Below are positions 1 through 64,000 of a DNA stretch of 64,000 bases, piece after piece. Position 1 is the first letter of the stretch; every line of letters starts with the position of its first letter. The stretch lies in the IMG/VR virus record IMGVR_UViG_3300032116_015003, positions 59,689 through 123,688 of that record; one strand, given 5' to 3'. Source of the stretch: a virus. The notes under the pieces were generated by a model. It searched no databases and had not been told where the DNA came from. It worked only from the letters and a program-made list of their open reading frames with translations. The translations under genes were made by a program, and so were the position numbers.

Positions 1-215
1 CACCAACCGGAAAAGTAGTTGGTTTTACTATAAAAAATTTAGATAATGAATTTTCAGATTATACTGAAACCATAATGTCTATAGCTGAATGCGTAGATAA
101 AACCGATAACGAAATATGTCAACTTGCATATTTAAAAATAAAATTACAAATTGAAAATATTATTAATAAATTGAATACACGATCTACTATTTTAGGTAGT
201 GAATTTGTGCCTTAA
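1..215 (+). CDS. C-terminal fragment of an unknown protein
   Basis: The reading frame is open from position 3 to the TAA at 213-215 and gives about 70 residues; the start lies outside the window. The visible part begins PTGKVVGFTIKNLDNE and ends TRSTILGSEFVP. It contains a Lys/Ile/Asn-rich segment that could be helical. No family is recognised. It ends 7 nt before the glycosyltransferase that follows, so the two probably share a transcript. Confidence 0.6.
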   Translation, partial: PTGKVVGFTIKNLDNEFSDYTETIMSIAECVDKTDNEICQLAYLKIKLQIENIINKLNTRSTILGSEFVP

Positions 216-222
216 AATATAA

Positions 223-1245
223 ATGAAACACGTTACAATTTCCAGTGTATATAATTTTGAATCTGGCTATAATGTATTATTAAAAGGGTTATTAGATAAT
301 TTACCAAAAAATAATTATTCAATAAGACCTCGTTCTTATAGCAAAGTTACTTCTGATTTTCAACGATATTTTGAAAATGTTGTTTATCGAAAAGAAGATT
401 GTAATTTATTATTGTTGCCGCCGTGCAATCAAATAGATAGCGTTCATCCATTATTTAATATAGTACCGGCAAAAAACACTATTTTTTTTACAATGTGGGA
501 GAGTAGTAGATTTACTGATATTTTTATAGATAAATCAAATACTATGCAGGCAATGATTGTTCCGAATAAATGGAACAAGCAATCATTAGAATTACAGGGA
601 TGTAACGTACCGATTCATATAGTTCCGTTGTTTATAGATGATAAAGTATTTAATTATCAAGAGCCGATTGTTCAAAATAAATTTATTTTTGGAACAGCAA
701 ATGACGATCCGCGCAAACGAGTAAATGAAACAATTAAATGTTTTATTAAAGCATTTCCAAAAGAAAAGGATGTTGTTTTGAAAGTTAAACTTTCAAAAAA
801 TTCTATTATAAATAAGTTTACAGACGATAGAATAAAAATTATAACAGACAGTTACAGTCAACGTCAATTGGTTGATTTTTATGCGTCTTTAAATGTGTTT
901 GTTAGTGGAGTTAGTTCAGAAGGATGGGGTTTACATCAACATGAGAGTATGGCATGTGGTAGACCTGTAATTGCTGCTTGTTATGCCGGGCTGGCAGAAT
1001 TTATGACAGAAGAAAATAGTTTTTGTTTAAAATATAACGAAGTGCCAAGTACAGATTATTGGGAAACCCCCGGCGGCAAATGGTCAAAATATGATGAAGA
1101 TCACATGATCGAAACTATGCGATATTGTTATAATAATTCATCGTCTGTTTTCCAAAAAGGAATTATTGCTAGTGAAAATGTTTCGCGTTTCAATGTGGCA
1201 AATTTTATAAGTGATATTTCTTCAGTAATTAATATTTATACTTAA
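223..1245 (+). CDS. Glycosyltransferase, GT-B fold (GT4-like)
   Basis: The 340-residue protein resembles retaining GT4-type glycosyltransferases, which move a sugar from a nucleotide-sugar donor. The C-terminal donor-binding half is clear: a core around GTANDDPRKR (near residue 153) and the E-x7-E-type signature in GWGLHQHESMACGRPVI (about 234-250), followed by a Gly-rich AGLAEF turn. The N-terminal half opens with a hydrophobic strand (HVTISSVYNFESGYN) where family members have a Gly-rich acceptor-side loop. It is cotranscribed with the fragment upstream and converges on another glycosyltransferase. The acceptor is unknown. The related proteins at 45441 and 47494 show that the phage uses this fold several times. 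Confidence 0.85.
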   Translation: MKHVTISSVYNFESGYNVLLKGLLDNLPKNNYSIRPRSYSKVTSDFQRYFENVVYRKEDCNLLLLPPCNQIDSVHPLFNIVPAKNTIFFTMWESSRFTDIFIDKSNTMQAMIVPNKWNKQSLELQGCNVPIHIVPLFIDDKVFNYQEPIVQNKFIFGTANDDPRKRVNETIKCFIKAFPKEKDVVLKVKLSKNSIINKFTDDRIKIITDSYSQRQLVDFYASLNVFVSGVSSEGWGLHQHESMACGRPVIAACYAGLAEFMTEENSFCLKYNEVPSTDYWETPGGKWSKYDEDHMIETMRYCYNNSSSVFQKGIIASENVSRFNVANFISDISSVINIYT

Positions 1246-1289
1246 TAATATATTATTGAGCGTTATTTAACAAGTAGATTGAATTTGAA

Positions 1290-1946
1290 TCAATTAATTA
1301 ATACTCTTGTTTTTTCGTGCCCTACAACAACAGTCGGATCGACATATAAACTATATCCATTTCTAATTATCGATCTGCAAAATGCAACATCTTCCATTGT
1401 AAAATCTTTTAAATTATTTCCGATGTTAACAAATTCAGGCCGAAACCAAGGATATTCAATAGATTCGGTTACTCCTTTTTTTATCAACATGAACCCCATT
1501 CCAGTATAATGAACTTGAATCAAGTCTTTTTTATTTTCTATATCATGTGGTTGTAGAAATTTAAAATATCCATGTTGTAAAAAATATGACTCATCCCAAT
1601 TTTTGACCGTGGCATAGTTTAATCCATCTTCCATTAAATAAAGACCACTAACTACATCCTGTTTTCTATTCAACAAAGTTTTGAATTGCTCTACTGTAAA
1701 TATTATATCACTATCGATCCACATTATATAATCATAATCTAATTGCCCGTTATATGGTTTTTGTAAAGTTCCATTTAGAATATTTCCACCTAAACACATG
1801 TTTCTGACATAATAAATGTTACAACTATAATATTGTTGTAAACTAACACTAATTCCATTATTTATACACCACGCTAATAATTCCGACCAGCATCTTAAAA
1901 AGCGTCCACTAAAACTTTTTCCCGGCAAACAAAAAACAATTTTCAT
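1290..1946 (-). CDS. Glycosyltransferase, GT-A fold
   Basis: The 218-residue protein probably transfers a sugar from a nucleotide-sugar donor using a metal bound by a DxD motif. That motif is MWIDSDIIF, with the aspartates at about residues 78 and 80. A later segment, TMEDVAFCRSI, resembles the acidic base region of GT-A enzymes, and VGHEK near the end could supply the metal-binding histidine. I chose the ATG at 1946 (MKIVFCLPGKSFSG) because the 16 upstream codons of the longer frame are AT-rich low-complexity sequence. It converges with the GT4-like gene and diverges from the gene at 2036. The donor and acceptor are unknown. Confidence 0.8.
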   Translation of the reverse strand: MKIVFCLPGKSFSGRFLRCWSELLAWCINNGISVSLQQYYSCNIYYVRNMCLGGNILNGTLQKPYNGQLDYDYIMWIDSDIIFTVEQFKTLLNRKQDVVSGLYLMEDGLNYATVKNWDESYFLQHGYFKFLQPHDIENKKDLIQVHYTGMGFMLIKKGVTESIEYPWFRPEFVNIGNNLKDFTMEDVAFCRSIIRNGYSLYVDPTVVVGHEKTRVLIN

Positions 1947-1971
1947 AAATAAAATAAAACAAATTCTGTAT

Positions 1972-1985
1972 ATACATATATGTAT
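1972..1985. promoter_or_regulatory. Perfect 14-bp palindrome in a divergent intergenic region
   Basis: ATACATATATGTAT is its own reverse complement. It lies in the 89-bp gap between divergent genes starting at 1946 (-) and 2036 (+). A second hairpin (AACGAAT/ATTCGTT, 1994-2013) follows. It resembles the tandem ATACGTAT boxes at 49318-49333 and might be an operator for the same regulator. In such AT-rich DNA, chance is a real alternative. Confidence 0.3.
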
Positions 1986-2035
1986 GTATATCAAACGAAT
2001 TATTTTATTCGTTACAACAATAACTAGTTAAACAT

Positions 2036-2311
2036 ATGGCAGAACCAATCAAGTTACAAGAATCAGAGATGTTATCATTACAAACTATTCAATCACGATA
2101 CCAAGAAAAGGTATTCCAATTTGGCCAATTTTATTTGGAACGAATTGCATTGGATGAAAAAATCAAAAATCTAGCCGACGCTGAAAATAAAGCGAAGGAA
2201 GAATTTTCTGTAATTCAGCAAGATGAACAAAAGTGGATGAATGATATTGCATCTAAATACGGAGACGGAAATCTTTCTTTGAAAGATGGTACATTCACTC
2301 CAAAATCATAA
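2036..2311 (+). CDS. Small coiled-coil protein of unknown function
   Basis: The 91-residue, charged protein is predicted to be almost wholly helical. The stretch from about residue 20 to 70 has heptad-like spacing of Leu/Ile/Phe among Glu, Lys and Gln, which suggests a coiled coil. It starts MAEPIKLQESEM and ends KDGTFTPKS. It has its own strong terminator just downstream and lies at the edge of the late module, so a virion or assembly role is possible. I recognise no family. The length and regular composition make a real gene likely. Confidence 0.7.
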   Translation: MAEPIKLQESEMLSLQTIQSRYQEKVFQFGQFYLERIALDEKIKNLADAENKAKEEFSVIQQDEQKWMNDIASKYGDGNLSLKDGTFTPKS

Positions 2312-2342
2312 ACAATCTGTAGTAATAAATTTGTTATATTTC

Positions 2343-2378
2343 AAAACCACATAATATATTATGTGGTTTTTTGTTTTT
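2343..2378 (+). terminator. Intrinsic terminator after the coiled-coil gene
   Basis: A perfect 28-bp palindrome (AAAACCACATAATA and its complement, 2343-2370) is followed by TTGTTTTT. It lies 32 nt after the stop of the preceding gene. Confidence 0.85.
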
Positions 2379-2394
2379 ACAATTTACAATATAA

Positions 2395-2401
2395 TATTTA
2401 T
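2395..2401 (+). promoter_or_regulatory. TATTTAT motif, putative late promoter element
   Basis: TATTTAT lies 7 nt before the ATG at 2408, just after a terminator. It is one of nine such sites found shortly before plus-strand starts in this window. Confidence 0.3.
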
Positions 2402-2407
2402 TAATAT

Positions 2408-2599
2408 ATGAATATTTATGAAACTTATGATGATAATAATCTAAATCATGTAGAAAATGGTCCCGATTATGGTCAAACTTATATGGGTTCAAAAATGACT
2501 ATATTAGCATGGAATATTGAAAATTCATTTGAATTTGAATATTATGATAATTTCAGTTCCAATCAAATTGTTATAGAACCACTTATTTCAATTGATTAA
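2408..2599 (+). CDS. Small acidic hypothetical protein
   Basis: The 63-residue acidic protein is rich in Asn, Tyr, Asp and Glu (MNIYETYDDNNLNHVENG at the start). It has no membrane segment, cysteine or recognisable motif. It lies alone between the terminator at 2343 and the promoter at 2592, with the TATTTAT motif directly upstream, which argues that it is expressed late. No function can be given. Confidence 0.5.
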   Translation: MNIYETYDDNNLNHVENGPDYGQTYMGSKMTILAWNIENSFEFEYYDNFSSNQIVIEPLISID

Positions 2600-2620
2600 A
2601 ATTAATATGTACGTTATAGT
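2592..2620 (+). promoter_or_regulatory. Sigma70-like promoter TTGATT-17-TATAGT
   Basis: TTGATT (2592-2597) and TATAGT (2615-2620) are separated by 17 nt. A second TATAGT occurs at 2638-2643. The -10 box lies inside an inverted repeat, TATGTAC/GTACATA, which could be an operator. It would serve the HAD and nucleotidyltransferase pair. Confidence 0.5.
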
Positions 2621-2685
2621 GATGTACATATACTTATTATAGTGGGTGTGTCAAGTTTATTCACGCACAATTCGTTTTTTTATTT

Positions 2686-3270
2686 ATGATCTATCTACAG
2701 GATATTTTAAAAGAAGTTACAGATGCTAATTTATTGGAACAAGACTTGAGTCGTATTATATATGTTGATTTGGACGGTGTTCTGGTTGATTTTGATGGGG
2801 GCTTCAAATCCATATCAGGTGGAGTTGATAAATTTGATTATATTAAACAAAACGGTGTGGATAAGTTATGGAAATTAATAAACTCACATGGACAAGAATG
2901 GTGGGAAACTTTAAATTGGATGCCCGATGGAACAAAATTATGGTCGGCAATTTCAAATAAAAATGTCAAGATACTTACTAGTGGAAGCACTCGCAACACA
3001 GGAACAATGGCTATCAATGGGAAAAAGAAATGGGTTGCGGCTCACTTGGGTCAGATTGAAACAATCGTAGTAAATAACAGTCATGAGAAACAAAACTATG
3101 CACGTCCCGGTGACATTTTAATAGACGATTTATACAGCAATATCAGTGAATGGATTGCAAAAAAAGGAATTGGTATTTTGCATCGTAATGCAGAAGAATC
3201 AATCAATAAATTAAATGACGTTATAAATACTCAAACTGAAACTTATGGTTATAGTTGGTCAAACGTATGA
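2686..3270 (+). CDS. HAD-superfamily phosphatase (5'-nucleotidase-like)
   Basis: The 194-residue protein carries HAD motif I, DLDGVLVDFD, at about residues 28-37, with the nucleophile and the acid two residues later. Motif II is probably ILTSGS (around 97-102) and motif III/IV is DILIDDLYSN near residue 145. The layout and size fit the C-type 5'(3')-deoxyribonucleotidase group, so it may dephosphorylate nucleotides. The first 20 residues, MIYLQDILKEVTDANLLEQD, precede the enzyme core and resemble the N-terminus of the unrelated protein at 4611; both contain LLEQD. That extra piece could be a capsid-targeting tag. The stop overlaps the next start (ATGA). Confidence 0.75.
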   Translation: MIYLQDILKEVTDANLLEQDLSRIIYVDLDGVLVDFDGGFKSISGGVDKFDYIKQNGVDKLWKLINSHGQEWWETLNWMPDGTKLWSAISNKNVKILTSGSTRNTGTMAINGKKKWVAAHLGQIETIVVNNSHEKQNYARPGDILIDDLYSNISEWIAKKGIGILHRNAEESINKLNDVINTQTETYGYSWSNV

Positions 3271-3971
3271 AAATAAGAATTTATAACAACACTCTGAATC
3301 CTGATCTTTGGCAAGACATCAATACATTAAAGCCCGAAGTCAGAGAATCTTTATTAAAAATAGCACAAGATTTTTATACTGACACCGAATTGACTGCACC
3401 AATTAAAGATATTTACATGCTAGGTAGCAGTGCCAATTATAATTGGAGTCCAACAAGCGACATTGATTTGCATGTGGTTGTTGATTTTAAAAAAATCAAC
3501 AGTGATGTTGATTTAACTAAGCAATTAGTAGACGCTCTAAAAGCAAATTGGAACAAAAGTCACAACGTAACTATCAAGAACCGTAGAGTTGAGGTGTATA
3601 TTCAAGATGTTAATGAGAGAAATCGTTCTACAGGCGTGTATAGTGTATTGAACAACAAATGGGTGTTGATGCCACAGAAAATTAGAGTGGTATTAGATAA
3701 CAAATTGATTCAACAGAAATATACAAACATGGTATTGCAAATTAAATCGGCAATAAAAGAGCAAAATTTAGATAAACTCAAGAATGTACTCAAATTATTA
3801 TACAATATGAGAGAAGCTGGATTGAGTAAAACTGGAGAGTACAGTGCGGAAAATATCGTATTTAAAACATTGAGAAGCAGAGGATTTGTAGATCAATTAA
3901 AAAATACAATAAATAAACTATATGATTCTCAAGTTTCAGTCAAACAAGAAGATATAAAAAATAATAAATAA
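3267..3971 (+). CDS. Polymerase-beta-fold nucleotidyltransferase
   Basis: The 234-residue protein has the minimal nucleotidyltransferase signature: GSS at about residues 53-55 and DID at 65-67 (in SPTSDIDLHVVVDF), with a probable third carboxylate in VEVYIQDV. Proteins of this fold transfer a nucleotide or phosphoryl group to a protein, RNA or small molecule; the substrate here is unknown. I chose the ATG at 3267, which overlaps the previous stop as ATGA, over the TTG at 3255. Its pairing with the HAD phosphatase suggests an add/remove nucleotide cycle, but that is inference. The C-terminal third is Lys-rich and helical. Confidence 0.75.
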   Translation: MKIRIYNNTLNPDLWQDINTLKPEVRESLLKIAQDFYTDTELTAPIKDIYMLGSSANYNWSPTSDIDLHVVVDFKKINSDVDLTKQLVDALKANWNKSHNVTIKNRRVEVYIQDVNERNRSTGVYSVLNNKWVLMPQKIRVVLDNKLIQQKYTNMVLQIKSAIKEQNLDKLKNVLKLLYNMREAGLSKTGEYSAENIVFKTLRSRGFVDQLKNTINKLYDSQVSVKQEDIKNNK

Positions 3972-3995
3972 TTTGTAAAAAAGCATTTTTTTAAA

Positions 3996-4003
3996 TATTT
4001 ATA
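3996..4003 (+). promoter_or_regulatory. TATTTATA motif before the tail tube gene
   Basis: TATTTATA lies 36 nt before the tail tube ATG. This is the clearest late structural gene in the window, so the site is the best anchor for the proposed late motif. Confidence 0.4.
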
Positions 4004-4038
4004 CATATAGAACAATAGAATAATAAGGACAACATACT

Positions 4039-4530
4039 ATGGCAGATCTACTTAATTCAAACGAAATCTTTTTCACAAGTTTTGAACCAAAAGTCAAAAA
4101 TCGCTTTATCCTTTATATGGATGGCATCCCGAGCTTTTTGATTTACAAATTTAAACGTCCAACAGTAAAGAGCGAAAAGAAAGTATTGGACCACATCAAC
4201 ATTCAACGTTATTACAAGGGTAAAACCACTTGGGAAGAACTTACTATGGAATTGTATGATCCAATTGTACCAAGCGGTGCCCAAGCCGTAATGGAATGGG
4301 TACGTTTATCACACGAATCTGTAACAGGCCGCGATGGTTATGCAGATTTTTATAAAAAAGATTTAACAGTTAACGTATTGGGACCAGTTGGTGATAAGGT
4401 CGAAGAATGGAAGTTAGTTGGTGCATTCATTACCAGTGCTGATTTTGGTGAATTGGACTGGAAAGATACCGGTGAACATTTGAGCGTCAATCTTACGCTC
4501 TCGGTTGACTATTGTGTTCTTCAATATTAA
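4039..4530 (+). CDS. 19: Tail tube protein (T4 gp19-like)
   Basis: The 163-residue protein has the size and sequence style of T4 gp19. It polymerises as hexameric rings to form the inner tube of the contractile tail. Typical segments are NRFILYMDGIPSFLIYKFKRP near residues 22-42, the tryptophan-containing TTWEELTMELYDPI, and the C-terminal LVGAFITSADFGELDW followed by a beta-rich end. An AAGGA lies upstream and a strong terminator follows, so the gene forms its own unit and is probably highly expressed. The sheath gene is expected before this window but is not seen here. Confidence 0.92.
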   Translation: MADLLNSNEIFFTSFEPKVKNRFILYMDGIPSFLIYKFKRPTVKSEKKVLDHINIQRYYKGKTTWEELTMELYDPIVPSGAQAVMEWVRLSHESVTGRDGYADFYKKDLTVNVLGPVGDKVEEWKLVGAFITSADFGELDWKDTGEHLSVNLTLSVDYCVLQY

Positions 4531-4557
4531 TTTACTGCTGTTCTTTGTTCTATTGTA

Positions 4558-4590
4558 AATCCTCTTGACAAAATCAAGAGGATTTTTTGT
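4558..4590 (+). terminator. Intrinsic terminator after tail tube gene
   Basis: AATCCTCTTGA and its exact complement enclose the loop CAAAA, followed by a T-rich run (TTTTGTTTTG). Confidence 0.9.
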
Positions 4591-4597
4591 TTTGTAC

Positions 4598-4604
4598 TAT
4601 TTAT
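4598..4604 (+). promoter_or_regulatory. TATTTAT motif, putative late promoter element
   Basis: It lies 6 nt before the ATG at 4611 and directly after the tail tube terminator, so the next gene needs a promoter close to this point. Confidence 0.35.
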
Positions 4605-4610
4605 TACTAT

Positions 4611-4943
4611 ATGAAAATAACTCGCAATTATTTAAAATCTATAATTCAAGAATGTTTGAATGAAATTTTGTTGGAACAGGATGTAACCAAAGATCCAAAA
4701 GTTGCTGCTGCCAACGCTATTGTTGCCGCTGCCAAAGTAAAAGTGGCAGATGAAAAAAATAAATATTATAATGATCAAATTAAAAAAGCAAGCGAAGAAG
4801 AGCGTAATGCAGAACCGGATAAAAAAAATGATGTTCGTAATAAAATTAAAGATTTGAAGGATAAACAAAATGCAGCTAAATCTGAAAAACGAACTGCTAA
4901 TTTAGAAAAATCACAAGCATTTGCCGCAAAAAGTGGAAAATAA
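4611..4943 (+). CDS. Small Lys/Glu-rich virion-type protein with tag-like N-terminus
   Basis: The 110-residue protein is highly charged and helical: Ala/Lys/Glu/Asp-rich from residue 25 to the end (KKASEEERNAEPDKKND). It has no hydrophobic core, like phage internal or scaffold proteins. The first 24 residues (MKITRNYLKSIIQECLNEIL, then LEQD) form an amphipathic helix ending in LLEQD, which matches the N-terminus of the HAD protein at 2686. I infer a packaging or targeting tag, by analogy with the T4 internal-protein leader that is cut at L-x-E. The ATG at 4611 is chosen because the longer frame starts inside the terminator's T-run. Confidence 0.65.
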   Translation: MKITRNYLKSIIQECLNEILLEQDVTKDPKVAAANAIVAAAKVKVADEKNKYYNDQIKKASEEERNAEPDKKNDVRNKIKDLKDKQNAAKSEKRTANLEKSQAFAAKSGK

Positions 4944-4990
4944 AATATCTAAAAATTTAAAGTATAGCATATGTATTGTTATAAAATGTT

Positions 4991-5827
4991 ATGAGTGACG
5001 AAATTATTCCAATTACAAGACCATCTAGCGCAGGACCAACACCACAAGCACCTGTGGCTAAAACTGAAACCAAATATCCTACTGAAATTGTAGAATTGCC
5101 GAGCAAAGGTTATTTTTATGCACCTGATGATCCACTTAGTAAGGGATCTGTTGAATTGAAAATGATGACGGCAAAAGAAGAAGATATTCTTACCAATGAA
5201 TCTTTTATCAAAAAAGGAATTGTATTGGATAGACTATTAGAATCTCTGATTGTAGACAAAAACATCAAAATAGATAATTTACTTACAGGTGATAAAAATG
5301 CATTGTTTATTGCCGCTCGTCGTTTGGCATATGGCGATAGTTATGGTCCAGTAGAAGTAACATGTAATTCTTGCAGAGAAAAGTGTGATGTTACAATTGA
5401 TTTGAATGAAATCAAAACCAAGGAATATGATTTTAGCACCAAACAAAAAGGATTAAATTTCTTTGAGTTTGTTCTTCCTTATGCAAAGCGTGTATTGAAA
5501 GTAAAAATTCTCAGCAACAAAGATGATGTTGAAATTGAAAATGAATTAAAAGGTCTTGCTAAAATTGGTAAAAGCAGTAGTGAAGTAACTACTCGTTTAA
5601 AGCATGTTATTGTATCAGTTGATGGTAATAATGACAAATCATACATTCGTCAATTTGTTGACAATGAGTTGTTATCAAGAGATAGCATAGAACTTCGTAA
5701 ATTCATTCGATCTATGTCACCTGATATCGATTTGAATTTCAACTTTACTTGTGAACATTGTCAGGCTGAAGAAAGAGTAGGTGTACCAATGACGGTACAA
5801 TTTTTTTGGCCTGAATCTGGATTATAA
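4991..5827 (+). CDS. 26: Baseplate/tail assembly protein (T4 gp26-like)
   Basis: The 278-residue protein fits the T4 baseplate gp26 family (PF12322-type). In T4 this protein is needed for assembly of the baseplate hub. After a Pro-rich leader comes the conserved start YPTEIVELPSKGYFY (about 29-43). Two CxxC pairs, C125/C128 with C132 nearby and C254/C257, could bind zinc. It ends in FFWPESGL. A second frame continues past its stop, with a run of seven T at 5801-5807 just before the end. It lies directly before the tape measure gene, the position where many phages encode a tail assembly chaperone pair made by frameshifting. Confidence 0.8.
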   Translation: MSDEIIPITRPSSAGPTPQAPVAKTETKYPTEIVELPSKGYFYAPDDPLSKGSVELKMMTAKEEDILTNESFIKKGIVLDRLLESLIVDKNIKIDNLLTGDKNALFIAARRLAYGDSYGPVEVTCNSCREKCDVTIDLNEIKTKEYDFSTKQKGLNFFEFVLPYAKRVLKVKILSNKDDVEIENELKGLAKIGKSSSEVTTRLKHVIVSVDGNNDKSYIRQFVDNELLSRDSIELRKFIRSMSPDIDLNFNFTCEHCQAEERVGVPMTVQFFWPESGL

Positions 5828-6029
5828 GCTTCATATTCACAAACAATTGTTTGAGTTGGCATATTATGGTCATCTTTGTGATTTGACCACAGGATATCAT
5901 TTACCTGTATATCTTCGCAATTATTATTATAAATTGCTTGTTGATGCCAAAACAAAAGAAGCAGAGTCTTACGAAAACAAGGGAGAGACACCAAAACAGA
6001 TCTCCAAACCAAATATTAATAGTCGTTAA
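5793..6029 (+). CDS. Probable frameshift extension of the gp26-like protein
   Basis: This frame is open from 5793 to the TAA at 6027-6029, in the +1 (equivalently -2) phase relative to the gp26-like gene. It has no ATG at all; the only near-usable start is a TTG at 5847, with no ribosome binding site. The encoded peptide is clearly protein-like: YKLHIHKQLFELAYYGHL, then TTGYHLPVYLRNYYYKLL. A shift at the T-run 5801-5807 would fuse it to the gp26-like protein within the last seven residues. By position, before the tape measure gene, it would be the longer form of a G/GT-type tail chaperone. In T4 the comparable slot holds gene 51. Confidence 0.6.
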   Translation, partial: RYNFFGLNLDYKLHIHKQLFELAYYGHLCDLTTGYHLPVYLRNYYYKLLVDAKTKEAESYENKGETPKQISKPNINSR

Positions 6030-6054
6030 TTTTGTAAAAATAAAGTTAATGCCA

Positions 6055-6062
6055 TATTTATA
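6055..6062 (+). promoter_or_regulatory. TATTTATA motif before the tape measure gene
   Basis: TATTTATA lies 19 nt before the ATG at 6082, after the end of the frameshift frame. Confidence 0.35.
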
Positions 6063-6081
6063 TCTATACAATCACTAATTT

Positions 6082-8556
6082 ATGGCAGATACAATAGATA
6101 TCAATCAAATCGATCAATTAAATGATAAAATAAAAAATTTATCAAATGATAGTGCTAAAATACGTAGAATTTTTAGCGAAATCGGTAAAGAAACAGATTT
6201 GTTTGGAAAAGGATTTGAAAAAATTGTCAACACTGCACGTAATACTAATTCTTTAGCCGAAAAATATTTAATATCTCAAAAATTACAAGAGTCTGTACAA
6301 TCTAAAATTAATGAAATTAAACAAAAAAGTTCTTATTTAGATGCTGTTGGATTGCAAGCTAAAAGAGATGAAGTTTTATTACAAAATAAAATTGCGAAAG
6401 CGCAGATTATTGCATTGCAACAATCAAAGTTGACAGGATTGGCAAAGGATAACGCAATAAATTCATTAAAAACTCAATTAATTTTACAATCTGCTGAATT
6501 TGGTTATTATAATAAAAATCAAAAAACACAAGGAAAAACTGTTGATTTATTAAATCAACAGTTAGAAAACTTAGAAAACATAAGCCCATCGTTAGTTAAA
6601 AATAATAAATTAGCAGAAGTATTTTCAAATTTATTTGGTGAAAAATTATCGACTGAGTTAATAGGATCAATTGCAAAAATGGGTGATTTTGGTAAAAAAT
6701 TATCCGAATTAAAATTTCCAGACGGGTCTGATATACTAAAAAAAGGTGTAACCAATTTTTTAGAATATGATAAAGCTGCATTTGGATTGCGTAAAAGTTT
6801 AGGTTTGTTACGTGGAGATTTTGATGTTTTACAAAATAATGTAAAAACAGTTGGTATTGAATTGCAAGATTTGGGTGTATCATTTGAACAAGTTGCCGCA
6901 TCTACAACTGCGATTGCAAATGAATTCAATATGTTCGTGGCATCAAGTAAAGCATTAGTAGCTGATGTAAGTGTAATTTCCACACAATTAGGAATTGCAG
7001 AAGCAGATTCTGTAAAATTTCTAAAAACAATGTCTAGTATTGGTAAGACCACAGTTGCTTCACAAAAAGGAATGATGGGATTTGCTCAATCTATGGCAAA
7101 TGCAGCAGGCGTTCCACTGCCAGCAGTAATGAAAGATGTTGCCGAAGCCAGTGATGACGTTCGTATTTTTACAGGTAGAAGCGCAGATAATTTAGTAAAA
7201 GGAGCAATTCAAGCACGTCAAATGGGAACCACTTTGCAGAACATGGCAAATAGTGCAAAGAAAATGTTGGACTTTCAAACAAGTATTGCAGACGAAATGG
7301 AAGCAAGTGTATTATTGGGTAAAGATGTAAATTTCCAACAAGCACGTAATCTTGCTTATCGTAAAGACATTGTAGGCGCAAATGAAGAAATATTGAGAAT
7401 TTCAAAGCAAGTTGATTTTGACGCAATGGACCCATATCAAGCTGAAGCATTTGCAAAAGCGAGTGGTAAGAGTGTTCAAGAATTGCAAGAAATGCTACAA
7501 GCTGATAAAGAAATTGAATATATTCGCAGAAATGGAACTGTGGAACAAAAAGCACAGTTAGAAAAAATGGAGCAAATGAAACGTATGCGAGCCGATGAAG
7601 CCAAGGATGTTGGCAAAATGGCTGAACAACGTTTGCGTGAACAAGCAAATCAAGAACGTATCAATCAATTGCAAAATCAATTCAATAAATTGATGAGTGA
7701 ATTAGCTGGTCCGGTTATGGATGTTGTTGAACCGTTATTAGAATTAACTACTGCAATATTACCTCCATTATTAAATGGCATGAAAATGTTGGTTTTAACA
7801 TCTGGGTTAATACTGACACCTTGGTTATTAATTATTAAACCAATAAATGCAATCGTGAAGACATTACAATATGGCAAGTCTTTTATGGGTGCGTTAGCTG
7901 CCGGTGGAAAATCATTGGGTAGAAGTTTTAATTTTTTTGGAAGATTTTCTGGTTTTCTTGGAACTTTTGCAAAATTCTTAGGTCCGATAGGAGTAATTGT
8001 AACCGCATTTCAGGCAATTTCTGGTTTTATTAAAGGATTCACGAAAACCGAAGGTGGATTTTTTAAAAAAATGTGGGGTGGACTACTTGGTGGATTGCAA
8101 GCAGTTGTAAAACCAATATTAGATTTATTATTATGGCCATTTCAATCAGCAAAAGAATGGTTATATGGAAAATTAGGTTGGTTAGGAAATTCACCATCGG
8201 GATTGGGACTTAGTATTTTAGATGGAATCAAATCTGTTGGCGGCATGTTATTGGATGCATTAACATTACCATTTAGAACAGCATTTAATTTTGTGACCGG
8301 TTTATTTGGTGGTCCAAAATTACCTAAGATGTCTGATGTTGTATTTGGCAACAAAGAAAAATCAGGTGCCGACACTGCAAAAGGAACTGATCTTGGAACA
8401 ATGATTGCTGAAGGAAACAAACAAGTTGTAGCAAAACTAGATGAGTTAATTACATTAATGTCAAATGGTGGTATTGCTGTAAACATTGATGGAACCAAGG
8501 CAAGTATGTTATTGGCTAAAGCACAAAAAGAACGTGGTGCATTTGGAGCAATCTAA
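6082..8556 (+). CDS. Tail tape measure protein
   Basis: The 824-residue protein has the plan of a tape measure. It has a long helical N-terminal two thirds, rich in Gln, Lys, Ala and Asn. Hydrophobic segments then follow at about 545-600 (LLNGMKMLVLTSGLILTPW) and 635-665 (FLGPIGVIVTAFQAISGF), with further Gly/Trp-rich amphipathic stretches to about residue 750. It would fill the tail tube, set tail length and may enter the host envelope during DNA ejection. It is longer than T4 gp29 (590), which suggests a longer tail if scaling holds. The order of chaperone-like genes then tape measure then baseplate proteins supports the call. Confidence 0.8.
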   Translation: MADTIDINQIDQLNDKIKNLSNDSAKIRRIFSEIGKETDLFGKGFEKIVNTARNTNSLAEKYLISQKLQESVQSKINEIKQKSSYLDAVGLQAKRDEVLLQNKIAKAQIIALQQSKLTGLAKDNAINSLKTQLILQSAEFGYYNKNQKTQGKTVDLLNQQLENLENISPSLVKNNKLAEVFSNLFGEKLSTELIGSIAKMGDFGKKLSELKFPDGSDILKKGVTNFLEYDKAAFGLRKSLGLLRGDFDVLQNNVKTVGIELQDLGVSFEQVAASTTAIANEFNMFVASSKALVADVSVISTQLGIAEADSVKFLKTMSSIGKTTVASQKGMMGFAQSMANAAGVPLPAVMKDVAEASDDVRIFTGRSADNLVKGAIQARQMGTTLQNMANSAKKMLDFQTSIADEMEASVLLGKDVNFQQARNLAYRKDIVGANEEILRISKQVDFDAMDPYQAEAFAKASGKSVQELQEMLQADKEIEYIRRNGTVEQKAQLEKMEQMKRMRADEAKDVGKMAEQRLREQANQERINQLQNQFNKLMSELAGPVMDVVEPLLELTTAILPPLLNGMKMLVLTSGLILTPWLLIIKPINAIVKTLQYGKSFMGALAAGGKSLGRSFNFFGRFSGFLGTFAKFLGPIGVIVTAFQAISGFIKGFTKTEGGFFKKMWGGLLGGLQAVVKPILDLLLWPFQSAKEWLYGKLGWLGNSPSGLGLSILDGIKSVGGMLLDALTLPFRTAFNFVTGLFGGPKLPKMSDVVFGNKEKSGADTAKGTDLGTMIAEGNKQVVAKLDELITLMSNGGIAVNIDGTKASMLLAKAQKERGAFGAI

Positions 8557-8563
8557 TATTTAT
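8557..8563 (+). promoter_or_regulatory. TATTTAT motif, putative late promoter element
   Basis: It lies 5 nt before the ATG at 8569 and overlaps the tape measure stop region. The gap is very short for a promoter, so chance is possible. Confidence 0.25.
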
Positions 8564-8568
8564 TATAT

Positions 8569-10881
8569 ATGGCAAATAATAACAACATAGATGGAGTGAT
8601 AACCACAACCAATACACAAATAATTGGTAACGGTTATACATTGCCAAGTGATTTTAATAACAGTCGTCAACCGGGTGAATTGGCCAATCTTTTTAATGCC
8701 AATAGCAATGTTATTTACAACAAGTTCAGTGCGAAGACTGGACAAGTAGGACTATTGCGTTTTGGGCCACGACAGCCATTTATTAGTTTTAATCCAAATA
8801 CAGGAACAAAAGGTATTAATGCATTAAAAGGTGCTGTCCCAAGAATTGGAGCACCATTACAAGATGTAGAACGTATTACAAAATGGCAATTGACTGGAAC
8901 AGGTGTAATTTTCATTGCGAAACAATTTTTGTTGCAAGGTCAGAATGCGTTTAATGAAACAAAAATTTATAATCCAGCAATGCCTATTTTGTCAGTTGCA
9001 AGTAGAGCATCATTTGGATTGATACCAACACCAACACGTCATCTTGATTTGAGTGGTGGCTTTGCATCTGCTTTAGGATTTGGCAGTTCACCTAGACCAA
9101 TTAGTACAACTGTTGCTGCATCTAACGGTAATGCACTATCGACTCAATCAAAATTGGCACCAAATGCTTACAAAGGTATGTTGCGTGGTGTAACAGCAAC
9201 GTCTGGATTTACATCACTGAGCCAAAAATGGGCGGAAGGTAGCAACAACGCTGGTGGTGGATTATTAAAAGCTGTGGGTGGATATTTAAAGAGCGCATTC
9301 AATAGCATTAAAGGAACATTTATTCCAGTTGGACAACCCGGAAGTTTTCAATATCGTGCGGATGAACAAACATATGGTCGCATGATGGCAGATCAATCTA
9401 AGTTTTACAATTTCAAAAGTGATGGTACTATACCAATTGGTGTTTATCAGCGTTTTTGGAGTGGTAAAGAAATTACAAACAAAAAAACTCCACTATCATA
9501 TGTTCGTTATGCATATTTTATTAAACCAGACGAAGGTATTGATATAAGTTCTGGCAACACTGGTACTATACAAAACAAAAGTTTTGGTATCACAGATTTC
9601 AATCCACAAGATGAAAAGGGTTCATCATATACAACCTATGTTGGACATGATAAATGGGTGTTAAAGGGCAGTCAAAAAGATTCATTGGAGCATTCCGATC
9701 AAGTTGTTAACTATGCTTATTACACAGATCGTCTTACAAAAAATGTAAAAGACGGAGGCAAATATTTTTCTAATCGTTCTAAGCTGAATGACCCAAATGA
9801 TGCTAGAGTAAAAGACATCAAAGAAAATTTAGACCGTGTATTAAAAGGATTGCAAACTAAAGATGTCAATTCAAGCAACATGTCTTATAATTTGAATCCT
9901 GATAATGGTTATACACACAGTCCTATTCCTCAATTTAGTGAAGCAATGGGAGGAACCAATGGATATGATTATATTGACAGAGTAACCAATAAAGATCAAG
10001 GATTTGATAAACAATTCAAGTATTTAACAGCAACTAGATTTGCAAATATTAGAACTATAGATCCTATACCAGACGGCACTTCGAAAAACGAACATTATGG
10101 ATTTGCAGGTGCCAGCAGATCTGATAAAATCAATACAATTGGTGTATTAAAAGGATCTCAATTTGCAACCAATGGTGAAGGATCTAAAACAGGTAAATTA
10201 TATGATCCATCCACAGATGATTTGATTGCTTTTTATTTTCATGATATTGTCAATGATCGTTATCTTCCATTTCGATCTGTGTTTAAAGGTATAAGCGAAA
10301 GTGCAACGGCAGAATGGAATGATGTAAGTTATTTGGGACGTGCTGATAAATTGTATACGTACAAAGGATTCACACGATCATTATCATTTAGTTTTACAGT
10401 TAATATTTCGAGCATAAAAGAATTTGCGCCAACTTGGCAAAAAATTAATTATTTCATGGGATTGGTTAAACCAGCAAATTATACGGCAAAAAATGAAACT
10501 GATCTATTGACATTTTCGAGATTTATCATACCTCCGATGATAAAGTTTACTATTGGTGATTTATATGTAGATCAGCCCGGTTTAATTACTAGTATTGGTT
10601 TTAGTATTCCAGATGATTCTGCGTGGGAAACATTAAATGAAACTTATGCAGCTAAAAATGATTGGACATATTTAAATAATGTTATTCAATGGACCGATAA
10701 AATAAAAAATAAATATGCTCAATTACCACGAACTGTAGATTTTAGTGTGTCTATGAATTTACTTGAAAAAGAAAAGCCAATTGTTGGTGGATCTCATTTT
10801 GGATCTGCATATCATACAGATCCATATTATACAAAAATATCAAAGGAAGGTACATTTTCATCAAACTTACTAGTTAAATAA
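8569..10881 (+). CDS. Baseplate protein with tail-tube cap/initiator-like C-terminus
   Basis: The 770-residue protein is rich in Gly, Asn, Ser and Tyr, as baseplate proteins are. The C-terminal 200 residues carry a pattern known from tube cap/initiator proteins of T4-like phages (gp48/gp54 type): FRSVFKGISESATAEWNDV, then LGRADKLYTYKGFTRSLSF, then a Trp/Pro segment around FAPTWQKINYFMGLVKP. Such proteins start tube growth on the baseplate. The N-terminal part (GPRQPFISFNPN, then VERITKWQLTGTGVIF) is not assigned. It lies between the tape measure and a gp53/LysM-like gene. The structural role is firm; the exact T4 equivalent is tentative. Confidence 0.6.
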   Translation: MANNNNIDGVITTTNTQIIGNGYTLPSDFNNSRQPGELANLFNANSNVIYNKFSAKTGQVGLLRFGPRQPFISFNPNTGTKGINALKGAVPRIGAPLQDVERITKWQLTGTGVIFIAKQFLLQGQNAFNETKIYNPAMPILSVASRASFGLIPTPTRHLDLSGGFASALGFGSSPRPISTTVAASNGNALSTQSKLAPNAYKGMLRGVTATSGFTSLSQKWAEGSNNAGGGLLKAVGGYLKSAFNSIKGTFIPVGQPGSFQYRADEQTYGRMMADQSKFYNFKSDGTIPIGVYQRFWSGKEITNKKTPLSYVRYAYFIKPDEGIDISSGNTGTIQNKSFGITDFNPQDEKGSSYTTYVGHDKWVLKGSQKDSLEHSDQVVNYAYYTDRLTKNVKDGGKYFSNRSKLNDPNDARVKDIKENLDRVLKGLQTKDVNSSNMSYNLNPDNGYTHSPIPQFSEAMGGTNGYDYIDRVTNKDQGFDKQFKYLTATRFANIRTIDPIPDGTSKNEHYGFAGASRSDKINTIGVLKGSQFATNGEGSKTGKLYDPSTDDLIAFYFHDIVNDRYLPFRSVFKGISESATAEWNDVSYLGRADKLYTYKGFTRSLSFSFTVNISSIKEFAPTWQKINYFMGLVKPANYTAKNETDLLTFSRFIIPPMIKFTIGDLYVDQPGLITSIGFSIPDDSAWETLNETYAAKNDWTYLNNVIQWTDKIKNKYAQLPRTVDFSVSMNLLEKEKPIVGGSHFGSAYHTDPYYTKISKEGTFSSNLLVK

Positions 10882-10883
10882 TT

Positions 10884-11180
10884 ATGAATCGATATTCTGT
10901 GGCAAAAATTGATACTCGTTTTGATGGTAAACGTGTATATAAAAGTGTATTATATCCATCGATTTCAGTTGATAGTTCTGATTTTTATATTGTAACCAAT
11001 GAAACTATGTATCTTGACACACTTGCATACAAATACTATAATGACACAAGTTTATGGTGGATTATAGCATTAGCAAATAATATTGGTAAAGGTCGTTTGA
11101 GTGTACCTGCTGGATTACAATTAAGAATACCGGGCAATGTAATAAAAATCATCAACGATTATAATCTCATTAATTCATAA
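10884..11180 (+). CDS. 53: LysM-like baseplate protein (gp53-type)
   Basis: The 98-residue protein has the layout of small baseplate proteins with a LysM-like fold. IVTNETMYLDTLAYKYYND (about 36-54) corresponds to the LysM start, then WWIIALANNIGKG and a closing LSVPAGLQLRIP strand. In T4, gp53 is a baseplate wedge component; in other myophages a short LysM protein joins hub and spike. It starts 2 nt after the previous stop and ends 3 nt before the next start, in an unbroken baseplate operon. The LysM-like pattern is clear, while the gp53 symbol is inferred from family and position. Confidence 0.65.
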   Translation: MNRYSVAKIDTRFDGKRVYKSVLYPSISVDSSDFYIVTNETMYLDTLAYKYYNDTSLWWIIALANNIGKGRLSVPAGLQLRIPGNVIKIINDYNLINS

Positions 11181-11183
11181 GTT

Positions 11184-13808
11184 ATGGCACAAAATATTGA
11201 AAGTCTAGACAATAGACCGTGGGTTCCACATCATATTCCAAATCCAATTAGACGCGAATTGTATCGTCGAACGTTGGATCAGGGACTGAATTATGTTGAC
11301 ACAGGCACTAAAACAAACAATTGGTCCGATTACAAAAATTATCGAGGACCATTAAGTGCATGGGTTCGCGTAACGAGCAATGGTACTGGTGTTAGTAAAG
11401 CATTATCAAATACGCAAAAATATAATGGATTTGTAATGTACGGTGGACAGGGATTTCAGGATACATTTGGGAATATAAATTTTAAAGATACTACAAATCC
11501 ATATTATCAACCAAATATATTAGGATATGATACAAATGGAAAAGAACATATCTTGGACTTAGATATTAAAAATCCCAATATTGTTACTTTAAAGGGAAGT
11601 CCGACTCGTAATGTTCCAATTTTACTACCCCCACCGGGTATTGTTTCTGTTGAAGCAAACATGCAAAAAGAACGTATTAGAAAGGTAACGATTAATTGGA
11701 AATGCTATAGCTTTGCTCAATTGGAATATATGACTCCATATTTTTTGACGCCGGGCATTAGTTTAATTGTAGAATTTGGATGGAATCTTTTTAACCAAAA
11801 CTGTTTACTAAATTTAAAAGACATTGATGTATTAAAAACGTTATGGGTAGATGGAACTCCGCTATATCAAAAAACATTGGATTCAAATGGTATGTATGAC
11901 GCAACATTTGGAGCTATTGCAAATTTTGAATTTAATACCCAAGACGGCACAACATATGAATGCAAAACTGAAATTTACTCAAAACATCGAAATCATACAG
12001 GAGCTTTATTAAACGAATCTCCTAAAAATACAAAAATTTTATCAACTAATCAAATAGAAACTATACTTACAAAACCTTCATTATATGAATTTTGTAATCA
12101 ACGTCTTAAAAATGTAGCAAAATGTTTGGAAGGAGATGGCAAAAATTTTTTTGAACCATTAACAAAAGAAGAAAAAGAAAAATCAACAATATCAGATCCA
12201 ATACCATATAATAATGAAGAATTAAAGAAAAAATTTTTTAATGGAAACCCAGAAAATCGTATTTTTATTGCACGCAACAAATTAAAAAACGATCCATTAT
12301 TAATCGGTAATAAAAATGAAACATACGGTCCTCCAGATAAAGATATTGATTGGGATAGCAGTTCTCCTGATGATACTTGGGTAACAATGGGATTTGTAGT
12401 TGAGCTTTTGAATTTATTTATAAGTCAGAATATAAATCTAAAAGCATCTAATGATCCAAATTTTGAACTTTTTACGTTTGATATTGAAGACGTTGCTGTT
12501 GGCGCGCACCCAAATTTAATTAGCAGTGATGGATACACTGTGTTAATTCCAAATCCAATTGCGCCAAAATTTAATTTGGGATATAAGTTGTGGGTCTCTG
12601 ATTATGAAAAAGTGATAGAAAACAAACTACAATCACAAACGTCACATAAAACTGCGATATTTGAAAAGTACAGCACAAATATGTTGTCGTACAACAAAAA
12701 ATTATTTAATATTTTCAGAACCGGATATGTACCAATCCCTCAAGTCAATCCAAAAGCCGGCGCATATAGAAATAATCTTGATAATATCATTAATCGGTTT
12801 CGCTATAATTTTTTTGCCAATAAAATAAAGCCATATGATGCTGCATTTCCTCAGATGGTTGATTACACAGTAAAAGGAAATGAAAAAAAAGCGGGATATT
12901 GGGGGTATTTAAAAGATTTATTTATTCATGTAAATGTTATTATTAATGCTTCAAAAAACGCAAGAACTGCGGAAGATTTTCTAAATTCATTGTTGCAAAC
13001 TGTATCCGCTGCATCAGCAGGATTATGGGAATTGGCTGTAATTGAAGATGAAAATAAATTAAAAATTATTGATAAAAAATTTATTTCTAAAAAAATATAT
13101 CAAAATCTGTATCAATTTGATATCAGTTCTGATAGTTGTATCAAATCATTATCATTCACTGTGACACCAAGTAATGCACAAATGACTCAAGTTATTGCTG
13201 GATCAACAAATAATCAAGAACAAACAACTGGACAATCAACTGCCACTGCATTGCCCGACTTTAAATTCGGAGATAGACTTGGAACAAATCAGCTTAAATC
13301 AGAGGAACCAAAAAAAACATTTGTAAATGAATCCTCTGATTTGATAAGACAACTTCAAAAATATGGCAGAGTTGAAGGAGCATTTGCAATGAGCTTAAGA
13401 TATCCGAACGAACAAGATTATTATGAAGTTGTTAATCTTGCATTACCAAGTAAAAATTTGTTGTTGTCTTTAATCGATTGTGAAGATTATGAAGATAATC
13501 TTAATATGTATGGTGGACAACAACCAAATTTTATATGCGAATTAGTGTTACAAGGAATTGCTGGACTTCGGACGTTTCAATGTTTTAGTATTAAAAATTT
13601 ACCCAAACCATATAGTCCAGATGATGTAATATTTTCAATTATTGATTTGACACATTCTATCCAAAACGGAGAATGGACAACAACAATAAAAGCCGGTATA
13701 CGTCCTCGCGCTAAATTGAAATCTGTTGTAGGGGTTAATTATGAATATACAAACGGCAAAGAGGCGTTTGAATCAACAAATGATGTGCCAATAATGAATC
13801 TAAAATAA
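11184..13808 (+). CDS. Large baseplate hub-like protein
   Basis: The 874-residue protein belongs to the baseplate block. Around residues 150-200 is PPPGIVSVEANMQKERIRKV followed by EYMTPYFLTPGISLIVEFGW, a segment I associate with large structural proteins of T4-like environmental phages. The C-terminal 150 residues resemble hub proteins: a beta-rich GIAGLRTFQCFSIKNLP, then VIFSIIDLTHSIQNGEWTT and a final KAGIRPRA. Hub proteins form the trimeric ring between tube and spike. It follows the LysM-like gene by 3 nt. Which T4 gene it replaces (gp27 is my best guess) cannot be settled from sequence alone. Confidence 0.5.
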   Translation: MAQNIESLDNRPWVPHHIPNPIRRELYRRTLDQGLNYVDTGTKTNNWSDYKNYRGPLSAWVRVTSNGTGVSKALSNTQKYNGFVMYGGQGFQDTFGNINFKDTTNPYYQPNILGYDTNGKEHILDLDIKNPNIVTLKGSPTRNVPILLPPPGIVSVEANMQKERIRKVTINWKCYSFAQLEYMTPYFLTPGISLIVEFGWNLFNQNCLLNLKDIDVLKTLWVDGTPLYQKTLDSNGMYDATFGAIANFEFNTQDGTTYECKTEIYSKHRNHTGALLNESPKNTKILSTNQIETILTKPSLYEFCNQRLKNVAKCLEGDGKNFFEPLTKEEKEKSTISDPIPYNNEELKKKFFNGNPENRIFIARNKLKNDPLLIGNKNETYGPPDKDIDWDSSSPDDTWVTMGFVVELLNLFISQNINLKASNDPNFELFTFDIEDVAVGAHPNLISSDGYTVLIPNPIAPKFNLGYKLWVSDYEKVIENKLQSQTSHKTAIFEKYSTNMLSYNKKLFNIFRTGYVPIPQVNPKAGAYRNNLDNIINRFRYNFFANKIKPYDAAFPQMVDYTVKGNEKKAGYWGYLKDLFIHVNVIINASKNARTAEDFLNSLLQTVSAASAGLWELAVIEDENKLKIIDKKFISKKIYQNLYQFDISSDSCIKSLSFTVTPSNAQMTQVIAGSTNNQEQTTGQSTATALPDFKFGDRLGTNQLKSEEPKKTFVNESSDLIRQLQKYGRVEGAFAMSLRYPNEQDYYEVVNLALPSKNLLLSLIDCEDYEDNLNMYGGQQPNFICELVLQGIAGLRTFQCFSIKNLPKPYSPDDVIFSIIDLTHSIQNGEWTTTIKAGIRPRAKLKSVVGVNYEYTNGKEAFESTNDVPIMNLK

Positions 13809-13809
13809 T

Positions 13810-14199
13810 ATGATTAATATTAATACATATAATTTAATTGGTAATTCAATAGGTGTACAAAATTATGTATATCCAAAATTTTATACATTTGTTGTAAATA
13901 ATTTTGATTATGAAAACGGATTTACATATCGTTATTTTGTTAATAAAATAAATGATAATTTGATAATTGAAGTGTCTGAAAAAAATTACGATGACATTCA
14001 AAAAAATTTGTTTAATAAAGTTGTAGTGATATGGCATTTAATTGGACCTGAGAGAAATGTGTATGTCAATGGAAAGCTTTATGAACAAGGCATTTACGAA
14101 AAAAATTTCAAAGAAATAAGTATCGCAGCACAAACCATGCCAAGTCTAAAAAATTTTATTACAAACTACACGCAATATAGCAAGCCTAGAAAAGATTGA
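13810..14199 (+). CDS. Hypothetical protein of the baseplate operon
   Basis: The 129-residue protein starts 1 nt after the preceding stop and is the last gene before a sigma70-like promoter. It is Asn/Tyr/Phe-rich with beta-type alternation (YPKFYTFVVNNFDYENGF, then VVVIWHLIGPERNVYVNG) and a basic C-terminus (YTQYSKPRKD). The compact all-beta look and its position suggest a small virion component. No family is recognised. Close packing with a certain structural gene makes it a real gene. Confidence 0.6.
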   Translation: MININTYNLIGNSIGVQNYVYPKFYTFVVNNFDYENGFTYRYFVNKINDNLIIEVSEKNYDDIQKNLFNKVVVIWHLIGPERNVYVNGKLYEQGIYEKNFKEISIAAQTMPSLKNFITNYTQYSKPRKD

Positions 14200-14224
14200 C
14201 ATGTGGCAGTACCTACTGTATTGT
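14196..14224 (+). promoter_or_regulatory. Sigma70-like promoter TTGACA-17-TATTGT, leaderless geometry
   Basis: The consensus -35 TTGACA (14196-14201) and TATTGT (14219-14224) are 17 nt apart. The ATG at 14231 lies 7 nt after the -10 box, where transcription should begin, so the mRNA would have no leader. Confidence 0.6.
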
Positions 14225-14230
14225 CGATGA

Positions 14231-15586
14231 ATGATCATAGATAGTGAAAAAGAATATCTAAAATTTCTTGATAATTACAATCAACATGATTTAATTGTCA
14301 ATACATTGGGATGTGATGAACGATATCATCCTGTTGTAGACGAATTGTGCGCCGTGTTTATTAAAAGTATTACCGATGGTAGAGATTTTACATTGAGTGT
14401 AAATCATCCAGATGGTGTATGGAATATTGATAAAGTTCGACTGGCAATCGACTTGAATAAATTAAATACAAATATATGGACATTCGATAAGAAGAAAACT
14501 TTACATTTTTTGCCCGTCTTGAAATTGAAAGATATTCAAGTTTACGATTACATGGAAACAGGCGAAATTGTTGATGTAACTCAGTATCAATCAAATGTTT
14601 ATGCATTTTATAAGCATATGTATGGCAAATATAGTGATTTGAATTGCGTTATTCCACTATCAGTACATATTGCTAGTTTCGAAAATTTATCTGATAGCGT
14701 ACTTGCACGTATTCGTGGAGTAAACACCGATCAAATTTTCAATCGTATTAATACTGAAATTGTTGAAAGTTTTCAGTCTATTGAATCAAATGGCTTGAAA
14801 ATTGATGAAGTGTTGTTTCAACAACACTTTGGGCACAAAGAATGTAAAATCAAAAACGGGTTTGCTCACACTGAGTATAATTTGTTTACATCTACGGGTC
14901 GGCCAAGTAACCGATTTGGTAACATCAATTATGCTGCTCTCAAAAAAGACGATGGTTGTCGATCTGCATTTGTTAGTCGTTATGGAAATGACGGATATTT
15001 GTTTATGATTGACTATAGTGCATATCATCCACGTTTGATTGCACAATTGGTACGTTACAATCTTCCTGAAGATGTTTACAATTATTTGGGTCAGTCGTAC
15101 TTCAACAAAGACATATTATCTGATGAAGAATTGAAGGCGGCAAAAACAACTACCTTTCAATTATTGTATGGCAATATTCCAGAAAAATATGTTCACATTC
15201 CATTCTTTGTAAAAATCAAAGACTATATTGAACACAGATGGAATCATTTTACAACACACGGATATGTCGAAACGCCAATATATAAGCGTCGTATCACTCC
15301 AAACAACATCAGTGAACCAAGTCCAAATAAGCTGTTTAACTATATTTTACAGGCAACCGAAACGGAGTACAACACTGCTGTATTACGTGATTTGGTAGTG
15401 CATCTAAAAAATAGACTAACCAAGCCTATTTTGTATACATATGATTCTGTACTTTTTGATGTCAGCAATCAAGATGGTATTGAAATTTTGAGAGAAATTA
15501 AAAATATTATGTCGCCTAATAATAATTTTCCTGTAAAATGTTATAAAGGAAACAATTATAATGAAATGCATATAATAAGTGTATAA
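14231..15586 (+). CDS. Family A DNA polymerase-like protein
   Basis: The 451-residue protein carries the polymerase motifs of family A. In order: the pre-palm IESNGLKIDEVLF (about 184-196), TGRPSNRFGNINY (222-234), motif A MIDYSAYHPRLIA (catalytic D261), motif B AAKTTTFQLLYG (about 303-314), the GYVETPIYKRRI finger/palm segment, and motif C LYTYDSVLFDV with D405. Both metal-binding aspartates are present. The N-terminal 180 residues show no clear DEDD exonuclease motifs. It is much shorter than Pol I or T7 polymerase. The phage also encodes a complete family B replicase at 51439, so this is probably a second, specialised polymerase or a terminal nucleotide-adding enzyme. It has its own early-type promoter inside the late module. 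Confidence 0.75.
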   Translation: MIIDSEKEYLKFLDNYNQHDLIVNTLGCDERYHPVVDELCAVFIKSITDGRDFTLSVNHPDGVWNIDKVRLAIDLNKLNTNIWTFDKKKTLHFLPVLKLKDIQVYDYMETGEIVDVTQYQSNVYAFYKHMYGKYSDLNCVIPLSVHIASFENLSDSVLARIRGVNTDQIFNRINTEIVESFQSIESNGLKIDEVLFQQHFGHKECKIKNGFAHTEYNLFTSTGRPSNRFGNINYAALKKDDGCRSAFVSRYGNDGYLFMIDYSAYHPRLIAQLVRYNLPEDVYNYLGQSYFNKDILSDEELKAAKTTTFQLLYGNIPEKYVHIPFFVKIKDYIEHRWNHFTTHGYVETPIYKRRITPNNISEPSPNKLFNYILQATETEYNTAVLRDLVVHLKNRLTKPILYTYDSVLFDVSNQDGIEILREIKNIMSPNNNFPVKCYKGNNYNEMHIISV

Positions 15587-15604
15587 TAATGGATTTTTCA
15601 AATA

Positions 15605-15611
15605 TATTTAT
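15605..15611 (+). promoter_or_regulatory. TATTTAT motif, putative late promoter element
   Basis: It lies 5 nt before the ATG at 15617. A second out-of-frame ATG at 15613 stops after six codons. Confidence 0.25.
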
Positions 15612-15616
15612 TATGG

Positions 15617-16291
15617 ATGAAAGAAATCTATAATAAAGTTTTGGAAGCGGTCGCAATTGATCCCCGTTTAGACACAGGTATTTTTGATGTATTAAACAAT
15701 GATCATTTGTCTGTTTTTCGTGAATATCTAGTAAAAGAAGGTATTTCTGAAGATACCGCTATTGCTGCCAGCAACAAACTGGCAGAAGCGGGTAGATTTC
15801 CAGAGCGACAAGCTTATAACAAAGATGGTTTGTTGGTAACATTTCCTTCACCAGAACACAAACAACGCGCAATTGCTAGAGGAACTCATTTTGAGAGAAA
15901 TCCAAAATCAGCACAAGTAAATATTTTTGGTGCTGAAACACAACCTCAACAACCGGCACAACCAGCACCAGCACAACAAACAGTTGCTCCTACAACTATT
16001 GCAAAACCTGCTGCACCCACACAAGCACCCGTTAAACAGTCAGTTGCTACAACGCAATCTGCGGATGTTACTCCTGTAAATGCCGATAATCGCACACCAG
16101 AAGAAAGAGCGGCAGACGCAAATGCGGTGGAAAAAATGTTAAAGACTGAAGGAAAGTCATATACTTTGTCCGAAGCAATTGCATTTGGATTCTACTCAAA
16201 GAACAATATATGGTATACATCGGATGGTGAAAAAGTTGGTCGCTTGTGGTATGTGGCAGATCGCAAACAACAAATTATATTGCCATGTTAA
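15617..16291 (+). CDS. Two-domain hypothetical protein with Pro/Ala/Gln linker
   Basis: The 224-residue protein has an N-terminal helical domain of about 100 residues (LSVFREYLVKEGISEDTA, then GRFPERQAYNKDGLLVTFPS). A low-complexity linker of Pro, Ala, Gln and Thr spans about 115-160, and a short C-terminal domain (SEAIAFGFYSKNNIWYTSDG) follows. The linker joins two folded parts, as in virion or multi-protein adaptor proteins. The start MKEIYNKVLEAVAID has the M-K-x-x-Y-type pattern of T4 capsid-targeting leaders, but this could be chance. It overlaps the next gene by 7 nt. No family is recognised. Confidence 0.65.
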   Translation: MKEIYNKVLEAVAIDPRLDTGIFDVLNNDHLSVFREYLVKEGISEDTAIAASNKLAEAGRFPERQAYNKDGLLVTFPSPEHKQRAIARGTHFERNPKSAQVNIFGAETQPQQPAQPAPAQQTVAPTTIAKPAAPTQAPVKQSVATTQSADVTPVNADNRTPEERAADANAVEKMLKTEGKSYTLSEAIAFGFYSKNNIWYTSDGEKVGRLWYVADRKQQIILPC

Positions 16292-16686
16292 CGAGAGAAA
16301 AACAACTTTTATGCACATTTACGAATAATGGAGATTATTCGTTATTACTCTCTAAAATTTCAAATTTTTATACAATTTTAGAACATAAACTTTTTATTTT
16401 TGCAAATGTAACAAATTTGAAAGAATATTATCTTACATACAATGTTGACTGTAGAAATACAACGGTCGGCAAATTTCCAAACACCATTAGTATACATCGC
16501 AAGAAAATGTATAATACATTGTATACTTTAAATGGAATGAATAGACTCATTACAGACGAAAACAACGGAGTATTTGATAAAACATATCAACTCAATTGGG
16601 AATTATACAGAAACTCATTGATTTTGACTACGGATATCGGCGTCAAAGTGGTTGGTCTCAAGTTGGTAGACATTGTTACGATGTGA
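16285..16686 (+). CDS. Hypothetical protein upstream of the gp32 gene
   Basis: The 133-residue protein begins MLTREKQLLCTFTNNGDYS at the ATG that overlaps the previous stop; the longer frame from 16246 would overlap that gene by 46 nt and is less likely. The C-terminal half contains NTISIHRKKMYNTLYTLNGM, then LNWELYRNSLILTTD, a well-formed mixed alpha/beta segment. It sits where T4 has genes 59, 33 and dsbA, just before gene 32. It shows no clear match to those proteins, so a replication or late-transcription role is only a positional guess. Confidence 0.6.
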   Translation: MLTREKQLLCTFTNNGDYSLLLSKISNFYTILEHKLFIFANVTNLKEYYLTYNVDCRNTTVGKFPNTISIHRKKMYNTLYTLNGMNRLITDENNGVFDKTYQLNWELYRNSLILTTDIGVKVVGLKLVDIVTM

Positions 16687-16726
16687 CTTTTTATAGTTTT
16701 CATTAGTTTTTATACAAAAAAATTTC

Positions 16727-16754
16727 TTGTGGTTTTTGAAAATCACTCTATACT
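16727..16754 (+). promoter_or_regulatory. Sigma70-like promoter TTGTGG-16-TATACT for gp32
   Basis: TTGTGG (16727-16732) and TATACT (16749-16754) have 16 nt spacing. The expected transcript start, about 16761, is where the leader stem-loop begins. Confidence 0.5.
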
Positions 16755-16759
16755 TATAC

Positions 16760-16810
16760 GTGTATTAAATGATGCACTGTCTCTAGTGAGACGATTATTA
16801 TCTAATACAC
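16760..16810 (+). promoter_or_regulatory. Structured 5' leader of the gp32 gene, possible autoregulatory element
   Basis: GTGTATTA (16760-16767) pairs perfectly with TAATACAC (16803-16810). Inside, GTCTC (16779-16783) pairs with GAGAC (16788-16792), and CACT/AGTG offers a competing pair. The 26 nt from the stem to the ATG are almost only A and T. In T4, gp32 binds an upstream folded element and then coats an unstructured AU-rich start region to repress its own translation. This leader has the same layout. Confidence 0.45.
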
Positions 16811-16836
16811 ACTTAACAATTAATAAATTAAAAATT

Positions 16837-17664
16837 ATGGCATTACCATCAAATAAAATTAAGAGTATTCTTAACTCTATTCAAAACGTTAACAACAAAA
16901 CTTCTTCTGTTTGGAAGCCTGAACCCGGAATCCACAACATTCGTATTGTTCCTTACAAGTTCAACCCTGATCAATTCAGCTTTATTGAGTTGAAGTTCCA
17001 TTATGGCTTGAAGGTCAAGGATGCAACCGGTAAGATTGTAGAACGTACTTTCTTGTCTCCAGACTCCTTTAATCGTCCCGATCCTATTGTCGAATTTGCA
17101 AATAGATTGCAAAAGACTGGTGATAAGGAAGATTGGAAGCGTGGTCGCAATTTGCTTCCAAAGCAACGTACCTATGCACCTATTTTGGTTCGTGGTAAAG
17201 AAAATGAAGGAATCAAGTTTTGGGGATTCGGCAAGACTGTGTATGAAACAATCTTGAAGGCATGTGACGAAGAAGTATTCGGTGATATTAGTGATCCAAC
17301 AACTGGACATGATATTATTGTTGAATACAAGGAGGCTGGACCTAGTGCTGGTGGAAAGAATTTTCCAACAACAACAATTACTGTGAAGGGTAAGGCAACT
17401 CCTGCAATCGACGAGCCGCGTAAGCACATCTTGGACTTCCAGAAGAATATTTTGGAATTGTTTCCAGAACCTACTTACGACCAGTTGTATAACATCATGA
17501 CTGAAATGTTGTCTGCTGGTACTACGGAAGAATCTACGGATGATACCGTAGTAGAACCAACTGATGATGCTATTGCAGCAAATACTTCTCCAACTGCTGC
17601 ATCGGCACAAAGTAACACTCCAAGTGTAAACGATCAATTCGATAAGTTATTTGGAAAGAAATAA
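16837..17664 (+). CDS. 32: Single-stranded DNA-binding protein (T4 gp32-like)
   Basis: The 275-residue protein is a gp32-type SSB. It coats ssDNA at the fork and works with UvsX and gp41. The basic N-terminal piece is followed by an OB-fold core: WKPEPGIHNIRIVPYKF (about 27-43), LKFHYGL, WKRGRNLLPKQRTYAPILV and GIKFWGFGKTVYETIL. The C-terminus is the expected acidic, Asp/Thr-rich tail (from about 230) ending DQFDKLFGKK. The zinc ribbon of T4 gp32 is not seen: only one Cys occurs in the core. The ATG at 16837 gives the usual start MALPSNKIKSIL; the longer frame would begin inside the promoter. A strong terminator follows. Confidence 0.92.
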   Translation: MALPSNKIKSILNSIQNVNNKTSSVWKPEPGIHNIRIVPYKFNPDQFSFIELKFHYGLKVKDATGKIVERTFLSPDSFNRPDPIVEFANRLQKTGDKEDWKRGRNLLPKQRTYAPILVRGKENEGIKFWGFGKTVYETILKACDEEVFGDISDPTTGHDIIVEYKEAGPSAGGKNFPTTTITVKGKATPAIDEPRKHILDFQKNILELFPEPTYDQLYNIMTEMLSAGTTEESTDDTVVEPTDDAIAANTSPTAASAQSNTPSVNDQFDKLFGKK

Positions 17665-17681
17665 ATTAAATTGATAAACAT

Positions 17682-17715
17682 AGGATGATGACATATAATG
17701 TCATCATCCTTTTTT
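17682..17715 (+). terminator. Intrinsic terminator after gp32 gene
   Basis: AGGATGATGACAT and its complement enclose ATA and are followed by TTTTT. It lies 17 nt after the stop. Confidence 0.9.
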
Positions 17716-17758
17716 AGTATGTACGTAATGAAGGAAAAAATAAACATTTATAAACTAT

Positions 17759-18973
17759 ATGGCAAAAACAAGTAAAAACACAAACGAATCTGAAGATTCA
17801 AAGAAGAAAAGCACAAAATCTGTTAGTAAGAACGATTCTCTATTAGCAAATTTAGCAGCGGAATTAAATAAAAATAACAAAGAAGGTGGCAAAATTGCAT
17901 ACTTTCTTGATGAGCAAGATGATCCATCTACAATCAGTGATTGGATTAGCACCGGTTCAAGTTTATTGGATCTTGCAATTAGTAATCGACCAAATGGTGG
18001 ATTGCCAGTTGGACGAATGGTCGAATTTAACGGCTTAGAAGGAACCGGAAAAAGTTTGGTGAGCGCACACATTGTAGCGAATACACAAAAGAAAGGCGGC
18101 AAAGCAATCTTTATTGACACAGAAAATGCTGCCGCACCTGACTTTTGGAAGAGCTTGGGTGTAGATTTGTCAAATCTATTGTATATTCAACGTGAAACAG
18201 TAGAAGATATTTTTACCACAATGGAGCAAGCAATCGCATATATTCGTAAAGATCAACCCGATGCATTGTTAACAATTATTGTTGATAGTGTAGCGGCAGC
18301 ATCTACAAAAGCTGAGATGGAAAGTGATCATGGTAAAGACGGATATGCCACGGGTAAAGCAATTATTATTAGTAAAGCACTTCGTAAAATTACTAGTATG
18401 ATTGGTCGTCAAAAAGTATTGATTGTATTCACAAATCAATTGCGTCAAAATTTAAATGCAAGTCCTTTTGGTGATCAATATACAGTTAGCGGTGGCAAAG
18501 GATTGCCTTACCATTGCAGTGTTCGTGTACGACTAAACAACGCAGGTCAATTAAAGTTACCAGACAAGACTGTTATTGGCAATGAATGTAAAGCTGTGGT
18601 TGTAAAGAATCGTATGGGACCACCACAACGTCATGTATTTTTCAATATTTATTTTGATAGCGGTATTGCTGATTATGCAAGCTGGTTAGAAGTATTGAAA
18701 GAAAAAGCTTATGTTAAACCAGCCGGTAGTGCTGGATTAAAATATGTCGCATTGAACGGCGACGAAGTTGTATTTAAATCTGAAAGTTTCATCAAGCTTT
18801 TGGATGAACGCCCAGAGTTTAAAACCGAAATGTATAATCGTATTTGTGATGCAGTAATCATGCAATATAAAAATGCAAATAGCACTATTATTGATTCATC
18901 CGCAAATGCTGATGAAGATGCGGAAATGATTGCTGACGAATCCGATATTGATCATTCAGAAGAAAACAATTAA
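17759..18973 (+). CDS. uvsX: UvsX/RecA-like recombinase
   Basis: The 404-residue ATPase forms filaments on ssDNA and drives strand exchange, recombination-dependent replication and repair. After a Ser/Lys-rich tail of about 45 residues comes the core: Walker A GLEGTGKS (92-99), IFIDTENAAAPDFW, Walker B TIIVDSVAAAS, and loop regions around MESDHGKDGYATGKA and FTNQLRQNLNASPFGD. The last 25 residues are strongly acidic, as in UvsX. A variant of the TATTTATA motif, CATTTATA (17745-17752), precedes the ATG. It is followed after 4 nt by the exonuclease gene. Confidence 0.92.
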   Translation: MAKTSKNTNESEDSKKKSTKSVSKNDSLLANLAAELNKNNKEGGKIAYFLDEQDDPSTISDWISTGSSLLDLAISNRPNGGLPVGRMVEFNGLEGTGKSLVSAHIVANTQKKGGKAIFIDTENAAAPDFWKSLGVDLSNLLYIQRETVEDIFTTMEQAIAYIRKDQPDALLTIIVDSVAAASTKAEMESDHGKDGYATGKAIIISKALRKITSMIGRQKVLIVFTNQLRQNLNASPFGDQYTVSGGKGLPYHCSVRVRLNNAGQLKLPDKTVIGNECKAVVVKNRMGPPQRHVFFNIYFDSGIADYASWLEVLKEKAYVKPAGSAGLKYVALNGDEVVFKSESFIKLLDERPEFKTEMYNRICDAVIMQYKNANSTIIDSSANADEDAEMIADESDIDHSEENN

Positions 18974-18977
18974 TTAT

Positions 18978-20036
18978 ATGGACCCAATCACATCAGAAGA
19001 TCGTAAAAAATTATTTTCTATGTTTCAAAACATGGAATTAAACACCAAGCCTGTTGAACGTATGTTGAACAGTGAAGTTCTTTTGGTGGATGGGTTGAAT
19101 TGTTTCTTTCGTTCATTTATGGCTGTGCCAAGTCTAAATGACAATGGATTACACGTTGGAGGCATAGCTGGCTTTTTACAAAGTATTGGTTATGCCTCCA
19201 AACTTTTAAATCCAACTCGTATTGTCATTGTTTTTGATGGCAGCGGTGGCAGTATGAAGCGCAGAAAAATATTTCCAGAATATAAGGAGCGCAGAAAAAC
19301 TAATTTAAAGTATAATAGAAGTTATGAGGAATTGACGACCGATGAACAAGAAGATAGAAATATTCAATCACAATTATTGCGACTGATTGGATATCTTGAT
19401 GCATTGCCTGTGACTGTGATGAGTGTTGATCATGTAGAAGCAGATGACACCATTGCATACGCGGCAAATGAATATTTTAAAGATAGCAATAAAGTATATA
19501 TCATGAGCACAGACAAGGATTATTTACAATTGGTCAATGAAAAGATCAATGTATGGAGTCCAACCAAAAAGAAACTTTATGGATGTGCAGAAATTTTATT
19601 GGAGTATGGAATTAGTTGTGAAAACTTTCTAAATTACAGAATACTTAGTGGTGATGAAAGTGACAATATTGATGGAATACAAGGCAGTGGATTAAAAACT
19701 GTATTAAAGTGTTTTCCACAATTTGCAGAGCATACACAAATGTCATTGGAGCAAATATATACACATTGCGAACAGAACAAAAAGAAATATAAACTATATT
19801 CTTCTATTTTAGAAAACAAGAGCATTGTTGAAAGAAACTATGCACTGATGCAATTGAAAGATACACAATTGCAATCATTTACACAATTACGTGTTAATGA
19901 GATACTTAATAAACCTATTGGAATATTAAATAGAATGCGTTTTAGCAAATTGATTGCAGAAGATAGAATGTGGAACAATATAAAAAATCATCATACTTGG
20001 TTATCGGATACATTCGGTCGATTGATCGTCTCCTAA
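18978..20036 (+). CDS. rnh: 5'-3' exonuclease, RNase H/FEN family (T4 rnh-like)
   Basis: The 352-residue protein is a FEN-family nuclease that would remove RNA primers and flaps on the lagging strand. Its acidic motifs are all visible: LLVDGLNCFFRSF (about 33-45), VFDGSGGSMKRRK with the following PEYKERRK, HVEADDTIAYAA, STDKDYLQLV and the helix-hairpin region LSGDESDNIDGIQGSG. I chose the ATG at 18978, 4 nt after the uvsX stop; the longer frame would start inside uvsX. No terminator follows, and the region behind it contains a promoter for the helicase gene. Confidence 0.88.
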   Translation: MDPITSEDRKKLFSMFQNMELNTKPVERMLNSEVLLVDGLNCFFRSFMAVPSLNDNGLHVGGIAGFLQSIGYASKLLNPTRIVIVFDGSGGSMKRRKIFPEYKERRKTNLKYNRSYEELTTDEQEDRNIQSQLLRLIGYLDALPVTVMSVDHVEADDTIAYAANEYFKDSNKVYIMSTDKDYLQLVNEKINVWSPTKKKLYGCAEILLEYGISCENFLNYRILSGDESDNIDGIQGSGLKTVLKCFPQFAEHTQMSLEQIYTHCEQNKKKYKLYSSILENKSIVERNYALMQLKDTQLQSFTQLRVNEILNKPIGILNRMRFSKLIAEDRMWNNIKNHHTWLSDTFGRLIVS

Positions 20037-20054
20037 CTTTCAGAATATAATAAG

Positions 20055-20083
20055 TTGCGGAACTGAAAAACATCGTCTATAGT
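20055..20083 (+). promoter_or_regulatory. Sigma70-like promoter TTGCGG-17-TATAGT for helicase
   Basis: TTGCGG (20055-20060) and TATAGT (20078-20083) lie 17 nt apart. The -35 region is flanked by a short inverted repeat (TTTCAG/CTGAAA). The predicted leader is about 40 nt. Confidence 0.5.
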
Positions 20084-20128
20084 GGACACTCGCTTAGAAA
20101 AGTTGGTAGAAACTATAACACATATTAT

Positions 20129-21517
20129 ATGCAAGTAATCGATAACCTAAAAAAGTTCGGACCTGAATTTCAACTTAAGTGCATCAGCGGCTTAATTAGT
20201 GATAAACCATTCATGGAGCGTATCAACGACATTGTTGATCCTCTTAGTTTTGAAAGTGATGCCAATCAGTGGATTGTTAAGACTGCCCTCAAATATTTTT
20301 TGAAGTTCAAGGAACTGCCTACATTGACTGCGTTTCAAGTTGAACTTGATGCGGTTGAACAGGAAGAATTAAAGAATCAAGTTGTAACACAGTTGCGGTT
20401 GGTTTTCAACAAAATCACTGATAGTGATTTGATGTATGTCAAAGAGCAATTTTTAGAGTTCTGTCGAAATCAGACTTTGAAGAATGCAATCATGGAAAGT
20501 GTTGATCATTTGCAGCGCGGTCATTACGAAAAGATTAAAAGCGTTGTTGATCATGCCATGAAAGCTGGTATGGAGCGCAATATCGGTCATGATTATATGA
20601 CAGATGTTGACAAGCGAATGAGTGTGATGTCTCGAAATACTATTTCTACCAAATGGCAAGTTGTGGATCAAATCATGGATGGTGGTCTAGCTGCTGGTGA
20701 AATGGGTATTGTAACCGCATGCGCTGGATCTGGTAAGAGTTGGGTCTTGGCTAAACTTGGTGCCGAGGCTATGAGACAGGGTAAAAATGTTTTGCATTTT
20801 ACTCTTGAATTGAATGAAAATTATGTTGGTTTGCGTTATGACGCGTGTTTCACCGGTATTGATTTTCAAAACATTCGCAACAATATCGGTATTGTAAAGG
20901 ATCGTATTGCCAATGTTCCCGGCAAATTGATCATTAAGTATTTTCCAATTAAAACTGTTAGTGCTCACAATTTGAAAGCACATGCAGAGAGATTGGCAAT
21001 GTTGGGTACAAAGATTGATATGATGGTAGTCGATTATGCAGATATTCTACGTCCATTTCAATCTGATCGTAATGCAAACAGCTATAGCGAAGCAGGTGGT
21101 ATTTATGAAGAACTACGTGCTGTTGCGGGAGAATTGCAAATTCCTATTTGGACTGCTTCACAAAGCAATCGTGCCGGTATGGAAGAAGACGTATTAACCG
21201 CAATGAATATTAGCGATAGCTATCGTAAAATCATGACGGCAGATTTCGTATTATCTGTAAGTCGCAAGACTCAGGATAAGCAAGCCAATACTGCTCGTTT
21301 TCATATCATTAAAAATCGTTTCGGTCCAGATGGATTGACTTTTCCTGCTCGTATGAACGCTGGTTGTGGAGATATTCAATTGTTTGACGAAGGTAGCCGC
21401 GAAGGTGCTGCATTGATTAATGAAATGAATCAAAGCGAAAATATTGTGAAGAAAATGATGAAAAGTAAGTGGGACGAACACATGGGTCGCAATCGTGAAG
21501 ACGACGGAGACAACTAA
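20129..21517 (+). CDS. 41: Replicative DNA helicase (T4 gp41/DnaB-like)
   Basis: The 462-residue protein is a hexameric 5'-3' helicase that unwinds the fork on the lagging strand. An all-helical N-terminal domain of about 170 residues precedes a RecA-fold C-terminal domain. Walker A is ACAGSGKS (197-204), LHFTLELNENYVGLRYD follows in the position of the H1a region, Walker B is MMVVDYADIL, and WTASQSNRAGMEED and LSVSRKTQDKQA carry the later DnaB motifs. The acidic C-terminus is RNREDDGDN. The primase (gp61) is not in this window. A long hairpin terminator follows. Confidence 0.92.
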   Translation: MQVIDNLKKFGPEFQLKCISGLISDKPFMERINDIVDPLSFESDANQWIVKTALKYFLKFKELPTLTAFQVELDAVEQEELKNQVVTQLRLVFNKITDSDLMYVKEQFLEFCRNQTLKNAIMESVDHLQRGHYEKIKSVVDHAMKAGMERNIGHDYMTDVDKRMSVMSRNTISTKWQVVDQIMDGGLAAGEMGIVTACAGSGKSWVLAKLGAEAMRQGKNVLHFTLELNENYVGLRYDACFTGIDFQNIRNNIGIVKDRIANVPGKLIIKYFPIKTVSAHNLKAHAERLAMLGTKIDMMVVDYADILRPFQSDRNANSYSEAGGIYEELRAVAGELQIPIWTASQSNRAGMEEDVLTAMNISDSYRKIMTADFVLSVSRKTQDKQANTARFHIIKNRFGPDGLTFPARMNAGCGDIQLFDEGSREGAALINEMNQSENIVKKMMKSKWDEHMGRNREDDGDN

Positions 21518-21542
21518 TCCATAGCAAATACAAAATGTAAAA

Positions 21543-21580
21543 TGCAAAAAATAATTTCTGAAATGAAATTATTTTTTGCA
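21543..21580. terminator. Long hairpin, probable bidirectional terminator
   Basis: TGCAAAAAATAATTTC pairs over all 16 bases with its complement at 21565-21580, with a TGAAAT loop. It is A-rich on the left arm and T-rich on the right, so it can terminate in either direction. It lies 25 nt after the helicase stop. Confidence 0.7.
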
Positions 21581-21647
21581 ATAATACAATCATGTTCGAT
21601 AATTATTTTTCACATTAAAACAAGTTACAAAAACAGTTAATTTATAT

Positions 21648-23636
21648 ATGAGTGATACAAAACTAATCATTACAGATGATTTTGCCAATCAAGCAAAATA
21701 CAAAAAACAACCAAATTGGGGATTTAACGGACTCGGCTATATCGTTTATAAAAGAACGTATGCGCGAGTGAAGGAAAATGGAGAAACAGAAGAATGGAAT
21801 GAAACCGTTCAGCGTTGTATTAACGGTGCTCAGAAAATTGGAGCACAATATACTCAAGCAGAAGCAGAGCGTTTATTTGATTATGTTTATAATCTTAAGT
21901 GCAATTTTGCTGGCCGAATGCTTTGGCAGCTTGGAACAAGCACAGTAGATAGATTTGGAGCAAACAGCTTATTGAATTGTTGGTTTGCAAGCATGAATGA
22001 ACCAAAAGCATTTTTGTTTCTTTTTGAGAATCTTATGCTTGGCGGTGGCGTAGGTTATAGTATTCGCCGTGAAGATGTTCATGAACTTCCAAAGATCAAG
22101 AAAGATGTAGTTATTACACATCAAGCAACCAAGGATGCAGATTTTATTGTTCCTGACAGTCGTGAAGGCTGGGTAAAATTATTGGAACATGTATTGAATG
22201 CATTTTATGTAACCGGTAAGTCGTTTACATATAGTACTATTTTGATACGTGGTGCTGGTGAAAAAATCAACGGATTTGGTGGCAAAGCAAGCGGACCACA
22301 AATTCTTGTTGATGGTATGGCAAAAATAGTCAGTATTTTCCATAGTCGAGAAGGCAAGAAATTGCGTAGTATTGACGTATTGGATGTATGCAATATTATT
22401 GGTAGTATTGTTGTAGCTGGCAATGTTCGTCGTAGTGCAGAAATTGCACTTGGTGATCCAGATGATATTCTTTATCTACGTGCCAAAAATTGGAGTGCAG
22501 GTAATGTGCCAAATTGGCGAGCAATGAGTAACAATACATTGTATGTAGATGATTATAGTCATTTGCTTGCTGAATTCTGGACCAATGGTTATGAAATTAA
22601 CAAAGACACTGGATTTGCCAACGGCGAACCATACGGTTTCTTTAATCTTCCTTTGTCACAAAAGTATGGACGTACCAAAGATGGATTGATGAAGGACAGT
22701 AATTTGTATCCTACCGACAGTGACAATGTAGTTGGAACCAATCCATGTGGTGAAATTAGTTTGAGTAATTATGAATGTTGTAATTTGTGCGAGTTATATT
22801 TGAACAATATTACAAGCAAGGAAGAGTTAATTGATTGTGCAAAATTGCTCTATAAAACTCAGAAAGCAATTGCGGCATTACCATTCTTGCACGAAGAAAC
22901 TAATAAGATCGTGCATAAAAATATGCGATTGGGTCTTGGTGTAACTGGCGTATGTCAATCATTAAATAAAATTGATTGGTTGGATGATTGCTATGTCGCT
23001 CTTCGTAAATTTGACAAACAATGGAGCAAAGAGCGTGGATGGTCAGAAAGTGTAAAGTTGACCACTGTCAAGCCAAGTGGAACACTCAGTTTGCTTGGGG
23101 GCGCAACTCCCGGTGTTCATCCTGCATATAGTAAATATTATCTACGCACTGTGCGAATGAGTAGTAGCGATAAGTTGGTACAAATTTGTCGTGATCTTGG
23201 TTATCATACAGAATTCTTGTTGAATTTTGATGGAACGGAAAATCGGGATACTATTGTCGTTTATTTTCCATGCGAAACTCCAGAATCTGCAATTCTTGCA
23301 GACAATATGGATGTTATTAAACAACTTGAAATGGTTAAAAAGTTGCAATCTGTATGGAGTGATAATGCTGTCAGTGTAACAGCATATTATAGCCCGGAAG
23401 AATTGGATGCTCTCAAAGACTGGTTGAAAGATAATTATAAGAATCATTTGAAGAGTGTGAGCTTCTTGTTGCGTCAAAAGCATGGATTCAAACAAGCTCC
23501 TTATCAAGAAATTGACAAGGAAACCTATGAAAAGTATAAATCAAAGGTGAAGCCTTTGAGTACCATTACCAACATTATTAGTGGTGATGTATTGCAAGGT
23601 ATCGAATGTGAAGGTGGCGCATGTCCAATTCGTTAA
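21648..23636 (+). CDS. Adenosylcobalamin-dependent (class II) ribonucleotide reductase
   Basis: The 662-residue single-chain enzyme would reduce ribonucleotides to deoxyribonucleotides with a cobalamin cofactor and without oxygen. Key parts: LLNCWFASMNEP with the first active-site Cys (near 108), the Gly-rich LMLGGGVGYSIRRED, the thiyl-radical loop GTNPCGEISLSNYECCN (around 364-380), VKPSGTLSLLGGATPGVHP, and the C-terminal redox pair in CEGGACPIR. Size and layout match the monomeric Lactobacillus-type triphosphate reductase, not the class I NrdAB of T4. It stands alone between two terminators. The use of B12 suggests a host able to make or import cobalamin. Confidence 0.9.
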   Translation: MSDTKLIITDDFANQAKYKKQPNWGFNGLGYIVYKRTYARVKENGETEEWNETVQRCINGAQKIGAQYTQAEAERLFDYVYNLKCNFAGRMLWQLGTSTVDRFGANSLLNCWFASMNEPKAFLFLFENLMLGGGVGYSIRREDVHELPKIKKDVVITHQATKDADFIVPDSREGWVKLLEHVLNAFYVTGKSFTYSTILIRGAGEKINGFGGKASGPQILVDGMAKIVSIFHSREGKKLRSIDVLDVCNIIGSIVVAGNVRRSAEIALGDPDDILYLRAKNWSAGNVPNWRAMSNNTLYVDDYSHLLAEFWTNGYEINKDTGFANGEPYGFFNLPLSQKYGRTKDGLMKDSNLYPTDSDNVVGTNPCGEISLSNYECCNLCELYLNNITSKEELIDCAKLLYKTQKAIAALPFLHEETNKIVHKNMRLGLGVTGVCQSLNKIDWLDDCYVALRKFDKQWSKERGWSESVKLTTVKPSGTLSLLGGATPGVHPAYSKYYLRTVRMSSSDKLVQICRDLGYHTEFLLNFDGTENRDTIVVYFPCETPESAILADNMDVIKQLEMVKKLQSVWSDNAVSVTAYYSPEELDALKDWLKDNYKNHLKSVSFLLRQKHGFKQAPYQEIDKETYEKYKSKVKPLSTITNIISGDVLQGIECEGGACPIR

Positions 23637-23653
23637 AATACTAAAAACAAGAC

Positions 23654-23686
23654 AAAATCCCGACATAATTGTCGGGATTTTTTGTT
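23654..23686 (+). terminator. Intrinsic terminator after ribonucleotide reductase gene
   Basis: AAAATCCCGACA and its complement enclose a 4-nt loop and are followed by a T-rich tail (TTTTGTTT). Confidence 0.9.
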
Positions 23687-23690
23687 TACA

Positions 23691-23727
23691 TAGGCAAAAA
23701 TAATACGCTGTATCTTATATTTGCCTA
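23691..23727. promoter_or_regulatory. 8-bp inverted repeat TAGGCAAA...TTTGCCTA
   Basis: The arms (23691-23698 and 23720-23727) are 21 nt apart and directly precede the TATTTATA motif at 23728. This could be an operator for the gene at 23751; no binding protein can be named. Confidence 0.3.
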
Positions 23728-23735
23728 TATTTATA
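23728..23735 (+). promoter_or_regulatory. TATTTATA motif, putative late promoter element
   Basis: It lies 15 nt before the ATG at 23751, after the reductase terminator and directly next to the inverted repeat. Confidence 0.35.
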
Positions 23736-23750
23736 TTAAGATTATCATAT

Positions 23751-24407
23751 ATGAACAAAGACCAATTAGATAAGCTTATTCTTGAATGTGTTAAAGAACA
23801 TCAATTAAAACATGCTTTAAAGCAATTAGTTGTTGAAGCAATTCAAGAAATTAAAGCTGAAAAGAAACTTAGCTGCCAAGAAATGATGGACGAATTGGAT
23901 GGCGAAGTTAAAAAAGAAAATAAAGAATTGACTGTCACCAAAGACGATGCTGGTTATTATAACGTATGTGGATGTCCTCCTCATATGATTAAATTAAAGC
24001 ACATGTATGAAGATCGTTTTCAAATGACATATATAAAAGATGGTACGGATCGTAGCAAAAAGGTATCTGTTCAATTTGAAGATCTTAAGAAGTTTGTCAA
24101 AGAAGTACTTGGAAAAAAGACTAATAATTATGTAGAGACAGCATATAATAAAGCTGCTGAAAATGATAAAGACAAAGAAACCAAGAGCGGTGACGAAGCT
24201 GTTAAGCATGTAGGTGAAAAAGCAAAGGATATGGTAGAAAAGAAAGATGATTTACCAGATCAACCTTTGAAATCTGTTGAATCAATTAAAAAACAAAGTG
24301 ATCACAGTGTTAAAGGTACAAAACAAAATTATAAGTATCCAAAGCAAAAAAATAATAAATTGGTAGTAAAGTTACCATCCAAGAAAAGCAAGTCTAAAAA
24401 ATCATAA
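23751..24407 (+). CDS. Lys-rich hypothetical protein, possible virion-internal protein
   Basis: The 218-residue protein starts with an amphipathic helix (MNKDQLDKLILECVKEHQ, then LKQLVVEAIQEIKAEKK). A small folded part around residues 60-95 contains NVCGCPPHMIKL, and a long, disordered Lys/Asp/Glu-rich tail ends SKKSKSKKS. The strongly basic end could bind DNA, as phage internal or DNA-condensing proteins do. I chose the ATG at 23751; the longer frame would start inside the inverted repeat and promoter-like sequence. It has its own terminator. No family is recognised. Confidence 0.65.
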   Translation: MNKDQLDKLILECVKEHQLKHALKQLVVEAIQEIKAEKKLSCQEMMDELDGEVKKENKELTVTKDDAGYYNVCGCPPHMIKLKHMYEDRFQMTYIKDGTDRSKKVSVQFEDLKKFVKEVLGKKTNNYVETAYNKAAENDKDKETKSGDEAVKHVGEKAKDMVEKKDDLPDQPLKSVESIKKQSDHSVKGTKQNYKYPKQKNNKLVVKLPSKKSKSKKS

Positions 24408-24430
24408 AAGTAACAATAACAAGATCTTAT

Positions 24431-24463
24431 AAAAGCGCATTAAAAAAAAGATGCGCTTTTTTA
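24431..24463 (+). terminator. Intrinsic terminator after the Lys-rich protein gene
   Basis: AAAAGCGCAT and ATGCGCTTTT form a 10-bp stem around an A-rich 10-nt loop, followed by more T. The next promoter's -35 box begins at 24464. Confidence 0.85.
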
Positions 24464-24492
24464 TTGACACTCCCTCCCACTTGTTCTATAGT
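24464..24492 (+). promoter_or_regulatory. Near-consensus sigma70 promoter TTGACA-17-TATAGT
   Basis: TTGACA (24464-24469), 17 nt, TATAGT (24487-24492). It is the best promoter in the window. It directly follows a terminator and gives a leader of about 64 nt before the ATG at 24563. Confidence 0.75.
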
Positions 24493-24562
24493 TGTACTCG
24501 TAATCGCACCATCAGGCATTGGAATACCAAAGTGGTGCAATTCATTAACCAAATAATTAAAT

Positions 24563-24979
24563 ATGAGTAATACAATTAAAAAGACAAACCGCAAAAACAA
24601 AACCAATTTGGTAGTTAATTGGGTAAATAATTTCTTCACCATTGAAGATTTACATGCCGCAAATCCTAATTTCGTAGAAATCACGCTACGTTCACGTTTG
24701 AATTCTGCAAAGAAGGAAAATCAAATTGCTGAGATTGGATGTATTCATAGTGGTAAGGGTCGTCCAAAGTTGGTTTTTGCAAATACTCCTGTTTCTAAAG
24801 AAGTGTTGGAAGCGGCTCGTCAAGCCGGTGTTATTTTCAACGAGAACTACGACAGCATCGCCGTTGTCAGTGTTGATTCTGTTAAGATTGCTATTGATGA
24901 AGAAGCACAACTTGCTTCTGAAGAAGCTTCTGCGGAAGAAACATCTGTCGATGTGTTGTCAAATAATATTAATGCCTAA
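24563..24979 (+). CDS. Small protein with winged-helix-like core
   Basis: The 138-residue protein has a basic N-terminus (MSNTIKKTNRKNKTN). Next comes a segment that reads like a winged helix-turn-helix: FTIEDLHAANPNFVEITLRS, then RLNSAKKENQIAEIG and GKGRPKLVFA as the wing (about 26-75). A short acidic tail rich in Ala/Glu/Ser follows. It may bind DNA and act as a regulator; its strong early-type promoter fits that. A hairpin terminator begins 16 nt after the stop. The winged-helix reading rests on pattern only. Confidence 0.65.
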   Translation: MSNTIKKTNRKNKTNLVVNWVNNFFTIEDLHAANPNFVEITLRSRLNSAKKENQIAEIGCIHSGKGRPKLVFANTPVSKEVLEAARQAGVIFNENYDSIAVVSVDSVKIAIDEEAQLASEEASAEETSVDVLSNNINA

Positions 24980-25163
24980 TAAAAAATCACCAGTGAAAAT
25001 ACCGTATCATGGTGATAAAGTCACCATATACGGTATTTTTCATTTACCAACATCCAAACTAATAAAAGTTGATCTAAGTGAGGAAGAAATATTTTTTGAA
25101 TACGATATGAGTATGTATAATCCAGAAGAATATTGTATTGTTAAATTACAAGTCTTACTTTGA
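24972..25163 (+). CDS. Small hypothetical protein overlapping a terminator
   Basis: The 63-residue protein starts MPNKKSPVKIPYHGDKVT at an ATG overlapping the previous stop. It continues with a mixed segment (VDLSEEEIFFEYDMSMYNPE). Codons 9-23 lie inside a long hairpin terminator (24996-25040), so most transcripts from the strong promoter upstream should stop before the gene is complete. Either it is expressed only on read-through or the frame is fortuitous. Its C-terminal end overlaps the convergent gene by 9 nt. Confidence 0.4.
   Translation: MPNKKSPVKIPYHGDKVTIYGIFHLPTSKLIKVDLSEEEIFFEYDMSMYNPEEYCIVKLQVLL
24996..25040 (+). terminator. Long hairpin terminator inside a small reading frame
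   Basis: AAAATACCGTAT pairs with ATACGGTATTTT and, inside, ATGGTGA pairs with TCACCAT around TAAAG, with one bulged C (25008). The arm ends in a T-run. It closes the unit of the gene at 24563. Confidence 0.75.
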
Positions 25164-25433
25164 TGGTAATATCGAATAAAATGGTGATTGTGGCGCGTAT
25201 TTGATACCATCCGGTGTCAGCGTATATACTTTTAAATTAGTATTTTTATATTGTTTTTTATCCGATTCTTTCTTAACAGATTTCAAAATAGCTTCCATTT
25301 TGATTCTGTCCTTTCCCATATACATCGGCTGCTCCTTTTCCAATTCAGTTTCCGATAACATATAAACATTGTTTGGATATATAATTAAAATAAATGTCTG
25401 GTCAACATTTTTTGGGCTATACATTGTGGTCAT
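25155..25433 (-). CDS. Small hypothetical protein
   Basis: The 92-residue protein is isolated on the minus strand. It begins MTTMYSPKNVDQTFILIIYP at 25433; a longer frame to 25511 adds a hydrophobic, Ile/Leu-rich stretch and would overlap the plus-strand gene's start, so I prefer the shorter form. The middle is charged (ETELEKEQPMYMGKDRIKME) and the end is YAPQSPFYSILPSK. No family is recognised. Confidence 0.5.
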   Translation of the reverse strand: MTTMYSPKNVDQTFILIIYPNNVYMLSETELEKEQPMYMGKDRIKMEAILKSVKKESDKKQYKNTNLKVYTLTPDGIKYAPQSPFYSILPSK

Positions 25434-25471
25434 ATATGATAATAAATAGCTCTTTTTTAATATAATTATCA

Positions 25472-25479
25472 TATTTATA
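25472..25479 (+). promoter_or_regulatory. TATTTATA motif between divergent genes
   Basis: It lies 10 nt before the ATG at 25489 (+) and about 40 nt from the start at 25433 (-). On the minus strand it reads TATAAATA, the T4 late consensus, so its direction here is open. Confidence 0.35.
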
Positions 25480-25488
25480 TCTAGCACA

Positions 25489-25866
25489 ATGATCAATTTT
25501 ATCAAAGACAATAGATTTCCAACATTTTTGGATAGATTAATTAGTGTATCTCGAAATGAGACAGATACATCCTATATCGATTTAAGTCCAAATAATTTAT
25601 TTGATGGAGATATGGGAACGATTTTGGTAAAAAATGGAAGTGACATTCTGTATCAAGAAAATACAGATAGCGAATTTGTAAATCTTTCTCAATTATTTCC
25701 GTATGTTGTTGCTCCTAGAAAATATCTATTGGAACAGGGACTTAATCAAAGAGTTACATGGGTAAAAAATAGCTCTTCCGTATCCAAAACTTGGAAATTT
25801 TTAGGATATACATGCCCGTTTAATACTGTATGCAGTCCATGTCCAGTTGTTTACGTTTACACTTGA
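25489..25866 (+). CDS. Hypothetical protein
   Basis: The 125-residue protein starts MINFIKDNRFPTFLDRLISV. A central part rich in Asp/Asn (LSPNNLFDGDMGTILVKNGS) and a Cys-containing C-terminus (YTCPFNTVCSPCPVVYVYT) follow. The three late cysteines could form a metal site or disulfides. It lies between a TATTTATA motif and the promoter for the UV endonuclease, whose -35 box overlaps its stop codon. No family is recognised. Confidence 0.55.
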   Translation: MINFIKDNRFPTFLDRLISVSRNETDTSYIDLSPNNLFDGDMGTILVKNGSDILYQENTDSEFVNLSQLFPYVVAPRKYLLEQGLNQRVTWVKNSSSVSKTWKFLGYTCPFNTVCSPCPVVYVYT

Positions 25867-25891
25867 CGTTTCTATAAAAGCGACCTATGGT
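25863..25891 (+). promoter_or_regulatory. Sigma70-like promoter TTGACG-17-TATGGT
   Basis: TTGACG (25863-25868), 17 nt, TATGGT (25886-25891). The expected start is about 25898, leaving a leader of about 67 nt for the UV endonuclease gene. Confidence 0.5.
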
Positions 25892-25894
25892 ATG

Positions 25895-25970
25895 GGTCAT
25901 GAAACGATACGGACTTTGCTGCATCAGCCTTACCCTACAGGATCAAGGATTCAAATCCTCCACCATGACC
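25895..25970 (+). promoter_or_regulatory. Leader RNA pairing that covers the start codon
   Basis: GGTCATG (25895-25901) is perfectly complementary to CATGACC (25964-25970), which contains the ATG at 25965. Between them lie AGGAT/ATCCT (25946-25959) and GCTG/CAGC hairpins. The total span is close to tRNA size, but no D or anticodon arm can be drawn. If transcription starts at or before 25895, this folding would hide the start codon. Confidence 0.35.
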
Positions 25971-26825
25971 AAAACTCGCTTTTTGCAACTAAACCGCAAA
26001 CAAGCAGAAAAAATCGTGGCAGAACGTACTCTCAACAATGTTATGGTTGCACGTAAAACCATTGAGTTTTGTGCTTCAAAAAACTGGAATTATCGCATCA
26101 GTAGTGGAATGATGCCACTGGAAACCTTGCCAGATGTAAATCTGTTGATTGAAAATACACATAATTTCAACGGCATTCAAAACGAATTCAAACTTGCAGC
26201 ATCTGCAATTAAACAACATAATGTTCGTTGCAGTACACATCCAGATCAATTTGTTGTACCTGCATCTGCCAATCCAGCGGTTGCTGCAAAAAGTGTAATT
26301 GAACTCAATATGCACGGCAAAATGATGGATATGTTTGGTCTTAGCCAAGACTATAATAGTCCAATCAATATTCACATGAATTGTTTCAAAGGCGGCGATC
26401 TTAAAGACACTGCCAAACGATTCATTGACGTATATAATCAATTGCAACACAATGTCAAATCTCGTCTTGTCCTTGAAAACGAAGACAAACCCAACAGTTG
26501 GAATGTAGAGCAATTGTATGAACATATTTACAGTGCCGTAAAAATTCCTATTACTTATGATAATTTGCATCATCGTTGCAACCCCGGAAAACTAACTGCT
26601 ACTGAAGCTTACAAACTTGCATATAGCACTTGGCCTACTGGAACAATTCCATTGTTTCATTTTAGCGACAGTATTCCAAATGGAGATAATCCTAGAGCAC
26701 ATGCAGATTATGCAAATACACTACCGGACGAATATAATAACACAGATGTTCTAGATTTGGAACTGGAATTCAAAGCCAAAGATTTGGCTATCATGGAGTT
26801 TCAGAAGAAATATCCTTGGTATTAA
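25965..26825 (+). CDS. UV damage endonuclease (UVDE/UvsE family)
   Basis: The 286-residue TIM-barrel enzyme would nick DNA 5' to UV photoproducts, starting an alternative excision repair. Family features in order: WNYRISSGMMPLETLPD (about 43-59), CSTHPDQFVVPASANP (84-99) with metal-binding His/Asp, NIHMNCFKGG, LVLENEDKPNSWNVEQL, ITYDNLHHRCNPG and FHFSDSIPNGDNPRAHADY near the end. T4 itself uses the unrelated DenV. I chose the ATG at 25965 (MTKTRFLQLNRKQ) because the longer frame runs through the predicted promoter and structured leader. Confidence 0.9.
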   Translation: MTKTRFLQLNRKQAEKIVAERTLNNVMVARKTIEFCASKNWNYRISSGMMPLETLPDVNLLIENTHNFNGIQNEFKLAASAIKQHNVRCSTHPDQFVVPASANPAVAAKSVIELNMHGKMMDMFGLSQDYNSPINIHMNCFKGGDLKDTAKRFIDVYNQLQHNVKSRLVLENEDKPNSWNVEQLYEHIYSAVKIPITYDNLHHRCNPGKLTATEAYKLAYSTWPTGTIPLFHFSDSIPNGDNPRAHADYANTLPDEYNNTDVLDLELEFKAKDLAIMEFQKKYPWY

Positions 26826-26885
26826 AATAACTTGCACGAATTCAATTAATGTGGCACAATAAACGTGTAGTTTAAAATAAAACAT

Positions 26886-27101
26886 ATGAAAACAAATAAT
26901 CGTAATTACTTAATCACAAATTCACATCGCGGATTCAAAGTCGAGCTTTCTACTGCTCGGCCTAATGCAAAACGAGCAAAGATATTAACATTAAAGACTG
27001 CTAATAAAACTCTTAAATTGAATGGTTATCAGATCAATACTCTTAAGAAAGTTTTTGCAAAAGAAAACGCATTAAATAGTTCAAAGTCTACTATTTATTG
27101 A
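26886..27101 (+). CDS. Small basic hypothetical protein
   Basis: The 71-residue protein is rich in Lys, Asn and Arg (MKTNNRNYLITNSHRGFK) with a strand-like repeat around ILTLKTANKTLKLNGYQIN. The charge suggests nucleic acid binding. It is preceded by a weak promoter-like pair (TTGCAC at 26832, CACAAT at 26855, 17 nt apart) and followed after 5 nt by another small basic gene. No family is recognised. Confidence 0.55.
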   Translation: MKTNNRNYLITNSHRGFKVELSTARPNAKRAKILTLKTANKTLKLNGYQINTLKKVFAKENALNSSKSTIY

Positions 27102-27106
27102 TAGTT

Positions 27107-27259
27107 ATGGGAAAAACATATCGACGTAATTCGGAGAGAAAAATAAAAAATTTTCAAAAAGGTAAATCTAAATCAGAAAAATTTAAAACTGGTCAAGATG
27201 AACCCAAATTTTCAAAGCATTTGAAAGTATATACGGACGACGTAGATAACGAATATTAA
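27107..27259 (+). CDS. Very small basic protein
   Basis: The 50-codon frame encodes MGKTYRRNSERKIKNFQKGK and a Lys-rich continuation ending YTDDVDNEY. It starts 5 nt after the previous stop and ends 8 nt before a terminator, so it fits as the last gene of a two-gene unit. The basic N-terminus and acidic end recall small nucleic-acid-binding phage proteins, but function is unknown. Confidence 0.5.
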   Translation: MGKTYRRNSERKIKNFQKGKSKSEKFKTGQDEPKFSKHLKVYTDDVDNEY

Positions 27260-27267
27260 ACTGTTAT

Positions 27268-27304
27268 ATGCCATGACAATAATAATTGTCATGGCATTTT
27301 ATTT
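27268..27304 (+). terminator. Intrinsic terminator after the small basic genes
   Basis: ATGCCATGACAAT and its complement enclose AATA and are followed by TTATTTT. The next gene starts at 27306, right at its end. Confidence 0.85.
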
Positions 27305-27305
27305 T

Positions 27306-27608
27306 ATGGAAATAATTGTTACATTAATTGTTGGTATATTTTTGTTTATTTATATCAAACGCGATATAAAAAAGATCAACGCTCGTATTGACACTGTTGA
27401 AAAATTGATTCCTGATGCAGCGGAATATAAAAAGTATAAAGACGATGTAAAAACTTTATACCAGAACCAAACTCTGCTATTGTCTTTGGTGAACGCTGTA
27501 AGAGTTAGAATCAATAATTTTTATGCCAAAAAGCTCAACGAACCAAGACTCAAATCCGCTGGATTTGATTCAACCAAAGAATTTGGTGAAACCCAAGACG
27601 GTGTTTGA
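27306..27608 (+). CDS. Small membrane-anchored coiled-coil protein
   Basis: The 100-residue protein begins with one membrane segment, MEIIVTLIVGIFLFIYIKR, followed by a charged helix (DIKKINARIDTVEKLI, then KYKDDVKTLYQNQTLL). It probably sits in the host inner membrane with the helix in the cytoplasm. I chose the ATG at 27306; the longer frame would begin inside the terminator hairpin. Its last 86 nt overlap the next gene in another frame. Function is unknown; spanin or holin roles are not supported by neighbours. Confidence 0.6.
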   Translation: MEIIVTLIVGIFLFIYIKRDIKKINARIDTVEKLIPDAAEYKKYKDDVKTLYQNQTLLLSLVNAVRVRINNFYAKKLNEPRLKSAGFDSTKEFGETQDGV

Positions 27609-28041
27609 TCATATCAAACACATCCGTGAATCCAAGGCGCCCGACTATTATCAATCGCTAACTGAAGCTGATCAAAAAACATTTAACAAATATGTTATTT
27701 TGATGGGTTTAAGTATGGATCAAACGGCAATTGAAGGAGTTAGTTATATATCTAAATATTTAGATATATTGCCTCCAAATGCATTTTATAAAGTATGCTG
27801 CGATGTTACTCCAAAATCGACAAGATTTTGCAAATGGATAAAATCATCAAAGCCAAAATATAGTAAAAAGCTCATTGAGATTATCGCATCTTACTATAAA
27901 ATCAGTAAAAGTGATGCATATGATTATTGCACTTCATTCTTTCGTGATGAAACACAATTGACTAATTTAATCAATTTGTGTAGTAGTGTTGGATTTAGCG
28001 AAACTCAAATTGAAAAAATGTTAGAAGGAAAAGATGAATAA
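27523..28041 (+). CDS. 62: Probable clamp loader small subunit (T4 gp62-like)
   Basis: The 172-residue, mostly helical protein resembles the short gp62 proteins of T4-like marine phages. Supporting parts are TVFDHIKHIRESKAPDYYQS (about 26-45), a middle helical region, and RFCKWIKSSKPKYSKKLIE with YYKISKSDAYDYC (about 107-140), where gp62 has a conserved Arg/Trp/Lys helix. In T4, gp62 joins four gp44 subunits to load the gp45 clamp. Here gp44 and gp45 lie far away at 54-55 kb, so the loader genes are split. The start overlaps the previous gene by 86 nt; no later ATG is suitable. Confidence 0.45.
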   Translation: MPKSSTNQDSNPLDLIQPKNLVKPKTVFDHIKHIRESKAPDYYQSLTEADQKTFNKYVILMGLSMDQTAIEGVSYISKYLDILPPNAFYKVCCDVTPKSTRFCKWIKSSKPKYSKKLIEIIASYYKISKSDAYDYCTSFFRDETQLTNLINLCSSVGFSETQIEKMLEGKDE

Positions 28042-28735
28042 TAAACAAATCGTTATAGGTGTAGGCGGCGTTGCAAGAGCAGGTAAAAATCTGTTTTGTG
28101 ATTTGCTGGTTAAACAACTCAAACAACAATATAATTTACATGCACAGCATTATGCGCTGGCATATGAATTGAAAATGGATTGTCGGCAATTCATTTGGGA
28201 TAAATTCAATATTGATGTCTTTACAGAAAATACTGATGAAAAAAAGATATTTCGTGATATGTTGGTTTGGTATGGAGATGCTAAACGAAAGCAAAGCAAT
28301 GGTCGCTATTGGATTGATAAGTTAAATACCAGAATTGGAAAAGAATTTGCATGGGGCACTCCACCTATTGATGTTGCCATTATTAGTGATATTCGATATG
28401 ACTTTTATGAGAATGACGAAGTGGATTTTATTCGTAAAGAAAAGAACGGACCATTTATTCATATAAGCAAATACACATATGGATTTCCAACTGATGGACG
28501 CGTAGTAAAAGTAAGCGGACAAACTGTAAACAATACTAAAATATTTACAGATCCAGCAAATAGTCATGAAGCATTAAATGATCCTAAGTTACAGAAAAAG
28601 GCAGACTATTTATTACAGTGGGAAGATATTGGTGTTGGCAAAAATCTGACTTATGCAGAGTTGTTAGATAATCAATATCTAAATAACACTGTTATAGAAT
28701 GTCTCAAGTCAATACAACACAAGATTATCCAATAA
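28034..28735 (+). CDS. Deoxynucleoside monophosphate kinase-like P-loop protein
   Basis: The 233-residue protein has an N-terminal P-loop, GVGGVARAGKNLF (about 9-21), in the style of T4 gp1, a kinase that phosphorylates dNMPs, including modified ones in T4. Later parts are RDMLVWYGDAKRKQSNGRYW (a lid-like segment) and VAIISDIRYDFYENDE with a Walker B-type strand. It probably feeds the dNTP pool together with the ribonucleotide reductase and dUTPase. The ATG has an AAGGA 4 nt upstream. It overlaps the genes on both sides (8 and 37 nt). Substrate specificity cannot be read. Confidence 0.7.
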   Translation: MNNKQIVIGVGGVARAGKNLFCDLLVKQLKQQYNLHAQHYALAYELKMDCRQFIWDKFNIDVFTENTDEKKIFRDMLVWYGDAKRKQSNGRYWIDKLNTRIGKEFAWGTPPIDVAIISDIRYDFYENDEVDFIRKEKNGPFIHISKYTYGFPTDGRVVKVSGQTVNNTKIFTDPANSHEALNDPKLQKKADYLLQWEDIGVGKNLTYAELLDNQYLNNTVIECLKSIQHKIIQ

Positions 28736-29433
28736 AGCTGATTGAATGCAAACAATCGTCTGAATTTAAATTATTTAGAGATACTATTGATCAGCATCAT
28801 AGTTACGTAAAATATAAAGATAGTCCAACTCGCCGCTTGTCATTTCTCGTTTATGAGAGTGTAAGCGGCAATTTTATTGGTTGTATAGGATTGACCAGCG
28901 GCACATTGGCATTGAAATGTAGAGAAGAATATATTGGATGGAACAATGATCTTAAAATGAAACATTTGCATCAAATTGCAAATAATAGTCGGTTTTGTTT
29001 AATCAAAAACAATATCACAATAGCTAATGCTGCCAGCATGACTCTCAAATCATTACGAACAATAGGTGTTGACGCATGGAAAACAAAATATAACGATGAT
29101 TTGGTGCTTTTGGAGACTTTTATACTACCCACCAGAGAAAACCAATATATAGGGCATTCTAATCGAAATGGAGCGTGTTATAAAGCTGACAACTGGATCG
29201 AATTGGGTATGACTGAAGGTAATTCAATAAAAAAGATACCTTTGATTATGTGGAAGAAAGAAAACACTGAACGTGGTAGATTAGCCAGAGAGAATCCAGA
29301 AGAATGTATGCGGCAGTATGCGTTTTATGTCAATAACAGCGAAAAGTATGGGTACAACGTACAAAACACACAAAAGAAGCTGGTTTTTATAAAACCATTG
29401 GTAAAAAATTGGAGAGATATATTATTAACGTGA
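28699..29433 (+). CDS. DUF4338 (DruA/Mom-like) family protein
   Basis: The 244-residue protein matches the DUF4338 pattern point by point: the N-terminal HSYVKY (about 34-39, family HY/HS), FLVYESVSGNFIGCIGL, EEYIGWNN (77-83), IANNSRFCLI (93-102), VLLETFILP (136-144) and YKADNWIELGMT (161-172). DUF4338 is the core of DruA in Druantia anti-phage systems and is related to GNAT acyltransferases such as Mom, which modifies adenine in phage Mu DNA. A phage copy outside any defence cluster suggests DNA modification or an anti-restriction role. The C-terminal 70 residues are extra. It shares an operon with the dNMP kinase. Confidence 0.75.
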   Translation: MSQVNTTQDYPIKLIECKQSSEFKLFRDTIDQHHSYVKYKDSPTRRLSFLVYESVSGNFIGCIGLTSGTLALKCREEYIGWNNDLKMKHLHQIANNSRFCLIKNNITIANAASMTLKSLRTIGVDAWKTKYNDDLVLLETFILPTRENQYIGHSNRNGACYKADNWIELGMTEGNSIKKIPLIMWKKENTERGRLARENPEECMRQYAFYVNNSEKYGYNVQNTQKKLVFIKPLVKNWRDILLT

Positions 29434-29715
29434 CAGTGTAGCTATATAATAATTTTGATTATAATAAAATTCAATTGAATCTTGTGTTATTTTAGAAAAT
29501 ATTAAATCTTTTTTAGAAGGCAATATTTGCAATACAATATGCATATATTGCTGATTACAAATTTCATATTTTTGATTTTTTTGAGTTTTTTTACAACTAC
29601 AAAATAAACTATATTGTATAACACATGCAACAAAATCAGCAACACTGGCATCAATATTATCCAATTGATTATCAGTCAAAAATGTTTTAAATTCTCCAAT
29701 ATTATTTATTCTCAT
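29425..29715 (-). CDS. Hypothetical protein at the 3' end of the glycan cluster
   Basis: The 96-residue protein starts MRINNIGEFKTFLTDNQL and contains FCSCKKTQKN, with a Cys pair in a basic patch. It is the last gene of the long minus-strand unit, overlapping its upstream neighbour by 14 nt and the convergent DUF4338 gene by 9 nt. No family is recognised; the tight packing supports it as real. Confidence 0.5.
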   Translation of the reverse strand: MRINNIGEFKTFLTDNQLDNIDASVADFVACVIQYSLFCSCKKTQKNQKYEICNQQYMHIVLQILPSKKDLIFSKITQDSIEFYYNQNYYIATLSR

Positions 29716-30046
29716 ATCCAGTTAATTTATTATATGCCTCGTATAAATACAAACTACATATAAATATCACCGGACAGCAAATAAATGACAATTGTGCAAA
29801 AAATCCTATAATAACTGATAACCAAAACGATGTACATATTGGACATGTAATTAATCTAGTAAAAAAATTATTATAATTTACTAGTAAAAATGTATGATAT
29901 GATATCGTACAATCTTTTTCTTTGGCAATTAGATATTCTTTTACTTTTACGTAAGGCAAATGTATTAGTTTCGCGTATTCTACAAATGCTTCTGTATTGA
30001 ACCAAATTAATAATATTGAAGTTATTAAAAATATTGCAAATAACAT
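29702..30046 (-). CDS. Small membrane protein with CPIC motif
   Basis: The 114-residue protein has an N-terminal membrane helix (MLFAIFLITSILLIWF) and two more near the C-terminus. The second of these begins at LITCPICTSFWLSVIIGFF, and the third is around ICCPVIFICSLYLY. The T-C-P-x-C-x-S-F-W motif is one I associate with small phage membrane proteins found near glycosyltransferases in T4-like marine phages. It may anchor or assist glycan enzymes at the inner membrane, but this is inference. Confidence 0.6.
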   Translation of the reverse strand: MLFAIFLITSILLIWFNTEAFVEYAKLIHLPYVKVKEYLIAKEKDCTISYHTFLLVNYNNFFTRLITCPICTSFWLSVIIGFFAQLSFICCPVIFICSLYLYEAYNKLTGYENK

Positions 30047-30050
30047 ATCT

Positions 30051-30851
30051 TTAAAAAGTTATTCCATTTACAAATTTTTCCATTGGTTTATGCGAATTGG
30101 TTTTAGGATGTCTGGTTGCATGAAATCCCCACTTATAATAAAATATTTCTGCTGCATTTCTTTCGCTTTCATTAAATTTATCTCGCTCACTTCCATTTTT
30201 AGTTGAAACACTTCCGAAGTGATAGAAATTAAGTTTACGACTTCTTAAGAATTTTTTATTTATAAGTTCTAGTTTAAGAAAGAAATCCCAATCGCATATA
30301 AATGGACTGTTGAAGATTGTATCAAATCCCCCAACTGTCATGTAATCTTTCTTAGTCATAAAAAACGGGAATATTTCCCCGTCTTGTGTTAACTGATTGG
30401 ATCTATATGATGGTTCTTTTTCGCTAAATTCTTTATATCTAAAATTATCTGGTCCGCCAAAATCTCCAATTCCAAAATTAAATATGCTAGGATTTCGTTC
30501 AATTTGATTAGGCGTTATGATTGTATCATGATGAAAATCTTCAAGTAAAATTTTGTCCCATTCTACCGGAAACACATTGTCGTCGTTAACAATTAATATT
30601 TTCTCGTTTGTTGCATGAAAAACTCCAACGTTTAATGCTTGTTGCATTCCTTGATTTTCTTCAAATTCATAAAATTGTACATTTGTATTGTTGTACTTCT
30701 TTTTTAAGGAAGTATATTGTTCCGCAAATCCATCTAATACAACAATATATTGATTTTTGTTTGTTTCTCCTAATAATCCAGAATCCAAACAAATCTCAAG
30801 ACATTTTGGATTTTTATATGAAGGAATGATGATTGAAATTTGATTGTTCAT
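30051..30851 (-). CDS. Glycosyltransferase family 2
   Basis: The 266-residue protein is a GT2 enzyme with a GT-A fold. It starts with the usual SIIIPSYKNPKCLEICLDS (about 5-23), has the acidic donor-site strand EKILIVNDDNVFPVEW (NDD near residue 95) and the late ICDWDFFLKLELINK segment, where the ED/WD pair serves as base. Such enzymes extend cell-surface or protein-linked glycans. It overlaps its upstream neighbour by 4 nt (ATGA). The donor is unknown. Confidence 0.85.
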   Translation of the reverse strand: MNNQISIIIPSYKNPKCLEICLDSGLLGETNKNQYIVVLDGFAEQYTSLKKKYNNTNVQFYEFEENQGMQQALNVGVFHATNEKILIVNDDNVFPVEWDKILLEDFHHDTIITPNQIERNPSIFNFGIGDFGGPDNFRYKEFSEKEPSYRSNQLTQDGEIFPFFMTKKDYMTVGGFDTIFNSPFICDWDFFLKLELINKKFLRSRKLNFYHFGSVSTKNGSERDKFNESERNAAEIFYYKWGFHATRHPKTNSHKPMEKFVNGITF

Positions 30852-31561
30852 AATTTATTTAATATTTCAAATTCTTTTGACCAATTAACAACAGGTGACA
30901 TATATTCGTTTTCACAATGAGTTGAATAACCGGGTATAGAAGACACCAAATTAGATCCATTTTGCCAAAGATTAATAAATTTATCATGATCTCTTGTATA
31001 TCCCTTTACTAAATCACAGTATTGTGTATGCATATCATAATGTTTTTTAAACGTTGAAAATAACATTGCATATGTGTTTGTAGTTGATGGCGTAGTTCTC
31101 CAATGAGATAATTTAGTTGGATAAATAGAAGACTGTAGAGTGGAATACGCTTCATAAATATATTTATCATTGTGATCATACAATGTAAAATAATCTGCGC
31201 TTAAATTTTCAAATCCATCTATTAAAATATCTACCCAGCCTTGTCGATGAAAATAGTCATCTTCTACAAAGTATATAATATCATTTGCATTATACGGTTG
31301 TGCGATTGTATATTCAAGTAAATTTAAAAAACTTTTTCCGTCGTTTCCGCCTTTTTTTTCTACAATATTACATCGATTTTCATTGTTTAAAAAGTGCTTA
31401 CTTACATCACCATCAAACAAAACCGTTACATCAACTCTATTATCAATGGAGTTTAATAGACAATTAAAAATCTTTTCTTTGTCAAACCAACTCGGTCTAT
31501 TTTTTTTATTCGCACTATTTGCCGAAAAATTACAATGTCTAATTAATAACTTAATATTCAT
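30848..31561 (-). CDS. GT-A-type glycosyltransferase
   Basis: The 237-residue protein shows a GT-A-like order: DVTVLFDGDVSKHFLNNE, a Gly-rich NDGKSFLNLLEYTIAQPY, then the acidic motif DIIYFVEDDYFHRQGW (EDD near residue 98). VEDDY instead of DxD suggests a metal site of the GT2/GT25 kind. It belongs to the minus-strand glycan cluster and couples by ATGA overlap to the GT2 gene downstream. A 56-nt gap separates it from the gene before. Confidence 0.65.
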   Translation of the reverse strand: MNIKLLIRHCNFSANSANKKNRPSWFDKEKIFNCLLNSIDNRVDVTVLFDGDVSKHFLNNENRCNIVEKKGGNDGKSFLNLLEYTIAQPYNANDIIYFVEDDYFHRQGWVDILIDGFENLSADYFTLYDHNDKYIYEAYSTLQSSIYPTKLSHWRTTPSTTNTYAMLFSTFKKHYDMHTQYCDLVKGYTRDHDKFINLWQNGSNLVSSIPGYSTHCENEYMSPVVNWSKEFEILNKL

Positions 31562-31617
31562 AATTATTTATTTTTTTAATAAGAATGCACGTCTTTATCT
31601 AGTTTATTTATTAAAAT

Positions 31618-32325
31618 TTATTTTTTTATAATATAACATCCAGTAGGAAATCCAGAATCATCAAACGTATACTTACTATTTAAATATAATTTGTCATGTG
31701 TTATAGGATGTAAGATATAATAATCAATATTATATTTTGTAAAAAATGTTTTGATTGCGTCTAAGCTTTCAGTTAAATTCGAATCATCAAAAATAATACA
31801 TCCACCGGGCTGAACTTTATTATACATTTCATCTAATACTTCTAAAGTCGCAGAAAATGAATCCACATCAATTCTAAGTAACGCTAATTTTTCAATATTA
31901 GCACTGGGTAATGTGTCTTTTACAAATCCTTTTAAAAACGTAATTCTGGAATTATTTTGCAATCCATATTTTTCAAAATTAAATTTTACTTCTTCTAAAC
32001 TAATTCCCATTGGGCCATTTGCACAATGAGTATAAGCAGGAGTATGTCGTTCATTTAAATATTTATATCTTGCCATTTCAAGCGGTTGAAATCCTTGAAA
32101 TGAATCGCTTACCCAAATATTTCTATCATTAAACAAATAACTTAAAAATATTGAAACTCCACCTCTCCAAACTCCACATTCTAATATATCACCTTCAATT
32201 AATGAAATTTGCGGATATAAAGTTAAAATAGTTTTCATTATATTTGGATGTACCATAGTTATATTATTTAGGTAGAGATCATTAATTAATTCTTCGTAAC
32301 TGTTTATTTTTTTTGTAATAGTCAT
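31618..32325 (-). CDS. TylF/macrocin-type O-methyltransferase
   Basis: The 235-residue protein matches the TylF family, which methylates sugar hydroxyls with SAM. The SAM site is EGDILECGVWRGGVSIFL (about 39-56), followed by IWVSDSFQGFQP, ALLRIDVDSFSATLEVLD (metal/substrate acidic residues) and GGCIIFDDSNL. It lies 2 nt after the epimerase gene. Its role is probably to O-methylate a sugar in the phage-made glycan, as in 2-O- or 3-O-methyl deoxysugars. Confidence 0.85.
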   Translation of the reverse strand: MTITKKINSYEELINDLYLNNITMVHPNIMKTILTLYPQISLIEGDILECGVWRGGVSIFLSYLFNDRNIWVSDSFQGFQPLEMARYKYLNERHTPAYTHCANGPMGISLEEVKFNFEKYGLQNNSRITFLKGFVKDTLPSANIEKLALLRIDVDSFSATLEVLDEMYNKVQPGGCIIFDDSNLTESLDAIKTFFTKYNIDYYILHPITHDKLYLNSKYTFDDSGFPTGCYIIKK

Positions 32326-32327
32326 AA

Positions 32328-33323
32328 TTATTTAATTTTCCAATAAGAATAAATTCCTTTATCTAACTCAAATCGATCCCATTCAAATCGTTTTCTAGGT
32401 GGTTGTTGTTTTGCCCAATTCCACATAGTAGTTATTCCTTGTTCCAATGTATGATTTTCTTCATAACCAAGAATGTCCACTGATTTTTGCCATGTCACAT
32501 ATGCATTCTTTACTTCATGACGTGCTTCTTTAAAAGCAATATCTCCTCCACCAACAACTTTTTGCAAAATTTCGCATGCATCTTTGATACGGGTATGATG
32601 TTTACCCCCAACGTTCACAATTTGCTTTGATGCACCGGGGAGAACGGCGGCATTCCAAAATGCAGGTAAACTATCATCTATGAAGCTAAAAGCTCTAGTT
32701 TGTAAGCCGTCGCCAAATATAGTCATAGGTTCATTATTCATATATTGATACATCCAAATACCAAGAACATTACGATATTTATCCCAAATGTTTTGCTTTG
32801 CCCCATATACATTGTGTGGACGTAAAATACACCAGTCAAGTCCATGTTGTTCTCCTGCTATTTTGATATCTAATTCACATGCATACTTACTAACTCCATA
32901 TGGATCGACCGGGCAAGGTATTAATGTTTCGTCAAATGGAGGATTTTGATCACCATAAACTGCTAATGTAGAAGTAAATATTAGTCGTTTTACAGAAAAT
33001 TTGATGCAATTATTTACTATATCTGAAGTTGCGACCAAGTTGTTTTGATAATTATATTTTCTGATGAATGGACTTAAACATTCAGCCGCATATGCTGCAA
33101 AATGAAATACATATTCTGGTTGATATTGTTGAAAAATATCTTCGATATACGAAGTACCTAATTGTCTAGTAAATAACAATACTTTTTTATTGACATTCTC
33201 AATATATCCACCGCTGAAATCATCTATTCCAATTACTTTATAATCTGGATGATTTTCAACAATATAATCTGCTAAACGACTTCCTAATAAACCTCCTACA
33301 CCTGTAATAATAATGCTTTTCAT
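32328..33323 (-). CDS. NAD-dependent nucleotide-sugar epimerase/dehydratase
   Basis: The 331-residue extended SDR enzyme has the NAD-binding TGVGGLLGSRLADYI (about 7-21), the catalytic FTSTLAVYG and YGVSKYACELD (YxxxK near residue 142), and RPHNVYGAKQNI. It is closest in style to GalE-type UDP-glucose 4-epimerases. It would interconvert nucleotide sugars for the cluster. Its exact substrate is open. It is followed by TylF with a 2-nt gap and preceded by a 70-nt gap with no recognisable signal. Confidence 0.8.
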   Translation of the reverse strand: MKSIIITGVGGLLGSRLADYIVENHPDYKVIGIDDFSGGYIENVNKKVLLFTRQLGTSYIEDIFQQYQPEYVFHFAAYAAECLSPFIRKYNYQNNLVATSDIVNNCIKFSVKRLIFTSTLAVYGDQNPPFDETLIPCPVDPYGVSKYACELDIKIAGEQHGLDWCILRPHNVYGAKQNIWDKYRNVLGIWMYQYMNNEPMTIFGDGLQTRAFSFIDDSLPAFWNAAVLPGASKQIVNVGGKHHTRIKDACEILQKVVGGGDIAFKEARHEVKNAYVTWQKSVDILGYEENHTLEQGITTMWNWAKQQPPRKRFEWDRFELDKGIYSYWKIK

Positions 33324-33393
33324 AAATTTTTTAAAATATCAGAATAATTAATATCTTGAATACATAGACATTTTAACTAACGAAACTTTTTTT

Positions 33394-34533
33394 TTATTTT
33401 TTTCTCTGAATAATTGTTAATCCGTTGTTATTATCAAATTTTTCTAATAATTCCCATGTGTCGCTATTATTTTGTAAAAATTCTTGTATTGCTGGCCAAA
33501 TTCCACGCCCTGATATGTTTGAAAGAGTTTCTGAGTGTTCTGATGTCAATGGTTCGTCTCTAAATGCATATGTTGTCGTGTCATGAAAAACAATATATTT
33601 ATTTACTTTATTTGCATGTAATGCAAGTTCATTTTTAACTTGTTCATACGTATGCCATGTATCAAGAAACAACAAATCAGTTTGTTCAATGTCTATTTTT
33701 AGTACATCAGCTTCTACAAATGTAAAATCAAGATTATAATAAGCGGCAACGTCAAAAACATTTTGAATGTTTCCTCCCCATCTTGAAGGATTGTGTAAAT
33801 CGTAACTGATTAATTTTTTTGGAGCAGACCCTAAAAATGCCCATGTCGATTGTACTGCACGGACACCCATTTCTGTAATATGACTACACTCGGATGCGTA
33901 TTTTATGAGAGTTGGAATATGTTCGTTGATGTCAGATGGAGTCGAATAAATCGTATTAATTATATTTTCTAAATTATACATAGTTTTGTTTTTTATGTTA
34001 TCTATAGTTTTAAATAGCAAGCTAAAATTATTAGAGCACAATAATGGTGATATTTCATCCACATATTTTTCTTCCAATTCCCACCATTTGTATTTTAATA
34101 ATTTATCAATTATATCTTTTTCAAATCTGTACTTTATTAGTTTGGCAGGATTTCCACCAACAACTGTATATGGTGGAACATCTTTAGTTACTACCGAATT
34201 ACATGCGATACATGCGCCATCTCCAATTGTAACTCCACTCATAATTGTTACATGAGTTCCTATCCAAACATCGTTGCCTATCTTTACATTTCCTTTGGTA
34301 CTCGGATGTCCTTGTCCGTTATACTTTTTAAATGTATCAGTAGCTACATGTCCAAATGGATATGTAGTAGCCCAATCGATTCGATGATTTCCTCCTAAAT
34401 ATACTAAAATATGCCCTGAGATTGAACAATAATCGCCTATATCAAGCCATGTATTTTCTCCCCAATAATAAATTTCAATATTTTGATGTCCGTATGTGTG
34501 TTTTCCCACACTTCTAATACGATGTGTATTCAT
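33394..34533 (-). CDS. Fusion of hexapeptide acetyltransferase and methyltransferase-like domain
   Basis: The 379-residue protein joins two enzymes. Residues 1-165 form a left-handed beta-helix acyltransferase (CatB/WbbJ type): [40 protein letters not shown] and [18 protein letters not shown]. From about residue 185 a SAM-type domain follows with [47 protein letters not shown] and [10 protein letters not shown], as in cephalosporin-hydroxylase-like methyltransferases. It would acetylate and methylate sugars, perhaps the same unit. An internal Met near 186 could also give a separate methyltransferase. It overlaps the next gene by 4 nt. Confidence 0.8.
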
Positions 34534-35474
34534 AAAATTTTATTTTGTTTTGCATAAGATACCCAACGTGTTAAATACTCGCCGATATTCTTTTCAATTT
34601 CAGCACGTTGTTTATTAGCATCTATTTTTGTTTTAATAAATTTTTTATAAGACGTTTTTAATTTGCCATATCCACCGTATTCAATGTCATTTTTTAATAC
34701 TCCGGTGTCGTAAAACCATATCAATTGATTTTCTAATAAATATTCGCATACATTTACACCGTTGTCTTTTGCATATTGACATACATGTAATGAGTATAAA
34801 TCCCATGGTCCGTATCCATGCCATTCATCCAAAATAGGCACAAACTTTTCAATAAAATTTTTGTTATATAAATCAAACCATCCTGCAAATTTAAAATTAT
34901 TTAATTTTCTGATTGCAGGTTCTGCCGTTAAATTTACAAACTGATGTTCTATTTCGTGTATGTCAATATCTATACATTTGGATGTTGGTATTGTATTTAA
35001 AAACGCCGGATGTACTAATTCATCCCAGCTATTATCCCAGCATTTAAATATCTGTGGAGTAATCAAATAATAATCATCAGTAATTGTTTTTGCAGCAGCT
35101 ATCAAATAAAAAATCAAATGTTCATGAAAACTAATATCTGGACAAATATAAACGTATGCGTCTATATGAGATTCAATGGCTTCTTTTTGTAAATCAAGAT
35201 GGCCATATACAGCATTCCCATCATAAATTTTAGATCTAATTGTTGTTTTAGTTTTTAACATTTCAATGATTACATTGTATTTTTCTATAAAAAAATCTTT
35301 TTTTAATATTGAACTGTCCCAGTCTATAATACTAGAAGACAAATTTAATACCATATCTATGTAAATATGGTCTGTATTTTCTATGTAATAGAGGCTTTTT
35401 TTTAATTTATCAGCAAGTAATAGAGCATGATCAATTTCCCAAGGCATGAAATGTGTAATAATTTTAATATTCAT
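34530..35474 (-). CDS. Possible glycosyltransferase of unknown family
   Basis: The 314-residue protein begins with a strand ([20 protein letters not shown]) typical of GT-A openings. [18 protein letters not shown] follows near the middle, as a possible acidic site, then [20 protein letters not shown]. The C-terminal half is rich in Trp and Tyr ([17 protein letters not shown], then [14 protein letters not shown]), as in proteins reading sugar acceptors. I cannot place it in a known GT family. It overlaps its neighbours on both sides, inside a run of sugar enzymes. Confidence 0.5.
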
Positions 35475-36291
35475 ATAATTTTGTATAACAATTATTTATT
35501 CCATTAAATAACCCAGTCAATTGCAAATTTAAAGATTTTAGTTTTGTTCCGTCGCCTGTATAAGATAAATCCATGCCTGTATTCAACACATTAATTTTAA
35601 TTTTTTTACCTGACAAGTTATTAATATAAGTTGCTAATTCAGATAATTTGTATTTATTTTCATATACCATATTAATGTCATTTGTATAAATTGACTGATT
35701 TAATATAAATTCGACGATTTTTGATAAATCGTCTGTGTAAATAAAATCCATATATCTATCTTTATGGATAATCATTTCCGTATTATTAATATATGCATTG
35801 ATGTTATTTTTTATGAATCTTGATTGAAGTTCATTATAATTAAAACAGCCAAATAATCTTAAATTTGTTCCATTATTTTGAAGTACGCTTTTTGCTATAA
35901 TGTTTTTTGAAAGTCCATAAAAGTCAGTCGGCACATTACTAAACAGTTGCTCTTCATTATATTGATTAATATCATTGCGGCGATCAAATTCAGCACCCGA
36001 TGCAATATTAATAAAATGTTTTACCCTATATCTAAAATGAATAAGATTTTCATACATCAATAAATTGTTATAAAACACTGAGGCGGGATCGACTGCTGTT
36101 CGATTGCCTCCTTCTATTGCACAATGAATTATACTGTCAATTTTATTTTCATTTAGATATTTTTCAATACTAGAAATTGAATACAAATCAATTGTTTGTC
36201 TAGTTCCTCTAAAAAAACAAAATTTGTTGGATAGCATATTTATTATATTCGATCCAACAAATCCGTTAGCTCCTGTTATTAAAACATTCAT
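35464..36291 (-). CDS. Short extended-SDR sugar reductase/epimerase
   Basis: The 275-residue protein has the NAD(P)-binding LITGANGFVGSNIINML (about 4-20), IIHCAIEGGNRTAV in the strand 4 position, a Ser-containing NIASGAEFDRR and the catalytic FYGLSKNII (YxxxK). It is short and in the style of RmlD-type reductases or the NAD-dependent reductase (YerF) that finishes yersiniose. It directly follows the PanB-like, ThDP, dehydratase and RfbH genes, so it may reduce the branched sugar made by them. This assignment is by context. Confidence 0.7.
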   Translation of the reverse strand: MNVLITGANGFVGSNIINMLSNKFCFFRGTRQTIDLYSISSIEKYLNENKIDSIIHCAIEGGNRTAVDPASVFYNNLLMYENLIHFRYRVKHFINIASGAEFDRRNDINQYNEEQLFSNVPTDFYGLSKNIIAKSVLQNNGTNLRLFGCFNYNELQSRFIKNNINAYINNTEMIIHKDRYMDFIYTDDLSKIVEFILNQSIYTNDINMVYENKYKLSELATYINNLSGKKIKINVLNTGMDLSYTGDGTKLKSLNLQLTGLFNGINNCYTKLYEY

Positions 36292-37217
36292 TCAGTCCAA
36301 TAAAGTGATTTTTTTATCGATGCTAATTCTTCTAGTTTAATAGGATAAATATATTCTTCGGATGGATATACTTTTCCCTTTACCTCGTTATAGTAATTTT
36401 TCAAGGCAATTTGCATTAGTCGCAATACACCATCATTGCGTGTATCGATTCCATATTTCTTGACATTTTGTTGAGTTGCTAATTCTGTTTGTAAAGTATT
36501 TAATGCTTCTGGTATATAGCATTTTGCAAACCATGGTCTAAAATTTGGATAGAATCCGGCCAAATCATGCATAATAATTAATTGACCATCTACATTTTTA
36601 CCAGCACCAATTCCCATAACTGGAATTTTTAACTTTTTAGCAATTTGTTGTGCAACTGCATCTGGAACAGCTTCTAATAATAACATAGAACATCCAGCTT
36701 TTTCAATTTCTATACTATCTTCCATCATTTCTTCAAAGCTTTCCACTGTTTTTCCTTGAACTCGGTATCCTCCAAACGACACTGTACTTTGAGGAGTTAA
36801 TCCTAAATGTCCGATAACAAGAATTCCTGCATCAACAATTGCTTTAATTTTATCAGCAACACGTTTTCCGCCTTCCAATTTGATTGCATCACATGTGGCT
36901 TCTTTTGCAAATCGGATCGCATTTTTTACAGCTTCTTCTTTTGAAATTTCATATGCTCCCTGTGGCATGTCTCCGACAATAAATGTATTTGGAGCACCGC
37001 GACGAACTGCTTTAGCAAAACTAATCATTTCATCCATAGTTACTGGATTAGTTGTTTGATAACCCAATTCTACCATTCCACCAGAGTCTCCAACCAATAT
37101 CATTTCGATACCAGCATTTTCAACTGCATTTGCAAATGGATAGCTATAGGCAGTAACCCATGTAATAGGTTCACCTGCTTGTTTCATTTTGTTAAAATTA
37201 ATAATTGATTTTTTCAT
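36288..37217 (-). CDS. PanB-like ketopantoate hydroxymethyltransferase
   Basis: The 309-residue protein closely follows the PanB family, which adds a hydroxymethyl group from methylene-THF to a 2-oxoacid. The metal and catalytic residues are all present: LVGDSGG (D44), VGDMPQGAY (D83), IKLEGGKR (K113) and LLEAVPD (E182), plus the signatures GHLGLTPQS, GGYRVQGK and GIGAGKNVDGQ. The C-terminus is about 40 residues longer than in E. coli PanB. It overlaps the ThDP-enzyme gene and the SDR gene by 4 nt each. In a sugar cluster it more likely makes an unusual 2-oxoacid donor than pantothenate. Confidence 0.88.
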   Translation of the reverse strand: MKKSIINFNKMKQAGEPITWVTAYSYPFANAVENAGIEMILVGDSGGMVELGYQTTNPVTMDEMISFAKAVRRGAPNTFIVGDMPQGAYEISKEEAVKNAIRFAKEATCDAIKLEGGKRVADKIKAIVDAGILVIGHLGLTPQSTVSFGGYRVQGKTVESFEEMMEDSIEIEKAGCSMLLLEAVPDAVAQQIAKKLKIPVMGIGAGKNVDGQLIIMHDLAGFYPNFRPWFAKCYIPEALNTLQTELATQQNVKKYGIDTRNDGVLRLMQIALKNYYNEVKGKVYPSEEYIYPIKLEELASIKKSLYWTE

Positions 37218-37969
37218 AAATATTTTTCAGCTTTTAGTTCTTCATCTGACAAAAACGGATACATATCGTCCAATCCACATTGTATTGATTGTCCTGTATT
37301 TTTATCTTTCTTAAGCATTAATGTAGGCACAATTTCTTGCTCTTCTTTACATATTACCTCGCATATAATGCCTGTTTTTTTATTTAAGATATTTTTTAAA
37401 TTTTTTTTCAATTCTTGATTTGAAGTAATTTTACTATACTCCATTTCATATGTTTCTGCAACATTTTTTAATTCAGGAAACCATAATCCGTGATTGCTAT
37501 CAGTACCATATACACGCCCTTCATAAAACTTTTTCTGTGTGTTTTTGATGCTTAAATAACCGCTATTATTCCAGACAAATATTTTGATCGGCAAATTTAA
37601 ATATTTAATTGTGGCTAATTCTTGTATATTGGTATTGAAACTTCCATCTCCAGTAATCACTACAACGTTTTTTGTAGGATCTGCTAACTTTACTCCGATA
37701 GATGCTGGTAATGCAAATCCCATATCTGCCTGTGCGCCAGATAATACAAATATCTGATTATCAATCATTTTTAAATTTTGACTAGGCACATAAATTGCAC
37801 TTCCCGCATCGGACACAATTGTATCAGACGCCGACATGACATCATTTAATGTTTCAATAAAGGTATACAAATTTATACCATTTGTATCGTCTTTATAAGA
37901 TTCTTCGTAAATAGGCCATTTATTTTTCCAATATTTACATTTTTCTATCCATTTTTCTTTATTTGTCAT
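37214..37969 (-). CDS. ThDP-dependent enzyme, C-terminal half (acetolactate synthase-like)
   Basis: The 251-residue protein is the cofactor-binding half of an acetolactate-synthase-type enzyme. Its thiamine diphosphate/Mg motif is ITGDGSFNTN (G107-D108-G109-S110) followed about 25 residues later by VWNNSGY. The preamble DTIVSDAGSAIYVPSQ and SGAQADMGFALPASIGVKLA are typical of the PP domain. Its start overlaps the stop of the N-terminal half (37959) by 11 nt in another frame, so translation is probably coupled. Together they would form the active site at the subunit interface. It also overlaps the PanB-like gene. Confidence 0.88.
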   Translation of the reverse strand: MTNKEKWIEKCKYWKNKWPIYEESYKDDTNGINLYTFIETLNDVMSASDTIVSDAGSAIYVPSQNLKMIDNQIFVLSGAQADMGFALPASIGVKLADPTKNVVVITGDGSFNTNIQELATIKYLNLPIKIFVWNNSGYLSIKNTQKKFYEGRVYGTDSNHGLWFPELKNVAETYEMEYSKITSNQELKKNLKNILNKKTGIICEVICKEEQEIVPTLMLKKDKNTGQSIQCGLDDMYPFLSDEELKAEKYL

Positions 37970-38975
37970 AGTTTAAAAAATAATTTAAATCGGCATTAAT
38001 ATACTTATCAATTTTTATTGTGTTCTTTCTGTGTTCGTTATCATCAATATCGACCATGATTTTATATGAATGTGGGGAAAATAATTTTTCATCATATCCA
38101 GTGTGAGAGCAATTAAGAGAGCATCCTAAAATAAGCAATAAATTACAATTTTGTATTGCAAAATTACCTGCTCGGCTGCCTTTAATACCGATTGTTCCTA
38201 AATGTAATGGATGTCTATGACCTAAAATATCAATTCCCAAATATGAAGTAACTGTAGGAATTTGATGCTTTTCTACGAAACGTTTAAATAATTGTTTAGA
38301 ATTGCTTAATGTTATACCATATCCTGCTAAAATAAGTGGACGATCATACGATTCAATTATTGGAAGTAAATTTTTTATGGTAATTGACGAGTTGTTCAAT
38401 GTTGACTCTGGTATAAATGATTTGCATTGTGTTATGTCAATTTCCGCGTGTTGAATATCGCTCGGTATATCTAACCACACTGGTCCCATACGTCCCGATA
38501 AAGCGATATGAATAGCTTTATCTAATTCGTATGGAACATCAGTTGCATTTTCAACCATTATTGCATATTTTGTCAATGACTTGACTGTATCAATGATATT
38601 ATGTTCTTGAATTCCATATTTTCTAATAGATACGTTTTTTTCTCTGTTAATAAATAAACTAGTTTGTGTTTTTTTAACATTTCCAGATAAAAATAAAACG
38701 GGTAAGCTATCTTGCCATGCATCCAACAATGATGTAATACAATTGGTTCCACCACATCCGGTTGTAGGATTAACTACTGATAATTTGTTTGTTACTTTAC
38801 TCTCACCAACGGCAGCATGTCCTGCTCCTTGTTCATTATGAAAACAAATATAACTTATTTGTTTTTCTTTAATAAATCCGTCATTAAGCCCTGCTGCTCC
38901 ACCACCCATTAATCCATATACGTATTTAATTCCAATTTTTGCCAAACGTTGTGCTATATAGTCTGATACTCTCAT
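37959..38975 (-). CDS. ThDP-dependent enzyme, N-terminal half (acetolactate synthase-like)
   Basis: The 338-residue protein holds the pyrimidine-binding and central domains of an acetolactate-synthase-type enzyme: YVYGLMGGGAAGLNDGF (about 18-34), the catalytic glutamate in CFHNEQGAGHAA (E48), NPTTGCGGTNCITSLLDA, and MGPVWLDIPSDIQ. The cofactor-binding domain is missing and is supplied by the next gene. The enzyme would decarboxylate a 2-oxoacid and transfer the acyl unit to an aldehyde or keto group. Beside RfbH and a 4,6-dehydratase, the natural comparison is YerE, which attaches an acetyl unit to C4 of a ketosugar. Confidence 0.85.
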   Translation of the reverse strand: MRVSDYIAQRLAKIGIKYVYGLMGGGAAGLNDGFIKEKQISYICFHNEQGAGHAAVGESKVTNKLSVVNPTTGCGGTNCITSLLDAWQDSLPVLFLSGNVKKTQTSLFINREKNVSIRKYGIQEHNIIDTVKSLTKYAIMVENATDVPYELDKAIHIALSGRMGPVWLDIPSDIQHAEIDITQCKSFIPESTLNNSSITIKNLLPIIESYDRPLILAGYGITLSNSKQLFKRFVEKHQIPTVTSYLGIDILGHRHPLHLGTIGIKGSRAGNFAIQNCNLLLILGCSLNCSHTGYDEKLFSPHSYKIMVDIDDNEHRKNTIKIDKYINADLNYFLNYDK

Positions 38976-38984
38976 AAATTATAA

Positions 38985-39944
38985 TTACCAAATAAAATTA
39001 TTTCTATAATAAGATACAATATCTTTTATTTCTACATCAAAATTACATTTTGGTGTCCATCCTAAATTACGTAATTTAAAATCATTTAACGCGTATCTTA
39101 CATCCTGACCTGCGCGATGAAAACAAAAATCGATGTATTCCTCTTTATAATTAGGTTGAAATTCTTGAAAATACGCAGTTATAATTTTTTCAACCGTTAT
39201 TATATTAGATTGTTCAAATCCACCAGCAATATTATAAATTTCATTTTTTACACCAGCGTCTATGATTGTAATAATACCGTCTGCTGTATCTTTTGCATGT
39301 AACCAATTACGAATTGGTGTTCCATTATTATGCAAAGGAATTTTTCTATTAAGCTTTAAAAACTTACATGTCTTCGGAATCAATTTTTCAACATATTGAC
39401 CGATACCATAATTATTCGTAGGTCTTACAATAACATATGGAATTCCATATGTTCGTGCCCATGCTATTATTAATTGGTCAGCCGCTGCTTTTGTAGCACT
39501 ATATGGATTGCTCGGTTTTAAAATATCTGTTTCAATATGTTCTCCATCAACAATATCTCCATATACTTCATCTGTGCTGAATTGAATTAATGTAGGAGTA
39601 ATATGACCAGTACTTTTATAGTGCTTTAACAATTCGAGAATATTATATACTCCATCAATATTTGAATGAATGAAATCGTCGCTTTTACGTATTGAATTAT
39701 CAACGTGCGTTTCTGCGGCAACATTAATAAAATAATCACAGTCAATTAGACGATCTATATTACAGATATCTTGTTTTTCAAAATGAAAACGGTCTGTTGA
39801 TTCGAATTCTTTAATTAAATTTGGATCAGCTGCATATGTAATTTTATCAATTCCTTTTACATACCATCCTTTATTTAAACATGCACGGGTTACATATGAA
39901 CCGATAAATCCTAAACATCCTGTTATATAAACTATTTTAGACAT
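38985..39944 (-). CDS. NDP-glucose 4,6-dehydratase (RmlB-like)
   Basis: The 319-residue enzyme would oxidise and dehydrate a nucleotide-glucose to its 4-keto-6-deoxy form. It has YITGCLGFIGSYVTRACL (about 5-22), NVAAETHVDNSI (His/Asp loop), QFSTDEVYGD with the active-site Thr/Asp/Glu, YSATKAAADQL (YxxxK) and VRPTNNYGIGQYVEKLIPK, all as in RmlB. The ATG at 39944 lies right after the previous stop; a start at 39971 would overlap it by 26 nt. It supplies the substrate for the RfbH-type enzyme encoded just upstream. Whether it uses CDP- or dTDP-sugar is not visible. Confidence 0.9.
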   Translation of the reverse strand: MSKIVYITGCLGFIGSYVTRACLNKGWYVKGIDKITYAADPNLIKEFESTDRFHFEKQDICNIDRLIDCDYFINVAAETHVDNSIRKSDDFIHSNIDGVYNILELLKHYKSTGHITPTLIQFSTDEVYGDIVDGEHIETDILKPSNPYSATKAAADQLIIAWARTYGIPYVIVRPTNNYGIGQYVEKLIPKTCKFLKLNRKIPLHNNGTPIRNWLHAKDTADGIITIIDAGVKNEIYNIAGGFEQSNIITVEKIITAYFQEFQPNYKEEYIDFCFHRAGQDVRYALNDFKLRNLGWTPKCNFDVEIKDIVSYYRNNFIW

Positions 39945-39945
39945 A

Positions 39946-41262
39946 TTATATTGTTTTAAAAAATTTTTCAATAATCGTTTGAATATACATAATTTGTTCA
40001 GACGATATTACTGGACTTGTTCCTAAAAAGAAACTATCCGTCGTGACTTTTCTAGCATTAGGATATTTGTTAATAACATCCTGTTTATCCATAATTCCAG
40101 AATAAGCTGGTTGTAGCATAATATTACCCGCAAAATATGGGCGGGTTTGAATTTTGTTATCTTCCAAATAATTAATAATATCTTTTCTTTTAAAATTATT
40201 ATTGTTTTTAATTGTCAATGGAAATGCAAACCAACTAGGATCTGCATGTTCTGTTGCTTTTGGTAGAATGAAAAACTCTTCGTATGGTTTGAATATATCA
40301 AACAATTGTTTAAAGTTTGATTTACGTCTAGCATGTATTTCCGGCAGCTTTTTAATTTGTTCTAAACCAATTGATGCTTGTAATTCAATTGGCTTTAAAT
40401 TATATCCAATTTCGTCATACACATATTTGTGATCAAATATTTCATCTGGTAATTCTGGTAGCCAATTACTAAATCGATTTCCACAGCTTCCGTTTTTTAG
40501 TTTATTTGCTTTTAAGCCCACACAATAACATCCGCGACCCCATTCACGAAAACTACGTGTAACTATTTCTTGTATTTTTGTATTACATGCTACAAATCCA
40601 CCTTCACCCATCGTCATGTGATGCGCTGGATAAAAACTACAACTAGCTAACTCACCGAAACTGCCAAGTGGCTTGTTATTATATGTTGATCCAAGTGCAT
40701 CGCAACAATCCTCTAACAAAATTAAATTATATTGTTTTATGATTTCCATCAATCGATTCATGTTCGGCGGATTACCTAAAACGTGTGCAAATGTTATAAC
40801 TTTTGCGCCTTTTTTTGCTTGTTCTTCTACTTGATCAAGATTTAAATTTAATGTGTCCAAGTCAATATCAACAAATAAAGGTTCGAATCCAACTTGAAAA
40901 ATTGGATTTAATGTTGTAGGAAACCCAGCAATTGGGGTAATTACTTTTGTTCCTTTTGGTAAATTGTATAATCTTTTTGATGTCATTGCTAACATCATCA
41001 ATAAATTAGAACTACTTCCACTATTTGTTAATATTCCATATTCTTTACCTACTAATAATGGAAATTTATTTTCAAATGTGATTGCATCTTGCCCTAATAC
41101 TAACCATTCATTCAACAATGAATTAATTGCAGCAATATATTCTTTCTCGTCGAAAAATGGTCCTGCATATTGCACCCAATCTTTACCAGCTTCCCATTTT
41201 TTAGATGCGTGTTTTTCATTAATATATTCTTTAATTTTATTTAAAATTTCTATCATTTCCAT
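39946..41262 (-). CDS. rfbH: RfbH/E1-type nucleotide-sugar 3-dehydrase (PLP and [2Fe-2S])
   Basis: The 438-residue protein belongs to the aminotransferase fold but has SFYPAHHMTMGEGG with His (214-215) where aminotransferases hold PLP on Lys. This marks the E1/RfbH enzymes that remove the C3 hydroxyl in 3,6-dideoxysugar synthesis. The cluster cysteines follow the E1 pattern C-X57-C-X1-C: C187, C245 and C247. The last Cys (C260) is 12 instead of 7 residues on. The C-terminal half (DPSWFAFPLTIK, TRPYFAGNIMLQP) also fits. The partner reductase E3 is not in the window. ATG 41262 or 41256 is preferred over the TTG at 41283. Confidence 0.9.
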   Translation of the reverse strand: MEMIEILNKIKEYINEKHASKKWEAGKDWVQYAGPFFDEKEYIAAINSLLNEWLVLGQDAITFENKFPLLVGKEYGILTNSGSSSNLLMMLAMTSKRLYNLPKGTKVITPIAGFPTTLNPIFQVGFEPLFVDIDLDTLNLNLDQVEEQAKKGAKVITFAHVLGNPPNMNRLMEIIKQYNLILLEDCCDALGSTYNNKPLGSFGELASCSFYPAHHMTMGEGGFVACNTKIQEIVTRSFREWGRGCYCVGLKANKLKNGSCGNRFSNWLPELPDEIFDHKYVYDEIGYNLKPIELQASIGLEQIKKLPEIHARRKSNFKQLFDIFKPYEEFFILPKATEHADPSWFAFPLTIKNNNNFKRKDIINYLEDNKIQTRPYFAGNIMLQPAYSGIMDKQDVINKYPNARKVTTDSFFLGTSPVISSEQIMYIQTIIEKFFKTI

Positions 41263-41291
41263 AATATAATACGTTAGATTCAATATGTCAA
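41263..41291 (-). promoter_or_regulatory. Sigma70-like promoter TTGACA-17-TATATT inside the glycan cluster
   Basis: On the minus strand TTGACA (41291-41286), 17 nt, TATATT (41268-41263). The second Met codon of the rfbH gene (41256) is 7 nt after the -10 box, the same leaderless geometry as at 14231 and 51118. It would let the dideoxysugar genes be expressed apart from the upstream part of the cluster. Confidence 0.5.
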
Positions 41292-41300
41292 TCTATAAAT

Positions 41301-42344
41301 TTATATCGTATTTTTTATATTTTCAATCATATATTCAATTTCATTTATTTTCCAAGGATAATTATTATCGTCTGTTTGTTTTTCACTTGATATAATCTCT
41401 CCGAAATCTTCAATTGTTACGAGATTTGATTTGCTTAATGAAGCAAATTCTTTACATTTTGGAGTAAGCCACCAATTCATTTTTGGATGTTCTATCAAAT
41501 AATGTGTTGTATGCTTACTTGAAAATAGAATACCGATCACGGATGCACTTGATTGTTGTACTATTGTTTTATATGATTTAAAAATTTGAATTTTTTGTGC
41601 CATATTAAAATCCATTAACTCAATAATATCATAATTGTTACGTTTAAAGCCATCGATAAGATCAAGTTCATTTATTAATATTCTATTATGATACCATCCA
41701 CGTTTAATAGTATCCTGTCTTGAAATATACACAGATTTATTTAAATAATTTTCATTAATTGGAATATTATCTATAACCTTTCTCATCATTTTATAAATAA
41801 TATTATATCCAAATGGTTGTGGAAAATTATAAAATGAATTTGGTACTATTAAATTTTTAAATTTATATCGTTTATCATGGTCGATAACATAAATATTAAT
41901 ATTTGGATAATACAATTGCATCCACTCTTTTATAAAAGTTGCGCGGCCTGTATTATGATATAACTCAGCGGGAATGTATAATTTAATATTCGTCTGTTTT
42001 ATCAATTCATCGTAATAATGACATTTACCAAAAAAACAAAAGAAAAAATGAATATAATTTAGTCCAGCAGGATCTTGTAATAAAAACGACGGTTCATCAA
42101 CTAACACGTCATAGGATTCATTACTATTAACAATATTGTTGTCATATAGTAATCTATGATCACCAATCATTTGTGTATGTTTGTCGATGCCACCTATTAC
42201 TTTCTTGTGATTATGAAATACTTCTAAATTACAGTCCTCACCTCTCGGGTGCAAAATATAAATATTCTTATATTCAATGCAAAACTCACGGTTTTTGTTT
42301 ATAGTTGATTCGGGAATATCGAAAAAAAGAATACGTGAACTCAT
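41301..42344 (-). CDS. Glycosyltransferase family 61-like protein
   Basis: The 347-residue protein fits the GT61/DUF563 layout. The C-terminal half has NKSVYISRQDTIKRGWYHNR (about 203-222), NELDLIDGFKRNNYDIIELM, then KSYKTIVQQSSASVIGILFS in the place of the usual hGAgl loop, and TTHYLIEHP. GT61 enzymes transfer xylose or GlcNAc-type sugars. The N-terminal half is unassigned. It overlaps the trifunctional gene upstream by 4 nt and ends before the promoter of the rfbH gene. Confidence 0.65.
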   Translation of the reverse strand: MSSRILFFDIPESTINKNREFCIEYKNIYILHPRGEDCNLEVFHNHKKVIGGIDKHTQMIGDHRLLYDNNIVNSNESYDVLVDEPSFLLQDPAGLNYIHFFFCFFGKCHYYDELIKQTNIKLYIPAELYHNTGRATFIKEWMQLYYPNINIYVIDHDKRYKFKNLIVPNSFYNFPQPFGYNIIYKMMRKVIDNIPINENYLNKSVYISRQDTIKRGWYHNRILINELDLIDGFKRNNYDIIELMDFNMAQKIQIFKSYKTIVQQSSASVIGILFSSKHTTHYLIEHPKMNWWLTPKCKEFASLSKSNLVTIEDFGEIISSEKQTDDNNYPWKINEIEYMIENIKNTI

Positions 42345-44203
42345 ATTAAATAATGTATTAAATTGTAATAATCTTCACACTTTGCATCATTATGCAGTGG
42401 TATTAATGTGAATAATAAACTCGCCGTCAATGCTTTCAAATGCTTTAATTGTTCTGTTCCATGCAACTCTACAAAACACTTTTCAAAATAAGAAATTAAT
42501 GGAGAACAATATGAAAAAGATATTGGTTTTGAATTTAAAATAAAATCATATCCAATTAGAGATTGATATATTTTTGCATAATCATAAAAAGAATCGCCGT
42601 AAATTGTATATGTATTTCCTAACTTTCCGCGCATATCTATAAATTGTAAACTATTATTTTTTACAAATATATTTGAAAATACACAATCTCCATGAATTAA
42701 TGATAAATTACCTCCATTCATTTTTTCATAATTAAAAAGTTTTTCTTTAAGAGAATTGAAAACAATGTTTGAATTTTTAAATTTAGTGTAATTATAATTA
42801 TCAAATCTGGATATCAGTTTATTGTAATAATTATCATAAATATTGTTGTTAAACTGATCTGGAACAATTGAGTGTAGTTGCTTTAGTGATTTGAATAACA
42901 AATCGATATGAGTGGTTGTAAGCTCTTTGTGAGCATACATTGTAGAAAACAATGTTCCATCAATCTTTTCAATTTCTAATTCGTTTTCACCATTTGTTGA
43001 GATTAACTTTGGAAATAGATGTGAAACTATATTTGGTATATTTTTGTAATAATAAATTTCACCACTCAACGATTTTGTTGATGTTTTAACAATGCTATTT
43101 TCTTTAACTTGAATTTGATTATAAGAACGAGGAGTAACTGAATTAATGTAAAATCCGGTAGATTTTTCAAGATTTGCACGGGCATTGATTGCTAAATCAT
43201 CAATATAAAAATCTGCATGCGGCTTTCCAAAACATAATTCATCGTACTGTATGTTATATTTTTCTAGTGTATTAAAAGTAATAATTCCCACGTCCTTTAA
43301 AATTTTAGACACATTTCCACTATAAGTTCTCATTCGCCGTGCCGTGTAAATTATAATATAATGACCTTGGTTTTTCAAATGATTAAGAAAGTCAATATTT
43401 TTTTGTATTGGCTCAACCGTTGTATAATCATCTGTTTTTTGAGGATATGTAACTAATGTATTATCCAAATCAAAACAAAAGCGTAATTGTTTTTGTGTAG
43501 AATTTTGGCTGCAAAAATCCATTACTTGTAATGGAGTGCCCAAACATACATAATTATTTTTTTCAATATATTTTCCGACAACATATTGTTTATCTTCAAT
43601 CATCTTTTGATATACATGTGAAATGTAAATTTCGTTCAATGTCTGATCACATTTCATTGCGTATGATTGAAATAATTTCGCATTTTTAAATACATAACAA
43701 CCAATATTTGCGTTGTCTGAAATCTTTACTTTTTCTTTGATATCAATAATTTGATTTTCGTTTAGTTTAATATAACTGAATAGTGGAGTTGGTGTCTTAT
43801 CGATTGTATAATAAATTTCATTATTTGAAGAATCTCTATCAAATTTGTTGTTTTTGATAAATGAATCTCCATCATGAATAATTATTTTTTCATCCAAAAT
43901 ATGGTCGGGTAGTTTAGACAATCCGTACAAAATTGTTTCCACAGGTCCAGAAGTTTGATACGGCAACTTGATGAAATTAAACTTTATATTTTTATATTCT
44001 TTTTGAAGAATGTCTTGAAAGTTATAATGATCTAAAATATAATTATATATAATAGTAACACAATCATCAGTTGAAATATTTAACGAATCAATGACCCATG
44101 TAATGATTGGCTTTCCCAAGACATTTGTTAATATTTTTGGAAAATGGTAGTCTTCAGATTTGAATCTTTCTCCTTTTCCACCTAACGGTATAACAATATT
44201 CAT
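42341..44203 (-). CDS. Three-domain protein: nucleotidyltransferase, HAD phosphatase, kinase-like
   Basis: The 620-residue protein joins three activities. Residues 1-235 are a sugar/choline-phosphate nucleotidyltransferase (IPLGGKGERF, PKILTNVLGKPII, then HDGDSFI as metal site). About 245-365 is a HAD phosphatase (CFDLDNTLVTYPQK, IIYTARRMRTYSG, FYIDDLAINA). About 400-600 resembles APH/choline kinases (LSLIHGDCVFSNIFVKN, QFIDMRGKLG). Together they could phosphorylate, activate and recycle a small alcohol or sugar, such as a glycerol- or choline-type substituent for the glycan. I chose ATG 44203 because the longer frame overlaps the preceding gene. The real substrate is unknown. Confidence 0.8.
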   Translation of the reverse strand: MNIVIPLGGKGERFKSEDYHFPKILTNVLGKPIITWVIDSLNISTDDCVTIIYNYILDHYNFQDILQKEYKNIKFNFIKLPYQTSGPVETILYGLSKLPDHILDEKIIIHDGDSFIKNNKFDRDSSNNEIYYTIDKTPTPLFSYIKLNENQIIDIKEKVKISDNANIGCYVFKNAKLFQSYAMKCDQTLNEIYISHVYQKMIEDKQYVVGKYIEKNNYVCLGTPLQVMDFCSQNSTQKQLRFCFDLDNTLVTYPQKTDDYTTVEPIQKNIDFLNHLKNQGHYIIIYTARRMRTYSGNVSKILKDVGIITFNTLEKYNIQYDELCFGKPHADFYIDDLAINARANLEKSTGFYINSVTPRSYNQIQVKENSIVKTSTKSLSGEIYYYKNIPNIVSHLFPKLISTNGENELEIEKIDGTLFSTMYAHKELTTTHIDLLFKSLKQLHSIVPDQFNNNIYDNYYNKLISRFDNYNYTKFKNSNIVFNSLKEKLFNYEKMNGGNLSLIHGDCVFSNIFVKNNSLQFIDMRGKLGNTYTIYGDSFYDYAKIYQSLIGYDFILNSKPISFSYCSPLISYFEKCFVELHGTEQLKHLKALTASLLFTLIPLHNDAKCEDYYNLIHYLI

Positions 44204-44204
44204 A

Positions 44205-44879
44205 TTATAATTTAAATCCAAAATTTTCTTCTTGTGAAAAAATTGCATTATATTTCAAATTGGTCGCAATTTGTTTTTCAATAGTTTTATTGTGATGTAA
44301 TGCAAATTCGTATTCATATGGCAAGTGGCTATATGTTTTTGCACCTTCAATTTTTTCATGCAATCTACGCTCCCATTTCATATATGAAACATTTTTAAAA
44401 AGACGCCCTTGCGGATCTGGCCAATTAACAATCAATCTGTTTTCAAATGGAGTTAATCTCCAACCCCATTGTTTTGCATTATCTGGATTTACACCTATAA
44501 AATCATTAATACGAGGAATCCAATATAAATCTATATCAGGATTTGTGTCTAATATAAGTTTGATGTTTTCCAATAAAAATATAGATGGTAATTCATCAGC
44601 ATCAATTTGGAATATGTATTTTCCTTTACACAATGATTTACCATAATTTTTATGTTCGCTATAGTTTTTATTTAGCGCATGTTTATGTAACTGAAAAAAG
44701 CCGCCACCTGTATTTACTGCGTCTTGCAATATTTGAACAGTGGCGGCATCATCACTATAATCATCAAGTATTATACATTCGCCGTCGTCTTTGTATTTAA
44801 AAAGACGTTCCAATAAAGGTTTTATTTGCATACCTTCATTCTTGCATGTTACTAAATATGATACAAATGGTAATGACAT
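44205..44879 (-). CDS. Glycosyltransferase family 2
   Basis: The 224-residue GT2 protein starts MSLPFVSYLVTCKNEGMQIK and contains ECIILDDYSDDAAT (first Asp site), KGKYIFQIDADELPSIFL (DAD, donor metal site near 99) and a conserved RLFKNVSYMKWERRLHEKI with the W-x-x-x-H-E-type segment of SunS/WaaE-like enzymes. That group often adds heptose or glucose to core oligosaccharides or peptides. ATG 44879 follows the previous stop directly. It lies within the minus-strand glycan cluster. Confidence 0.85.
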   Translation of the reverse strand: MSLPFVSYLVTCKNEGMQIKPLLERLFKYKDDGECIILDDYSDDAATVQILQDAVNTGGGFFQLHKHALNKNYSEHKNYGKSLCKGKYIFQIDADELPSIFLLENIKLILDTNPDIDLYWIPRINDFIGVNPDNAKQWGWRLTPFENRLIVNWPDPQGRLFKNVSYMKWERRLHEKIEGAKTYSHLPYEYEFALHHNKTIEKQIATNLKYNAIFSQEENFGFKL

Positions 44880-44880
44880 A

Positions 44881-45435
44881 TTATGTATTAGTATATACCC
44901 AACAATATTCTTGACTATGTAGTTTGCTTCGGTTTTCGTAAAAAAACTCATTTACCGCCTGTTCTACCCCATAATGGCCATCATAATAATCGTGTCCGGC
45001 AATAATTCCATTTTTCTTTAGTTTTGGGAACCAAGCATGTAAATCTTCTTTAACACACTCGTAATCATGACATGCATCGATAAAAATGAAATCAAGACTT
45101 TCATTTTGAAACAGTTTAGATGCATTCACAGAATAATCTTTAATAATGTTAAGATTGTCTTTTAATTTCTCTTTAATTGGTTCGATATTTTTACAAAACA
45201 GATCGTATGACGGATACCCATTTGGATTATTAAGATCCACATCCGTCCATGTATCAATAAGATTTAGTTTAATATTTTTGTTTCGATTAATAATTTCCAC
45301 ACCAATAAAGCATGCGCTTTGCCCACAATCACATCCAATTTCTACAAATTCCGCATTATCAAATCGTGTTACCATTTCAAAATATAATGCAGGAAACGTA
45401 AATGCACCTCTTACATTTTTATAATAATGTTCCAT
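44881..45435 (-). CDS. Class I SAM-dependent methyltransferase
   Basis: The 184-residue protein has the SAM loop AEFVEIGCDCGQSACFIG (about 28-45), IKLNLIDTWTDVD (acidic end of strand 2), LDFIFIDACHDYECVKEDL and GIIAGHDYYDGHYG. These are the marks of Methyltransf_24-type enzymes. In this setting it probably methylates a sugar. It abuts the GT2 gene downstream (1-nt gap) and follows the GT4 gene by 5 nt. The target is not readable. Confidence 0.8.
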   Translation of the reverse strand: MEHYYKNVRGAFTFPALYFEMVTRFDNAEFVEIGCDCGQSACFIGVEIINRNKNIKLNLIDTWTDVDLNNPNGYPSYDLFCKNIEPIKEKLKDNLNIIKDYSVNASKLFQNESLDFIFIDACHDYECVKEDLHAWFPKLKKNGIIAGHDYYDGHYGVEQAVNEFFYENRSKLHSQEYCWVYTNT

Positions 45436-45440
45436 AGTAT

Positions 45441-46742
45441 TTATTTATTCAATTTAGGTAATTTAAGTTTTGGTAATACAATTTTCTTTTCAATTGCAAA
45501 TTCTGGAACATATTTGTCTAAATATGCATGTAAAATTTTATCAGTTGCTTCCATACTAAATCTTTCCATATTTTCAATGCGTAGCTTTTCCGCATTCTCT
45601 TTGATAGATGGCGCCGGACTGTAAAATATTGTCTTGAATCGTTCTTCAGCAAGACCGTAAGCAACAGAGAACCAACTACTTTCTTTAATAAGCCATTGAT
45701 TAGAAGATGCTGGATCAACCTGCTTTATGGTTCCTTGCAATAACTGTGCATACTTCGGGTTCAAGAAATCAAGATGACCACTCCAATTACTTGCCAATAT
45801 TGGTTTGCCGCTCAAACTTGCAAGTAATAATGGATGTCCATATCCTTCACCGTGTGTAAAACTAACATGTGCTTTAACTTTTTCATGATTAAACAATGCA
45901 TTCATTTCTACATCATTAAGTTCACCATGCAAAAGATATACATTTGGTAAATCACCACCAACTTCTTTTTTAATAGCGGCAATACGTGCCAAACATGCAT
46001 CTCTATCAGCGATAGAAAAATTAACACCGCTTGTTTTTAAGATCAAACAAGGACGTTCACCTTTTCTGTCTTTGAAAGTATTACAGAAGGACTTGATTAA
46101 ATTACCAATGTCTTTACGATCATTATATAATCCATTTGAGCTTGTCCATTGACCAACAAACAAAAATGCAAAAGTTTCAGGAATATTGCTTAATGCGGCT
46201 TCTACGGTTGCAACTTTTTCATCTGTTTTCTTAAATACTTTGATGTCTGCACCCCAAGGGGTAACTTCCATAGGCTTATTTACTACTAATGGTTCATTAC
46301 GACCATCTGGCAAAGTCTTGACAAAGTTTGCTTTTTGAAATACTTCTTTTGAAAATGTACTAGTTACAAAGTTAACATTCATTTTATTTAATCCTTCAAT
46401 CCACTCACCCGGTGGGATCGTTGTTTCAATACCGGCAGTCATACCAATATTGTATTTAGCAGGAGTTTGAAATTCATTTGGAATTGTCATTTGAATGAAT
46501 ACTTCTGGTTGTTTTTGTAAAGGGGATCGTAAAATACGATTTCCTAATTCTATTGCTTCATGATCATTCGGATCAATATCCGCAACGTTTAGTTTACGCG
46601 GAGTTCCACCCCATGGAGTCGGCACAACAAGTAGATCAAATTTGTTATATCTTAACAAACTTTTACCAACTGCCATTGCCCATTCACCGTAACCACTGCG
46701 AGTAAAAATAGGACTTTGAAATACACAAACTGGTTTGCTCAT
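45441..46742 (-). CDS. Glycosyltransferase, GT-B fold (GT4-like)
   Basis: The 433-residue protein is a full-length GT4-type enzyme. The N-terminal domain opens SPIFTRSGYGEWAMAVGKSL (about 9-28) with the Gly-rich acceptor loop. The C-terminal domain has FLFVGQWTSSNGLYNDRKD, YLLHGELNDVEMNALF and the donor signature FTHGEGYGHPLLLASLSGKP (about 298-317) with both glutamate-region features. It overlaps the dUTPase gene by 4 nt, so nucleotide metabolism and glycan genes share a transcript here. It is related to, but clearly distinct from, the split enzyme at 47494-49052. Confidence 0.88.
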   Translation of the reverse strand: MSKPVCVFQSPIFTRSGYGEWAMAVGKSLLRYNKFDLLVVPTPWGGTPRKLNVADIDPNDHEAIELGNRILRSPLQKQPEVFIQMTIPNEFQTPAKYNIGMTAGIETTIPPGEWIEGLNKMNVNFVTSTFSKEVFQKANFVKTLPDGRNEPLVVNKPMEVTPWGADIKVFKKTDEKVATVEAALSNIPETFAFLFVGQWTSSNGLYNDRKDIGNLIKSFCNTFKDRKGERPCLILKTSGVNFSIADRDACLARIAAIKKEVGGDLPNVYLLHGELNDVEMNALFNHEKVKAHVSFTHGEGYGHPLLLASLSGKPILASNWSGHLDFLNPKYAQLLQGTIKQVDPASSNQWLIKESSWFSVAYGLAEERFKTIFYSPAPSIKENAEKLRIENMERFSMEATDKILHAYLDKYVPEFAIEKKIVLPKLKLPKLNK

Positions 46743-47452
46743 AGATTATTTTCTCTTTCTTTCATTAAATCACTATACTTCTTTTCTGGAGTATACACAG
46801 GATTTTTTTTGTAATTTTTAATCATATCAACCAATGTTTCATCGGGAACAATTGGAGTAGATGTTACATCAGTGCTGCCAAAACCACCTTCGCCACGTTG
46901 TGTTTTATCTAGTGCATCCACCAAATAAAACTCAGCATGTTCAACTTTGGTAATTTTCAATTGACAAATTTTGTCACCTTTCTTGTAGATCTTATCAAGA
47001 TTAGGTTTTCCTGCAACATATTGATACAAAGGCGCACCATCATTTGCAAGTTTAGTGTTAATCAGATAATCTTCTGGTTGCCAAATATATTTGAAACGTA
47101 CAAGAATTTCGCCACGATAATCCGCATCAATTAATCCAATACCATTTGCAAGTACAAGATTGTATTTGCTAACACTACTACGAGGCATAGCCAATACATC
47201 GTAATCAATATTTAATGGACTTGATGTACCTCCAGTCCATACGTTATCTTTTTGAACAGCAATTCGAAGATTAGTTTTGTACTGAATGTAATCTATACTT
47301 TCATATACATTTTTTGATTCTCCGTGTAGTTTACCTACTATTTCAGGATCACTAGTTGCAACAATATCATAACCAGTAGATCGTTCGGTTGCCGCGTCTG
47401 GCAACGCGGCAACATTATTATATGTTTCGTTTTTTAATACTTCAATTTTCAT
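46739..47452 (-). CDS. dut: dUTP diphosphatase (trimeric dUTPase)
   Basis: The 237-residue enzyme hydrolyses dUTP to dUMP, keeping uracil out of DNA and feeding dTMP synthesis. All five motifs are present: STGYDIVA (motif 1, about 25-32), MPRSSVSKYNLVLA (2), GIGLIDADYRGEI (3), KKGDKICQLKI (4) and RGEGGFGSTDV (5). It is longer than usual, with an insertion after motif 1 and a C-terminal tail of about 40 residues beyond motif 5. It has its own promoter and overlaps the GT4 gene that follows. Confidence 0.92.
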   Translation of the reverse strand: MKIEVLKNETYNNVAALPDAATERSTGYDIVATSDPEIVGKLHGESKNVYESIDYIQYKTNLRIAVQKDNVWTGGTSSPLNIDYDVLAMPRSSVSKYNLVLANGIGLIDADYRGEILVRFKYIWQPEDYLINTKLANDGAPLYQYVAGKPNLDKIYKKGDKICQLKITKVEHAEFYLVDALDKTQRGEGGFGSTDVTSTPIVPDETLVDMIKNYKKNPVYTPEKKYSDLMKERENNL

Positions 47453-47460
47453 GGATTGAT

Positions 47461-47489
47461 ATCCTATTGTATAAAAAATATCGTGTCAA
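47461..47489 (-). promoter_or_regulatory. Sigma70-like promoter TTGACA-17-TAGGAT for dUTPase
   Basis: On the minus strand TTGACA (47489-47484), 17 nt, TAGGAT (47466-47461). The dUTPase ATG at 47452 lies 9 nt beyond the -10 box, so the leader would be absent or only about 2 nt. Confidence 0.45.
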
Positions 47490-47493
47490 TTTT

Positions 47494-48498
47494 TTATTGT
47501 GCGGTCTTAAATAGAGCCGTGATGTCAGCCTCAATTTTTGATTTGTCAAACGTAGGAATCGGGACACCAATTTTATTAAATGGTTGTTCCTGACCAATGA
47601 ATCGTTCTGGCTTAAATACATTAAATGCTGGTGGTGGAGTAAAATGATTAATAGTGTAATCCATTGCTTTGATAAATTGATTGCACATATTTTTGCTATT
47701 TAATCCACCTTCATTCATAGCCCAACGACGGCCTTCTAATCCAGCTAATTTTCTTTTTTCTGAACCGGCAAGATACCAATACATAATTGCTTCGCCAGCA
47801 TCTTCCCAAGTACAAATATCATCGAAAATATAAGGCGTTGGCGGACTGCCTTGAATTGAACGAGAAGCAGGATACACTGGTTTTGCCCAAATGCCGTGTT
47901 TCTTGTATTTACCTGTATTATTGGTTCCGAATTCAGCAGTAAATTCTACAGGATTTCCATTATCATCCAATTGACCGATTTGATCTTGCAATCCACCTGT
48001 TACATTTACAATAACTGGTGTGCCGCACATAATGCTTTCAGAAATACTCAAACCAAAGCCTTCATTACTGCTGATAAGAATAGTTACGTCTGCAATATTA
48101 TACATTGCACACATATCCTCTGGACTCATACGACTTTCGTCAATAATTACTTTGTAGTTTGGACACAATGCCTGAATGACGGCTGGTAGATCTGTTCCCG
48201 CATCTTGAATTGCTTCAGTGTGCAATACTAATACACATTTAGATGCTTGTTCCGGTGTTAAATTATCACAAAATGCTCTAAAAGCTAAAATAGTGTTACT
48301 TGTTTTTTTACGTTGAACATTTCTACTATTGTGAAATAAAACAAAATTATATTGGTTTTCACCAAACAACATTTTCTTTTTATCACGAATACGTTTTTCA
48401 TTTTCATCTAATGGTTTGAATGTATCACTATCAATACCATGAGGTACATAATGAAGCAAATGTTTGTCTACAACTTGATTATTTATTTTAAATGGCAT
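47494..48498 (-). CDS. Glycosyltransferase GT-B, C-terminal (donor-binding) half
   Basis: The 334-residue protein starts in the linker of a GT4 enzyme: LLHYVPHGIDSDTFKPL is the hinge motif normally near residue 180 of intact proteins. It has FVLFHNSRNVQRKKTSNTI, MYNIADVTILISSNEGFGLS and the signature SNEGFGLSISESIMCGTPVI (about 158-177). The acceptor-binding domain is missing and is encoded by the preceding gene (48507-49052), in a different frame. It has its own AAGGAG ribosome binding site 5 nt from ATG, so it is made as a separate chain. Confidence 0.85.
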   Translation of the reverse strand: MPFKINNQVVDKHLLHYVPHGIDSDTFKPLDENEKRIRDKKKMLFGENQYNFVLFHNSRNVQRKKTSNTILAFRAFCDNLTPEQASKCVLVLHTEAIQDAGTDLPAVIQALCPNYKVIIDESRMSPEDMCAMYNIADVTILISSNEGFGLSISESIMCGTPVIVNVTGGLQDQIGQLDDNGNPVEFTAEFGTNNTGKYKKHGIWAKPVYPASRSIQGSPPTPYIFDDICTWEDAGEAIMYWYLAGSEKRKLAGLEGRRWAMNEGGLNSKNMCNQFIKAMDYTINHFTPPPAFNVFKPERFIGQEQPFNKIGVPIPTFDKSKIEADITALFKTAQ

Positions 48499-48506
48499 AA
48501 TACTCC

Positions 48507-49052
48507 TTAATATTTTATTAAATTACCGTTATTGTCATAATATCCGTCTACTGCAATACAATTTTCTGGACGCAATACCCATTTATTGATGTTGTCGGTT
48601 TGCTTACTAATAGCAAACAACGCATCGCAACTTTCATACGCCTGTTTATTCCACATTGGATATGGAAGATCGTCCCAAATATCCAAATAAGTCAATGGAA
48701 TTTTTCTACGAATTTGGTTTTCAATTGCATACAGCCAACCCCAATAACGAGGATCAGTAAAGTGCATAACGGCATCTGGTTTTTCTGCCTCCATAACAGC
48801 AAAAAGCATATTTTCATTACCATATCCATCGGTGGGATATAGTCGAACATATGCATCTTTAATTTTTAATTGATCATTGGTTGCTTGTGACAAATCTATA
48901 ACTTTACCATTTTCAGGATGTTTGACCGCTCCTGCAATCTGCACCCAATTATAATGGTGTGCAGTACCCAAAATCAATTCACGACTCATAGTTGCAATAC
49001 CACTATGCATGCGCAAATCATCACTCAACAATAGAATTTTCTTTTTTTGCAT
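48507..49052 (-). CDS. Glycosyltransferase GT-B, N-terminal (acceptor-binding) half
   Basis: The 181-residue protein covers only the N-terminal Rossmann domain: KKILLLSDDLRMHSGIATMS (about 3-22) with the Gly-rich loop, MHFTDPRYWGWLYAIENQIR, and YESCDALFAISKQTDNINKW near the end, as just before the hinge of complete enzymes. It ends in a tail VDGYYDNNGNLIKY. A strong AAGGAGG precedes the ATG. With the next gene (8-nt gap) it would form a two-chain glycosyltransferase. A recent frameshift is unlikely, as both parts have their own binding site and clean ends. Confidence 0.85.
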   Translation of the reverse strand: MQKKKILLLSDDLRMHSGIATMSRELILGTAHHYNWVQIAGAVKHPENGKVIDLSQATNDQLKIKDAYVRLYPTDGYGNENMLFAVMEAEKPDAVMHFTDPRYWGWLYAIENQIRRKIPLTYLDIWDDLPYPMWNKQAYESCDALFAISKQTDNINKWVLRPENCIAVDGYYDNNGNLIKY

Positions 49053-49053
49053 A

Positions 49054-49293
49054 TTAAAGAACCTCCTTGTTAGTGGAGCCGGTAATATTTAGTACCGCAA
49101 TTTGCGCCGGCTCGCTAAGTTGTGGAATGTTAAAATTGTAAATTTGAGTGCGAAATTTATCATCATTCAAATACAAATACATGCATCTATTAACTAAATC
49201 CTGTAAATAAAACTTGTTTTTTACATTCGTGATTTTAAAAGATTCATATAACTGTTTGTCTACCTTGACGGTAGTAATACTATTGCTTTTCAT
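49054..49293 (-). CDS. Small protein, possible ribbon-helix-helix regulator
   Basis: The 79-residue protein has a start SITTVKVDKQLYESFKI in the style of a ribbon-helix-helix strand and first helix. A second helix follows in FYLQDLVNRCMYLYLND. RHH proteins bind tandem DNA boxes as dimers and often control their own promoter. Two adjacent ATACGTAT palindromes lie 25-40 bp upstream of its ATG. The C-terminal part is not assigned. It ends 1 nt before the split glycosyltransferase gene and may regulate the cluster. The family call is moderate. Confidence 0.5.
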   Translation of the reverse strand: MKSNSITTVKVDKQLYESFKITNVKNKFYLQDLVNRCMYLYLNDDKFRTQIYNFNIPQLSEPAQIAVLNITGSTNKEVL

Positions 49294-49317
49294 AAACGTA
49301 ATACTGTATATCTACAT

Positions 49318-49333
49318 ATACGTATATACGTAT
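49318..49333. promoter_or_regulatory. Tandem palindromes ATACGTAT-ATACGTAT, candidate operator
   Basis: Two identical, self-complementary 8-mers lie head to tail directly upstream of the possible RHH gene (start 49293). Each is GC-poor but contains the rarer CG step, so chance is less likely than for pure A/T repeats. A related palindrome occurs at 1972-1985. Confidence 0.45.
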
Positions 49334-49355
49334 TTACGAATCTATTTATTTTATT

Positions 49356-50285
49356 TTAGAGAATTTCTTGCTCAATTTTATCTGCTTTACCATCACACGT
49401 TGATTTGTAATGGGCACAATATTTGCAATTCTTTTTTGCTTTGCCGGGTATTTTTGGATAAGTGATGTCCATATTGTATGCGCCTTCGGGTGTAAAGCAT
49501 TCCTGTACAAACTTGATAAATCCACCTAAAGCATCAGAAATAGCTGCTTGTGTATGCGTTGGAGTAAATGTTTGAATGCGGCTTTGTGGAAAAGATACAT
49601 TTTCATAAAGCTTACGCTTTAAAATAAAGAACTCTACTTCAATATCACTCAGACTTACATTAAACTTTTTGCTGTAAAAAGCTTTATACAGAAGAATCTG
49701 ACTGTATTTTGCTTCATCTTCTTTCATGTAATTATTCCAACCAACAGCGGCAGTCTTAAAATCGTAAATCTTATACTTGCCCGTTTCTTTATCTTTTAGC
49801 ACAAGATCGATAAATGCGATAAAATTTACATTATGTAGTATTTCCATGTCCAGTGGAACTTCAACTCCTATAAATTCATATTTTTTACTTGGAAAGTATT
49901 TCATACGATTGGCCGTGTTTAGAATTGTTCTAATAATATTGGCACCATCGTCAATAAATTCCGCTAGTTCTTCTTCAGTGGGAACATACTTGTCTTTTTC
50001 CTTTTCCAATTCTTGGTGCAATTTATCTTTGAATAATTGAAAAACGTTCAATTCACCTGCTTCAGCTACTCCTTTGGTATACAAAGTTTCAATATAGGTT
50101 TGAATTGCATGATGCATTGCAGTTCCAAAGAAAATGCTAAGATTGAAATCTGTTTTTCGCATTCCTTTAGCATAGTTCAAATACCAACTGTGGGGACATT
50201 TGAACCACATACTATATTGTGAAAAACTTACCTTTTTCTTTTTTACTTCAGTGATTTCTTGTGTTTGTTTTGTTTCATCAGACAT
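49356..50285 (-). CDS. Cas4/RecB-like PD-(D/E)XK nuclease with Fe-S cysteines
   Basis: The 309-residue protein has the Cas4/AddB-type plan. SFSQYSMWFKCPHSWYLNY (first Cys, about 20-38) opens the fold, FFGTAMHHAIQ gives the His motif, FIAFIDLVLKDKETGKYKI and YDFKTAAVGW give the D...D-x-K core, and CKYCAHYKSTC near the end gives three more cysteines. Four Cys in this order usually bind a 4Fe-4S cluster. It would process DNA ends in recombination or replication. No Cas1/Cas2 or CRISPR array is near. ATG 50285 (MSDETKQ) or 50297 are both possible. It heads the minus-strand unit. Confidence 0.85.
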   Translation of the reverse strand: MSDETKQTQEITEVKKKKVSFSQYSMWFKCPHSWYLNYAKGMRKTDFNLSIFFGTAMHHAIQTYIETLYTKGVAEAGELNVFQLFKDKLHQELEKEKDKYVPTEEELAEFIDDGANIIRTILNTANRMKYFPSKKYEFIGVEVPLDMEILHNVNFIAFIDLVLKDKETGKYKIYDFKTAAVGWNNYMKEDEAKYSQILLYKAFYSKKFNVSLSDIEVEFFILKRKLYENVSFPQSRIQTFTPTHTQAAISDALGGFIKFVQECFTPEGAYNMDITYPKIPGKAKKNCKYCAHYKSTCDGKADKIEQEIL

Positions 50286-50327
50286 ATGTATAACCATACA
50301 GCAGAAAACTCGCTGTGTCTAGTTATT

Positions 50328-51086
50328 ATGAAACACGCCTTTATTTTATTTTTATTGACATTTTGTTTGTCTGTTGCAGCATTGGCAGACGGAAAATTTT
50401 ATGTTGTATCAAGCACAACAAGTACTTTGGACAACATTACAAATAATAAATTAACAACATCAGCATTGGTTGTAAAACAAACGTATGATTGTAAAGATGC
50501 GATTTATACAATTTCAAATACAAACAATGAGAGTATAGTAGCTTTTAGTACAGATGTAATCGTTAAATTGAATGACAATAGTAAACTTAGTATAGATTCA
50601 TTTGATCAATCATTTAACAATATAAATGAATTGCCGGATATTGCAACGTATACTACATCAAATTTAAATTTAAGCTTATTTGGATCTGCTCAAGTGAATG
50701 TAAAATCGGAATTTACTGAAGAAAATCCAATGATTGTTTCTACTTCGATGGCAAGTATTGTAATTAAAAGTGGCAAATTTATAATTCGAAGCGAAGAAAA
50801 AAGTTTATTATTTATTGTCTTGGAAGGAGAAGCAACTGTAATGGATAGTATTAGCAAGTATACTCAGGTTGTAAAAGAAAAAAATATGTTGGTTGTGATT
50901 CCTGCACCAAAATTACAAGGCCGCACAGCGGAACATATGAAAAAACAAAATATGTTTAGCCTTAAATCATTGGATGATACAGATAATAAAGAATTGAGTG
51001 CAGAATTGACAACATTAAATGAAATACAATCAAATATTAAATTTATCGTTGTTAACAAAGATGTAGTTGGTGTTAAAATACGTTGA
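50328..51086 (+). CDS. Secreted FecR-like domain protein
   Basis: The 252-residue protein begins with a clear signal peptide, MKHAFILFLLTFCLSVAALA, with a likely cut before DG. The exported part has a FecR-type beta domain: IVSTSMASIVIKSGKFIIRS, then LLFIVLEGEATVMDSISKYT (about 145-190). In bacteria such domains occur in periplasmic signalling and surface proteins. The C-terminus (ELTTLNEIQSNIKFIVVNK) is helical/beta. Export is unusual for a gene placed between a nuclease and DNA polymerase. It could act in the periplasm on receptors or superinfection. No lipobox is seen. Confidence 0.6.
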   Translation: MKHAFILFLLTFCLSVAALADGKFYVVSSTTSTLDNITNNKLTTSALVVKQTYDCKDAIYTISNTNNESIVAFSTDVIVKLNDNSKLSIDSFDQSFNNINELPDIATYTTSNLNLSLFGSAQVNVKSEFTEENPMIVSTSMASIVIKSGKFIIRSEEKSLLFIVLEGEATVMDSISKYTQVVKEKNMLVVIPAPKLQGRTAEHMKKQNMFSLKSLDDTDNKELSAELTTLNEIQSNIKFIVVNKDVVGVKIR

Positions 51087-51111
51087 CTACTTTCCTTTTC
51101 TGTGGTAGTTT
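51083..51111 (+). promoter_or_regulatory. Weak sigma70-like promoter TTGACT-17-TAGTTT, leaderless geometry
   Basis: TTGACT (51083-51088), 17 nt, TAGTTT (51106-51111). The -10 box is poor, but the ATG at 51118 is again 7 nt after it, as at 14231 and 41256. Confidence 0.35.
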
Positions 51112-51117
51112 GATAGC

Positions 51118-51429
51118 ATGAGATTGGAAGAATTCAAGTCACTGACAGAAGACGAAATCGAAATGTTGTGGTATGCCGTCAACAAAACTACTCCACCTGT
51201 ATTGGCTGGTGTGGAATTGGAGCCATCTGTATTTTGCGCCATCAAACCACATGCTATTCGATCTAGAGTGGATCAAATTGAATTGGCTGTTAAAGACGAA
51301 TATAAGTCGATTTATGAGTCGTTGCGACAAAAATTAAATATGGCACCAATTGTTCCCCCGGTTCCACCCGTTTCGTCGTCTGTCGAGACCCCGAACGACA
51401 CTCCCAATCCTGATTCAACGTCGGTGTAA
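51118..51429 (+). CDS. Small hypothetical protein with Pro-rich tail
   Basis: The 103-residue protein has a helical N-terminal part (MRLEEFKSLTEDEIEMLWYA, then SRVDQIELAVKDEYKSIYES). From about residue 76 a Pro/Ser/Thr-rich tail follows (APIVPPVPPVSSSVETPND). It lies 9 nt before the DNA polymerase gene and probably shares its mRNA. The Pro-rich tail could bind a partner, perhaps a replisome protein. No family is recognised. Confidence 0.6.
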   Translation: MRLEEFKSLTEDEIEMLWYAVNKTTPPVLAGVELEPSVFCAIKPHAIRSRVDQIELAVKDEYKSIYESLRQKLNMAPIVPPVPPVSSSVETPNDTPNPDSTSV

Positions 51430-51438
51430 TATACAATT

Positions 51439-53970
51439 ATGTATCAAAATATATTCGTAGATAAAAAAACAAACACTGTTCATCTATGGGATGATGAAGG
51501 TGGTTATCAAAATATACCTTTTCAAAACTATGCATTTCGTAAGCGTCCCGGTGGACGTTATCGTAGTATTTATGGTGACGAACTAGAACGAGTCACATTT
51601 TTTAATCCTAGAGATCCATCACTTTTTGGCTCGGATATTCCAATTGAAACCAAAATTTTAATTGACTTGTACGAGTCCAGTGATGATGTATCCAAAGGAC
51701 ATCGTATTGGTTGCATCGATATTGAAACGGACAGCGAAGGTGGGTTTCCAACCGTTGAAAAGGGCGATAAAGAAATCACTGCAATTGCATTGTATGATTA
51801 TGTAGGCGGCAAATATATTGCATTTCTACTTGATAAAGACAATCGGGTAAAAACCAATTCTATTGATGGTATAGAAATTATTTCTAGTGACAACGAATAT
51901 AATCTATTGAGCAAGTTCCTAAACAAATGGAATGAACTCGGATTTACCATTGTTACAGGTTGGAATATTGATGGATTTGATATGCCTTATCTGTATAATC
52001 GTATTACGAATGTAATGGGAAAAGAGCATTCAAAGCGATTGAGTCCCATTGATATTTGTTATATCAACGATTGGAGCAAACGGTTGGTGATAGCGGGTAT
52101 TAGTTGTTTGGATTATCTTGAATTGTTCAAGAAATATTCAGACAAGCGTGAACCTTCGTATGCACTTGATCCAATTGGCCGCAAATTTGTCGGTATTGGT
52201 AAGGTGGAATTTGAAGGAAGTCTTGATCATTTGTATAAGACTGATTTGGAAAAGTATATTCGTTACAATATCAACGACGTAAAAATTGTTGTTGAGATTG
52301 ATAAACTCAAACAATATATTGAATTGGCCCGTAAAATTTGTCACACAGGTCATGTTCCATATGAAAACTTTGCATGGAGCAGTCGATACCTAGAAGGTGC
52401 AATATTGACATATTTGCGCCGTAATGGTGGTCTTATTGCTCCAAATAAACCAATGGAGGGCAAGGAAGAATATGAGCAGCGTTTGGAAGCTAACGAAGAA
52501 GGATTTGAAGGTGCATATGTGAAAGATCCAATTCCGGGTCGGTACGAATATGTATTTGACTTGGACTTGACCAGTATGTATCCAAAAATCATGATTAGTC
52601 TCAATATTAGTCCAGAAACGAAAGTTGGTAAGATTGATAGTTGGGATGTAGAAGCGTATCTTTCCGGCAAACTTGAAAAAGTATTTATTGCGGGCAATCC
52701 ATATACTATGGATGAATTTCATAAATTGTTGACTCAGCAAAACTTGAGTGTTTCGAGCAACGGTTGCTTGTACAAATTGGATAAGAAAGGTGTTATTCCA
52801 TCGATTCTATCCAAGTGGTTTGATGAACGTGTTGAGATGCGTAAATTGGAAAAGAAGTATGCTAAAGAAAACAACAAAGAAATGTATCAATTTTATAATC
52901 AACGTCAGTTGGTACAAAAGATTATGTTGAACAGTGCTTATGGTGTGCTTGGATTGCCAATTTTTAGATTTTACGATAAAGACAATGCAGAAGCTGTTAC
53001 GAAGAGTGGTGTAACCATTATTCAAACGGCAGGTAAAGCAATCAATCAATATTATCAGGATATTCTAAAAGATGACGGTGATTATGTCATCTACACTGAT
53101 ACAGACAGTTGCTTTGCAAGCGCATTGCCTATTATTGAACGAACCATGCCAGAAATTGATGTTAACAACGAAGAGTTAATGATCAAAACAACATTGAAAA
53201 TTTGTTCAGAGGTACAGACGTTTGTTAATAAAATCTTTGATGTAATGGCACAACGAGCCTTTCATTTGAAACATCATGAATTTGAAGCAAAACAAGAAGT
53301 TATTGCCAAGAGTTCATTTTGGCTGGCTAAGAAACGTTATACACAGTTCATTATTAATAAAAATGGTGTTGAATGTGATGAACTAGAAATCAAAGGTATC
53401 GACGTAGTTCGTACAAGTTTTCCAATTCGATTCAGAAAATTTATGAATGACTTTTTGATTGACATTCTTAAAAAGACTGACATGAAGATCATCAATCAGA
53501 AAATTTATGAGTTTGAATTGACATTGAACGACGTGCCGATCATTGAACTTGCAAAAAACACAAGTATCAAGTTTGTAAGTATGGATAAAGGTAAAAATTA
53601 TGATCCTAATAATCGTGTACCTTTTAATTTTATATTGGGTACTCCTGCTCAAGTAAAAGCTGGTCTTGCTTACAATGATTTGCTTGAGTTTTGGAAACTT
53701 GACACTAAATATCCAAAACTGATGCATGGACAAAAAATCAAGTGGGTGTATTTAATTGAGAATGACTATGGTATTGATGCATTGGCTATGAAAGCTGACG
53801 GCACCGATCCTAAAGAAATTCTTGATTTTATTGAGAAATACATTGATCGTAAATTGATGTATCAAAAAGAACTCAAAAGCAAATTAGAAGACTTTTACAA
53901 CGTATTGAAGTGGAATTATCCAGATCAATACAGCATGAACACAATGAATATTATATTTGATTGTGAGTAA
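51439..53970 (+). CDS. 43: DNA polymerase, family B (T4 gp43-like)
   Basis: The 843-residue replicase has both activities. The 3'-5' exonuclease motifs are IGCIDIETDSEGG (Exo I, about 92-104), TGWNIDGFDMPYLYN (Exo II) and YNINDVKIVVEIDKL (Exo III). The polymerase motifs are FDLDLTSMYPKIM (A, near 374), KIMLNSAYGVLGL (B, near 495) and IYTDTDSCF (C, near 550), followed by FWLAKKRYTQFI. It is slightly shorter than T4 gp43 (898). There is no intein. The C-terminus ends at IIFDCE after a hydrophobic strand that may bind the clamp. The clamp and clamp loader genes follow. Confidence 0.95.
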   Translation: MYQNIFVDKKTNTVHLWDDEGGYQNIPFQNYAFRKRPGGRYRSIYGDELERVTFFNPRDPSLFGSDIPIETKILIDLYESSDDVSKGHRIGCIDIETDSEGGFPTVEKGDKEITAIALYDYVGGKYIAFLLDKDNRVKTNSIDGIEIISSDNEYNLLSKFLNKWNELGFTIVTGWNIDGFDMPYLYNRITNVMGKEHSKRLSPIDICYINDWSKRLVIAGISCLDYLELFKKYSDKREPSYALDPIGRKFVGIGKVEFEGSLDHLYKTDLEKYIRYNINDVKIVVEIDKLKQYIELARKICHTGHVPYENFAWSSRYLEGAILTYLRRNGGLIAPNKPMEGKEEYEQRLEANEEGFEGAYVKDPIPGRYEYVFDLDLTSMYPKIMISLNISPETKVGKIDSWDVEAYLSGKLEKVFIAGNPYTMDEFHKLLTQQNLSVSSNGCLYKLDKKGVIPSILSKWFDERVEMRKLEKKYAKENNKEMYQFYNQRQLVQKIMLNSAYGVLGLPIFRFYDKDNAEAVTKSGVTIIQTAGKAINQYYQDILKDDGDYVIYTDTDSCFASALPIIERTMPEIDVNNEELMIKTTLKICSEVQTFVNKIFDVMAQRAFHLKHHEFEAKQEVIAKSSFWLAKKRYTQFIINKNGVECDELEIKGIDVVRTSFPIRFRKFMNDFLIDILKKTDMKIINQKIYEFELTLNDVPIIELAKNTSIKFVSMDKGKNYDPNNRVPFNFILGTPAQVKAGLAYNDLLEFWKLDTKYPKLMHGQKIKWVYLIENDYGIDALAMKADGTDPKEILDFIEKYIDRKLMYQKELKSKLEDFYNVLKWNYPDQYSMNTMNIIFDCE

Positions 53971-53976
53971 ATAAAC

Positions 53977-54005
53977 TGGACAACCTACAACTGCTCGGCT
54001 ATAGT
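53977..54005 (+). promoter_or_regulatory. Promoter TGGACA-17-TATAGT nested in a terminator
   Basis: TGGACA (53977-53982), 17 nt, TATAGT (54000-54005). The spacer contains the left arm of the downstream hairpin and the -10 box lies in its loop. Transcripts from here start near 54012 and carry only the right arm. Confidence 0.6.
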
Positions 54006-54039
54006 GTGGCGTAACTTATAACCGAGCAGTTTTTCTTTT
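53991..54039 (+). terminator. Terminator after DNA polymerase gene
   Basis: CTGCTCGG (53991-53998) pairs with CCGAGCAG (54022-54029), followed by TTTTTCTTTT. The loop of 23 nt is long, and TATA/TATA can add inner pairing. It ends at the clamp ATG (54040). Confidence 0.65.
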
Positions 54040-54810
54040 ATGATTAAATCTACATTAGAATCGATGATTAAGAAGTATTATCTTGCAAATTTTATGGAAA
54101 CTTCAATTTGGAAGGTACTGAATGATAAAAAGCAGCTACGAATGGCAGCGTGTACTCCAAATTATGTACTGAGCGTAGTAGTTGAACTAAATAATTTTGA
54201 AGAAATTCCAACAACCGAGTTTGCAGTAAATGATACCACCAAGCTATTGAAGATGTTGAATGCACTGGATGCGGATATCAAATTGTCCGTCAAACAAGAC
54301 AACAATGGCAAAATTTACAATATTGTAGTAAATTCTGGTAATATTGAGATGGAATATGTAACCGCTGATATTAATGTATTGCGAGCAAATGAAGTGGTAA
54401 AGACCATCAAGAAGGTCAATGAACCTCCGTTTGAAGTAGAAATCGTGCTTGATAGAGACTTTATTGACACTTATATTGCTAGTACAACTGCATTGTCCGA
54501 TAGCGAGAATGTAGTATTTCAAATGAACAAGGATAATAAACTTGAAATGGTATTCGGCCATATTCAAGGTGCAAACAAGTCATTAAACACTTCAAAAATT
54601 AAATATTTGCCTAAAACTGCAAATGGGAAAGATACACTTCCATCGTCACTTGGTTTTAGTTCTGAGTATTTGAAGCAAATTTTGGTAGCAAATAAAGATG
54701 CTACCGATACAATTCTCAAATTGGGTGTTACTAAGCCTATGGCAACTGCTCAATTTACAAGCGGCGACATCATTGCAACCTATCACGTAACCGGTCTTAC
54801 TGTTAAATAA
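54040..54810 (+). CDS. 45: Sliding clamp (T4 gp45-like)
   Basis: The 256-residue protein would form a trimeric ring that holds the polymerase on DNA and, in T4, also activates late transcription. The pattern is gp45-like: an N-terminal helix (MIKSTLESMIKKYYLANFME), MAACTPNYVLSVVVELNN, TTKLLKMLNALDADIKLSV, a central linker, and FSSEYLKQILVANKDATDTI with the final DIIATYHVTGLTVK strand. It starts right after the nested promoter/terminator element, so it can be expressed apart from the polymerase. The clamp loader gene follows after 3 nt. Confidence 0.9.
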   Translation: MIKSTLESMIKKYYLANFMETSIWKVLNDKKQLRMAACTPNYVLSVVVELNNFEEIPTTEFAVNDTTKLLKMLNALDADIKLSVKQDNNGKIYNIVVNSGNIEMEYVTADINVLRANEVVKTIKKVNEPPFEVEIVLDRDFIDTYIASTTALSDSENVVFQMNKDNKLEMVFGHIQGANKSLNTSKIKYLPKTANGKDTLPSSLGFSSEYLKQILVANKDATDTILKLGVTKPMATAQFTSGDIIATYHVTGLTVK

Positions 54811-54813
54811 TAT

Positions 54814-55740
54814 ATGACTACACAAGAACATCATACTATCTGGCCTGAAAAATATCGTCCTTCATCTTTGGATGAATATGTAAGTAATCCAAATTTGATT
54901 GCTACAATTCGTAAATTTATTGATTCAAAGAACATCCCACATCTGTTATTTCATGGCACTGCGGGAACCGGCAAGACAACCTTGGCAAAGCTGATTATCA
55001 AGAATGTTGAGTGCGATGCAATGTATATTAACGCATCGGACGAAAACAATGTTGATAACGTTCGTACAAAAATTAAAGATTTTGCCTCAAATGTTGGATT
55101 TTCTGAATTGAAGATCATTATTTTGGACGAAGCAGATTATCTCACACACAATTCACAGGCGGCATTACGTAACATTATGGAGACGTATGCATTGACTACA
55201 CGATTCATTCTAACCTGTAACTATATTGAAAAGATTAGTGAGCCATTGTATTCACGTTGTCAGTGTTTTGAAATTAGTCCTCTGCAAAAGAAAGATGTGG
55301 CAATCCATCTAAAAAATGTGTTGCATGCCGAAAACATACAGCACACAATGGAAGATTTGGGTTATATTGTTAACACATATTATCCTGATATTCGTAAAGT
55401 GTTAAATTTTGCACAACAGAGCGTGTTGAATGGTGAGATTAAAATCGCAGAATTAAATTCGTCTTCATACAATACTAAAAATCAGCTTGTTGAGATTTTG
55501 AAGTCGGAATCCAACGCTGCCACCGGATTCAATAAAATTAGACAGTTGATTGCAGATAGTGGTATTCGTCACTATGAAGAATTGTATCAAACTTTATTTG
55601 ATCGTGTTGATGATTATGCACCAAAACAGCAATCGGCAGCGATTTTGGTTGTGGCAGAGTATTTGTATCAAAGCAGCATGATTGTGAATAAAGAAATTGC
55701 CTTCATGGCGTGTATTGCAAAACTTCTAGAAATACTATGA
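54814..55740 (+). CDS. 44: Clamp loader large subunit (T4 gp44/RFC-like AAA+ ATPase)
   Basis: The 308-residue AAA+ protein opens the clamp at primer ends. Motifs: WPEKYRPSSLDEYVSN (about 10-25), Walker A HGTAGTGKTTLA (49-60), Walker B IIILDEADYLTHNSQ (DEAD), sensor 1 FILTCNYIEKI, and the arginine-finger SRC in LYSRCQCFEIS. A helical C-terminal collar follows from about 215. It overlaps the next small gene as ATGA. Its likely partner gp62 is encoded separately at 27523. Confidence 0.95.
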   Translation: MTTQEHHTIWPEKYRPSSLDEYVSNPNLIATIRKFIDSKNIPHLLFHGTAGTGKTTLAKLIIKNVECDAMYINASDENNVDNVRTKIKDFASNVGFSELKIIILDEADYLTHNSQAALRNIMETYALTTRFILTCNYIEKISEPLYSRCQCFEISPLQKKDVAIHLKNVLHAENIQHTMEDLGYIVNTYYPDIRKVLNFAQQSVLNGEIKIAELNSSSYNTKNQLVEILKSESNAATGFNKIRQLIADSGIRHYEELYQTLFDRVDDYAPKQQSAAILVVAEYLYQSSMIVNKEIAFMACIAKLLEIL

Positions 55741-55937
55741 AAATGGATAAAAAACTAACTGAGATAGTATCGTATTTTTCAAAATACGCATGGTATGATA
55801 ATGCATACGCTACCACATATAAAAATGAATATGTAATCATCGTAAAAAAATATCCTTATAGCGACGATCACTTATTCAGTGAATACGAAAAAAATAAAAA
55901 AGTTAGAATTAGAACACACGTATTGGGAGGAAAATGA
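55737..55937 (+). CDS. Small hypothetical protein in the clamp loader operon
   Basis: The 66-residue protein starts MKMDKKLTEIVSYFSKYAWY at an ATG overlapping the gp44 stop. It has a Tyr/Lys-rich centre (NEYVIIVKKYPYSDDHLFS) and a basic end (KKVRIRTHVLGGK). In T4 this slot holds gp62, but this protein is much too small. It overlaps the next start by 4 nt. A replication accessory role is only a positional guess. Confidence 0.55.
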   Translation: MKMDKKLTEIVSYFSKYAWYDNAYATTYKNEYVIIVKKYPYSDDHLFSEYEKNKKVRIRTHVLGGK

Positions 55938-56473
55938 ATATTTTAAATAAAACCAAGGTTTATCTTGCAGGCAATCTTGAAAATGCAAATTCAAGCACTA
56001 ATACATGGAGAGATTATGTTAAAAATGAATTAAATTCGTTAAATATAACATTTCTTTCTCCGTTAGAGCGAATGTTTACAGATGATATGCCTGAAGATGA
56101 AAGTAATCAGCGCACAGTAAAAATGCTACGTGCAAATGGGGAATTTGATGTCTTGCATGAGCATATGAAGAAAATAATTCGTAAAGATTTGCGATTGGTT
56201 GATGTATCGGATTTTTTCATCTTTAATTTTGATATAAAAAATCCTACATATGGTACAATGCATGAACTTGTATTGGCAAGTCAGCAACGCAAACCTGTTT
56301 TTATTAGTGTAGGTGATAAACGCCAGTGTCCACTATGGATTATGGGATTATTTAACCACAAGTACATTTACAACAATGTAGAAGAAATAGTTGATGTATT
56401 GAAAAGAATTGATAGTGGTGAAATTGAAATTAATAACAGTCGTTGGAGATTATTGAAGCCTGAATTTCGATAA
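55934..56473 (+). CDS. Nucleoside 2-deoxyribosyltransferase-like protein
   Basis: The 179-residue protein fits the nucleoside deoxyribosyltransferase/DUF4406 group. The N-terminal KVYLAGNLENANSSTNTWRD has the strand, Gly-loop and Trp-Arg of the family. ITFLSPLERMF, RKDLRLVDVSDFFIFNFD and the nucleophile-region NPTYGTMHELVLASQQRKP (about 111-129, Glu in HEL) follow. Such enzymes swap or cleave bases on deoxynucleosides or deoxynucleotides. In phages they often occur with modified-base or salvage pathways. A strong GGGAGG precedes the ATG. Together with the DUF4338 protein it hints at altered DNA bases. Confidence 0.75.
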   Translation: MNILNKTKVYLAGNLENANSSTNTWRDYVKNELNSLNITFLSPLERMFTDDMPEDESNQRTVKMLRANGEFDVLHEHMKKIIRKDLRLVDVSDFFIFNFDIKNPTYGTMHELVLASQQRKPVFISVGDKRQCPLWIMGLFNHKYIYNNVEEIVDVLKRIDSGEIEINNSRWRLLKPEFR

Positions 56474-56503
56474 ATATATTAAACGGATTATCAATGATCC
56501 GTA

Positions 56504-56511
56504 TATTTATA
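56504..56511 (+). promoter_or_regulatory. TATTTATA motif before the second glycan block
   Basis: It lies 13 nt before the ATG at 56525, just after a short hairpin (ACGGAT/ATCCGT, 56483-56502). It is the only candidate promoter before the plus-strand glycan genes, which suggests late expression of this block. Confidence 0.35.
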
Positions 56512-56524
56512 AGAAATTGTTATA

Positions 56525-58579
56525 ATGGATACGTCAAAATTTAATCTATTACCAGAGAGAATATTATCAATTCCAGATAAAAGAATTGCATATATAAGCG
56601 CAATTGGCACAAGTGGATATGCTACTGCGGCAAAGGGGTATATTTACAATCATGTAAAAAACAAAGACTATGTGCAATGGTTACAATATGACATTGCTAG
56701 TACAACGCCATTAAATGAAAATACTAATTTTGATTTATATATATCCAAATCAAAAAAAGTAATACTGTCAACTCCATCCACAATTATAGTTCATTCCATA
56801 CCTTTAGTATGGAATGAACTTATTTCTAACAGTAAATTTAACATTACTGATAAAACACAGATTATTGGAAGAACCGTTTGGGAGTTTGAAAAAGTACATC
56901 CTGATTGGATTGATAGTATTAATAACAGTGTTGTAACTCATGTTAGCGTTCCCACTGAATGGAATAAAAATATATTTTTAAAGGCAGGTATATTTAAGCC
57001 TATTATTGTTGAACCGCATATATTTGTTGACTTTCAAAATCAATTATATACGATTGAACACTTACTAAAGAAAAGTGTAGTTTTAATAAAATCTGACATT
57101 AAATTGTTAAATATAAAAGATTATTATAAATTCTATTGTATAGAACAATTGACAGATAGAAAGAATTTAATTGCAACATTGCATTCTTATTGTAAAGCAT
57201 TTAAATCAACTGACAAAGTTGCACTATTTTTAAAAACATTTAGATCAAATTATTCAATACAAGAACAAGTCGAGTGTGCTAAATATTTAAATGAATTATC
57301 TGCTCAATATCCCGATCACGCACCTATTGTATATATTAAAGAACAATTAAATCATGATGAAGTACACAGTATGCATTATCATTTTGATTGTTATGTAAGT
57401 TTAACTCACACTGAAGGATTTGGTCTTAGCATTTATGACGCATATAAACACAATAAAAATCTTATTGTAACTGGATATGGAGGTCACGTTGAATATTTAG
57501 GAGAAAATTATTCGGGATTGGTCAGATATAACACATCCCCAGTAAATTCATACATAACTCAAAAACATTATTTAAATGAAGATTATGTATGGGCTAATGC
57601 TGATGAAAATCATGCAATTGAACTGATGCAGAACGCGTATCAGAATGGAATGGAATCAGAAAAATATTGTGTATCAAATTTTACATTAAATAATAATTCC
57701 ATACCAATTCAAATTCAAAATTCAAATGTTAAGTTGTTAAACTTACCATATGATGCAAATAATTTTTATTTTAATCCAGCAATATTTAAATTTAATAATA
57801 ATAAATATTTGATGACTAGATATTGCCATATTGATGAAGATAAAATTCCACATAACACGTTAAAATTATTTAACTTAAATGAAGGAATAAAAGAAATTCC
57901 GTTAAAAATTAAAGATGAAGTTCAAGACGAACAATATGAAGATCCAAGAGTATTAATTCATCAAAATAAAATTTATGTGGGATGTGCAAATTATCAATTA
58001 CATGTTTCTGAAAAGATACATCAAAAAATATTAGTATTTGATAGTGCGTTTAATCATATTGAAAATATTCATCCTGTATATGACGGTAATTCATCTAATT
58101 GTTTAAGTAATACTCGTTCCCAAAAAAATTGGACATATTTTGTACATGATGATAAAATTCTATGTGTGTATCAAATGCATCCACACACAGTTATAGAATT
58201 TGATAACACCGGTCGTATATTGACTGAATACAAAACTTTTGTTGATATTACTAAAACATGGCGCTTTGGAGAACCGCGCATGGGCAGTAATCCAATTCTG
58301 AAAGATGGTATATACTATAATTTCTTTCATAGTAGCGTTCCTTGGAAAAATCCTAAACGACAATATTTTATGGGATATTATACATTTGAAGCTAAACCTC
58401 CATTTAAAATTATTGAAATCTCAAAGGAGCCTATTATTTGGGGAAATGAATCGGATTTTAGATTTTTACCAAATTTTAATCCAATTGTTGTATTTCCATG
58501 TGGAGCTATTTATGAAGATAATAGTTTTTATGTTAGTTTTGGATTTAATGACGAAAAGACAGGAATTATAAAATTATGA
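56525..58579 (+). CDS. Fusion of GT4-like glycosyltransferase and GH130-like beta-propeller
   Basis: The 684-residue protein has two halves. Residues 1-390 are a GT4-type transferase: YISAIGTSGYATAAKGYIYN, YCIEQLTDRKNLIATLHSYC and the donor signature LTHTEGFGLSIYDAYKHNKN (about 298-317). From about 400 a beta-propeller of the GH130 kind follows: FYFNPAIFKFNNNKYLMTRY, YEDPRVLIHQNKIYVGCANY, WRFGEPRMGSNPILKDGIYY with FFHSSVPW, and FPCGAIYEDNSFYVSFGFND. GH130 proteins phosphorolyse or hydrolyse mannosides. The fusion could build and trim the same glycan, or the propeller may only bind it. It overlaps the next gene by 4 nt. Confidence 0.8.
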   Translation: MDTSKFNLLPERILSIPDKRIAYISAIGTSGYATAAKGYIYNHVKNKDYVQWLQYDIASTTPLNENTNFDLYISKSKKVILSTPSTIIVHSIPLVWNELISNSKFNITDKTQIIGRTVWEFEKVHPDWIDSINNSVVTHVSVPTEWNKNIFLKAGIFKPIIVEPHIFVDFQNQLYTIEHLLKKSVVLIKSDIKLLNIKDYYKFYCIEQLTDRKNLIATLHSYCKAFKSTDKVALFLKTFRSNYSIQEQVECAKYLNELSAQYPDHAPIVYIKEQLNHDEVHSMHYHFDCYVSLTHTEGFGLSIYDAYKHNKNLIVTGYGGHVEYLGENYSGLVRYNTSPVNSYITQKHYLNEDYVWANADENHAIELMQNAYQNGMESEKYCVSNFTLNNNSIPIQIQNSNVKLLNLPYDANNFYFNPAIFKFNNNKYLMTRYCHIDEDKIPHNTLKLFNLNEGIKEIPLKIKDEVQDEQYEDPRVLIHQNKIYVGCANYQLHVSEKIHQKILVFDSAFNHIENIHPVYDGNSSNCLSNTRSQKNWTYFVHDDKILCVYQMHPHTVIEFDNTGRILTEYKTFVDITKTWRFGEPRMGSNPILKDGIYYNFFHSSVPWKNPKRQYFMGYYTFEAKPPFKIIEISKEPIIWGNESDFRFLPNFNPIVVFPCGAIYEDNSFYVSFGFNDEKTGIIKL

Positions 58580-59781
58580 TCGCCGATTTTATTCTTGGAA
58601 TAATTACATACAATCGATATGACTATTTAGATGACCTATTAAACACTTTGCAAGATCAATCAATCTTGCCTAAAGAAATAATCATATCTGATAACGGAAT
58701 TGGATATACATTGAAAAAAAATATAAACATACCCGTTACTATTATTAAAAATGCGTATAACTATGGAACGTGTAGAGCACTAAATCAAATAATAAAAATT
58801 GCATCGGGTCAAACGATAATGTTTATATGCGATGATATCTATTTTACATCAAATGATTCATTAAAAAGTATATATGATAAATTTAATAAAAATCTAAAAG
58901 AAGATAATATACATTTAATATGGTGTAATCATTGGGCAGCTTTCATCGCTTCACCAGCTTGGATTGAAAAAACCGGATATTTTGATGAGAATATATGGCC
59001 ATGTTATTTTGAAGATTCTGATATGGTTGAAAGAATTAGAAAAAAACAAAATAATAATATATCTCATAATTGTATCGGATTTAAATCGGTTAGAATGATA
59101 AACAATTTTGAAGAAACAGAAGTACTCGGTAATAAACGGGGCACTGCGGAGCCACTGATAACAACTAAATTTTCAGATTTCAAAGATCGTAACTTATTTT
59201 ATTTTTTGTATAAGTGGAAAAATACATTTAATCTAAATGAAGATATGCATTTGAATACAAAACATTTTTATGTGGAACAATCCGATGTAGATTTGTTTGA
59301 TTTTGAAAGACAATATCTTAATAATCAAATCTCTTCAGTAAATATACACAATCCACAAAACAATGCCGTTGGTTTTTTTGATGAAATAATCGATCTTAAA
59401 AAATATAATATTCAAAATATTATCGAGTATAAAACTGATAGAGCATATATTTCTAGAATTTTACTACATCTTAAACCACTTCAGTTCACAACAATACGAG
59501 ATGAACCACAATTACAACATGATATTTTACATCACTTAAATTATTTATTTAATTATAAAATTAACATTATATTCAAAGATAGTAAAATATTAGACGATAT
59601 TAATTATGAAAATTATGATTTATTAGTATTAAACAATCAACAAGTTCCATCAAATATCAAAGATATAAAATATATTTTATATTTTTCAAATAATGACAAT
59701 TTAATTATAAGCAATTACAAAAAAACAATAATTAAAAAAAATGTAAATAACACATACATGATATTTTTTGAAAAAATATGA
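58576..59781 (+). CDS. Glycosyltransferase family 2 with C-terminal extension
   Basis: The 401-residue protein has a GT2 catalytic half: ILGIITYNRYDYLDDLLNTL (about 7-26), NAYNYGTCRALNQIIKIASG, TIMFICDDIYFTSND (CDD metal site near residue 86), AFIASPAWIEKTGYFDE and FEDSDMVERIRKKQ with the ED base pair. From about 210 an Asn/Ile/Asp-rich second part follows with no recognised fold, perhaps an acceptor or partner domain. It overlaps both neighbours by 4 nt in the plus-strand glycan operon. Confidence 0.85.
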   Translation: MIADFILGIITYNRYDYLDDLLNTLQDQSILPKEIIISDNGIGYTLKKNINIPVTIIKNAYNYGTCRALNQIIKIASGQTIMFICDDIYFTSNDSLKSIYDKFNKNLKEDNIHLIWCNHWAAFIASPAWIEKTGYFDENIWPCYFEDSDMVERIRKKQNNNISHNCIGFKSVRMINNFEETEVLGNKRGTAEPLITTKFSDFKDRNLFYFLYKWKNTFNLNEDMHLNTKHFYVEQSDVDLFDFERQYLNNQISSVNIHNPQNNAVGFFDEIIDLKKYNIQNIIEYKTDRAYISRILLHLKPLQFTTIRDEPQLQHDILHHLNYLFNYKINIIFKDSKILDDINYENYDLLVLNNQQVPSNIKDIKYILYFSNNDNLIISNYKKTIIKKNVNNTYMIFFEKI

Positions 59782-60692
59782 ATATCGGATATTTCTTCAT
59801 GAATGCAAACAGCATCGGCGACACTGTTGCTGGTGCTCGACTATTTTTTGCATTATATCACTACGCACAGTTAAAACAATTAAGAAAGATTGCAATATTG
59901 CATATTGCAAATCAAATAGAGTTGAAACTTACGTGCGAAGGCCAGATTGATTCAACATGGGCAATTTATACAGAACTACTGACATTGTATAAAAAAGCGA
60001 ATATTTTGGATGATTTTACATATATTTGCGGTATATCCGATGAAATAAAAGATAATCCGTCAAGTAGACAAAAGATAGAAGACACGATTAAACATTATTT
60101 CTCTAAAAGAAATGCGTCAATTGAATGTATGTTAGATAATAAACTAGAACTTTGGAATCATTTCCATTCTATTATTAGTAGTGATGCTATAATTAAATTT
60201 TATCAAGAGCGATTTGCTTTCTTGAAAGAGGATATCACAGAAAATTATAATATAGTGCAGTATTGTAGTCATCATTATTCACCGCATCACGTTGATAAAT
60301 TTGCAAAATGTCATAAACGAATATCATTCTCAAATTTAACAAATTGGATTGAATCAAATAATATAATTGTTAATAAATTTGTTGGCAGCACTATAGATTA
60401 TGATTTGACACAACGCTGTATTGAAAAGCTTCAGCCATTATATCCAAACAAAATATTCATAAATATGTGCGGCGATCTTTATTTAGAAGACACATTTAAA
60501 CAAATATACAACGCTTCCAATGTTTTATCAACCGAAAGCTTTGCCGGACTATTGGGTGGTGTATTTAATAAACCTAGTATTATTTATTTTAGACATGAAC
60601 TAGTACAAACACTACTTAACTTTAAAAGTGGTCTAGATTTATTTCCTAATTTAACTATGAAATTAGATAATGTTTTAACAGAGAATGATTGA
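59778..60692 (+). CDS. Possible GT-B glycosyltransferase (GT9-like)
   Basis: The 304-residue protein begins MNIGYFFMNANSIGDTVAGA, where GT9 heptosyltransferases have a strand and a Gly-Asp loop (GD-x-hh). The C-terminal part has KIFINMCGDLYLEDTFKQIY, then ASNVLSTESFAGLLGGVFNK and PSIIYF, comparable to the donor-site SGxxHxA region of GT9 enzymes. The key His is replaced by Phe (ESFAGL), so the match is uncertain. It sits in the glycan operon with 4- and 8-nt overlaps. Confidence 0.5.
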   Translation: MNIGYFFMNANSIGDTVAGARLFFALYHYAQLKQLRKIAILHIANQIELKLTCEGQIDSTWAIYTELLTLYKKANILDDFTYICGISDEIKDNPSSRQKIEDTIKHYFSKRNASIECMLDNKLELWNHFHSIISSDAIIKFYQERFAFLKEDITENYNIVQYCSHHYSPHHVDKFAKCHKRISFSNLTNWIESNNIIVNKFVGSTIDYDLTQRCIEKLQPLYPNKIFINMCGDLYLEDTFKQIYNASNVLSTESFAGLLGGVFNKPSIIYFRHELVQTLLNFKSGLDLFPNLTMKLDNVLTEND

Positions 60693-61302
60693 TAATTATA
60701 TACAATTAAACAATAAACTTATAAAACAAAATATTGTAAATAAAATTACAAAAGAATATTTTGATTATTATAATAAAATTAGAACATCTAGTTTACAGAT
60801 AAGCTATTTGCGTCTTGGATTTTTACTTGGAAATTTAAACTTTATTCCAAAATCATTATTGGATGTTGGATATGGTAATGGTGATTTTTTAACAGTTAGT
60901 GCCGATATAATAGAAAACTGTTATGGATATGATGTATCAAACTATCCGGCACCAAATAAAATTAAAAAGATAAATTCATTGTATGAAAATACATTTGATG
61001 TCGTAACGTTGTTTGACGTATTAGAGCATTTTGATGATGTATACGATATAAAAAATATTAAAACGAAATATTATCTAATATCAGTACCAGAATGTCATTA
61101 TTTTTCTGACGATTGGTTTTTTAATTGGAAGCACCGAAAACCAAATGAACATATATGGCATTTTAACAAAACTTCGTTAGAAAACTTTATGAATGAAATA
61201 AATTTTGATCTAGTAAAATATTCAAATATAGAAGATGTCATTCGTAAACCAGTGGATGGTAATACAAATATTTTAACCGGATTATTTAAAAATAAGTTAT
61301 GA
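60685..61302 (+). CDS. SAM-dependent methyltransferase (Methyltransf_23-like)
   Basis: The 205-residue protein has the SAM loop SLLDVGYGNGDFLTVSADI (about 57-75), the strand-2 acidic end YGYDVSNYPAP, and the post-II motif FDVVTLFDVLEHFDDVYDI, all typical of class I enzymes of the UbiG/Methyltransf_23 kind. HIWHFNKTSLENFM is the usual late helix region. Its target is probably a sugar or lipid-linked intermediate of the neighbouring glycosyltransferases. It overlaps both neighbours. Confidence 0.85.
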   Translation: MIDNYIQLNNKLIKQNIVNKITKEYFDYYNKIRTSSLQISYLRLGFLLGNLNFIPKSLLDVGYGNGDFLTVSADIIENCYGYDVSNYPAPNKIKKINSLYENTFDVVTLFDVLEHFDDVYDIKNIKTKYYLISVPECHYFSDDWFFNWKHRKPNEHIWHFNKTSLENFMNEINFDLVKYSNIEDVIRKPVDGNTNILTGLFKNKL

Positions 61303-61907
61303 TAAATTATAATTTAGTAAAAGGTATAGAAGGGTGGTGTAGCACTGAAAAAATGACAAAAATGACAAGTCTTATATTAGCTACCAAACCACAACGTGTA
61401 GTAGAAATAGGTGTTTTTTATGGAAAATCTTTAATATGTCAAGCATTGGCAATGAAGAAAAACAAAATCGGAAAAATATATGGAATTGATTCATGGAATC
61501 CAATAGATTGCTTAATGCATATGACAAATGAAAATGACATTAAATGGTGGAGTTCATTAAACTATGACATGATTTATGATCAATGTATAACGAATATAAG
61601 AGAATCTGAAACAGAACATTTCGTACATATTTTAAAAGATAATTCGATGAATGTCGCTAATAATATAAATTTTCCTATAGACATCCTTCATATTGATGGA
61701 AATCACGAAGCATTATCAGCGTGTCAAAACGTTTCATTATATGTACCAAAAATAAAATCTGGTGGATTTTTATGGTTTAATGACGCCGATTGGGAACAAA
61801 GTAAAAAAGCAATCGAATTAATAGAACAAAACTTTAAATTACAATTAATTGATAAAGCCAAATCGGATGATATTAATAATCATTGTAACCTATATATTAA
61901 ATTATAA
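61299..61907 (+). CDS. SAM-dependent methyltransferase (Methyltransf_24/CmcI-like)
   Basis: The 202-residue protein has QRVVEIGVFYGKSLICQALA (about 33-52) as the SAM loop, GKIYGIDSWNPIDCLMH, the metal/substrate-region DILHIDGNHEALSACQNVSL and GGFLWFNDADW. The D-G-N-H and N-D-A-D acidic clusters are common to the CmcI/TylF-like O-methyltransferases that need a metal. It is the second of three methyltransferases in a row, so several positions of the glycan may be methylated. It overlaps both neighbours by 1-4 nt. Confidence 0.85.
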   Translation: MINYNLVKGIEGWCSTEKMTKMTSLILATKPQRVVEIGVFYGKSLICQALAMKKNKIGKIYGIDSWNPIDCLMHMTNENDIKWWSSLNYDMIYDQCITNIRESETEHFVHILKDNSMNVANNINFPIDILHIDGNHEALSACQNVSLYVPKIKSGGFLWFNDADWEQSKKAIELIEQNFKLQLIDKAKSDDINNHCNLYIKL

Positions 61908-62779
61908 TGAATAATTACATTACAAAAATAACAGCGGGATATCCATATAACGATTTTAATTTTTATATTGGTGATGAAACTGGAAAAGCATGGTATGATG
62001 ATGTTGTTATTTACAAAACAACAGATCCATATCCAGTTCATGTGAGTTTGAAAAAAAATGAAAATTACAAATCATATATTTCTTTTGAATTAATTTTATG
62101 TACTTTGTTTTTTTATAATAAAATAAATTTCAAAGATCATTTGTATGCAAATAAAAACACAAATAATTATTTAATTGACCTTTATCAAAAACTCAATAAT
62201 ATTGATAATACGTACAATAAACTGGATACAATTATTGATGTTGGAGCACATCATGGATTCTATTCATTAAATTATTCATCAATTTCTAAAAAGGTAATTG
62301 CAATCGAACCGTATATAAAAAATTTTGCAATACTACAAAAAAATCTTGAAATTAATAATATAAATAATATTTTTGCATACAATTATTATATTACAAATCA
62401 AAGAAATAATTTATCATTTACTAATTTGGATAAATTTAAATTTTGCAATGAAAATTTTGAAAGTTGTGATTGTATAACTAAAACACTAGATGATTTATTG
62501 CCATATTGTTCTAATAATATGTTAATTAAATTAGACACTGAAGGAGAAGAAGTAAAAATTTTAGAGCAATCACAACAAGTAATAAAACAATACAAACCTA
62601 ATTTTTTAATTGAGTTACACTCAACGTGTCTTGAAGATTTGAATGATATTAAAAAGTATATTCCTGTTAAAAATTATGAGATTGTAAAAATTAACAAATA
62701 TACATTTTATCCCGAATTATCAACTGAAAATGACAATTATAATAATTGTGGATATCTATTTTGCCGAGCATTAATATGA
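61907..62779 (+). CDS. FkbM-family methyltransferase
   Basis: The 290-residue protein carries the FkbM core: TIIDVGAHHGFYSLNYSS (about 109-126), VIAIEPYIKNFAILQKNLE, TKTLDDLLPYCSNNMLIKLD, EGEEVKILEQSQQVIKQYKP and NFLIELH. FkbM enzymes O-methylate sugars and polyketides. An N-terminal domain of about 100 residues (GYPYNDFNFYIGDETGKAWY) precedes the core and may recognise the acceptor. The first base of its ATG is the last base of the previous stop. Confidence 0.9.
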   Translation: MNNYITKITAGYPYNDFNFYIGDETGKAWYDDVVIYKTTDPYPVHVSLKKNENYKSYISFELILCTLFFYNKINFKDHLYANKNTNNYLIDLYQKLNNIDNTYNKLDTIIDVGAHHGFYSLNYSSISKKVIAIEPYIKNFAILQKNLEINNINNIFAYNYYITNQRNNLSFTNLDKFKFCNENFESCDCITKTLDDLLPYCSNNMLIKLDTEGEEVKILEQSQQVIKQYKPNFLIELHSTCLEDLNDIKKYIPVKNYEIVKINKYTFYPELSTENDNYNNCGYLFCRALI

Positions 62780-63453
62780 ACAAATTACCAAAAATATTCT
62801 GTTTAACTTTAAAAAGCACCCCAAAGCGAAAAGAATACGCTGAATCCCATTTTAAAAAACATAATGTTGATGTTGAATTTTTTGAAGGATTCGATGGTCC
62901 ATTATCCGGATTAAGAACAACAATACCATTTACGGAACACGACAAAGAGATATTTATAAGACAAGGTCGTATCGGATGTATTTTATCTCATTATATGTTA
63001 TGGAAAACAATATGGCACAGCTCATATGATGAAGTTTTAATTCTAGAAGATGACGCACAACTGGTAGATAATTTCACCGAAAAATTCCTAGAAATAAAAT
63101 CCAGATTGCCGAATGATTGGCAATATGTGTTTGTTGGACATTGTTGTTTACCACCAATGGAACACAATACTATTATATCAGATGGAATAATATATCCAAT
63201 ACATCCCCCGATGTGTACACATGCTTATATGATTAAAAAATCAAGCATACCAACACTGATAGATACCAATAGTCAAATCCAAGCGGCAGTTGATGTTCAA
63301 ATACAATTAAAATCATTAAAACAATTAAAACATTACGTTTTAAATCCGCCATTAGTAAATCAAGTGTCATTACTTCAGCAACAAAATCCTGAATTATTTG
63401 ATATCAATGATAAAACATTTGAATCATTAACGTCTGATAAAAAATATATATGA
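62776..63453 (+). CDS. Glycosyltransferase family 25
   Basis: The 225-residue protein has the GT25 (LgtB/Cps galactosyltransferase) layout: KIFCLTLKSTPKRKEYAESH (about 5-24), VEFFEGFDG, GCILSHYMLWKTIW, VLILEDDAQLVDNF (EDD metal site near residue 99) and HAYMIKKSSIPTLID. GT25 enzymes add galactose or glucose to lipooligosaccharide or collagen-type acceptors. The ATG at 62776 overlaps the previous stop (ATGA); the longer frame from 62746 is not needed. It overlaps the next gene by 4 nt. Confidence 0.88.
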   Translation: MNKLPKIFCLTLKSTPKRKEYAESHFKKHNVDVEFFEGFDGPLSGLRTTIPFTEHDKEIFIRQGRIGCILSHYMLWKTIWHSSYDEVLILEDDAQLVDNFTEKFLEIKSRLPNDWQYVFVGHCCLPPMEHNTIISDGIIYPIHPPMCTHAYMIKKSSIPTLIDTNSQIQAAVDVQIQLKSLKQLKHYVLNPPLVNQVSLLQQQNPELFDINDKTFESLTSDKKYI

Positions 63454-64000
63454 TTCCCAAAACTATTTTTTATTTATTTGGATTAGACAAGGCATTTTGT
63501 AATAAACCATTCGAATATTTTCATTATTTGAACATTTTGTCTGCCAAAAAAATTAATTTTGACTATACCATAAATTTATATTATTATCACCGACCCAATA
63601 GCATCTGGTTCAATAAATTAGAATCTGAATCGATTTGTAATTTAATAAAATTAGATTCACTGAATGTTGAAGTCGATGATAAAAAACTTGCATATACAGA
63701 ACATTTGTCGGACATTTTACGACTAAAATTAGTTAACAAATATGGTGGAATTTATTTGGATATAGATACAATATGTATTAAACCATTTGATTCTTTATTA
63801 AATAGACAGTTTGTAATGGGAGTTGAAGGTGCAAATATTGGAGAGGGTGGCTCAAATGTTTTAGTAGGGTTATGCAATGCTGTTTTAATATCAGAAGTCA
63901 ACAGCAAATTTACAAACATATGGATTGAAGATTATAAAAATAATTATCAAGTTGACTGGAACTATAATTCCATAAAACGACCATTACAATTATCCTACGA
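63450..64000 (+). CDS. Glycosyltransferase family 32-like protein (incomplete at window end)
   Basis: The visible 183 residues start MIPKTIFYLFGLDKAFCNKP at an ATGA overlap. They contain the GT32/Gly_transf_sug signature: TEHLSDILRLKLVNKYGGIY (about 85-104) followed by LDIDTICIKP with the DxD motif. This is the metal-binding DXD of OCH1-, capsule- and toxin-type transferases. The frame is open at the window edge, so the C-terminus is missing. It continues the plus-strand glycan operon. Confidence 0.85.
   Translation, partial: MIPKTIFYLFGLDKAFCNKPFEYFHYLNILSAKKINFDYTINLYYYHRPNSIWFNKLESESICNLIKLDSLNVEVDDKKLAYTEHLSDILRLKLVNKYGGIYLDIDTICIKPFDSLLNRQFVMGVEGANIGEGGSNVLVGLCNAVLISEVNSKFTNIWIEDYKNNYQVDWNYNSIKRPLQLSY

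What the first reader, a model, noticed from the sequence alone, without database searches (positions are those of the whole stretch)
14231..15586. Second, family A-like DNA polymerase inside the late module
The protein shows all family A motifs with both catalytic Asp (261, 405), but at 451 residues it has no room for a full Pol I domain set and no clear exonuclease motifs. The same window has a complete family B replicase. It also has its own consensus-like promoter with leaderless geometry, so it may be expressed early despite its late-module position. A special role in repair, end filling or DNA modification is possible.
Basis: partly seen in the sequence, partly recalled or inferred. Interest (0 to 1): 0.75.

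Follow-up and report, generated by a model that had tools for sequence, protein, structure and literature searches.

The report
Stripped-down accessory phage DNA polymerase (divPolA1)
A large phage carries, besides its main DNA-copying enzyme, a second and much reduced DNA polymerase of a type first reported in 2024; it heads a conserved set of recombination and replication genes, travels with an uncharacterised small protein, and has an unusual active site that deserves a bench test.

Summary
Window 14231-15586 encodes a 451-residue family A polymerase (Pfam DNA_pol_A, E 2.6e-12) under purifying selection (dN/dS about 0.08); its AlphaFold model (pLDDT 93) matches Klenow best. It is a new member of divPolA1, described by Yutin et al. 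2024 (PMC11348598): intact palm, truncated thumb (26 residues where Klenow has 115), exonuclease-like domain without its motif I acids, beside a separate full-size replicase (PolB here).

'Late module' is only half right: the gene borders the tail genes and heads a conserved cluster, divPolA1-P2-SSB-UvsX-5'-3' nuclease-DnaB (68 of 75 loci).

Three points I did not find in the text of that paper: the steric-gate Glu is His in 145 of 145 readable representatives (and motif C His is Tyr in 146 of 146); the family is far larger than 14 genomes (over 570 IMG/VR stretches); and a roughly 130-residue protein without a PDB fold match (P2) is linked to it in both directions.

Most likely role (inferred): accessory synthesis of short stretches in recombination-linked replication and lagging-strand maturation, with the 5' nuclease in trans. 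Biochemistry is untested.

The parts
14231..15586 (+). divPolA1: accessory family A DNA polymerase, 451 aa (exonuclease-like domain about 1-140, truncated thumb about 143-200, palm and fingers about 206-451)
   Evidence: Pfam and PHROG matches, alignment of 146 representatives, AF2 model and Foldseek
14196..14224 (+). promoter-like site TTGACA-17-TATTGT, start codon at about +1 (leaderless geometry)
   Evidence: Sequence; recurrence in relatives. No transcript data
15617..16291 (+). variable gene between divPolA1 and P2 (224 aa); weak match to a gp2.5-like ssDNA-binding PHROG (E 0.0036)
   Evidence: relatives in 46 ORFs of the loci
16285..16686 (+). P2: conserved protein of unknown function, 133 aa, linked to divPolA1 in both directions
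   Evidence: 180/183 loci; same six of 50,697 phage records; 41/41 from the P2 side; AF2 pLDDT 92.8 without PDB match
16729..17664 (+). gp32-like single-strand DNA binding protein
   Evidence: Pfam gp32 E 5.1e-11, phrog_1192 E 1.5e-13
17759..18973 (+). UvsX/RecA-type recombinase
   Evidence: Pfam RecA E 5e-51, phrog_97 E 2.8e-71
18930..20036 (+). 5'-3' exonuclease (the domain type that forms the N-terminus of Pol I), here a separate gene
   Evidence: Pfam 5_3_exonuc_N E 2.2e-31, phrog_107
20129..21517 (+). DnaB-type replicative helicase
   Evidence: Pfam DnaB_C E 1.1e-19, phrog_19 E 1.9e-74
51439..53970 (+). family B DNA polymerase, the probable replicase
   Evidence: PF00136 and PF03104, phrog_262 E 4.4e-173

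Best explanation
The ORF is a divPolA1: an accessory, non-proofreading family A DNA polymerase with a truncated thumb, encoded in addition to the phage's PolB replicase. SHOWN by sequence or model: palm with both metal-binding aspartates, truncated thumb, exonuclease-like domain without its motif I acids, purifying selection, conserved linkage to P2, SSB, UvsX, 5'-3' nuclease and DnaB, and promoter-like sites recurring at the gene start. INFERRED: it does local, distributive synthesis, that is, short gap filling after primer removal or repair and extension of recombination-primed 3' ends, while the 5'-3' nuclease five genes downstream supplies in trans the activity that the Pol I N-terminus has in cis; in effect a Pol I split over separate genes. 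P2 probably binds the polymerase or its primer-template and may make up for the truncated thumb. PolB does the bulk replication.
For: Family A palm and motifs; Klenow-like model, pLDDT 93.3, Klenow 1kfd TM 0.78; thumb segment 26 residues against 115 in Klenow; exonuclease acids D355, E357 and D501 replaced; dN/dS about 0.08; cluster order divPolA1-P2-SSB-UvsX-nuclease-DnaB in 68/75 loci; a separate full-size replicase in 13/13 IMG/VR records of at least 80 kb, PolB in nine and long PolA in four; divPolA1 stays while the replicase differs between lineages; own promoter-like site.
Against: No activity has been shown for any member. R754 and R841, which help hold the nucleotide and template in Pol I, are not kept, and the steric-gate Glu is His, so a plain gap-filling enzyme need not follow. 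The role is drawn from gene neighbours. PolB plus clamp loader could do the same work, as T4 manages without such a gene (own knowledge).
Confidence: 0.55

Rival explanations
1. Specialised polymerase with altered sugar selectivity: the invariant His at the steric-gate position lets it use rNTPs or modified nucleotides, for example to extend primers or lay ribopatches.
For: E710 is His in 145/145 readable representatives, while eight comparison PolAs, including the second PolA of the same phage immuto, have Glu. E710 is the residue described as blocking ribonucleotides in Pol I (PMC9324360). Y766 is kept.
Against: A His is bulky and may exclude a 2'-OH just as well; no geometry could be checked. 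Mutant data known to me concern Ala, not His. The family may only have rewired the E710-Y766 contact.
Confidence: 0.15
2. Translesion or damage-tolerance polymerase: non-proofreading, open active site, used with UvsX and the UV endonuclease of this phage.
For: No proofreading residues, truncated thumb; UvdE-type endonuclease at 25887-26825; linkage to the recombinase.
Against: Conserved neighbours are general replication and recombination proteins; linkage of UvdE to the family was not tested.
Confidence: 0.15
3. Structural or loading factor: the polymerase fold is kept for binding primer-template or partners and synthesis is marginal.
For: Changes at several substrate-contact residues (R754, R841, H881).
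Against: Both catalytic Asp, the motif B Lys and Tyr, and the TGR-type Arg are near-invariant across 146 representatives, which is hard to explain without catalysis.
Confidence: 0.07
4. RNA polymerase or primase role, as was raised for the other divergent phage PolA (divPolA2).
For: Steric-gate Glu replaced; Yutin et al. raise an RNA polymerase option for divPolA2.
Against: All 50 Foldseek matches shown are Pol I-type, Pol theta or Pol nu DNA polymerases, Klenow first. A DnaG-type or primase-like gene is annotated separately in immuto and in Mel-JY01.
Confidence: 0.05

Closest known systems
divPolA1 (Yutin et al. 2024, Virol J 21:200, PMC11348598; includes Flavobacterium phage immuto gene 1)
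   Same: Full-length homology (31% to immuto gene 1 over 93%, E 1e-55), conserved palm, truncated thumb, inactivated exonuclease domain, extra to a regular replicase, replication genes downstream
   Different: A distinct lineage (about 30% identity to immuto) from a PolB phage. The Asp aligned to Klenow D424 is kept by sequence alignment (D86), whereas the paper reports all three exonuclease Asp replaced in its representatives
divPolA2 of barbaviruses (same paper)
   Same: Extra divergent PolA beside PolB, no working proofreading domain
   Different: divPolA2 is described with an unrelated N-terminal domain and a variable gene neighbourhood; here the N-terminus aligns with the exonuclease domain and the neighbourhood is conserved
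DNA polymerase I / Klenow fragment
   Same: Palm and fingers motifs, overall fold (TM 0.78 by query length)
   Different: No 5'-nuclease domain in cis, thumb truncated, exonuclease acids lost, E710 to His, H881 to Tyr, E883 to Ser, R754 lost

Membership tests
divPolA1 | Homology to a named member | tested here: met
   tblastn to immuto gene 1: 30.8% over residues 23-442, E 1e-55. Gene 1, not gene 71, is taken as the divPolA1 because the paper places the regular polymerases near GroEL/GroES, as gene 71 is
divPolA1 | Palm with main catalytic residues conserved | tested here: met
   D261 and D405; 145/145 and 146/146 in representatives; model matches Klenow
divPolA1 | Truncated thumb | tested here: met
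   26 residues between the G188 and Y216 equivalents against 115 in Klenow
divPolA1 | 3'-5' exonuclease active site lost | tested here: met
   D355 to T25, E357 to G27, D501 to N138 by alignment
divPolA1 | All three exonuclease Asp replaced (as reported for the paper's representatives) | tested here: inconclusive
   D424 aligns with D86 in the window and with Asp in 86 of 146 representatives; alignment in this region is weak
divPolA1 | Present in addition to a regular replicase | tested here: met
   PolB at 51439-53970; 13/13 IMG/VR records of at least 80 kb
divPolA1 | Conserved replication genes downstream | tested here: met
   SSB, UvsX, 5'-3' nuclease, DnaB
divPolA1 | DNA polymerase activity | not testable with these tools
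   Inferred in the paper too; no assay is reported in the text read
divPolA2 | Unrelated N-terminal globular domain and variable gene neighbourhood | tested here: not met
   Neighbourhood conserved; N-terminus aligns with the Klenow exonuclease domain. No divPolA2 sequence was compared directly
Canonical DNA polymerase I | 5'-nuclease domain in cis, full thumb, Glu at the steric gate, His-Asp-Glu motif C | tested here: not met
   None of these is present; the 5'-nuclease is a separate gene at 18930-20036

The most novel reading that the evidence does not exclude
divPolA1 and P2 form a two-subunit phage polymerase in which P2, a protein without a matched fold in the PDB, replaces the missing thumb, and in which the invariant steric-gate histidine gives a sugar selectivity unlike that of other family A DNA polymerases, used for a dedicated step of recombination-dependent replication.
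Probability: 0.12. Interest if true: 0.8.

Novelty: new member of a known kind. Interest (0 to 1): 0.5.

Why it matters
Why large phages keep a second, reduced polymerase beside a complete replicase is open. The data make it testable: the gene is under strong selection, stays while the replicase changes type, is linked to one small partner of unmatched fold, and carries an invariant change at the residue that keeps ribonucleotides out in other Pol I-type enzymes. A non-proofreading enzyme with an altered steric gate could also be of use for making modified nucleic acids.

Tried and rejected
Rejected: truncated or decaying gene (near-invariant motifs, dN/dS about 0.08). Rejected: chance motif match (Pfam, PHROG, fold and full-length homologs agree). 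Rejected: simply part of the tail operon. P2 gave no Pfam, PDB-sequence or PDB-fold match; its only significant viral fold match is an unnamed phage protein, 35% identical. The published representative genomes LR796625 and MK892584 are not in the held collection. Genome-collection scan: five MAG contigs (three of Flavobacteria, one titled Rickettsiaceae, one unassigned bacterium), not followed up, so no host claim is made. A single promoter-like match is not significant alone.

Full report
OBSERVATION. The ORF at 14231-15586 is real and complete. Pfam DNA_pol_A matches residues 206-434 (E 2.6e-12, above the gathering score) and PHROG 17 DNA polymerase matches with E 1.5e-16. The window is 64 kb of a 123,688-base IMG/VR virus record. 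A complete PolB lies at 51439-53970, an AAA clamp-loader candidate at 54814-55740 and a clamp-loader small subunit at 27523-28041.

ANATOMY. 146 full-length representatives (clustered at 90% identity, mostly from viral contigs) were aligned with Klenow, T7 gp5 and the long PolA of phage immuto. Near-invariant and shared with Pol I: D705 = D261, D882 = D405, K758 = K305, F762 = F309, Y766 = Y313, R668 = R224, N845 = N370, Q849 = Q374. Changed: E710 = His266 (145/145, one gap), H881 = Tyr404 (146/146), E883 = Ser or Ala (101 and 45), Q677 = Asn233 (146/146), R754 mostly Tyr (106/146; Leu in the window). Eight comparison PolAs all keep Glu at 710 and His at 881, whereas Ser at 883 also occurs in two of them and in the active Tt72 polymerase (PMC9324360). 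That paper also states that E710 sterically blocks ribonucleotides in Pol I. Exonuclease residues D355, E357 and D501 are replaced (T25, G27, N138 in the window); D424 aligns with D86. The segment that carries the thumb is 26 residues long against 115 in Klenow.

STRUCTURE. An AlphaFold2 model from 38 relatives has mean pLDDT 93.3 and pTM 0.90. Best PDB matches are Klenow entries (1kfd, TM 0.78 by query length, E 2.7e-19). Coordinates could not be inspected, so side-chain geometry at His266 was not checked.

FAMILY. The finding is a member of divPolA1 (Yutin et al. 2024, PMC11348598), which that paper found in 14 phages of 155-190 kb and described from models as thumb-truncated, exonuclease-inactivated and followed by conserved replication genes. 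A text search found only that paper and its preprint. Purifying selection is strong (dN/dS 0.076-0.085 in the four closest pairs).

ACCESSORY STATUS. Twenty records reached through the loci were searched for PolA, PolB and PolC. All 13 IMG/VR records of at least 80 kb carry another full-size polymerase: PolB in nine, long PolA in four. LR756508 (484 kb) has PolB pieces and a PolC. Three fragments of 74-79 kb had none, which says little because they are incomplete. In a tree of 19 divPolA1s the seven from long-PolA genomes form one group (support 100/100) nested among PolB genomes: the replicase may have changed once while divPolA1 stayed. The root is a midpoint root and two branches are long.

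NEIGHBOURHOOD. Window gene order matches immuto on both sides: tail genes upstream, then divPolA1, P2, SSB, 5'-3' nuclease, DnaB; the recombinases of the two phages do not match at that threshold but sit in the same place. Over 236 distinct loci, counted where there is room: P2 180/183, SSB 136/140, UvsX 110/112, nuclease 95/98, DnaB 69/75, and the full order in 68/75.

P2. This roughly 130-residue protein (window 16285-16686) has conserved motifs LLCTF, TYNV, HRKK and NTLYTINALN and an invariant Trp. In 50,697 phage records it is found in exactly the six records that carry a near full-length divPolA1 by tblastn. Searching from P2, 41 of 41 loci with at least 5 kb upstream have divPolA1 there; these are the hits nearest to the window's P2. 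Its model has pLDDT 92.8 and no PDB match (best E 0.35), no Pfam family and no PDB sequence relative. I cannot say whether the published neighbourhood figure shows this gene, as figures are not held.

PROMOTER. The site TTGACA-17-TATTGT with ATG at about +1 has counterparts with the same or nearly the same spacing in relatives of 35-50% identity, for example L021, L044, L047 and L048. Across 141 representatives a TTG(A/G)...TAnnnT-type site lies in the 70 bases before the gene in 75, against 10.5 by shuffling and 6/129 before P2; it is also frequent before SSB (38/115). In several loci of the immuto group a terminator-like hairpin precedes it. So divPolA1 and SSB probably each start a transcription unit. 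The patterns were chosen after looking at these sequences, so the excess is somewhat inflated. Timing is unknown.

MECHANISM. Best reading: local, non-proofreading synthesis in recombination-linked replication and lagging-strand maturation, with the nuclease in trans and P2 as probable partner. Identity as divPolA1 is close to certain (about 0.97); the role is inference (about 0.55), since co-occurrence and gene order do not show an activity. Rivals are altered sugar selectivity, lesion bypass, a mainly structural role, and an RNA polymerase or primase role.

VERDICT. A correct observation of a real, known but biochemically uncharacterised protein family, with three testable additions: the steric-gate histidine, the P2 linkage, and the transcription-unit start.

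Noticed in passing
window 17671-17710: Between SSB and UvsX a 13-bp perfect hairpin followed by a T run has TATAAT at its centre, which is also the second hexamer of a TTGATA-17-TATAAT promoter-like site: terminator-like and promoter-like elements on the same bases.
   Followed up: no
window 16285-16686: P2, a conserved phage protein with a confident model and no PDB or Pfam match, found only together with divPolA1 in the collections searched.
   Followed up: partly
window 11014-11042: A perfect 12/12 TTGACA-17-TATAAT promoter-like match inside the tail genes (ORF 10884-11180).
   Followed up: no
window 21648-23636 and 25887-26825: A ribonucleotide reductase with a B12-dependent-type insertion domain match and a UvdE-type UV endonuclease follow the replication cluster.
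   Followed up: no
window 30051-49052 (- strand): Long minus-strand block with nucleotide-sugar epimerase, glycosyltransferase and phosphoheptose isomerase-like matches, as for surface sugar synthesis.
   Followed up: no
P0001 residues H33, H59, K88, D101: The dead exonuclease-like domain keeps its own near-invariant polar residues (94-99%), of which H33 and K88 have no counterpart in Klenow; they may mark a new binding site.
   Followed up: no
LR756508.1 260623-266900: PolB matches of this 484 kb phage lie in two separate open frames (1022 and 625 aa), so the gene looks split or interrupted.
   Followed up: no
L304 (contig of a MAG titled Rickettsiaceae): A divPolA1 on a contig binned to Rickettsiaceae, others on Flavobacteria MAG contigs; possible host hints or misbinned phage contigs.
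   Followed up: no

Follow-up and report, generated by a model that had tools for sequence, protein, structure and literature searches.

Six linked genes of a T4-like phage probably encode a pathway to a C4-branched 3,6-dideoxysugar, in which a PanB-subfamily protein would supply the donor 2-oxoacid. The original prediction had read these genes as one C4-branching deoxysugar pathway with the PanB-like protein as the partner of a ThDP enzyme, and it gains support from two sides: the pairing of both genes recurs elsewhere, and the ThDP enzyme resembles YerE. The evidence largely supports the PanB-bearing cassette as a new form of yersiniose-type biosynthesis.

The cassette occupies positions 35464-41283 on the minus strand of the window, i.e., the whole stretch of 64,000 nucleotides that was analyzed, which corresponds to positions 59689-123688 of a 123,688-bp, possibly incomplete record. 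It lies inside a larger glycan operon (29425..49293, minus strand, delimited by gene order, gaps, and families) that contains glycosyltransferases, methyltransferases, an acetyltransferase, and an epimerase. Adjacent minus-strand ORFs of the predicted families are present, and their profile matches agree; only the start of the RfbH ORF has to be moved, from 41291 to 41283 (TTG). From RfbH to the SDR gene, the genes are tightly packed, neighbors being separated by at most 9 nt or overlapping by up to 26 nt. The same operon and strand carry a GT61-type glycosyltransferase (41301..42344; PF04577, E=5e-10) and a fusion of a nucleotidyltransferase, a HAD phosphatase, and a C-terminal part (42341..44248; PF00483, Hydrolase_3), which also matches the EcbF-BcbF model TIGR01689 (E=3e-20). 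Directly downstream of the SDR gene, and overlapping it by 11 nt, an uncharacterised protein is encoded (34530..35474, minus strand) that has no Pfam match. Homologues of all three occur in the related locus L004: the first in the same place (45%), the second at 46%, and the third beside the cassette (47%).

Probable formation of a 4-keto-3,6-dideoxysugar

The first step would be performed by the RmlB-like 4,6-dehydratase (38985..39971, minus strand), yielding NDP-4-keto-6-deoxyglucose, probably as the dTDP derivative. The protein scores 294.8 bits (E=7e-88) against TIGR01181, which is below the cut-off of that model (365), and only 67.7 bits (E=9.5e-19) against the CDP-type model TIGR02622. 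Its nearest PDB entry is 2hun, with which the STDEVYG and YSATK motifs align. The predicted family therefore stands, while the nucleotide type is corrected to dTDP; the CDP-glucose 4,6-dehydratase (RfbG) of the yersiniose pathway proper is replaced in the window by this dTDP-type enzyme. The ORF was called from a TTG, and the ATG at 39944 is likely the true start.

In the second step, O3 would be removed by the RfbH/E1-type, PMP- and [2Fe-2S]-dependent NDP-4-keto-6-deoxyglucose 3-dehydrase (39946..41283, minus strand), which matches PRK15407 with 467.7 bits (cut-off 423) and has E1 (3bcx/3bb8, 349 bits) as its nearest PDB structure. As predicted, the PLP-binding lysine is replaced by histidine (H221, at the position aligned to E1 3bcx) and the cysteines C194, C252, C254, and C267 are present, which, following the E1 assignment, we take to be the [2Fe-2S] ligands. 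Nearly all of the examined homologues retain these five residues. In the alignment, the last two cysteines are separated by X12, a spacing that exceeds that of E1 by five residues. An E3 reductase is usually found near RfbH/E1 genes, although the name does not require one. Its absence from the locus had been pointed out before and extends to the whole 123,688-bp record, possibly a fragment, in which neither Fer2 nor NAD_binding_1 was found; for this reason, electrons may come from host ferredoxin or flavodoxin reductases. SpnQ reportedly functions with general host reductases. A clear glucose-1-phosphate nucleotidyltransferase is likewise absent from this possibly fragmentary record. Genes for a 4-keto-deoxysugar acceptor adjoin the ThDP pair in the window (RmlB and RfbH), and bacterial loci have RfbG/RfbH near the ThDP gene.

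A YerE-like ThDP enzyme encoded by two genes

The ThDP enzyme is divided between an N half with the PYR and central domains (37959..38975, minus strand; PF02776 and PF00205) and a C half with the PP domain (37214..37969, minus strand; PF02775, E=2e-32). Across the two ORFs, all three domains are present together with the catalytic glutamate (Glu48 of the N half) and the ThDP-binding GDG motif (GDGSF, beginning at residue 107 in the C half). When joined, the halves score 311 bits against JanthE (8rph, residues 2-581), 238 against PpYerE, and 212 against the best acetolactate synthase (ALS); for the fused homologue of L004, the corresponding values are 399, 267, and 260 (plant ALS). The AF2 model of the N half (pLDDT 88.7), obtained as the original prediction had recommended, finds its best PDB fold in JanthE (8rph/8rpi, TM 0.84-0.85). 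By sequence and predicted fold, the pair is YerE-like and nearer to JanthE than to acetolactate synthase; the predicted two-gene organization holds.

The division into two genes, which overlap by 11 nt in the window, is found in a clade of 17 sequences. It is a derived trait that arose once, within a phage clade whose relatives are fused, and it lies outside the logic of the pathway. A sequencing artefact was dismissed since the split recurs throughout this clade. A programmed frameshift in the T-rich stretch where the halves meet was dismissed as well, because the C half lies in the +1 frame and slipping by -1 on TTTTTTA would not bring the two frames together. The C half begins with an ATG or TTG of its own and shares 4-23 nt with the N half, an arrangement consistent with translational coupling.

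The PanB subfamily and the proposed origin of the donor

The PanB-subfamily protein (36288..37217, minus strand; PF02548, E=3e-95), a KPHMT-like class II aldolase/hydroxymethyltransferase, scores 284 bits against TIGR00222 (cut-off 207.6), and its AF2 model (pLDDT 92.6) superimposes on 1m3u with a TM of 0.95 (by target). E. coli residues D45, S46, D84, K112, E114, H136, and E181 correspond to D44, S45, D83, K113, E115, H137, and E182, so the expectation of intact catalytic residues is borne out at all seven catalytic and metal positions, which are invariant in 33/33 subfamily members. The subfamily nevertheless forms a distinct clade (SH-aLRT 98), marked by L/I at the positions of E. coli residues 212/214, which are V/V in most other PanBs; the change is modest, E. 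coli itself having I212/V214, and the signature follows phylogeny. The fold and catalytic residues are thus those of biosynthetic PanB, whereas the protein stands outside the orthologous clade and the record contains no PanC, ketopantoate reductase, or IlvD. A second PanB is encoded in 16/22 cellular genomes that carry a subfamily member. Together, these sequence features largely support a paralogue whose role is other than vitamin synthesis.

The genomic neighborhood points to sugar branching. A YerE-like ThDP gene is nearby in 22/23 viral contigs with PanB, and, in counts that are not independent because several contigs are near-identical, a ThDP gene on the same strand is found no more than 2.5 kb away from all 15 viral subfamily PanBs, and likewise near 7/8 more distant viral PanBs and 12 cellular subfamily PanBs, compared with 0/43 PanBs lacking the signature. 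The subfamily is not tied to the ThDP enzyme alone, because another 17 signature-bearing PanBs of cellular origin lack a neighboring ThDP gene. The search for the gene order in other phages and bacterial sugar loci recovered the pair in both. A 587-kb Gemmatimonadetes contig (L069) has RfbG-RfbH-PanB-ThDP-SDR; L034 has RfbF-RfbH-RfbG and, 6-7 kb further on, epimerase-PanB-ThDP; and L053 has RfbF...RfbH-PanB-ThDP beside Wzm/Wzt. As PanB and ThDP genes accompany RfbH and CDP-glucose enzymes in these bacteria, the pathway is not limited to phages. Within the order of L034, the subfamily occurs in only 2/295 genomes (E<=1e-120), and no named isolate carrying it is evident among the phage and plasmid matches listed. 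The locus L017, whose N half is 72% identical, and the clade L018-L033 have no PanB, so the ThDP enzyme can apparently use another donor. In L018-L026, an aminotransferase lies beside RfbH; it was considered as a stand-in for PanB, and its assignment extends to class I/II without specificity.

These contexts bear on the reading as an auxiliary set in which an ALS-like enzyme and PanB boost host valine, pantothenate, or CoA. Automatic annotation gives exactly panB and acetolactate synthase, and a viral pantoate transferase has been interpreted as a CoA booster (PMC8940887). Such a role is highly improbable here and was rejected: pantoate ligase (PanC), IlvD, and ketopantoate reductase are missing from the record, the ThDP enzyme is nearer to JanthE, the genes are embedded in a sugar operon, and the bacterial equivalents stand with RfbF, RfbG, and RfbH, a second PanB being encoded elsewhere.

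The best explanation of the sequence evidence is that PanB makes the donor 2-oxoacid. In the reaction order that we infer, it would extend a small 2-oxoacid by a one-carbon hydroxymethyl group, with pyruvate as the likeliest substrate and 4-hydroxy-2-oxobutanoate as the product; the two-chain ThDP enzyme would then decarboxylate this acid and transfer the resulting acyl unit to the ketone at C4. Addition of 2-oxoacids to formaldehyde is catalyzed by E. coli KPHMT (PMC10127515), and the YerE-like ErwE uses 4-hydroxy-2-oxobutanoate with CDP-4-keto-3,6-dideoxyglucose (PMC12247030). In L050, a subfamily PanB is accompanied by metY and metX, and 4-hydroxy-2-oxobutanoate is the 2-oxoacid that corresponds to the amino acid homoserine. 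The new ketone may be reduced by the SDR (Epimerase/RmlD-like; 35464..36291, minus strand; PF01370, E=5e-20), whose homologues occur in most cassettes, both with and without PanB, and which is proposed as a ketoreductase for the side chain or the sugar. Finally, glycosyltransferases of the operon would attach the sugar.

The order of the last reactions could differ, since it is not fixed by gene order. PanB generates an enolate alpha to a carbonyl group, and it might act after the ThDP enzyme, hydroxymethylating either the 4-keto sugar or, on a 4-C-acetyl sugar, the methyl ketone. This is distinctly improbable, as no residue of the canonical 2-oxoacid active site has been lost and PanB pairs with the ThDP gene even where RfbH is missing and the sugar genes differ.

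If PanB does make the donor, its substrates may still be others. It is possible, although unlikely, that it acts on 2-oxoisovalerate or 2-oxobutyrate, with transfer of a 3-hydroxy-2,2-dimethylpropanoyl or 3-hydroxy-2-methylpropanoyl unit. Its catalytic residues all equal those of canonical PanB, JanthE accepts longer and branched 2-oxoacids (PMC12247030, PMC12188165), and a methionine gamma-lyase-like gene, a possible source of 2-oxobutyrate, adjoins the subfamily PanB of L047. The residues at 212/214, which set the nucleophile scope of E. coli KPHMT (PMC7610986), differ from those of most other PanBs, and the retention of a second PanB in 16/22 cellular genomes also argues against this reading. 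An aldol reaction with acetaldehyde or a small hydroxyaldehyde, leading, e.g., to 4-hydroxy-2-oxopentanoate and an erwiniose-like branch, is improbable: acetaldehyde, lactaldehyde, and aldoses can serve as electrophiles for E. coli KPHMT (PMC7610986) and ErwE uses 4-hydroxy-2-oxopentanoate and -hexanoate (PMC12247030), but family searches found no aldehyde-producing gene in the cassette, and one-carbon chemistry, as in the rest of the family, offers the simpler interpretation.

Significance and closest known systems

Tentatively, the subfamily could be a new pyruvate hydroxymethyltransferase (4-hydroxy-2-oxobutanoate synthase), which phages and several bacterial phyla have recruited to supply donors extended by one carbon for YerE-like branching, with an undescribed 4-C-(3-hydroxypropanoyl)- or 4-C-(1,3-dihydroxypropyl)-3,6-dideoxyhexose as the product. 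Should the subfamily convert pyruvate to 4-hydroxy-2-oxobutanoate, it would also offer a naturally occurring catalyst for a reaction that has been looked for in the design of synthetic formaldehyde assimilation. Among the vitamin AMGs of an oxygen-minimum-zone virome, panB was reported to be the most abundant, and it was read there as a CoA booster (PMC8940887). The recurrence of the PanB-ThDP pair in many phages and bacteria suggests that some viral "vitamin genes" have been misread and may be sugar genes, at least partly including those of the oxygen-minimum zone. Because the module is common to phages and distant bacteria, tests of it need not rely on a phage. The cassette suggests an enzyme that would make the donor for sugar branching; in the literature searched, outside which lie the main ErwE and YerE-like cluster-survey papers, no such proposal and no mention of PanB in this role was found.

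With the yersiniose A pathway of Yersinia pseudotuberculosis (E1/E3, YerE), the phage cassette shares 4,6-dehydration, E1/RfbH-type 3-deoxygenation, YerE-like acyl transfer to C4, and ketoreduction; it differs in the PanB-subfamily gene, the dTDP-type RmlB, the two-chain ThDP enzyme, and the lack of a detected E3. The erwiniose system of Pectobacterium has a YerE-like enzyme as well, ErwE, which needs a 4-hydroxy-2-oxoacid donor, 4-hydroxy-2-oxobutanoate included (PMC12247030). JanthE of Janthinobacterium (8rph/8rpi/8rpj) is the closest solved structure to the ThDP pair in sequence and fold, but it is a single chain with a CDG motif, whereas the window enzyme is split and has GDG. Finally, E. 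coli PanB (1m3u) shares the fold and all seven checked catalytic and metal residues with the phage protein, which is distinguished by its separate clade, an insert of ~30 residues near 240-268, a C-terminal tail, Q86 in place of F87, and L/I at 212/214, and whose subfamily co-occurs with a YerE-like gene, in many genomes alongside a second PanB.

A probable deoxysugar cassette within a phage glycan operon

The full IMG/VR record comprises 123,688 bp, of which the window covers bases 59689–123688. This is a T4-like phage. Its terminase is ~54% identical to those of Flavobacterium phage 'immuto' and Microcystis phage Mel-JY01, its closest DNA polymerase is that of Mel-JY01, and UvsX, DnaB, and clamp-loader families are found. 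A host among the Bacteroidota is plausible. From ~49,300 down to 29,400, the minus strand carries a single packed operon encoding glycosyltransferases, methyltransferases, an acetyltransferase, and an epimerase, and the cassette (35464–41283) is located within it. A three-part fusion at 42341–44248 joins a nucleotidyltransferase, an EcbF/BcbF-like HAD phosphatase, and a C-terminal part that by eye resembles small-molecule kinases; it may supply another NDP-sugar of the operon. A dUTPase-like ORF, also recognized by eye (46739–47452), is flanked by glycosyltransferase genes.

The original prediction described an RmlB-like dehydratase, RfbH, a two-gene ThDP enzyme, a PanB-like protein, and an SDR reductase, and family matches bear out this composition gene by gene, as do key residues and structure models for some of the proteins. 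The window RfbH scores above the curated family cut-off, has E1 structures as its nearest structural match, and contains His221 and four Fe-S cysteines. The 4,6-dehydratase is of the dTDP-glucose type. The original prediction saw no E3 reductase for RfbH in the window, and none was found in the 123,688-bp record either, which may be a fragment; SpnQ, an E1-like enzyme, offers a precedent for running on general reductases. Another ORF of this phage (L115:17454–17879; record bases 17454–17879) looks by eye like an IscU/NifU-type Fe-S scaffold and might support the RfbH cluster. No Pfam match was obtained for a flavoprotein-like ORF (L116:7107–7895).

Affinity and splitting of the ThDP enzyme

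The PYR and central domains of the ThDP enzyme are encoded by one ORF (ThDP-N) and the PP domain by the next. When the halves were joined in silico, JanthE gave 311 bits, against 238 for PpYerE and 212 for the highest-scoring acetolactate synthase; for a fused homologue (L004), the corresponding values were 399, 267, and 260. The ThDP-N model (pLDDT 88.7) had as its first PDB match JanthE, the enzyme of entries 8rph and 8rpj (PMC12188165). By sequence affinity, the window enzyme is YerE-like.

In a tree of 41 ThDP sequences, the 17 split ones fell into one clade (support 100) that sits within fused enzymes linked to PanB, so the split is derived, arose once in this sample, and is dispensable for the pathway. 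The gene junction (window 37959–37990 and several split relatives) is T-rich and TTTTTTA-like, with overlaps of 4–23 nt, and looks like translational coupling. PanB accompanies five members of the window's six-member subclade, the exception being L017, and is missing from the sister clade (L018–L033); a search of nine such PanB-less records turned up none elsewhere on them. In some PanB-less phage cassettes, a class I/II aminotransferase lies between RfbH and ThDP-N (L018:8845–10014 and equivalents in L019–L026; C15 family) and might supply the 2-oxoacid donor in another way.

A PanB subfamily associated with the ThDP enzyme

All seven compared catalytic or metal residues are kept in the window PanB. 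When its model (pLDDT 92.6) is overlaid on E. coli KPHMT, the TM-score is 0.95 (target length). An unusable active site, which would count against the original prediction, was seen in neither of the modelled parts, PanB and ThDP-N. Scans of viral sequences with PanB alignments yielded 23 contigs, leaving out one further PanB contig (L141), and a YerE-like ThDP gene lay near PanB in all except L139, a short contig (22/23). A terminase was also present on 8 of the 24 tested records (the window's, L011, L015, L018, L131, L132, L137, and L140).

Of the 33 sequences in the clade of the window PanB (support 98), 15 are viral and 18 cellular. A ThDP gene lies no more than 2.5 kb from 8 of these 18 and from four members of a neighbouring clade. 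Positions 212/214 (E. coli numbering) are L/I in this subfamily and mostly V/V in other PanBs; none of the 43 PanBs lacking the L212/I214 signature has a ThDP neighbour (Fisher p 4e-11; cellular loci only, 3e-6), though all these counts take no account of relatedness and are descriptive. A second PanB is present in 16 of the 22 cellular genomes with a subfamily gene; this second copy mostly aligns along the full Pfam model, the subfamily gene only to ~position 234.

B12-binding radical SAM proteins are encoded directly upstream of PanB(-ThDP) in divergent phage contigs (L131:4413–5945, L134:4368–5858, L136:4306–5826) and an Elusimicrobia genome (L045:7928–9745), and radical SAM/SPASM genes lie beside PanB in L006 and L041. 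Such neighbours suggest that the side chain is additionally C-methylated or rearranged.

Bacterial counterparts and the putative donor

A Gemmatimonadetes contig of 587 kb (L069) carries consecutive genes for CDP-glucose 4,6-dehydratase, RfbH, PanB, the ThDP enzyme, and an epimerase/SDR. In Bacteroidales (L034), glucose-1-phosphate cytidylyltransferase, RfbH, and CDP-glucose 4,6-dehydratase are followed 6–7 kb further by epimerase-PanB-ThDP, and in Omnitrophota (L053), cytidylyltransferase, RfbH, PanB, and ThDP adjoin Wzm/Wzt export genes. Where scored, RfbF, RfbG, and RfbH of these loci exceed curated cut-offs. The bacterial acceptor is therefore very probably CDP-4-keto-3,6-dideoxyglucose, on which YerE and ErwE also act (PMC12247030); for the phage, a dTDP-linked acceptor is more likely.

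The nature of the donor can be approached from several sides. E. coli KPHMT itself joins formaldehyde to 2-oxoacids (PMC10127515), changes at 202, 212, and 214 alter its nucleophile range (PMC7610986), and 4-hydroxy-2-oxobutanoate is among the kind of donors favoured by ErwE (PMC12247030). One ThDP-less subfamily PanB occurs with metY and metX (L050:1067–4367), a weak pointer to the four-carbon homoserine skeleton; another adjoins a methionine gamma-lyase-like gene (L047:9986–12657, similarly L048), and together these neighbours hint at a homoserine or 2-oxobutyrate link. Taken with the second PanB and the 212/214 residues, the KPHMT chemistry, ErwE donors, and L050 context make 4-hydroxy-2-oxobutanoate the best guess for the product, at somewhat below an even chance; ketopantoate-like or longer donors may apply instead.

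The cassette represents a variant of the YerE-type route to branched sugars in which a PanB paralogue probably makes the donor, and phages share it with bacteria. The outline proposed originally stands, with three corrections: the dehydratase is of the dTDP type, the split is derived, and bacteria have the pathway too. Throughout, we infer the activities, reaction order, nucleotide, RfbH electron donor, SDR target, and acceptor of the finished sugar. Among the vitamin AMGs of an oxygen-minimum-zone virome, viral 'pantoate transferase' was the most abundant and was interpreted as a CoA boost (PMC8940887); in light of the present PanB subfamily, some of these genes at least may act on sugars.
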